A DNA stretch of 29,118 nucleotides from Chrysochromulina parva (lineage: Eukaryota > Haptophyta > Prymnesiales > Chrysochromulinaceae): assembly GCA_002887195.1 (NCBI GenBank), contig PJAB01000346.1, forward strand, positions 1 to 29,118, given 5' to 3'. The notes beneath the pieces were generated by a model. That model had not been told where the DNA came from, did not search any database, and saw nothing but the letters and a program-made list of their open reading frames with translations. Numbering within the stretch: the first letter of the stretch is position 1; the number at the start of each line of letters is the position of its first letter. Shown in pieces: positions 1 through 29,118 of the stretch. The position numbers and the translations under genes are program-made.

Positions 1-722
1 CGTGCGATGTGAATGCGAGCGCGAGCTATGTGAATGCGGCTCAGAGGTCAGCACTCGCATGCGCGGCAGAGGCAAGATCAGCGGAGGCGGCGAGGTCGGC
101 AGAGGTGGCCAGATCGGCGGAGGCGGCCAGGTCGGCGGAGGCGAACGCGGCGGTGGAGGTGGCGAGGTTGGCGGAGGTGGCCAGATCGGCGGAGGCGGCC
201 AGGTCGGCGGAGGCTAACGCGGCGGCGGAGGCGGCGAGGTCAGCAGAGGCGGCCAGGTCGGTGGCGGCGGCCGCGGCAGAGGTGGCGAGGTCGGCGGAGG
301 CGGCGAGGTTGGCGGAGGCGGCCAGGTCGGTGGCGGCGGAGGCGGCGAGGTTGGCAGAGGCGGCGAGGTTGGCGGAGGCGGCCAGGTCGGTGGCGGCGAT
401 CGCGGCGGAGGCGGCAAGGTTGGCAGAGGCGGCGAGGTTGGCGGAGGCGGCCAGGTCGGTGGCGGCGATCGCGGCGGAGGCGGCGAGGGAGTTGGAGGCG
501 CTCGCGGCGGCAGAGGAGACGACAGCTGCGGCCGCAAGGGTCGCACAAGCTTCTAGAATGTCATCAGTGGCTGCTAGGTCAGCATCTGTGGATGCTAGGC
601 TCGCAGCTGCCGCAGAGGCTGCAAAGGCGGAATGCCCGAATGAGGTGGCGTGGGATGCAGAGGTTTTGAGGTTCAATGCTATGTCGAGGGAGCTGGAGGC
701 GAGGGAGCTGGAGGTTCAATGA
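1..722 (+). CDS. Partial Ala/Glu/Arg-rich repeat protein (3' end)
   Basis: The reading frame is open from the window edge to a TGA at 720-722, so the start lies outside. The product is almost entirely short Ala-rich units of the type AARSAE and AARLAE, followed by a less repetitive tail ending in SRELEARELEVQ. Such A/E/R patterns suit a long helix or coiled coil. No family is recognised. The opposite strand is also open over much of this stretch and a glycine-rich frame overlaps its start, so the coding strand rests on the helical pattern and on resemblance to the Ala-rich section of the protein at 25713. It could instead be a non-coding minisatellite with fortuitous open frames. Confidence 0.4.
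   Translation, partial: CDVNASASYVNAAQRSALACAAEARSAEAARSAEVARSAEAARSAEANAAVEVARLAEVARSAEAARSAEANAAAEAARSAEAARSVAAAAAEVARSAEAARLAEAARSVAAEAARLAEAARLAEAARSVAAIAAEAARLAEAARLAEAARSVAAIAAEAARELEALAAAEETTAAAARVAQASRMSSVAARSASVDARLAAAAEAAKAECPNEVAWDAEVLRFNAMSRELEARELEVQ
70..490. repeat. GC-rich 18-bp-type minisatellite
   Basis: Degenerate tandem units of about 18 bp (GCGGAGGCGGCCAGGTCG and variants), with a higher-order block of about 60 bp that recurs near 300-480. They underlie the AARSAE repeats of the overlapping ORF. Confidence 0.75.
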
Positions 723-1365
723 GTCCGGGGGCCTTGGGACTCATTGATTTATGTAGGGCTGATTTCCAAAATTAGTAATTACCCTAATGAGTGCGAGCGG
801 ACTACCTTAAGCGGCCGTGAACCAACGTGTGAAGAGACAGACAGCGGAGCCATCAGTAGCATACATGGGGATACCTATCGGGAGATCTGCTGCTCAGGTT
901 TCGAGACCCAAGGGGGACCCTCGAAGCTAGTCGATGCGCATCCTGATTAACCCTTACGGGAGATACACGGGGAAGATCGTGTGCTACTCGGCATCTCTGC
1001 ACCTCATTGGGGGGGAGTTCTCGATGCGCAATGTCGCGCATGTCGTCGAATCCTCCGATGAGAGTTGAGTGTCCCGCCCAGGCCCACCCACCGCGATGTA
1101 AGCCTGGTCTAGCTTTAGCAGGGACTGGAGGGTTGTCGCGCTCACCAGGATGCGTTTGTGTAGCTTTGATGAACCGCAATTCAACGGTTCAACGCGCGAC
1201 CAGGTTTACACCTGGAGGCCAGGATAGTTACATTCATTGTAGATTGTTATTAATCTCCTTTATTATTTTGCGTGAATTTATTATTTGGAAGTTCATCATG
1301 GCGTCCATAGCGGCTACATGTAGATGTACTGCTGCTATTTTACTTTTTAGTGGCCTCCTATTTAT
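723..1365. other. Intergenic region, convergent 3' ends
   Basis: About 640 bp between the end of the Ala-rich ORF (+) and the stop codon of the helicase (-). I see no gene here. The part at 1220-1365 is AT-rich compared with its surroundings (TTATTATTTT, TTTATTATTTGG), which suits 3' UTR or polyadenylation sequence. Short ORFs on both strands have no recognisable similarity. Confidence 0.5.
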
Positions 1366-4300
1366 TTAGTGGCCCTGCGCGACGTAGAAGCCCTCCTCCT
1401 CCTGGAGCAGCTGCACGATCGCCCCAACGGTCCTACCGGTCAGGTCGGCCTCGGCTGTGGGCGCCGCAATCTTGGCCAGCAGCAGCTTATCGAGCTCGAC
1501 CCGCAGCTGACGAAACAGCACCGCCACGCGCGGCGGCGCCTCAAACTCCATCCAACCATCGATGGTGATCGTCTGCTCCGCGTGGCGCACCTGACGGGGG
1601 AGATGGTCTGGGCGCCGTCGTGAGCGCTTGCATGCGGGGACATGCGGGGCATTAGCGGCAAGGGCATTGACGAACCTTGAGCTCGCCTCCAAATAAGAGG
1701 AGCGGATAGGGCGTCACCATTGACGAATCTCGCAGGTACACGCGCCCGGTGCGCACCTGTCCGTAGAAGCACGTGCCAAGATCAGAGGCTCATCACAGGC
1801 TCATCAGCGGGTCAGAGGCTCATCATAGTCTCATCATAGTCTCATCAGAGGCTCATCAGAGGCTCATCATAGGGTCATCAGTGCGAGCGCACTTTCTCGT
1901 AGTACACGAGCCATCGCGATTCGAAGAGAGGTAGGCCCGAATTCACCGAGGATGGGTGGATCTCGACGGGAGCTCCGCCGTACCTGCAATCAGCCACAAT
2001 CAGCCGTGATCATCCGCAATCATCCGCAATCAGCTGCAGTTCGTATCCGAGGCGGTTCGCGGACATCAGAGGCAATCAGCCGCAATCAACTGCCGTACCC
2101 TTCGAGGGAGGGGGTGCCACCCCTCCCCCCTTTGCCGCCGCCCTTGCCTCCCTTGCCTCCTTTGCCTCCCTTGCCGCCGCCCTTGCCTCCCTTGCCGCCT
2201 TTGCCGCCAATGCCACCGCCCCCCTCGGCATCCGCGAGCGTCGACGCACGCACCACGTTCGGGTACAGCCCCGCGCACAACACGGCGCGCACGCACGGTA
2301 TCGAGGCGGCGTGAGCGTTGTAGTGGGCACCTCCCAACGGCCGTTGCTTCATGATCGCCTTCACACTCGCCTGAGAGGCTAACGGCTCCACCTTGGTGGA
2401 CGGCTCAGCCTCCTTCCTTTTTTGGAGGCTTCCTTTTGTGGAAGACTCCTTCGCCGCCTCGACCTCGTTGACCTGATGTCGTTGACCGCGAACTTCGACC
2501 TCGTGGACCTGATGTCGGCCCGATATTTCCTTTCTTGGATCCGCGAGGTCCCATTCTCGCGTGCTCCCGAAAAAGTCCACAAACTCGTTGCGCGTGTACG
2601 CCGCGCCGTCCGGCGCCACCCGCCGCTCGGGAATTTGAGCCGGTGCACCTTCCTGTTGGACGACGGGCATGGGCGTCGTAGTGGGCGTCGTCGTGGGCGT
2701 CGTCGTGGGCGTCGTCGTGGGCGTCGTCGTGGGCGTCGTCGTGGGCGATGATGGCGTCGTGTCGGGCGCGGGGGCACGTCGGGTGGGCGGCGGCGGCGGC
2801 AGGGCAAGCTGCGGCTGCACGAATCCGATCTCGAGGAGCATCTCGAGGAACTGTCCCATCACCTGGTCCATTTGAGTCAGAGTGTCATCAGAGACACATC
2901 AGAGTGTCATCAGAGTGTCATCAGAGTGTCATCAGAGTGTCATCAGAGTGTCATCAGAGTGTCATCAGAGGCTCATCACCTGGTCCATTTGAGTCAGAGT
3001 CTCCCAAGAAAGGAAGTTGGTGCGGCAAAGCTCGCGCGCCGCCGCCGCGCCTCGCGCCGACGCCCGACGAAACGCTTCATAAGCATGCAAGATGGCGAGG
3101 TGGTCTGAGCGGAGCACGCCCGCGAACCTAATGAGGGAGCCAATCAGCATGCCATCAGCATGCAAGATGGCGAGGTGGTTTGAGCGGAGCACGCCCGCGA
3201 GGGAGCCAATCAGCATGCCATCAGCATGCCAATCAGCATGCACTCAACATGCACTCCGCATGCACTCCGCATGCAATCAGCATGCACTCGGCATGCACTC
3301 AGCATGCACTCAGCATGCACTCTGCATGCACTCTGCATGCACTCTGCATGCACTCGGCATGCACCTCTTGCGTGCGGCGCGCGCCTCGTCGCGGTGGTCA
3401 AAGGGCTCGACGAAGGGTGAGCGGAGGGAGAGGCCAGCGGCGATGATGAGGATGGGGTGCAGGCAGCCGAGCATGCTGCGGGAGAGTGAGAGGCGATTAG
3501 GAGGCGATTAAGGGCAATTAGGAGGCGATTAGGAGGCAATTAGCTTCTACAAAGATACGGGGCAGTTGGCGTCTACCACGATGATGATGGCGAGGGCCCA
3601 AAGAGGGGCCATCAGATCTCCAAAGAGGAGCATCTGAATCTGAATCTGAATCTCAATTTAAATCCTCAATCTCAATCTCAATCTCCATCTGTAACTCGGT
3701 CTCGCACCTGCCAAAGAGGAGCATCTTGCCGATGCGAACGTCTACCGGTAGCGTCGCGAGGTGGTGTCCGAGGGGCGTGAGCTCCTGCTGAGGACCCTCG
3801 AGAGCCTGATGAGGGAGGCAATCAAGGTGATGAGGGAGGCAATCAAGGTGATGAGGGAGGCAATCAGCCTGATGAGGGAGGCAATCAACTGATGAGGGAG
3901 GCAATCATAATCGCACCTGCAGTTCGGCGAGCGTCGTGATCGCCTCCCGCACCGCATGTGCGGCAGGTGGGTTGAGTGCCTTCGACAAGAAGGATTCGAT
4001 CTCGCCGAGGTCGAGCAGCTTGATCTGCGGGCGGAGATCGTGCGGCGGCGCGGTCATCAACGGTGATGAAAGATCGCCAATGATCATCAGCGGTCATCAG
4101 CGGTCATCAGCGGCCATCAGCGGTCATCACCTGCAGACAGAGCTCGCGTAACGGTCATCAGTGGTCATCAGCGGTCATCAGCGGTCATCAGCGGTCATCA
4201 GCGGTCATCAGCGGTCATCACCTGCAGGCAGAGCTCGTGTAAAGGCACGCGGAGCATCTCGGGAGGTTGGAAGGGAGCCATCCCGTCCGAACGAGCCTTC

Positions 4301-7300
4301 GTGTACCTGTGGGGACACGGGGCGCCGTGGTGAGCGCTTGCATGCATGGCAGGGAGGTTGGAAGGGAGCCATCCCGTCCGAACGAGCCTTCGTGTACCTG
4401 CCGCAAACATGCTCCATCAGAGTGGCCGTCGGACAGCATCAGGCGCAATCAGGCGCAATCAGGCGAGGGCTCTTCGCAATCAGGCTCAATCAGGCGCAAT
4501 CAGACGCGGGTTCGTCGCAATCAGGCGCAATCAGGCGCAATCAGTCGAGGGCTCGTCGCAATCAGGCGCAATCGGACGCAATCAGACGAGGGCTCGTCGC
4601 AATCAGCCGTCATTACATGTAGAACGCCTCGCCCGCCTGCACACGGCCTGCACGTCCGCGCCGCTGCCGTCGGTTCGCCGTTGAGATCCAGCAGTCGATC
4701 AGCTGCGGGAGCCTGTTAAGCGCGTCGTATCGGTTCTCCTTGGCACGCCCCGAGTCGATGACGATGATGATGTCATCAATCGTGATCGAGGTCTCGGCGA
4801 TGTTGGTCGCAATCACGACCTTGCGCTGGCCGTTGGGCGGCTGTTGGAAGACGGCGAGCTGCTCCGAGATCGCAATTGAAGTGGTCATCAGTGGCCATCA
4901 GTGGTCATCAGTGGTCATCAGTGGCTATCAGTGTTCATCAGTGGTCATCAGTGGTCATCAGAGGCCATCATGACCCATCAGAGGTCATCAGTGGCCATCA
5001 GTGGCACTCCCCTGCTTGGCCGAGGCTTGCAATGAGAGAGGTCATCAGAGGCCATCAGTGGTCATCAGTAGCACTCACCTGCTCCGACTGCGCAATCATC
5101 GAATGTAGCGGGAGCGGCAGCAGCGTTCGGCTTGACGGAACACCGACGGAGAGGGCTGCATGCAACGCCATGATCTCATGGGCGCCTGGGACGATATCAC
5201 GAGAGGCGATCAGAAGGCCATCAGCAGTCAGCATGCAATCCGAGGCAACTCTGAAGGCAATCACGGCAATCAGAAGGCAATCAGCATGCAAACCGAGGCA
5301 ACTCTGAAGGCAAGCACGGGTCCATCAGCAGGGTCGTCACCGGGCATGAACACAAGGATCGCGCCTGGCGGTCATCAGGGCGTCATCAGGAGGTCATCAG
5401 GGCGTCATCAGTCGTCATCAGGGTCGTCACCGGGCATGAACACAAGGATCGCGCCTGGCGGTCGATGCGCATCGAGATGAAACACGAGCGCCGCAATCGC
5501 GTCAATGTTCACTCGCTCCTCGTCCATGATCTCGAGAGACTCGTACACGTGCCCCGGGTACGTCGCCGCACCATCAGCCACAGCCGCCGCCCGCGCCGCC
5601 TCCTTGGCCACCGCCGCGCTCAGGGCGTCTCGCATGGCGCCGCGCGCCTGTGGGGAAGGGCGGGGCGCCGTGGTGAGCGCTTGCATGCTGGAGCACTCGC
5701 CGCGCTCAGGGCGTCTCGCATGGCGCCGCGTGCCTTGCCAGAGCCGTCGCCCTTGCGCAAGTTCGCATGCATCGCGACCATCTCGGAGAAGCCGAGCCCT
5801 TCCCCTCCACCGCGCTGTGTTGGGCAAGGGCATGCGAGGAGGTGAGGTGGTGTTTGGCGCTCAGAGAGGCGCCGTGTCGGGCGCTCAAAGGTGGCACGAA
5901 GATGTTGGCGCTCATCGATGGTCTCTGGTGCCAAAGGAGGTCATCAGAGGTCATCAGAGGCCATCAGTGGGTCCTCAGAGGCAATCAGCGGCGCACCTCG
6001 GCCGAGCGCTCGCGTTTCGCGTACTGCGAGCCCGGCTCGATGATGAATCCGGTCATCATGAGAATCTCCTCAAGCCAATGCTCTTCCACAGGATGGGTGA
6101 AGCCGGGGATGTGCAGCGAAGGCGCGGGGGACGTCCGGATTTGGAACGTGGGTGCAACCATAATAGGCAAGCCCACCTCGGCTTCGTCATCCTGATTCGT
6201 CAACTTCGTCACCTTCGTCTCCTCAGCTTCGTCATCGAGGATTCGAACGGCGAAGTAGTTGGAGAACATGGAGGCATTGACGGTGGCGGACATGAGGATG
6301 ATGCGGATGGAGGGGCGACGGCGCACGAGATCGCGCAGGATGATGAGCAGAAAGTCGCTCTGCAGTGAGCGCTCGTGGACCTGATGATAGAGGCAATCAG
6401 CATGCAATCAGAATGCAGTCCGCATGCACTCAGCATGCACTCAGCATGCACTCAGCATGGCACTCGGAAGAAAGCCGCTCTGCAGTGAGCGCTCGTGCGA
6501 GTACCTCGTCCACGATCTGATGATGGAGGCAATCAGCATGCAATCAGCATGCAGTGAGCGCTCGTGCGAGTACCTCGTCCACGATCTGATGATGGAGGCA
6601 ATCAGTGAGCGCTCGTGGACATGATGATGGAGGCAATCAGTGAGCGCTCGTGTGAGTACCTCGTCCACGATCACGTGCGAGATCCCGCCGAGATCGGCAT
6701 CTCCGTGCAATCGACGCAGCAGCACCCCCGTCGTGCAGAAGAGGAGACGCGTGGCGGCCGAGCGCTTCGACTCGAGGCGGATTTGATAGCCCACCTGCCA
6801 AATATGGACATCATCCAGCGCAATCAGGCGCAATCAGACGCAATCAAGGGCCATCCGACGCAATCTCAGTACCGTCTGGCCGAGTGGCTCGCATCGCTCA
6901 GCGGCCACCCGAGTCGCCACACCGATAGCACTTAAGCGACGAGGCTGGGTGCAGATGATCGAGACGGCGCCCGCACGGCCGGACTCTATGGCGTCGTCCA
7001 GGATGAATTGAGGCACCTGCCAAATTAGGGAGCGGGTTTGGGGCGATCAGAGGCACTCCGCGAGGCCAGCAGAAATGGGGGCACACCTGAGTCGTTTTCC
7101 CACAGCCTGTCTCGCCACTGACCACAAGCACGGAGTGGCCCTCGAGGGCGCTCAATACGGCGCGGCGTTTGGCGGCGGCCGGTAGCTTGTCACGCGCCGC
7201 CTGCATCTCGTTCCATTTATGGGTGCCTTGCTTCGCGCGGTGCAAGGCATGCAGCTGCTGCCCCTGCGACTGCTGAGCCGCCGTTAGAGGCGCAGGTAGC

Positions 7301-10300
7301 AGAGCGGCGGCAAGGTCGGAGGCCTTCATGGGAGGCGGCGGCGGCGGAGCGGGAGCGAGAGGAGCTTCCATATCAGGCGATGCGGGAGGGAGAGGAGCCT
7401 CAGTGGCGGTGGACGCGAGGGTAGCGGCAGTGAAGGCTCCGGCCGCATTGCATGCCGAATCGGCAACGCCATCTGACGAAACGGCACCCACTCGACCCAA
7501 ATTAGGCAATACGCCATCCGACGAAATGGTACCGCCGTCGAGCGCCCTCGTGAGCACTTCCTCGTCGTCTGTGCCCAACCTTTCCATATTGGGTACTGCG
7601 GTGGTCACCTTTTCGTGAGCACTGGCGGAGGCGGTAGAGGTCTTGCCCGCTGCCAGCACCGCCGCCGTCGCCGTCGCCGATCCGCTCCCGCCATTTTGAA
7701 GGTGCTCGGGCCATTCGCCGAGAGTTCCTCGACCCCTGCCCATATTAGGCAGGTGACTCCCGCCATTTTGAAGGTGCTCGGGCCATTCACCGAGAGTTCC
7801 TCGACCCCTGCCCATATTAGGCAGGTGACTCCCGCCATTTTGAAGGTGCTCGGGCCATTCACCGAGAGAGCCTCGACCTCTGCCCATATTAGGAAGGTGC
7901 TCGGGCCAATCAGCGAGAGTTCCACGCCCTCGACCTCTGCCCGTATTCGACGCTAAAACCACCCCTGTCGACGCTGAAACCACCCCTGTCGACATTGCCG
8001 ACGCCGCCGGTGCCGCCGGTGCCGCCGGTGCCGCCAAGAGCGCCGTACCGAGCGCCGGAGCCACCATCGCCGCCGATGCTGCCGGTGCTGGTGCTGGTGC
8101 TGCCTCGACCGCCGCTGCCGCCGGTGCTGGTGCTGCTGCCGCTTGCGCTTGCGCTTGCTGCCTGGCCGCTCGCTTCGCAGCAGCCTCAGCCTCGTCCTTT
8201 TGGATCAGCGCTTTGACCTGCAATCCAGTGCTAATCAGAGCCCAATCAGAGTCCAATCAGAGTTCAATCAGTGGCGATCCGGTTCTAATCAAAGTCCAAT
8301 GAGGACCCAATCAGAGTCCAATCAATCCTCTCATCACACCTGCTCCCGACGACGCTCCCTCTCCGCCTCCATCAGTGGTCATCAGTGGCCATCAGCGATC
8401 ATCGGTAGCACTCACCTGCTCCCAACGACGCTCCCGCTCCGCCTCCTCCGCCGCCTCGCGTTCCCGCCGCACCTAATTAGGGAGAGAAGTGCGCCGTGGT
8501 GAGCACATGCATGCAAGGGCGCCTCCTCCGCCGCCTCGCGTTCCCGCCGCACCTCCGACTCGAGTAACGAGCGCATCGCAAGCGAGTCACGCGCATACGC
8601 CGCCGACTCGTGTGCCGTCGTGCCCACACGCGCCGTTGTGAGCGGGCGCGCCGCCCCACCGTCGGCCGCCGCCGCCGCCGCCGCCGCCGCCTCGGCGGCG
8701 CCCGCCTCGGCCGCCGCAGCCGCGACCTCCTCGACCGTTTGCGGCGGCGGCTTGATGCATGCTAGCCGTTGGAGCAGATGAGGCAGCTCCTGTCGAAACC
8801 AGCTGAGCAGGTCGAAGAGCACAGGCGCCGCGCCGCTGCCGGAGGCCGCATTCTCGAGATGATCAGTCATCAGTGGTAATCAGCGGTCATCAGCGGTCAT
8901 CAGCGGCACTCACCTGCCGGAGTCCGCATTCTCGAGGGCGAGCTGCAACCCCCGCCGCAGAAGGACCTTTGTAAGCTCGAGCTGCGTTTGGGGCAGGAGC
9001 TGTGGACAGCACACGGCCACCAGCGGCGGCGCTCGGGGGTAGGGCCACCACGGGCGCGCGGCGCGGGAACAGACGAGCAGCTCGAGTGATTCCACAGTGC
9101 TCGACGATCTCGCCTGATGAGGAGCGCAATCAGGCCGACGCAATCAGGAAGGGCGACTCAGGCTGGGAGATTCAATCTGGGAGATTCAATCTGGGAGATG
9201 CAATCCGGGAGATGCAATCCGGGAGATGCAATCCGGGAGATGCAACCACAGGGCTTCCACAGGGCTTCCCACAGGGCTTCCACAGGGCTTCCACAGGGCT
9301 TCCACAGACGTACCTGCTCGATGACGCCTGCCATCAAGGCGCCCGTTGGGAGTCGCGTGCCATCAGGGGCGAAGCCCGAGAGACGCGCCGCAAGGTGCCT
9401 GATGAGGGGTGCCATCACGAGGTGTCATCAGAGGTCATCAGGGGCGCCGCAAGGTGCCTACCCGAGCGGCACGCACTCGGGTTCGTCAGGGGCACTCGGG
9501 TTCGTCCGGGGCACTCGGGTTCGTCATTTGCACTCGGGTTCGTCAGGGGCACTCGGGTTCGTCCGGGGCACTCGGGTTCGTCATTTGCACTCGGGTTCGT
9601 CAGGGGCACTCGGGACGCATCCGGGTTCGTCAGGCAGGCACCCGTCCAAGGCGCCCTCGGCAGCGTGGGCCTTGGAGCAGTATGCCGAGTGCACGATGCG
9701 GTTGGTAGGCAGCGCGCAGCCCGGCAGCACGCAGTTCAGACAGCGTCCAGCGGCGGGCACGGCCGACGCGCCGCCCCGAGCACCAGCGCCTTCATCATCG
9801 TCGATCAGATGCTCGGAGCTAAATGTCCACGGTGCCTCACCTGCCAAGTTAGGAATGCGTGTGGGGGCATCCGTGGCAAAGCAGTGGCCATCAGCGGAAT
9901 CAGTGCCAGTCAGACGCAATCATACGCAATCATACGCAAACATACGCAATCAGGCGCAATCAGGCGCAATCAGGCGCAATCAAAGGCTCACCGGTCGATG
10001 CGTCCCAGAGCAGAGTGAGGACGGATCCGCCCGCGGTTTGACGAAACTCGGGCCCGAGGATCGCGCCGAGGGCGGCCTCCTCCTCCGCCTGCATCTCGCG
10101 CAGCTCAGATTGCATCTCGTGCGCCTCAGATTGCATCTCGTGCGCCTCAGATTGCATCTCCGGAGCAAGCACCAATCTCCGCAGGCGCTCGAGCCCCGCC
10201 AATCGCGCGCTCGCCGCCCGCGCGGCCGCCATGCGCCCCGCCGCCGTGGCGCTCGTCATGGCGCTCGTCGACGCGCCGTCTTGAGCGACCGTTGGCGCGA

Positions 10301-11318
10301 CCTGACCCGGACCGTTGGCCGCGCTCGGCATGGCGCTTGGCAAGGTCGTCGCTAGTTTCTCGAGCGTTTCGCGTAGCAACGCCGCTAAGGCGACTTCCTC
10401 ACAATCGCCGCCGCCGCCGCCGCCGCCCTCGGTTGCCTCCGCTAGACGCACTATGCAACGTGAACGTGCGAAGCCAAAGGCACAGAGCCGCTGCAGCTGC
10501 GCACGCGCCACCGCCTCGGCCGCCTCCGCCTCCTCCGCCCGCATCGCCATCTCCGCACCCGAGATCGAACCCGAGATCGCATCTCCCTCCTCAGACGCGC
10601 GCTCGGGTTTCGTCAGCGGCGGAGGCTTGGGCGAGGTGCATATCTCGCATGAGCTCGCCTCCGCGCCGTTTTCGAACGTGCACGCGGAGCACGCCCACGG
10701 GCGCGGCGGCGGGGCGGGCGCTTGTGTCAGAGCGCCGCGCGCACCCGCCACTAGACTGATCCCACCGCCGCTGTTCCCACCTCCGCTTCCGTCCGCGCTG
10801 ATGCCGTTGTTCACACCACCGCTGTTCACGCTGCTGCTCGTCGCCAGCTTGGGTGCTGACGTGCGCGCGAGGCGCAGCTTGGGCCGGAACTGGAGCGGCA
10901 GCTCACCGATCGGCACGTGCACGCACAGCCAGTCCAAGCATTCGGAGAGCAGCCCTGGGCGGGCGAGCAGGGACGTGCCGCCCTCAACGCCTTCTCCCTC
11001 GCGTGCGAGCACGATGGCGACCGCCTGCCGAGCGAAGCGCTCGACGAATTTGAGCTCGGCCAAAGCTCGTAGCAGGAGCGTCTCGGTCCCGGCGTGCACG
11101 CTCGTCGTGGACGCCAGCGCCGCCGGCTCCTCGCGCAGCTCCTCGAGCAGATCGATCACCAGCACCTCCATCTCCGCCGACATGCCGACCGAATCGAGCT
11201 GCGCCGCGCGCTTCTTTGCCCATTTCTGCAAGCCCTCCTTTTGGTGCTCGAGGAACCGACGGTACGCGGCCTCCGCATTCGACTGCGGCGTCGCCTTCGC
11301 GGGTCTGTCTCGGCGCAT
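1366..11318 (-). CDS. DHX29/DHX57-like DExH-box RNA helicase, 23 exons
   Basis: ATP-dependent DExH helicase, about 2100 residues. In order: a UBA-like DHX29-type segment (75-150, CLDWLC then LPLQFRPK), a RanBP2-type zinc finger (206-229, WACSACTF then CEIC), a second UBA-like helix set (274-318), and an RWD domain split by three introns (410-600, with its YPRAPP motif). A small Cys/His finger (CLNCVLPGC then YCSKAHA) sits inside the RWD region. Then an RG-rich low-complexity linker and the helicase core: motif I GETGCGKT (about 1085), Ia [14 protein letters not shown] (1186-1189), III SAT (1218), [22 protein letters not shown]. The ratchet region has ELCLQIKLL and [11 protein letters not shown]. 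The C-terminal OB-fold has [31 protein letters not shown] and IDGWMEF. Pro/Thr- and Gly/Lys-rich inserts interrupt the C-terminal half. Relatives act in translation initiation or mRNA control; the exact orthologue is uncertain because the domain mix combines DHX29 and DHX57 traits. Confidence 0.9.
1591..1675 (-). other. Helicase intron 22 with introner-like core
   Basis: This 85-nt intron carries the shared core at 1611-1634 with one change (CTCACGACGG). It starts GTTCGTCAATG, nearly repeating ATTCGTCAATG found about 56 nt upstream inside exon 22. Confidence 0.75.
1757..1892 (-). repeat. Helicase intron 21, CTGATGAGCC repeat
   Basis: This 136-nt intron is built of about ten units CTGATGAGCCT and variants (CTATGATGAGA) on the sense strand, and ends CTACGGACAG. 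The donor follows GAGAAA, and GTGCGC occurs at both the donor and the following exon start. Confidence 0.75.
1984..2098 (-). repeat. Helicase intron 20, CTGATTGCGG repeat
   Basis: This 115-nt intron holds degenerate GCTGATTGCGG and GGATGATTGCGG units. The donor region reads GGGTACGGCAG and the acceptor exon starts with GTACGGCGG, a short boundary duplication. Confidence 0.7.
2630..2790 (-). repeat. Coding ACG-ACG-CCC repeat (Thr-Pro tract)
   Basis: Tandem 12-bp units inside helicase exon 20 encode TTTP repeated about six times. A second in-exon tract at about 2115-2225 encodes GGKGG units. Both lie in an insertion in the C-terminal half of the helicase and are likely length-variable, disordered linkers. 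Confidence 0.75.
2863..2979 (-). repeat. Helicase intron 19, CTGATGACACT repeat flanked by exon-end copies
   Basis: This 117-nt intron has about eight 11-nt units TCTGATGACAC. The 27 nt at 2974-3000 (end of exon 19 plus donor) are repeated exactly at 2857-2883, so the spacing equals the intron length. Confidence 0.85.
3128..3364 (-). repeat. Helicase intron 18, GCATGC-rich repeat and copy of exon 19 start
   Basis: This 237-nt intron is made of about 14 units such as TGAGTGCATGC and CAGAGTGCATGC. A 44-nt copy of the exon 19 start (exon copy 3082-3125) lies in the intron at 3158-3201 with one mismatch. Confidence 0.8.
3476..3707 (-). repeat. Helicase intron 17 with GAGATT repeat
   Basis: This 232-nt intron contains a GAGATT/CAGATT hexamer tract (3640-3690) and CCTAATCGCC units (3490-3545). 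A 16-nt copy of the exon 17 end (3711-3726) lies at 3620-3635. The acceptor is CTCTCCCGCAG. Confidence 0.75.
3806..3916 (-). repeat. Helicase intron 16, 18-bp GATTGCCTCCCTCATCA repeat
   Basis: This 111-nt intron consists of five near-identical units of about 18 bp on the sense strand; the last ends in the acceptor CATCAG. Confidence 0.8.
4025..4221 (-). repeat. Helicase intron 15, CTGATGACCG repeat with exon 15 end copy
   Basis: Two blocks of the decamer CTGATGACCG flank a 20-nt copy (4131-4150, two mismatches) of the exon 15 end plus donor (4222-4241). The copy could act as a micro-exon or decoy donor. Confidence 0.8.
4307..4616 (-). repeat. Helicase intron 14: CTGATTGCGC repeat, introner-like core, duplicated acceptor
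   Basis: The 5' half is about 13 units of GCGCCTGATT and variants. Exon 15's first 46 nt plus acceptor (4261-4309) are repeated exactly at 4352-4400. Between the copies lies the core (4321-4345). Using the upstream acceptor (4398) would shift the downstream frame, so splicing to 4306 is modelled. Confidence 0.75.
4859..5078 (-). repeat. Helicase intron 13, CTGATGACCA repeat
   Basis: This 220-nt intron has about 16 decamer units (CTGATGACCA, CTGATGGCCA). The exon 13 end (5079-5096) recurs in diverged form at the intron 3' end (4859-4876), spaced by exactly the intron length. Confidence 0.8.
5186..5430 (-). repeat. Helicase intron 12 with 43-nt exon 12 end copy
   Basis: Sequence 5421-5463 (exon 12 end plus donor) is repeated exactly at 5331-5373, inside the intron. 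The remainder is CTGATGACG and CTGATTGCCTT units. The acceptor is ATCGTCCCAG. Confidence 0.8.
5648..5733 (-). other. Helicase intron 11, GC-AG intron with introner-like core
   Basis: The donor is AAG|GCACGC and the acceptor CTTCCCCACAG. The first 36 nt of the intron (5698-5733) copy the first 36 nt of exon 12 (5612-5647) with one mismatch; spacing is 86 nt, the intron length. The core lies at 5664-5687. Confidence 0.75.
6381..6659 (-). repeat. Helicase intron 9 in the DEVH motif, with repeated exon-boundary copies
   Basis: This 279-nt intron splits DE from VH. It holds two extra copies of GTACCTCGTCCACGAT (6501-6516, 6570-6585; the exonic one is 6656-6671). The 14-mer AGTGAGCGCTCGTG occurs five times between 6363 and 6653, counting the boundary copies. 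Each internal copy has an upstream CATCATCAG and a following GTACTC, so it resembles a 12-nt micro-exon. Confidence 0.75.
6795..6872 (-). repeat. Helicase intron 8, CTGATTGCGC repeat
   Basis: This 78-nt intron has donor ACG|GTACTG, three decamers of CTGATTGCGT type, and acceptor CATATTTGGCAG. Confidence 0.8.
7017..7086 (-). other. Helicase intron 7
   Basis: This compact 70-nt intron lies between GKTTQ and VPQFIL. The acceptor reads CCTAATTTGGCAG, with a CTAAT branch-like motif only about 8 nt from the AG. Confidence 0.85.
7685..7900 (-). repeat. 72-bp coding repeat in helicase exon 7
   Basis: Three tandem 72-bp units encode [18 protein letters not shown] followed by SHLPNM. Each contains CCTAATATGGGCAG, close to the intron acceptor motif used elsewhere in the gene. 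The protein segment is RG-rich and probably disordered. Confidence 0.85.
8218..8415 (-). repeat. Helicase intron 6 with exon 6 end copy
   Basis: The exon 6 end (8416-8446) recurs at 8340-8370 with two mismatches, period 76 nt. The copy has its own AG upstream and GTGTGA downstream, so it could be a 27-nt in-frame alternative exon. The rest is CTGATGGCCA and CTGATTGGAC units. Confidence 0.75.
8473..8552 (-). other. Helicase intron 5 with introner-like core and exact 35-nt flanking duplication
   Basis: This 80-nt intron starts with 33 nt identical to the start of exon 6. Sequences 8440-8474 and 8520-8554 are exact copies including the AG before each. Between them lie the core (8491-8514, slightly diverged) and the acceptor CTCCCTAATTAG. 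Confidence 0.85.
8836..8913 (-). other. Helicase intron 4 flanked by exon-end duplication
   Basis: This 78-nt intron has donor CGGCAG|GTGAGTG, then CTGATGACCG units. The 23 nt ending exon 4 (8914-8936) recur at 8836-8858 with one mismatch, just before the acceptor; spacing equals the intron length. Confidence 0.85.
9114..9313 (-). repeat. Helicase intron 3, two tandem repeats
   Basis: This 200-nt intron has five units of about 11 nt (GTGGAAGCCCT), then seven units of 14 nt (GGATTGCATCTCCC), then CTGATTGCG and acceptor CTCATCAG. Confidence 0.8.
9399..9641 (-). repeat. Helicase intron 2, GACGAACCCGAGTGCCCCT repeat
   Basis: Eight or nine units of about 17-19 nt fill 9475-9630. The start of exon 3 (9385-9400 with AG) recurs at 9444-9459 inside the intron. 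Confidence 0.8.
9841..9991 (-). repeat. Helicase intron 1, CTGATTGCGC repeat
   Basis: This 151-nt intron has about seven units of GCGCCTGATT and GCGTATGATT. The acceptor is CCTAACTTGGCAG. Confidence 0.8.
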
Positions 11319-11560
11319 TCCAGTCTCCTTGCCGCGCAGCGCACCGTGAACGCGCGGGACCCCGGCTGTGAAGGGTGTCTTCGTTCAGTTCACTCTCACC
11401 CCCACTGCTAGCCTCGAGAGCACATTCGATAGGCTTCCGTTAGGTTGTCTGTTGTTTATGTAGTAACTGAACAGAAACGGATAACGGAACTGAACTGAAC
11501 TCGTCAAACACACAAAGTTTGCGAGTCCTACACTGTGACTCGCCGCTTCACCCGGACGGT
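11319..11560. promoter_or_regulatory. Spacer between XK-like gene stop and helicase start
   Basis: These 242 bp separate two co-oriented (-) genes, so they must hold the 3' end of the XK-like gene and the promoter and 5' UTR of the helicase. There is a short run of GAACTGAA-like units at 11465-11500. No TATA box or other element is clear. Confidence 0.4.
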
Positions 11561-14500
11561 TTAAACGAGCATCCCCAGGGCTTTGAGCGCATACGGCTTG
11601 AAGCCGACGGCCTTGATCTCTGCGGCTGCGAAGCCTCCATCCTTGAGCTCCTTGGCCGTCAACTTGAGCGCTTCGTGAAGCTCCTTGGCGCTAAAGCCAG
11701 CCTCTCGGAACTGATCCACTGTGAACGAGCAGGAAGCCATGTCCTGGATCGTGAAGCCGGCCCCCCGCAGCTGCGTCGCCGAGAACCCCACCTCCTCGAG
11801 GTCAATGGCCTTGAAGCCGACCGTGCGGAACTCGTCGGGGGCGAAGCCGACCGGATGCAGCTGGGCGAGCGTGTAGCCGCCCTCGTATAGCTCGGAGAGG
11901 CCACAGCCGATGGCGTGCAACTCGACCGCGCTGATGCGGCCCGCAATGCGTAGCTCTTTCGCGCTGATGCCCGCCTCGTGTAGATGCAAAGTCGTGAAGT
12001 TGGCCGACAGGAGCTGCCGTACTTTGAAGCCGCCGTCGTAGAGCTGCCTCGCGCCAATGCCGCACGCGATCAAGTCCTCGATGGGGTAACCTCCCATCCT
12101 CAAGTCGGCGACCTTGAAGCCGTTTTCTACGAGCTTCTCGATCGAGAAGCCGGCATGGCGCAGCACTTGCACCGGAATGCCTGCGAAGACCAGGTCGGGC
12201 AGCGCATAGCCTGCCTCAGCCACCTCCTCCTTTTTGTAGCCGCCCGCGCGGAGGTCGGCGGCGGAATAGCGCGCCGCTTGCATTTCCTTGGCAGTGAAGC
12301 CAGCCTGCCATAGGAATCAGCAGTGGCGATCAGCAGTGGCGATCAGTGGCGATCAGTGGCGATCAGGGGCGATCAAAGGACGTGAGTTGGCATTCGGTGG
12401 CACTCAGTAGGCGGGCAGTTTATCAGTGGCAATCAACGACACTCACCTGCCGCATCTCGGACACGTCAAAGCCCGCGAGCTTAATCTCGGACGTCGTGTA
12501 GCCACCCGCCTTGATCTCGGCGGCGGTAAAGCCCGCTTCTCTGAGATCGGCGCACGAGTACAAGTGCGCGTGGAACTCCTGCGCCGTGTAGCCCCCATTC
12601 TTGAGCTGGCTAGTCGAGTAGCCCGCCTGCTTCATCTTGAGCAGCTTTGTGCCGATCATGCGGAGCTCCGAGAGCGAATAGAATTGCGCCAAGTCCTTGA
12701 TGTCAAAGTGGTCCTTGAGCTCGAGAAGCGAGATGCCGCCGGCCTTCATCTCCTTGATTGAGAAGACGGAGGCGATGCGCAGCCCGCACGCGCGGATCTC
12801 CATCATCGAGAATCCTCCATCTCGAAGGTCGAACGCACTAAAGCCTGCCTCCTCCAGCAGCTTGGCGCTCACGTTTGCTTGGCGGAGCTCATTCACACGG
12901 AACCCACTCAAACGCATCTGTTGGATGGTGCACCCGATCCGAAGCAATTCCTCAACGCCAAACCCGACGTCTTTGAGCTCCTTGACGGTGGCGCCATTCG
13001 TCTTCAGGTCTTCGGCGCTGCACCCGCCCTCTTTCAGATCGTGCCACTTGAACCCCGCCTCGAGCAGCTCCGGGGTGCTGATCTTCGCGTGCCGCAGCGC
13101 CTTGATGGGGAAACCGCCGGCCTTGAGGTCGGGTAGCGTATACCCGAGCTCGAGCAGCGCCTTTACCTTGTAATTCTTCTCGCGCAGCTGCGCCACCGTG
13201 AAGCCCGCGGCCGTCAGGTCGGCGGCGACGAAGCCGATATTGATGAGCTCGTCCACGGTGATGTCGGCCGTCGCAAGCACCTTTGCGGAGAAGCCAGCTT
13301 GCTTGAGTTCGTCTGGGGCGAAGCCCTTGCCCTCGGCGTACAGTTCGCGTGCCTTGAAGCCTGCAGCTATCATCTGCTTGCAGTTGAAGCCCGCATCCTT
13401 GAGCGGCACGACCGCGAACCCTGCGGCCCGCAGCTCGCTCGCACCCAAATCTGCGGCCCGGAGCTCAGGCGCCGAGAAGCCCGCGTCCTTGAGCTGCACG
13501 ACGGTGAACCCGCCGGCGAGCAGGTCTTCTGCCTTCAAGGCGAGCTTCTTGAGCGTGGCGGCGTTGAAGCCACATTCGCGCAAGTCGCGGACGGAGCACC
13601 CTGCTGCGGAGAGCTCGTGAGCGCTGAAGCCGCTCACGCGGCACTCTTGAAGTGTGATGCCTGTCCCCATCAGAGTGGCCGCATCGAAGCCCACCTGCCT
13701 CAGCTCTTGCGTGGTGTACCCAGCCGCCTTGAGCTCCAGAAGCGGGTACCTGATGCAAGGTGCACTCGGAGCTCATCAGTGACGCCATCAGGGAGGTCAT
13801 CAGCAAGGCCACTATCGAACCCATCAGGGAGGTCATCAGGGAGGTCATCAGGGAGGTCATCAGGGAGGCCATCAGGGAGGCCATCAGCGAGGCCACCATC
13901 GAACCCATCAGCAAAGCCATGAGTGAGGCAATCAGCGACCATGAAGAACAATCAGCGTACCCTGCCTCCTTGAGCTCCTTGAGCGGCAGACCCTCGGCCT
14001 TTAGGCCGATGACAGAGATTCCAGCCGCCTTGAGATCCGCGACGGACGAGCCAGCCATTGCGAGGTCGTTGAGAGAGACGCCCACCTTGCGCAGCTCTTC
14101 AGCGCCGTACCCGATGGCCTGCAGCTCCTGCGTGCTGTACCCGGCGGCGCGCAGCTCGACCAAAGTGAAGCCGACGGCCTTGAGAGAAAAGGCCGAGCAT
14201 TTCGCGTCGCGAAGCTCGCCCGCCTCGTAGCCCGCCGACTTCAGCACCTCAACCGACCATCCAGTGCCGATGGCCTCGACGGCGGAGTAGCCGGCGCCCT
14301 TAATCTTCTTGGCGCCAAATCCCGCGTCCCGCAACTCGGAGGCGAGGTAGCCCGCGATGCGCATCTCGGCGCCGCTGTACCCCGCTGTGCGCAGGTCGGC
14401 GATCGAGAAGAAGCCCACCTCGCGCATCTCGGAGCAATAGTAGCCCGAATTCCGCAGATCCGCCGCCGGGTAGCCTCCATTGACGAGCTCCTCGAGTGTG

Positions 14501-17448
14501 AAGCCGGCGTCTCGCATCTCCTTGGCGCTGAACATGGCCTTTCGCAAATCGTCGGGCGTGAAGAGAGGCTTGAGCGTGCGGAGGTCGAAAGTGCCCTCCT
14601 TGAGCTGCGAGGCGTCGAAGCCATTGTCCTTGAGCTCGGCGGCTGAGATGCCCGCCTCCTTGAGCAACTTGGGGCTGAACCCACCCTCGGATAGCTCGAT
14701 GGGCGTGAAGCTGGCCATCCGGAGCTCCTTGGCAGAAAAGGTTCCTAATCGGAGCTCGGCCGCTGAGAAACCGGCCACCTTGAGCTCATGGGCCTTGAGG
14801 CCAGCAGCTTTGAGGCCGTCGGCGGTGAACCCGCCAACCCGCAGCTCCGCCAGGTTGAAGCCGGCGCTCAACAGCTCCGATGCCGCGAACCCCACACTCC
14901 GAAGTGTCTCTGCATTCACCAGGGTGAACAAGTGGCCGCGTCGGCACGAGCCCTCGACGATCATTGAGCACAGCTCCTTCTTCCAGGCGTCCCGTTTCAA
15001 CCGGCCAGTCTTGGCGGCCACGCACATGGTGATGGTGCGATCGCGCGCAATCTCTTCGTACGCTGTGATGGGCCCGTCGACGTTCTGCCGCAGCATGTCG
15101 GCAATGAAGAAGATCTCCTCACGCCACGCCCCCCCCGGAATGAAGAACGGGGTCGCCTTCAGTGCTTCAATCGCCTCGTCGCCGCCCTTTCGCAGGCGCG
15201 CGATCGGAATGATGCAGCCGCTCACCGCCGACAGCTTCAGGTGCTTGAGGGCGCTCAGCGTCGCCTGGCTCTGGTTGAGCTGCTCGAGCAGCGGCACCCC
15301 TGTCGCCTTCGTCCCGACCCACGTCAAGCCGCTCAAGGTCAGGTCGAGGCTGATCAGGCTCGAGTTGCGAGAGAGCGCGTCGATCAGCGGGCTGATCTCG
15401 GCCCCATCGAGGTGGTATGGGCACTTCCACTCGACGATCGTGCCCTTCTTGAGCGCGTCGAGCGGCAAGCCCGCGCCCACCTCCCAGAGCTGGAGCGCTT
15501 TGGCGCCGATCGTGAGACCCGCCGCGCGCGCGCCCGCAATCACCTCGATCCACAGCTTCAGCATCGCGATGGTCGAAATGAGGATCGAAGTGGGAAGCAC
15601 CGCCGCAAACTCGAGCATGGCCAGCTCCGAATCGGACGCGGTGCCCGCCTGCGTGCGGTAGATGACGACCACGTAGATGTACGACTGGAGGATGCACTGC
15701 GGTAGCGACTCGATGACCACCTCGGCGATGATGCGCGTCGCCTTGTAGGCCGGGATGAACTGCCGCAGCCACTCGGGAAAGGGCAAGATGGCGAGCAGCC
15801 CAAAAGGCTCAAAGAACATCAAGCAGTCGAGCGCCAAGAGGCCCCACGGGAAGCCGAAGACGAGGAAGAAGAGGTAGATCGAGCTGTTCGAGCCAAACGT
15901 ACTCTGCAAGTACGGCAGCACGCGCAGCTCGACGATGAGGAACTGGAACACCAGAAGGAAGATGCCGATGCCGGACCAGGTGTAGTTGCCCGTGGTCCAG
16001 AGCAGCACCGAGACCTGCACATCCGAGACGAGGTCCGCAAAGTAGAGGCCGACGGAGAAGATTCCGTTGGCCGAGCGCATTAGAATCTGGAGCAGAGCGC
16101 TCTTCATCAGGCGCCCGACAAAGCCCGGCGAGGTCGCCGAGCTGCCGGCCTGTTTCGGCGCCTCTTTGCCCCGAGCAAGCGCGTCGCCCGAGGCTTCCGC
16201 ATGCGTCGTGACTGCCTTCCGGATGCCCATCAGCCCCGACTGGAGGTTCTGGCACCGGGTCTGTAGCCGCTTGAGCTTCTCCGAGCACTCCTTCGCTTCG
16301 GTGGTGGTAGGATTCTTGCGGTACCGCACCTTGTATTGGACGTCAAGCTCATCGGCCTGGTCTTGCGTGGCTCTCAACTCCTCCTTCAAGTCCTCTTGCG
16401 ATAAGGCGGTGTCATCAGCGATGGAGGGTTTGCCGGGCACGGCCGAGGCGGCCGCCTCCGGGACTCCAGCCTCGATGTCTTCACCCCGCGCCAGAGTCTC
16501 AAGCTGCTCCTTTTGCTCCTGCTTCTGATGCTGCGCTCTGGCATGGGCTGCCTGCAATAGCCCCCAAAAATGCTTGAACTCGTCGAGCTGGAGCTCCCCG
16601 TCGCCATTCTCGTCGACTCGAGCGATAGCGCGCGTGATGTCCTCCTCCGAGACGCTCCTGTTCAGGGCATCTCGAAGCTCTTTGGCATCCACGGTGCCGC
16701 TTTTGTCCTTATCTAAGACGGCGAATGCATCGACGTAGTTCATGGACATGTGCAGCTTGGAGCGCTTTGCAAAAGTCGCCTCCGTAAAGAATCCATTCAG
16801 CATACCCGAAGCCTCTTGCTTATCGATCTCAATATAGCCATAGCGCGAGAGGCGCACGAGTTTATCCTGCAGCCGCCTAATGCCTTTCCTAATCTCCTCG
16901 AGGTAGAGGAAGAAGGCTCCTATGGCGAATACGATGCCGAAGTTGAGGGAGAGACAGAGAACCGGGTGAGCCTCATAGTAGGTGAAGACCCGATTCATGA
17001 TGGAGGCGGAGTCTACAAGATCTACGTTCAGCGACTTTTGCAAGGTGTCAAGCATGATTCGTATGAATTCGAAGGATGCGACGAGGATCGCACACGCGAT
17101 TAAGAGCTCGACAGCGCCTTGGCGATGCAGCTCCACTAAGTACTCACGTAGGTCATCGCACATCTGCTTGGGAGATGGGCATTGGCACGACGTAGCCCTC
17201 GCTGACACTGCCTCTGAAGGTGCATCTGGAGCGGGAGCCCCTTCAATGGCACCTCGATTGCCGACGCGACTGAAGTAGACCTTCGCAGACCGGCCCACCG
17301 GCGGAGGGCAGGACATCGGGGTGGTGAGCGCTCCATCGGTGCCAGCCAATATCGGCGGCGTGCCTGTTCGATCTGTCATATCTTCCGATCTGGTGAGCGC
17401 ACTTAACCTTCGCGAGGCGATTTTGGCCAGGTTGCGAACGGAAAGCAT
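11561..17448 (-). CDS. EF-hand / XK-related membrane protein with C-terminal decapeptide repeats, 3 exons
   Basis: Exons 17448-13961, 13749-12447 and 12304-11561 give 1844 residues with consistent phases (2, then 0). In order: two transmembrane helices (112-134, 161-183); two canonical EF-hand loops (DKDKSGTVDAKE at 246, DENGDGELQLDE at 279); a charged coiled-coil-like stretch (300-435); and a multi-pass domain (462-635). The latter has FADLVSDVQVSVLLWTTG and VIESLPQCILQSYIYV, which match the XK-related (scramblase) family. An LRR-like stretch (685-745) follows. From about 851 to the end come about 100 tandem decapeptides of pattern GF(S/T)AxELKxA. XK-related proteins scramble phospholipids or partner membrane transporters; here calcium control is an inference from the EF-hands. 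The first ATG was used; Met 24 is an alternative. Confidence 0.85.
12305..12446 (-). repeat. XK-like gene intron 2, CTGATCGCCA repeat
   Basis: This 142-nt intron has donor CGGCAG|GTGAGTG, about six CTGATCGCCA units and acceptor CCTATGGCAG. Splicing joins SEMRQ to AGFTAKEM, preserving the decapeptide register. Confidence 0.85.
13750..13960 (-). repeat. XK-like gene intron 1, CTGATGACCTCC repeat
   Basis: This 211-nt phase-2 intron has donor GTACGC, about twelve CTGATGACCTCC or CTGATGG units, and acceptor TTGCATCAG. Splicing restores LKEAGYPLLELKAAGY in the decapeptide register. Confidence 0.8.
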
Positions 17449-17741
17449 TTCGGCTGTACTCTTAGCACGACGAGTGCATGGAGACTACCAGCGTGCAGCC
17501 AAGCAGTGCAGCTGGAAGCTTGAGAGGCACGCGACGAGAGAGCCAAAAAGGCACCCCAGCACGTTTGGGATTTTGAAGGAGGACACATCTGAAACTTCCC
17601 CCATGCGGCAAGTTTTTCTCGCCGTGCCGTCAAAAGACATCCACGTTTGGGATTTTGATTGAGAAAACGTTTCACATCAACCGTCCACCCAAAGTGGTAA
17701 GTTTTTCCAAGGGGTCCTCCCAGCCCCATGGTTTTTCTCGC

Positions 17742-17765
17742 AGCAAGCATGCATGCATGCTTGCT
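17742..17765. repeat. 24-bp perfect palindrome
   Basis: The sequence is an inverted repeat centred on GCATGCATGC with arms starting AGCAAGCAT. It could be a protein-binding site or chance; no neighbouring feature explains it. Confidence 0.5.
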
Positions 17766-18326
17766 TGCTTCTCGCGATCTCGCCGCGCCGTCGTCCCTGG
17801 CCGTCGTCCTTTTTGTGTAATCCTTATCTCGCAAGCGAAACGGCCGGTCGACCGTTTGGCGCTTGTGCTCGACCGCTGCCATTGTGTGTGTCATGGACTT
17901 AACATTCTTCAAGACAGCCCCTTGAAGACAACCGCCCCGGAACCCCAAGATGATCCAAGCATTCCAAGCCTAGGAACCAACTAGCGAACTAGGATTCAAG
18001 GGCCAACATGATCCCTACCTTGCCGGGTACCTTGCTTGCCCCGAACTGCACGAAAACTGCACGACGCACCTCGGAACCTAAGCACCAACCATTGATTGCC
18101 CATTTGCCCTTGTGCCCGCCCTTGTGATTGCCTGGTTTGTCTTCCCAGCATTGCTTCCCAGCTACAACCTACAAAGAAACAAAGGGCCTACAAGGTACAG
18201 TCCATTATAGATGCCCTGTGTTACATGTGTACATGTAATTCTGTGTAGAACTATTACAAGATCGAAGATGAAGTTCAATTTTCGATAGCCAGATGTCGAC
18301 AGCGCCGCACAGACCGCGCGGATCGA

Positions 18327-18401
18327 GCCTCCAGAAGTTCAAGGCAGCCAGTTGCATACAGGATACAGCCGCCAACGAACACATCGTCTCGGCGTGCAAA
18401 G
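18327..18401 (+). pseudogene. Decayed copy of the EF-hand gene 3' end
   Basis: The segment starts GCCTCCAGAAGTTC and ends TCGGCGTGCAAAG, matching 19595-19648 near the end of the EF-hand gene. There are a few substitutions and an insertion of about 20 nt. The translated motifs are LQKF and AAN-E-IVSACK in both. No other part of the gene is recognisable nearby, so it is a remnant of a tandem duplicate. Confidence 0.65.
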
Positions 18402-18522
18402 AAAGGGATCAAACAAATATCAAACAAATGTTTAAAATAAGACGTGCGGGTTCGTGCGTTCAAATTTGGATTTTATACGCTTTACATATTCATACGCAAG
18501 GCATGTACGCTTTACGCAAGGG

Positions 18523-18531
18523 CTTTATATA
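18523..18531 (+). promoter_or_regulatory. Possible TATA-like element
   Basis: CTTTATATAC lies about 200 nt upstream of the EF-hand start codon in an otherwise mixed-composition stretch. There is no supporting start-site evidence. Confidence 0.2.
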
Positions 18532-18729
18532 CGGGTCGGTTCCTTGGTTGGCAGGGCGCCTGATCAGGATCCTCTCACGGCATGCACGGCACGAGGGTGG
18601 GGATTTGTGTTAGTAACGTTTGTCGCACGTTCGGGTTTTGAAGAAGTTAGGGTCGGTACAAAACGCGCCGCGGTGAGCGTTCACTCCACAAGACTACCAT
18701 TTCCGCATCGTCAAGAGCAAGTCTGACGA

Positions 18730-19672
18730 ATGTCCGGGATGTTCGATGGCGCTGGAGGAGGAGGTGGCGGCAATGACCCTGCGCCTTTTAGCCCCGGAGG
18801 AAAGCGCCGCCCGGGAGACGACGATTCCATGGATGGCGGCAAGTCCATCGGATGGTGGGTCAAAAATCAAGACTTAGTGAAATTCGATGGGCCGTTCCTG
18901 ATGGAGAACACCAAGAAGATGTTCGGACAGGTTTTCACGATTATCGACGACGACAGCAACGGCGAGATCGATTCCGAAGACTTTGCAACCATGCCCGCGG
19001 CGATGGACAAGTGGGAGGAGCTCAAGATGGAGTTCTCCTCCGAGTCTGCTGTGAATCCGAGGGACTTTGTGCTCGGAATCAAGAAGATGGCGTGGAAGAA
19101 GGCGGTCGACCAGACCAAATTCGGGCCGGCCGACTTGCAGAACTACAGCCGTTTCACGACGAAACTGAACAAGGCGCTCAACGATTCGATCGAGAACACG
19201 TTGCGCGACCTGCTCTGCGCCATGATCGTGTACTCTCGCGAGGTATGATGGCCCTTCTGACCGGCCCCTCTGATGGCCCCTCTGATGGCCCCTCTGATTG
19301 ATTTGCATGCAGGCGATGGAGAAGATGCAGGAGGCATGGGCTGTGCTCGACTTCGACAAGGACGGCTCGATCACCGTAAAGGACTTCGAAACGCGGCCGG
19401 GCGCTACCGCTCAAGCGACCGAGTACTTCACGAAGCTTGCAAATATGCTCGACGAAGATCACGACGGCACGATCACGCAGGCGGAATTTGAGATCGGACT
19501 CAAGCGGCACGCCGTCAAGGCTCTCGACCCCTCCGTCTTCCCCTCGTTCCATTACGGCGCCGCACAATCGAGCCTCGCGGGCGTGTCTTCTGGGCGCCTC
19601 CAGAAGTTCCAGATAGCCGCCAACGAATGCATCGTTTCGGCGTGCAAAGGGATTATCGGCGCGATGCGTTAG
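18730..19672 (+). CDS. Three-EF-hand calcium-binding protein, 2 exons
   Basis: Exons 18730-19242 and 19313-19672 (phase 0) give 290 residues. After a Gly-rich and acidic N-terminus there are three EF-hand loops: DDDSNGEIDSED (near residue 73), DFDKDGSITVKD and DEDHDGTITQAE. The first two end in Asp instead of the usual Glu, which often changes Ca/Mg preference; the third is canonical. The middle part has no recognised domain and the C-terminus carries LQKFQIAANECIVSACK. There are no membrane segments or signal peptide, so a cytosolic sensor is likely. The target is unknown. Without splicing the first exon runs into a stop two codons later, which supports the intron. Confidence 0.85.
19243..19312 (+). 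repeat. EF-hand gene intron, CTGATGGCCCCT repeat
   Basis: This 70-nt intron has donor GAG|GTATGATG, three 12-nt units CTGATGGCCCCT, then CTGATTGATTTGCATGCAG. It is the + strand example of CTGAT units oriented with the host gene. Confidence 0.9.
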
Positions 19673-20520
19673 CCCAATGGGCAGAGCGCTCGCCCAATTG
19701 GCAGTCAGCCCAATTGGCTGATCATTAGCCCCAAAGGCTGATCATTAGCCCAATTGGCTGATCATTAGCCCAAAAGGCTGATAATTAGCCCAATTGGGCG
19801 ATCTTTAGCCCAAAGGCTGATCATTAGCCCAATTAGCCGGGGGCGGGGCGGGGGGTATTGCCGACGCGCGTGTGGGGGGGCGCATGGGCGCATGGGCGTA
19901 GGGCGCTGAGTCGGGCGCATGGCACATGGCGTAGGGCGGGGCTCCCGTGGGCCGCCGCCCCGGGCGTTTGCACGTATTCAGCTCACAAGGGTACGAAGTA
20001 CGCAATCGAACGTGCGAAGCCGATGGGCGTGGAGGGGTCGGCGGTGCAAGCTGCATGATGGTGCACACGTCCGCTCCCGGGCCCACGGCCACGCAGCGCG
20101 CTACTCGTCTCTGTTCTATCTCTCGTCGCTGATTCGCTCTCGCGCGGCGCCTCGCTGCCCGGGTCGTACACGATTAGTTGTGTGTGGCAACTGGCATCAC
20201 TTTCGGGGCCAAGAAATGCGACGCCATGATCCGGCATGCGCGCTACTCGTAGATGCATCTCTCGAAACTCGAAGGCCAGTCGCCCAATGGCCACTCCGCG
20301 CGCGGCCTCAGTCCCCGAGTCTTCCTAAAGTCTCCCCCCGTTCCCTAGCCGGTAACATATTACTCGAGTCTCCCCGCCCTCTCCCTATCATACTTGATAG
20401 GCCCTTGCGGTCGGGGTGTGTGCGAGGTCAGAACAGCGGGAGCGACGGCTCCCTAGAGCCTAATTAGGCGACTCCCACGCGCCAAGGATTCTGCTCGAGG
20501 AATGTGTGCACCGCCTCTTC
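19673..20520. other. Convergent intergenic region
   Basis: It lies between the EF-hand stop (+) and the CHIP stop (-). It holds the GCTGATCATTAGCCCAA repeat at its start, a GC-rich stretch (19840-20300) and a 61-bp copy of the CHIP gene end at 20459-20519. I see no gene; the ORFs there show no family similarity. Confidence 0.55.
19690..19840. repeat. About 20-bp tandem repeat downstream of the EF-hand gene
   Basis: Five or six units of GGCTGATCATTAGCCCAATT and variants, containing the palindromic GCCAATTGGC. On the + strand the unit again contains CTGATCATTAG, matching the orientation rule of the introns. Confidence 0.85.
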
Positions 20521-20579
20521 CTAATTAGGCGACTCCCACGCCCAAGGATTCTGCTCGAGGAATGTGTGCACCGCCTCTT
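20459..20579 (-). repeat. Tandem duplication of the CHIP gene 3' end
   Basis: 20459-20519 and 20520-20579 are near-identical, with one single-base indel. The upper copy encodes the C-terminus of CHIP ending in PN-stop from CCTAATTAG; the lower copy lies just after the stop. Confidence 0.9.
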
Positions 20580-21450
20580 TGAGCGCCAAGTTGGGTACCA
20601 GCTGGGACGACTCGAGAGGTCGGCGCGTTACCGGATCGAACTTGCCCACCTTTTGGAGGTGCTCGAGAATCACTGCCCTCTCATACGAGATTCCGTCTGG
20701 AGTCATCACGGGCTCGAGCATCGGTTCCATGGTGATCTTGCAGCAGAGGTAGTCGGGCACTCGGCTTGGGCCGCGTTTGGCACGGAGCGCGGCCATCGCC
20801 TCACCCAGGCACGAGCCTACCAGCTGCTGCTCCAGCTGCAGGTCGTGCAGACGCGTGCTGCTGCCGCTGCCGCTGCCACTGCCGCTGCCGCTGCCGCCGC
20901 TGCCGCCGCTGCCGCCGCTGCCGCCGCTGCCGCTGGCGCTCTCGATCACTGTCTGCTCACGCTCGTAGTGGCTCCTCAGCAAGCGCTCGACGAGCGCCTC
21001 GGATATGCCCACGTGCGCGGCGGCGACCGGATGCGCGACGGCCCACTGCCGCTTGCGCGCAGAGAGCATCGCACGCTGGATGTCGTCCCTGTATGAGATG
21101 GTCTTTCCTTTGCACAGGTCGATCGCGCGCAGCAGGTGGCTCGCAGCTTGTCCGTGCTGGCCCTGGCTATCGAGCGCGATGCCCAGCAGATAGTGCGCCT
21201 TGATGGAGGCATCGTCGAGCGAGAGCGCCGAGGTGCAGTCGGCGACCACAGCGTCCCACGCTGCCTTCTTCTTGTGACACTGCGCCCGGTTCGTAAAATA
21301 GACCGCCTCTGACGGCGCAAAGCAGATCGCCTCGGAGTAGGCCTCGATGGCGGCCTCGATCTTCCCCTTGGCGAAGCACTCGTTGCCGCGCTGCTTGCAA
21401 GCCTCTGCCTGCGCGCCCATCGCGAACATATCAATGGTGAAAAAACTCAA
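20521..21450 (-). CDS. STUB1: CHIP-type E3 ubiquitin ligase (TPR plus U-box)
   Basis: Single exon, 309 residues. TPR repeats occupy about residues 12-115 (AEACKQRGNECFAKGKIEAAIEAYSEAI and two further repeats), suited to binding Hsp70/Hsp90 C-termini. A helical linker includes a Gly-Ser tract (GSGGSGGS type, about 172-195). The U-box covers about 230-305: YLCCKITMEPMLEPVMTPDGISYERAVI, then FDPVTRRPL and LVPNLALKEAVHTFL. The order and length match animal and plant CHIP. It would ubiquitinate chaperone-bound clients in the cytosol. Start: the first ATG is used, but Met 11 lies right before the TPR and may be the true start. The gene's last 60 bp are tandemly duplicated downstream. Confidence 0.93.
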   Translation of the reverse strand: MSFFTIDMFAMGAQAEACKQRGNECFAKGKIEAAIEAYSEAICFAPSEAVYFTNRAQCHKKKAAWDAVVADCTSALSLDDASIKAHYLLGIALDSQGQHGQAASHLLRAIDLCKGKTISYRDDIQRAMLSARKRQWAVAHPVAAAHVGISEALVERLLRSHYEREQTVIESASGSGGSGGSGGSGGSGSGSGSGSGSSTRLHDLQLEQQLVGSCLGEAMAALRAKRGPSRVPDYLCCKITMEPMLEPVMTPDGISYERAVILEHLQKVGKFDPVTRRPLESSQLVPNLALKEAVHTFLEQNPWAWESPN

Positions 21451-21572
21451 GCGCCGCGGAGAGGAAGATGGACCCCAGCCATGGTGTTAAAACGTCGCGG
21501 GCTTGGTGTGAATATTGTGTCGATTGGGTGCTCACCACGGCGCTCCTCTCCCCTCCCCACAGGCGAGTCGCT
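21451..21572. other. Spacer between CHIP and TRM13 with isolated introner-like core
   Basis: At 21526-21562 the + strand reads GGGTGCTCACCACGGCGC, then a pyrimidine tract and CCCCACAG. This is the helicase intron core plus acceptor, in the orientation opposite to both neighbouring genes, so it cannot be spliced in their transcripts. Confidence 0.6.
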
Positions 21573-23144
21573 CTACGCAGCCCTGCAGGCGACCAGCAGC
21601 CGATCCTCGACCGAGCGCGTAGTGTAGCGGACGAGCCGCACGCTGTACCCGAGCTCACCCTGCAGCGCCGCCGCTCGGCTATAGTCGAGCATGCATTTGA
21701 CTTGTCGGCCGAGACGAATCTTCTCGTCGCGCGGGAAGGTGCGCTCAAACTCGGACGAGTCCATGAAAGCAGGTGGGGGCGGGCCCGACTGCAGCCGCGT
21801 GCGTGCGCTCCGTGCGAGCTCGAAGAGATCGGGCAGCCAGCGAGATTGCCCCGAGATTGTCTCGGGACGCTCAAAGTCGGGAAGCGACTCGCCTTGCACA
21901 CCATCGCCGGACGCGGACGCCGCGGACGCGGTCACCTTTGCAGACGCGGTCGCCGCCTCTGCTGACGCCGGCATTGTGGCCACAGGGAGGGCCGCTGGAC
22001 CGTCCGAAACGTCCAAGGCATCCTTCGGCTGCATGCATGCCCGCTGACTCTCCTGGGGCGCAGCTTCCTGATTTGGCGCAGCGCCTGGCTCCGGCTCCGG
22101 CTGCATGCATGCCCATTGGCTCGTGGCCACTGCGACCCGAAACTCCTCCTCGTCCAGCCCGCATGCATTCCAAAACGGGCGGCCCGAAAAGTCGTCCCAA
22201 CGGCAGAGGTAGTGGCAGCACGTGGCGAGGCAGCAGGGCGGTCGTCGATGGGGCGGCGCCCGGCGCAGCGCCTCCACGGCCAGGTCGCAGGCCGGGCCGC
22301 ACAGATGCTTCGACATGCAGAGCTGACGTCGATCCGCGCCGAAGTCGAACGCGGCGATGTCCTTCACGAGGCGCACGACGGCGTCCGGCGGCGCGTCGCT
22401 GGGCTGGCCCGAGGGCGAGGCACGCTTGCGCATCGCGTGGTCGCTGCAGGCACGCCCTTTGAACTGCTGCCGGTCGACGAGCACGTGGGAAAAGCGAGCG
22501 CCCGTTAGCTGCTGCAGGCGCTCGGATAGGCGAGCGGTCCCAGCGCCAAGCTCGACCGCCACTGTCGTTGAATCGGATAGGCCGCCGATGCGCGCGAGAT
22601 GGCGGACGATGGACACCTCCTGCTGCCAGTGCTTGCCGCCAACCTGTCCTGGCCGTCGCCGGCTAGTCTTGGTCGCCTGGCCGTCGTCGAGCAGCTCCTC
22701 CAGCGGAAGCGGCGGAAGGGACTGTAGCACGAGGTCGAGCTTCCAACGTAAGCGCTGCACCGTTATGCCAGTTGCCGCGGTGATGCGACTGGGTGCGGCG
22801 CGGCCAGTGCCAGCTGCTGCTGCTCCTACGGCTGAAGGCTCGGCTGCCGCTGGAGCTGCCGCTGGAGCTGACGCGTGAGGCTGGACTGCTGGCTCTTCCG
22901 AAGACGCACCGGAAGATGGGTTAGCATCGCCGTCCCCTGCATGAGCACCCCACGAGAACGGCGTATGTCCCGGCGGCACGGCGTCCGTGTGCGCCCGTAG
23001 CCATGAGAAACGCGTGTGGCCGCAGGGCAGCCAAGCCGCCACGTTTCCCATCGTGCACGGCTGCATGCAATTCGGCGCGCGAAGTTTCGGACACGCTCCA
23101 AAGGCGAACATGTAACCAGTATCCCAGCTTTCTTGGGCAGGCAT
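21573..23144 (-). CDS. TRM13: tRNA:m4X (2'-O-) methyltransferase TRM13 homologue
   Basis: About 523 residues from the first ATG. The family methylates the 2'-OH of position 4 in the acceptor stem of some tRNAs. Seen: an N-terminal Cys/His cluster (ACPKLRAPNC to PCGH) that fits the family's small zinc finger; the SAM-binding motif VAVELGAGTARLSERL followed by VLVDRQQFKGRACSDHAMRKR; and the family signature KHLCGPACDLAVEALRR, then CCLATCCHYLCRWDDF and VATSQWA. The C-terminus is RLGRQVKCMLDYSRAAAL then GYSVRLVRYTTRSVEDRLLV. An Ala/Pro/Ser-rich insert of about 75 residues, with WACMQPEPE and RACMQPKD, separates the last two blocks. The frame is open a little further 5' to 23165 without an ATG, and a short first exon is possible, so the N-terminus is uncertain. 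Confidence 0.9.
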   Translation of the reverse strand: MPAQESWDTGYMFAFGACPKLRAPNCMQPCTMGNVAAWLPCGHTRFSWLRAHTDAVPPGHTPFSWGAHAGDGDANPSSGASSEEPAVQPHASAPAAAPAAAEPSAVGAAAAGTGRAAPSRITAATGITVQRLRWKLDLVLQSLPPLPLEELLDDGQATKTSRRRPGQVGGKHWQQEVSIVRHLARIGGLSDSTTVAVELGAGTARLSERLQQLTGARFSHVLVDRQQFKGRACSDHAMRKRASPSGQPSDAPPDAVVRLVKDIAAFDFGADRRQLCMSKHLCGPACDLAVEALRRAPPHRRPPCCLATCCHYLCRWDDFSGRPFWNACGLDEEEFRVAVATSQWACMQPEPEPGAAPNQEAAPQESQRACMQPKDALDVSDGPAALPVATMPASAEAATASAKVTASAASASGDGVQGESLPDFERPETISGQSRWLPDLFELARSARTRLQSGPPPPAFMDSSEFERTFPRDEKIRLGRQVKCMLDYSRAAALQGELGYSVRLVRYTTRSVEDRLLVACRAA

Positions 23145-23393
23145 TCGCGGGGCGGAGTTGCGCACAGCAGAACGTGCTCCTGGACCTCGCAGCCTCCTCC
23201 ATCTTCACCACCAGCACAGTGCACCTCTCCCTTCCGCCATAGCTGCCTTGGCGCTTGCCGAAAAAGTCAAATTCAGCGCCTCCAAGAACCTGGTGCGTTC
23301 CGCGGTTCTTCAGGGACGTCCACCCCTGGTTTGGGAGTGTATGCGTCGTACGGCTGTGGATCGCAGACCGCGGAGCCGGGAAAAGGGCTCGCA
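23145..23393. promoter_or_regulatory. Divergent TRM13 / esterase 5' region
   Basis: Both genes start from this roughly 250-bp stretch and diverge. The esterase frame stays open upstream to about 23016, overlapping TRM13 on the other strand. A shared bidirectional promoter, overlapping 5' ends, or short unrecognised first exons would all fit. Confidence 0.4.
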
Positions 23394-24695
23394 ATGCTAT
23401 TCGGCCACATGCAGCCTGGCAAGTGCCGCGTCACCTTTGTCGGCGACAGCACCGTCCACGATGTGTGGGCCGCGGCAGTAGCGGATGCGATGCACGAGCT
23501 TCGGCTGCCGCTCGCCTCTTGCGACTTCAACGGGGTGCATGGCGACTGGCTTAGGGAGGAGGGCGCCTTTTGCCAAGCGAACAAGAGCGTCGACGAACTG
23601 CGAAGGCTCCCGAAGGAATCGCTCCTCACGTGCAACGCCACGTTTGCGGAGACCGCCGTCGTCACTGGTGGCACGTGCACGAGTGTCGTCCTCGACTACT
23701 GGCAGTCCGCCATGCTCGTCGTGCCTCGCTACTTTCGTCGAGTGGAACCGCCCGCCCCCTTGCTCCTCATGCAGGCGTCCAGTTTCGTCTTTCTCGGAGG
23801 CGGCGTGCATGCCAACAGCGAGCGCGACCTCGAACGCATCGCCAACACGACGATCTCACCGTTCCTGCTCACGGCCCTCCGCCAGGCTGACCGCCAGGTG
23901 GCTGACCGCCAGGTGGCTGACCGCCAGGTTATCCGACGGTCCGCGAGCGCCATGACGAGCGCCAGCTGGAAGAAGAGCACCGTGGGGCGCGCGCCCGACA
24001 CAGCGCCCGGCACTGCTCGTGCTGCTGGCGGGTTCGCCTCCCCCGGGGGCAAGGTAGGGGGCAAAGAGCGCCAGCTCGCCCGGCTGCCTGATATGGCAGG
24101 GCTCGCGCGTCTGCTGTGGCTGGAGACATTGCCACAGCACTTTCCTGGCGAAGACGGCAGCGGCACTTTCCGGTGGTCAGCGATGGCGGCAAGCCCGCGG
24201 TGTGAGCCGATTCAAAACCAGACGGCCGCCAACTGGCGTAACCGTTACCTCGACGGGTGGGCGGGCCGCCTTCTCGCTGGCTTTCATGGGACGAGCCTCG
24301 GCACGAGCCCGAGCCCTGCCGATTTAGAGCACCCTTCTGCCATATTAGGAAGCCTCGGCACGAGCCCTGCCCCCGTTTTAGAGCACCCTTCTGCCATGTT
24401 AGGCAGTCCCTCTGGATCTGCCATACTAGGCCGCACGTCTGCTCCACGATCAGAAAAGCGCCCAGCTCGACGCCCATCAGTGCAGCCTGCACCCCCGTGG
24501 GTTCGGCTGCGCCTCTTCCATCTCTTCCTGGACCGACACGACATGCACGGCTCGTCGACGGACCCAAAGACGCGGCGCATCCCGGGCGTGGGCGTCGACT
24601 GCACTCACTTCTGCTTCTCGCCCTGGTTGTATGCACCCGTCTGGGACGCGGCGGTCAACGCGGCACTCGGTCTCGCGGCCGTGCCCCTGCCGTAA
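23394..24695 (+). CDS. PC-esterase / TBL-like acyl-esterase family protein
   Basis: 433 residues from this ATG; the frame is open further upstream, so the true start may lie 5'. Block I is CRVTFVGDSTVHDVW (the GDS serine). The centre has LLWLETLPQHFPG then FRW, C-P and NWRNRYLDGW, like the HFxGGxW region of trichome-birefringence-like proteins. The last block is LFHLFLDRHDMHG, then DCTHFCFSPWLYAPVWDAAV, supplying the Asp-x-x-His pair. Family members transfer or remove acetyl groups on polysaccharides in the secretory pathway. No signal anchor is visible from this start, another hint that the N-terminus is missing. Two low-complexity insertions (about 23890-24075 and 24290-24490) interrupt the domain; the first could be an in-frame 177-nt intron (23898-24074). 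Confidence 0.75.
   Translation: MLFGHMQPGKCRVTFVGDSTVHDVWAAAVADAMHELRLPLASCDFNGVHGDWLREEGAFCQANKSVDELRRLPKESLLTCNATFAETAVVTGGTCTSVVLDYWQSAMLVVPRYFRRVEPPAPLLLMQASSFVFLGGGVHANSERDLERIANTTISPFLLTALRQADRQVADRQVADRQVIRRSASAMTSASWKKSTVGRAPDTAPGTARAAGGFASPGGKVGGKERQLARLPDMAGLARLLWLETLPQHFPGEDGSGTFRWSAMAASPRCEPIQNQTAANWRNRYLDGWAGRLLAGFHGTSLGTSPSPADLEHPSAILGSLGTSPAPVLEHPSAMLGSPSGSAILGRTSAPRSEKRPARRPSVQPAPPWVRLRLFHLFLDRHDMHGSSTDPKTRRIPGVGVDCTHFCFSPWLYAPVWDAAVNAALGLAAVPLP
23883..23930 (+). repeat. 15-bp GTGGCTGACCGCCAG repeat in the esterase ORF
   Basis: Three tandem copies, encoding ADRQV units. Each offers CCAG|GT donor-like and CTGAC branch-like motifs in the sense direction, as in the introns of the neighbouring genes. 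Confidence 0.75.
24325..24435 (+). repeat. Repeat with reversed acceptor-like motifs in the esterase ORF
   Basis: Units of about 50 bp contain GAGCACCCTTCTGCCAT then ATTAGG or GTTAGG. Read on the minus strand they give CCTAATATGGCAG, CCTAACATGGCAG and CCTAGTATGGCAG, the acceptor motif of the helicase introns. Confidence 0.65.
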
Positions 24696-24900
24696 CGTAA
24701 GAAAACGATATACACAAAACGTCGACAACGTAATAATCTGTGAGCTTATGGGAAAATATAAGAAAATCCCTACCAACCGTGTCCTGTGAGCTGTGTAGTA
24801 CTCGAGTGTCGCTGGAACGAGAGCCGGGCGTCCGCTCTGCTCTTGCCACCTCGCTTTCATCGCCACCCATCATGCGACGGGGCAGAGCGGCAGACGAGCA
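24696..24900. terminator. Convergent AT-rich 3' region
   Basis: Between the esterase stop (+) and the plastid protein stop (-), 24700-24780 is AT-rich (AAGAAAACGATATACACAAAA, GGGAAAATATAAGAAAATCC). It suits 3' UTR and polyadenylation for both genes. No canonical AATAAA is seen. Confidence 0.4.
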
Positions 24901-25596
24901 TCACGACGGAGTCGCTCTGCGCTGGGCCTCGAGCGCTGCCCGCCGAGCTTGGGACGCCGGCAGCAAGGAGCGCTTGAGCGACTCCACTCGCACTGCCTGC
25001 CTGAGGCCTGCGTTCTGAGCGTACAGGGTCTCGAGCTCGGCGCGCAGTTTGGCATTCATGTCGGTCGTCTTGCGCAGCGCCGTCTCGGCCTTCTGGCGGT
25101 ACGCCTTGATGATGGTGAGCCTCTCGTCGAACGCTGGGTTGCCCATCATGGGCGGCGGTGACTGGGGCTCTGGCACTGGGAGGGAGGGCAACATCGCCAT
25201 TTGCGACGGCGTGGTGACGGGCGCCGCGGCTTCGTCGGATGGCTGACGTCGTCGGCTCTCTCTGGGCGGCGTCGGCTCAGACAGCACCTTGACACCATTT
25301 TCTGCGATCGCCGTCCCCGCCCAGACCGTCGCATCGACTGCAGCGCCGAAGATGGCTGCTCCGAAGTCCAAAATAGTGCTTGCCTCCGGCTCGGCCTTTG
25401 TCTCCGCATTTTTCCCACCTTTGCTCTCCAATTTCTTCTGCACCTCTTTCGGAGGCGGCTCCTGCGCCATTTGCACAACCGCTACACCTGCACGTGATCG
25501 CTGCGAGATCCCAGGGTGCCCGCACCAAATGCCCTGAGGACAGAACGCCGTGGCGCTGCCGACGAGGAGGACCAAAAAACACATCCTTACGAGCAT
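24901..25596 (-). CDS. Putative plastid-targeted coiled-coil protein
   Basis: 231 residues from the chosen ATG. The N-terminus MLVRMCFLVLLVGSATAF is a hydrophobic signal peptide ending in an ATAF motif followed by a basic, hydroxylated stretch. That is the bipartite ASAFAP-like targeting signal of red-lineage secondary plastids, where a Phe follows the cleavage site. The mature part has a short hydrophobic helix (STILDFGAAIFGAAVDATVWAG), a Pro-rich middle, and a C-terminal coiled coil (about 160-231, DERLTIIKAYRQKAETALRK onward). No enzymatic domain is recognised. An upstream in-frame ATG (25662) would add 22 residues ahead of the signal and was rejected for that reason. Confidence 0.7.
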   Translation of the reverse strand: MLVRMCFLVLLVGSATAFCPQGIWCGHPGISQRSRAGVAVVQMAQEPPPKEVQKKLESKGGKNAETKAEPEASTILDFGAAIFGAAVDATVWAGTAIAENGVKVLSEPTPPRESRRRQPSDEAAAPVTTPSQMAMLPSLPVPEPQSPPPMMGNPAFDERLTIIKAYRQKAETALRKTTDMNAKLRAELETLYAQNAGLRQAVRVESLKRSLLPASQARRAALEAQRRATPS

Positions 25597-25712
25597 GAAA
25601 CCTGTTTCCAAAAATGGTTCGACGTTTAGTCCCCCATCGATCGTGAGAAGACCCTGCGTCAACCTCGGGAAGATGTCTTCACAACGTTTTCACACTATCG
25701 CGCCTTTTTCGA
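25597..25712. promoter_or_regulatory. Divergent promoter region
   Basis: Only 116 bp separate two divergent start codons, so both genes probably share a bidirectional promoter. No TATA-like element is clear. Confidence 0.45.
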
Positions 25713-28700
25713 ATGGGCGATTTCACTTCTTCGCACTCGTTCGCCCGCCCAAAGGCGCAGCGCGGCAAGTTCCTTCCCGGGGGCCGCTCCCTCGTGGCCC
25801 ATCAGAACACTGCCCCGGCCACGGGTAAATCGGCTCCATTTGCGTGGGCCTCTCCGGCCAAGCCGCAGCCTCCGCGCGCGCCAGTGGAGGTGCTGCCGCC
25901 GCAACCGGCCTTCGACGATATGGAGGACGACGAAGAGGTCATCGTCGAGGATCCAACACCGTTAGCAGAACAGCGTACCGAGGAATATCCCCTTGCACCC
26001 CGAGCACCGCCGCCTGAGCCCCCGCTAGCCGAGGCTGAGGTGCGCGCTGCAGCACCTGCGCCAGCCGCGCCCGAGGCTGCAGCGCCGGTCGCCCCCGTGG
26101 CCGCAGCGCCCATCGCCCCAGCTGCTGCTGCTCCAGTCGAGCGCGCAGCTGCCGGACTGCGCAGTGCCCCAGCACCGACAGCGGCCGCGTCCGCCGCGCC
26201 CTTTGCCGGAGGTGCGTGGGAGCCCTCCCCCGTCAAGCGTGTCCGAGGCGGCCGCGGCGGCGGCGAGGCGGCGGCCGGCCGGCCGGCGGTGCACGAGCTT
26301 CCAGCCGCCGGGTGCCGCACTCGCGCTGGCGTGAGCTCCGCACCGGAGCCCACGGAGATCTCGAGCTCGACCACGCAGATCTCGAGCTCGACCACGGAGA
26401 TCTCGAGCTCGACCACGCAGATCTCGAGCTCGACTGAGGCGACGACGGCCGTGCAGTCAGCACTGGCCCTGCCTTCAACGGCGCAGCCAGTCCCGCTGGC
26501 ACGGCAGCACACGGCTGGACAGCCGACGGCCGCGCGCTTGGCCGCGGGTAAATCGGCCGCGGGCCGCGCGGCAGCTGAGCGCGCGAGCTCGTCGACCGTT
26601 GGCGGCAGCTGGTGGGGCGCGGCGCCAGAGGAGATCGCGGCGTTCACAGAGGCTCTGCGGGCGTCCGAACGGGCGCGCCTACCCACGCCGGCGCCCGCGA
26701 CGGCGCTGGGCGCACCTGCTCTGCCGGTCCGTTCCCGCGCTGCGGATGCGTTCGCGGCGTCCCTCAGCTTCGCGCCGCCCTCCCCGGAGCTGACGAACCC
26801 GACGAACCCGGTGCGCTGTGTTGAGCGCGTCGCTCCGGAGCTGACGAACCCGACGAACCCGGCGCGCTGTGTTGAGCGCGCCGCTCCGTGCCTTGCCTTC
26901 GTGGAGGTGGCCGCGTCGTCGGCGCCCACGTCGGCGCCCAGTACGGCGCCCACTGTCCCTGCGGCGGCGGCGCGCGCGCTGCCCAGTACGGCGCCCACGT
27001 CGCTGCCCAGTACGGCGCCCACAGTGCCTGCGGCGGCGCGCGCGCTGCTCCTCCGACTCGTAGAGCCGAGCGCGGCCGCGGTGCTCGCCGCGTGCGACGG
27101 CGACGAGCCGAGCGTAGCGGTGGTTCGCACCACGCTGCTGGGCCAGCAATGGCCGTCGGCATGGGTGCATGCGGTTTCGTCACCGCTGTGCGAGGCGCTG
27201 CTCAGTGGCGCGACGCTCGGCGAGGCGCTGATGACGATGGCCATCGGCTGTGGGGACGGGGAGGCGCTGACGACGATGGCCGCTGGTGCGTGGTCGACGA
27301 ACCCGACGAAACCGGTGCGCTGTGTTGAGCGCGGCGCTCCGGAGGCGATGGGCGCTGAGGCGATGCCTACGCAGCCCGCGCCGGTGCCGGCAACGAGATC
27401 CTCGGAGGCATTGGACGAGATGACGATCTCCGCCTCGGAGGCCTTGGACGAGATCGATCGAGATCGAGATCGATCGAGCTCGATCGAGCTTCATGAGGTC
27501 TTCGTGCGCGACTATGACGACGACGACAGCGCCACTGTCCCCACAGCCGACGTCCCCACATCGCCACTTCCCCACAGCGCCTCCGTCCCCACAGCCGACG
27601 ACGCGGATGACGCGGGCGACGCGGGTGCGGGCGCGGGCATGATGGTCAGCCGCCTGAGCACAAAGGCGCTCATTGCAGGCTTGCTTTCCCCACAGATGCC
27701 CGCCGGGCTGCCCGCTCCGGCGCTGCCGACGCCGGCGGTGGTGCACGAGGCCGAGGCTTGGGTGGTGGAGTCACCCGTGCAGCTCAAGCCCCGCAAGCCC
27801 AAGACGGCGCGCGTGCCGCGGGAGGCGCCCACGACGGCGCGCACGACGCCGCTCGCGCCGCAGGAGGCGCCCACGACGGCGCGCCGGTCCGACGAGGTGC
27901 CCGGGACGGCGCCGCTCGCGCTCGCTGCGTGCGCGCTCGGCTCGGCGCTCGGCTCGGCGCTCAGCGTCGCCGACGTGGCGGCGGCGGAGCAGGCAGCGGA
28001 GGCGGAGGCCAAGGCCAAGGAGGTCGAGGCGCGCGCGGCGGCGCAGGCGGCGGAGGCGGCGCAGGCGGCCGCGCGCTTAGCCGCTGCGGCGTGCGAGGCC
28101 AAGGAGGTCGAGGCGGCGCGTGCGGCCGTCGTGGCCAAGGAGGCCCGCTGGCTCGAAAAGGCCGCCAAGGAGGCGGCGAGGCAACGGGCGGCCACGGCGG
28201 CGGCGGAGGCGCTCGCGGCGGCGGAGGCGTACGTGGCGGCGACGGAGGCCTCCGCCGCCGCCGCGGCAGAGGCGAAGGCGGCGGCCGAGGCCATGGCCAT
28301 CGCCAAGGAAGCCTCAGCGGCCGCGACGCAGGCGATGGCGGCGCGGGCGGCGGCAGCCGAGATGATCGTCGCGCGGGCGACCGAGGCCAAGGCGGCGGCC
28401 GTCGCCCGGGCGGCGGCCGTGCCGGAGCGTGCGGCGCTCAAACTTGCCGAGATCCAAGCTGCCGTGCGGAGCTCGCAATCTCGCGAGAGCCAAGCTCGCG
28501 TCCCCTTGGCTGTGGCCAACCGCGCGGTGCCCATCCTCGGAGGCGCCCAACACGGCGCCCAGCACGGCGCCCATCACGGCGCCCGGACGCCGGCCAAGGC
28601 CGTGCCGCCGCCGGCCGGCGCAAAGACCCCATCCAAGGGCACGGCGACGGTGCCCAACACGGCGCCCAGTGCGGTGCCCAACATGGCGCCCATGACGCCC

Positions 28701-28964
28701 GCGAAGACGCCCGCCAAGACGCCCGCGACGACGCCCGCCCGAGGCGCGCTCGTGCCACCGGCGCTCGATCTCCCCGGATCTCCCTCGAGCAGCCCGCCTC
28801 GCGCGCCGCCGGTTGTGGCTGTGACCCCAGGCGGGCGGGCCTGGGTGTTCGATGGTGCCCAGGACGGCGCCGACCAGGGCGTCGCGGCGAGCACGGCGCC
28901 GCTCTCGGCGCACAAGACCCCTGCAAAGACACCGGGCACCCGGGGAGTAGTCTGGGTGGCATGA
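25713..28964 (+). CDS. Large disordered, Ala-rich coiled-coil protein
   Basis: 1083 residues in one exon, bounded by ATG and TGA. No known domain is recognised. Seen in order: a Phe/Arg/Pro-containing N-terminus; an acidic patch (FDDMEDDEEVIVED); Ala/Pro-rich linkers; heptapeptide repeats EISSSTT and QISSSTT (near 215-240); three copies of LTNPTNPVRCVER-like units (365-395, 530-545); a long Ala/Glu/Lys helix-forming stretch (about 750-920, AAEAEAKAKEVEARAAAQAAEA type); and a basic C-terminus with KTPAKTPATTPAR-type TPxK repeats (about 965-1083) resembling CDK-type phosphorylation sites. Such layouts occur in cytoskeletal or chromatin scaffold proteins, but that is only a guess. The opposite strand is also open over long stretches because of the composition. 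Confidence 0.6.
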   Translation: MGDFTSSHSFARPKAQRGKFLPGGRSLVAHQNTAPATGKSAPFAWASPAKPQPPRAPVEVLPPQPAFDDMEDDEEVIVEDPTPLAEQRTEEYPLAPRAPPPEPPLAEAEVRAAAPAPAAPEAAAPVAPVAAAPIAPAAAAPVERAAAGLRSAPAPTAAASAAPFAGGAWEPSPVKRVRGGRGGGEAAAGRPAVHELPAAGCRTRAGVSSAPEPTEISSSTTQISSSTTEISSSTTQISSSTEATTAVQSALALPSTAQPVPLARQHTAGQPTAARLAAGKSAAGRAAAERASSSTVGGSWWGAAPEEIAAFTEALRASERARLPTPAPATALGAPALPVRSRAADAFAASLSFAPPSPELTNPTNPVRCVERVAPELTNPTNPARCVERAAPCLAFVEVAASSAPTSAPSTAPTVPAAAARALPSTAPTSLPSTAPTVPAAARALLLRLVEPSAAAVLAACDGDEPSVAVVRTTLLGQQWPSAWVHAVSSPLCEALLSGATLGEALMTMAIGCGDGEALTTMAAGAWSTNPTKPVRCVERGAPEAMGAEAMPTQPAPVPATRSSEALDEMTISASEALDEIDRDRDRSSSIELHEVFVRDYDDDDSATVPTADVPTSPLPHSASVPTADDADDAGDAGAGAGMMVSRLSTKALIAGLLSPQMPAGLPAPALPTPAVVHEAEAWVVESPVQLKPRKPKTARVPREAPTTARTTPLAPQEAPTTARRSDEVPGTAPLALAACALGSALGSALSVADVAAAEQAAEAEAKAKEVEARAAAQAAEAAQAAARLAAAACEAKEVEAARAAVVAKEARWLEKAAKEAARQRAATAAAEALAAAEAYVAATEASAAAAAEAKAAAEAMAIAKEASAAATQAMAARAAAAEMIVARATEAKAAAVARAAAVPERAALKLAEIQAAVRSSQSRESQARVPLAVANRAVPILGGAQHGAQHGAHHGARTPAKAVPPPAGAKTPSKGTATVPNTAPSAVPNMAPMTPAKTPAKTPATTPARGALVPPALDLPGSPSSSPPRAPPVVAVTPGGRAWVFDGAQDGADQGVAASTAPLSAHKTPAKTPGTRGVVWVA
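26356..26440 (+). repeat. 21-bp coding repeat GAGATCTCGAGCTCGACCACG
   Basis: Four tandem units encode (E/Q)ISSSTT heptads inside the large Ala-rich protein. Each unit is rich in palindromic sites (AGATCT, CTCGAG, GAGCTC). Confidence 0.85.
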
Positions 28965-29118
28965 GGCATGCATCCGGTGGCGTGAGGCATGCATCCGTTG
29001 GCGTGAGGCCAGAGGGAGTTCCCCACAGCGTGAGGCATGCATCCGGTGGCGTGAGGCCAGAGGGAGTTCCCCACAGCGTGAGGCATGCATCCGGTGGCGT
29101 GAGGCCAGAGGGAGTTCC
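28965..29118. repeat. 48-bp tandem repeat at the window end
   Basis: About three units containing GTGAGGCATGCATCCGGTGG, then GGCCAGAGGGAGTTCCCCAC, running off the window. The part at 28965-28990 is a partial extra unit. The unit combines GCATGCAT with TTCCCCACAG, two elements also present in the introner-like core and its acceptor. It lies immediately after the stop of the large Ala-rich ORF. Confidence 0.85.

Follow-up and report, generated by a model that had tools for sequence, protein, structure and literature searches.

How introns originate in bursts is an old question, and it is raised by a DEAH-box RNA helicase gene of Chrysochromulina parva lying in the window (the whole 29,118-nt stretch of DNA analysed), whose introns repeat the ends of their neighbouring exons. 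What left these copies behind? Our results suggest, with a probability of about 0.72, that the duplications are the footprints of introners, in a variant with very long target duplications; introners as such are of a known kind, and on our best reading it is the very long target duplications that make this variant new.

Exon copies at the introns of a helicase gene

The spliced model of the gene (Table 1) encodes a predicted protein with a RanBP2-type zinc finger close to its N terminus; the Pfam families DEAD, Helicase_C, HA2 and Zn_ribbon_RanBP were matched in the two segments tested, and one helicase exon used as query matched DHX36/DHX37 in the PDB. At 16 junctions the spliced protein runs colinear with distant homologues, and the model has the same total of 22 introns as originally predicted, a count that leaves out false introns that early models had placed at the C terminus and in the repeat region of the N terminus. 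In a relative (P0054), the helicase is about 62% identical over 655 aligned residues and one unbroken frame spans many of the introns; genomic DNA and RNA are not distinguishable as the source of its contig, which was therefore left out as an empty site.

The original prediction that at least 12 of the 22 introns carry a copy of the flanking exon end was borne out (introns 2, 4, 5, 6, 9, 11, 12, 14, 15, 17, 18 and 19), an intron being counted as duplicated when a non-periodic repeat reaches a score of 16 or more and one of its copies lies within or at the exon edge; the remaining 10 have no such repeat at that score. Eleven of the twelve pairs of copies listed at the outset lie where they had been placed, with 0-3 mismatches (Table 1), while the twelfth (3082-3125/3158-3201) was shifted by one base: as written it has 36 mismatches in 44, and one base away it forms a 44-nt repeat of period 75 and score 40. 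Equality of repeat period and intron length, also claimed, holds on the exact diagonal for introns 4, 5, 11 and 19 (scores of 20, 35, 35 and 27; among about 60 neighbouring diagonals the best reaches 6-9); for intron 13 the copy is present but weak. At introns 6, 14, 15 and 12, with periods of 76, 91, 91 and 90, the period in the unmerged model matches either a single one of two adjoining intron segments or the combined length of an intron and a duplicated micro-exon.

Table 1. The helicase gene and its introns with exon copies or family-A core; identical over compared positions are given in brackets after each pair of copies.
Feature	Position	Strand	Composition	Exon copies
DEAH-box RNA helicase gene (DHX36/DHX57-like)	1366..11318	(-)	spliced model: 2,100 aa predicted, 23 exons, 22 introns	
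Intron 2	9399..9641	(-)	16-nt repeat, period 59, inside longer repetitive intron	9385-9400/9444-9459 (16/16)
Intron 4, 78 nt	8836..8913	(-)	own donor and CTGATGACC units; acceptor is the copy of the upstream exon end (8914-8936)	8836-8858/8914-8936 (22/23)
Intron 5, 80 nt	8473..8552	(-)	35-nt donor-bearing exon copy and 45-nt family-A insert	8440-8474/8520-8554 (35/35)
Intron 5 insert	8475-8519	(-)	candidate branch point and acceptor	
Intron 6	8218..8415	(-)	abutting segments of 76 and 122 nt; 34-nt repeat, period 76	8340-8370/8416-8446 (29/31)
Intron 9	6381..6659	(-)	exon-end copies repeated within one intron	family 6481-6536, 6550-6605, 6636-6691
Intron 11, 86 nt, GC-AG in the spliced model	5648..5733	(-)	38-nt exon copy (5698-5735, 5612-5649) and 48-nt family-A insert	5612-5647/5698-5733 (35/36)
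Intron 12	5186..5430	(-)	nested duplication, period 90	5331-5373/5421-5463 (43/43)
Intron 13	4859..5078	(-)	CTGATGACC array; weak copy of upstream exon end at acceptor	4859-4876/5079-5096 (15/18)
Intron 14, 3' part	4307..4397	(-)	49-nt exon copy and 42-nt family-A insert; adjoins array intron segment 4398-4616 (-)	4261-4309/4352-4400 (49/49)
Intron 15	4025..4221	(-)	array intron and abutting 91-nt duplicated unit	4131-4150/4222-4241 (18/20)
Intron 17	3476..3707	(-)	16-nt repeat, period 91	3620-3635/3711-3726 (16/16)
Intron 18	3128..3364	(-)	44-48-nt repeat, period 75	see text
Intron 19, 117 nt	2863..2979	(-)	CTGATGAC array flanked by 27-nt copies	2857-2883/2974-3000 (27/27)
Intron 22	1591..1675	(-)	family-A core 1613-1635 (an older copy?)	no flanking duplication detectable

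A common insert between the copies

The insert between the copies recurs across the genome. The family-A core (GCATGCAAGYGCTCACCACGGCG) has 1,680 copies in the 45-Mb assembly at up to 3 mismatches, the class II 5' end has 178, and the pattern of a second insert type, an array of CTGATGACC units, gives 1,724 overlapping matches, each against 0 in a reversed-pattern control; family-B introns are arrays of 10-11-nt units. Near-identical inserts occupy unrelated sites, with flanks that differ between clusters (1.2% null matches when swapped). Direct repeats of 13-51 nt (median 23; score of at least 13, a threshold at which duplications below 13 nt are undetectable) flank the insert in 97 of 167 sampled clusters, rates that are not genome averages because the loci were chosen by motif. 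When flanks are exchanged between loci, 1.2% of 835 trials attain such a score, so that chance is excluded for the genome sample. Duplication lengths form a broad histogram, unlike the short and constant target duplications expected of DNA-transposon (MITE-like) introners, and 70 of the 167 clusters have no long duplication, which counts against the introner account. The 'little decay' noted originally stands in that 44 of the 97 duplications are identical, but loci outside the window were selected by near-exact motif match, which favours young copies. With a shared insert between copies that recurs genome-wide, insertion with long target duplications, one of the origins initially considered, is supported. 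Duplication and insert lengths correlate (rho -0.70), but this was set aside, as both are cut from one period and an error in one creates the correlation.

Terminal inverted repeats, likewise expected of MITE-like introners, were absent from 46 single-core inserts of 20-80 nt (mean of 4.87 matches in 14, against 5.20 when shuffled; none with 11 or more). A head-to-head core pattern gave 171 matches versus 25 in the reversed control; the head-to-head (inverted, TIR-like) cores at C240 and C637 proved on reading to be ordinary single copies, and a pattern search for tandem cores returned mostly background. A mobilising enzyme was not found: the RVT_1 search of the fragmented assembly yielded five matches of 29.7-34.2 bits, just above the family cut-off, and the zf-RVT search, which had no positive control, was uninformative. 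The genome encodes an A-family DNA polymerase. As for a viral vector, one IMG/VR contig (L031) bears the core near its end beside apparent phage or bacterial genes and looks chimeric; a GTDB scan found none.

Splice sites borrowed from the target

A GT...AG pair stands exactly at the repeat period in 57 of the 97 duplicated clusters, compared with 2-25 of 97 when the spacing is shifted (24 shifts). By splice placement, 35 clusters borrow the donor, 19 borrow the acceptor, 15 have another placement and 28 have no exact-period splice pair, the last group counting against the introner account. The donor-borrowers comprise 28 with GT and 7 with GC, and the acceptor-borrowers 17 with GT and 2 with GC; the 9 GC donors among these 54 are weak assignments, as shifted spacings likewise yield GT-or-GC pairs, in 9-53 of 97 clusters. 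The family-A core works both ways: in some copies it supplies the acceptor while the duplicated target lends the donor, and in others these roles are swapped. The free side mostly lacks a splice site, AG/ being present in just 12 of 28 donor-borrowers and /GT in just 2 of 17 acceptor-borrowers. At 13-51 nt, the duplication does not fill the whole period, which measures 66-91 nt for 31 of the 32 single-core introns, and all single-core introns with a duplication measure at least 66 nt.

Copies in open reading frames

Repeat periods are divisible by 3 in 48 of 54 repeats without elements versus 35 of 83 with elements (p about 2e-8), a contrast that is expected if mostly the element-bearing repeats are spliced out. 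Some element copies seem to remain in exons without being spliced, for the most part in frame, and copies also occur antisense in an open frame. An automatic rule selected 22 copies without splice signals, 13 of them in frame (p 0.012), although the rule admits introns with a displaced donor. Read by eye, 9 of the 22 are without acceptor module and GTACGT donor, and 7 of these 9 are in frame (three, from L001/L045, are arrays, each counted once); the out-of-frame exceptions are L020+, with a period of 73 and an adjoining stop codon, and L021+, with a period of 106 but an exact-period GT...AG pair. An earlier regex-based figure of 12 of 15 in frame was dropped, spliced copies having been misfiled.

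Possible routes of insertion

We propose that very short non-autonomous sequences may insert into exons at the DNA level. Cuts staggered by 13 to about 50 nt would open the target, fill-in of both ends would duplicate the stretch between the cuts, and a fragment copied from an existing intron would be joined between the two copies; the long target duplications probably derive from such staggered-break fill-in. A fragment ending in a putative branch point, a pyrimidine tract and CACAG would take a GT donor from the first exon copy, one starting with GTACGT or GTGAGT would take a CAG acceptor from the second, and splicing in either mode would remove one duplicate together with the insert, restoring the old mRNA. 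Selection for intron length may be why the duplications at introns are long. A more tentative, transposase-free route can be envisioned, in which breaks with a wide stagger (13 to about 50 nt) receive copies of branch-point-bearing intron fragments; the fragment alone being too short to splice, only long-duplication insertions would become introns and shorter ones would survive as in-frame coding insertions, and one core could give rise, through one and the same kind of event, to introns that carry their donor, introns that carry their acceptor and new segments of protein.

The common fragments might also owe nothing to a usual mobile element. Error-prone repair of staggered breaks, through templated insertion and end joining, could copy the commonest intron fragments, with introns spreading as the commonest template and by surviving selection, a possibility that we entertain at rather less than even odds. 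It is consistent with the lack of terminal inverted repeats, the variable insert ends, the junction microhomology seen by eye in single loci (8 nt at L066; also L092), the tandem arrays of duplicate plus core and the encoded A-family DNA polymerase, and fill-in explains tandem duplications at paired-nick breaks elsewhere (PMC8355091). On the other hand, the single 23-nt core is kept even in apparently unspliced or antisense copies, which suggests a sequence-specific process, and most repeats without elements are coding repeats that keep the frame. Minisatellite expansion or unequal exchange in old introns, dragging exon ends along, has a precedent of this type in Cryptococcus (PMC2395259) and would suit the unit arrays of family-B introns and the repeated exon-end copies of intron 9, but it leaves the family-A single inserts and the splice sites borrowed at exact spacing unexplained and is unlikely. 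The family-B arrays themselves could have grown by slippage inside older introns.

The original prediction also offered tandem duplication of an exon segment carrying AG/GT, which would create its own intron, an origin along the lines of a Rogers/Hellsten-type model. Tandem copies with a period equal to intron length do exist, and such an origin is reported in potato (PMC4974935), but the copies cover 13-51 nt of periods that are typically 66-91 nt, the rest being a genome-wide element, and the reconstructed empty site reads AG/GT in 14 of 45 cases; this origin, already contradicted for family A, is very improbable, and we reject it for copies with duplications. Reverse splicing of intron RNA followed by reverse transcription would place one end of the spliced copies exactly at the splice site, as found; it predicts full-length, sense-only copies without target duplication, whereas the actual copies are partial, have 13-51-nt duplications and occur antisense as well, so that for copies with duplications it too is rejected, with barely any probability left to it.

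Comparison with known introners and age of gain

In the introners of Micromonas pusilla and Aureococcus anophagefferens (Huff et al. 2016), a short non-autonomous element reportedly brings a single splice site, the second being taken over from the duplicated target, a likeness to the introner variant proposed here. The Aureococcus elements are described as bearing direct and terminal inverted repeats of a constant length (PMC7789003), whereas here there are no inverted repeats, the duplications vary from 13 to 51 nt and one core gives rise to both modes of co-option. The survey of Gozashti et al. 2022 (PMC9860276) describes similar families that bring either a 3' or a 5' splice site, GC donors and families with target site duplications but no terminal inverted repeats; its main text, from which the word 'tandem' is absent, gives target duplications of 3-9 bp for some families characterised earlier, with 4 bp in the examples of its figures, in contrast to 13-51 nt here. 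New introns of Daphnia, attributed to staggered-break repair, have repeats of 4-12 bp, and the passages on them describe no genome-wide common core such as that found here (PMC4202315). Rogers and Bendich 2025 likewise interpret direct repeats at intron borders as insertion footprints (4-30 bp near splice sites, mean 11.4 bp, in 213 varied introns), in an abstract that mentions no common insert (PMC11782384). Amoebophrya introner elements share lineage-specific repeated introns and direct repeats at exon/intron borders with our case, but are described with 8-20-nt inverted repeats, 3-5-nt direct repeats and many non-canonical splice sites (PMC7789003).

Because the duplicate preserves the target, the pre-insertion state is readable from the sequence itself, and the many copies reveal the borrowed splice site, the stagger length and which insertions are apparently spliced or translated. 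The long, variable duplications misfit the cut-and-paste picture of other introners and point to break repair, and the presence of apparently unspliced or antisense copies alongside introns could allow insertion to be told apart from selection on intron length and reading frame. Active intron gain, as first suggested, is plausible given the many identical duplications and an introner intron in another gene (L017) that is absent in two distant relatives (P0172 and P0174, 55% and 69% identity), although 'recent' is better supported than 'active'. Three JGI proteins with upstream residues unlike the assembly end exactly as the start of an L017 introner intron would read.

Predicted splicing of the helicase gene

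The DEAH helicase gene was modelled by dynamic programming with codon usage and splice signals and then corrected against homologues, giving a predicted protein of 2,100 amino acids, with an N-terminal RanBP2-type zinc finger and DEAD, Helicase_C and HA2 domains, encoded across 22 introns. Alignment of the spliced protein with six relatives (a fern, Micromonas and four metagenome proteins) was insertion-free at all 16 junctions in the region that begins with the P-loop exon and ends with the C-terminal domain (introns 7–22, with introns 1–6 outside this support), as judged in the relatives covering each; for introns 10, 11 and 20, which fall within variable linkers, colinearity comes mainly from one related protein, P0054. 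Because the spliced helicase aligns without insertion at these junctions, the predicted intron segments of its core are, judged by protein alignment, not part of the protein.

Exon-end duplications and the inserts between them

The original prediction that helicase introns carry copies of the neighbouring exon end held: a repeat lies at the exon edge in 12 of the 22, and 11 of the 12 repeat pairs it listed are correctly placed, the twelfth being real but one base off. The period, that is, the distance between the two copies, equals the exact intron length in introns 4, 5, 11 and 19, and one segment of a compound intron in introns 6, 12, 14 and 15. In intron 14, a 91-nt unit with a perfect 49-nt exon copy adjoins an array intron directly at its acceptor, which would fit a second insertion striking an exon edge already bordered by an intron.

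The 42–48-nt inserts of introns 5, 11 and 14 share the motif GCATGCAAGYGCTCACCACGGCG, with no more than one mismatch, and after it a pyrimidine-rich tail that terminates in CACAG (in intron 5, CCTAATTAG); those of introns 4, 6, 13, 15 and 19 are arrays of CTGATGACC-like units. Across the assembly (45.07 Mb in 2,199 contigs, including that of the window), GCATGCAAGYGCTCACCACGGCG has 1,680 matches with at most three mismatches and its reversed pattern none, and a three-unit CTGATGACC-like pattern has 1,724 overlapping matches. A longer form beginning GTACGTTGATTGCCACTGATGACCTGCCTTGCATGCAAG, the first 24 nt of which occur in 178 copies, unites both insert types, and CTCAC or CTGAT, found in all insert forms, is a candidate branch point. 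A third intron 3′ end, TCCCTAATTTGGCAG/GTG, has 63 assembly matches with at most two mismatches, both window sites counted (Table), against 0 for the reversed control.

Flanking repeats and borrowed splice sites across the genome

The genome sample comprised the window, twelve 3-kb loci, twenty 10-kb loci and eighty short stretches, every locus except the window being selected by motif matches and later loci being excluded from counts. Among its 167 distinct clusters, 97 contain only inserts with the GCATGCAAGYGCTCACCACGGCG core (family A), 44 only arrays of short units (family B) and 26 both. An ungapped flanking repeat scoring at least 13, a threshold blind to duplications below 13 nt, accompanies 97 of the 167 and is absent in 70, compared with 1.2% of 835 trials with swapped flanks; in an earlier, smaller test, 25 of 36 single copies exceeded the 99th percentile. 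Repeats span 13–51 nt (median 23), with identical copies in 44 of 97. GT and AG are spaced by the exact period in 57 of these 97 clusters, against 2–25 at 24 shifted spacings; an exact splice pair is absent in 28, some with a clear acceptor but a displaced or altered donor. Single-core introns with both duplication and exact-period pair (n = 32) measure 66–91 nt in 31 cases and 153 nt in one.

Splice sites are borrowed in two ways. The donor lies at the start of the first copy and the acceptor comes with the insert in 35 cases; in 19, the insert carries the donor and the acceptor lies at the end of the second copy. GC donors occur in 9 of the 54, a weaker set, as GC donors are also common at shifted spacings. 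Where a GT donor is borrowed, the downstream exon starts with GT in 27 of 28 cases and AG precedes in only 12; acceptor-borrowers have AG in 17 of 17 and GT after it in only two, a pattern partly true by construction because the classes are defined by those sites. The rarity of the non-borrowed site (12/28 and 2/17) argues against an origin by duplication of AG/GT segments. Huff et al. 2016 reportedly described a splice site co-opted from a duplicated target, and such co-option is also published in PMC9860276.

Insertions that do not look like introns

By our reading, nine duplicated family-A clusters lack the acceptor module and the GTACGT donor, and their period is divisible by three in seven. 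At one locus (L020), two antisense cores lie inside an open frame of the other strand, one with a detected duplication, so that the predicted protein repeats neighbouring residues. Over 229 kb, the period is a multiple of three for 48 of 54 direct repeats without elements versus 35 of 83 with elements, as expected if element-bearing repeats are mostly spliced out and the others translated. This pattern suggests that insertion is independent of splicing. At L118 and L119, the duplicated stretch together with the core is repeated in tandem, with periods of 43 and 32 and roughly five to seven units, as if unequal exchange had acted on the duplications after insertion.

Mechanism and age

The combination of duplication and insert marks an event at the level of DNA. 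Terminal inverted repeats were not found among 46 inserts, and the duplications above the 13-nt detection limit (13–51 nt) are far longer than the 3–9 bp described for earlier introners (mobile intron-generating elements; PMC9860276) and the 4–12 bp repeats at new Daphnia introns (PMC4202315), and longer on average than those in a broad intron survey (4–30 bp, mean 11.4; PMC11782384). Fill-in at paired-nick breaks is known to give tandem duplications (PMC8355091). We therefore favour a model in which a staggered break would be filled in and a copied intron fragment inserted. Junction microhomology, read by eye in single cases (L066 and L092), would fit template-switch copying. So would an intron, also read by eye, that two genes at L083 and L089, whose flanks are unrelated, have almost whole in common, including the first gene's exon copy, as though one gene had received it by copying from the other where the two are briefly similar. 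Five reverse transcriptase matches in the genome lie only slightly over the family cut-off, and DNA polymerase genes of the A family, classed to family level only, are present. In searches of an open-licence library, which leaves aside subscription papers, preprints and supplementary tables, neither introners with duplications this long nor a single core making both intron classes was found.

At L017, in a gene we read as HECT-ligase-like (two relatives have HECT, PF00632, among their listed domains), three JGI proteins, identical across a 46-residue stretch, terminate in the two residues that the start of the intron encodes ahead of its stop. Further upstream they depart from the residues of this assembly, and are therefore other alleles or strains carrying the intron. 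Two relatives, at 55% and 69% identity, continue through the site without a break, and both later run into other, non-homologous sequence and are thus probably genomic. The data are consistent with intron gain in this lineage, loss being an alternative at so large a distance. Nine residues repeated, one differing, around an insertion elsewhere in one read-through relative are consistent with the same insertion process there.

Other features

Table. Features located in the window
Feature	Position	Strand	Basis or remark
DEAH helicase	11318 to 1366	minus	spliced model
Third intron 3′ end, TCCCTAATTTGGCAG/GTG	7014-7031; 9838-9855		
CTAATATGGGCAG-like pieces	7685-7905; 24323-24403		also within coding repeats
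Repeat protein (dozens of GFSAxELRxAG-type repeats, EF-hand-like and membrane-like parts)	11561-17484	minus	own ORF reading
Apparent array introns of the GFSAxELRxAG repeat gene	about 12302-12450; about 13750-13970		
38-nt repeat around CCTAATTAGGCGACTCCCACGC, period 60	20482-20579		end of gene read as TPR/U-box-like
TRM13-like tRNA modification enzyme	21573-23204		long open frame; PF05206 in relatives

The closest matches of the TRM13-like protein are metagenome proteins (83–99% identity), and its named relatives include diatoms (34–47%). An IMG/VR contig (L031, 4200–4554), with genes read as cyanobacterial or phage and a terminal family-A element (4495–4517) followed by CCCACCACAG/GTGAG, is probably a chimeric assembly.
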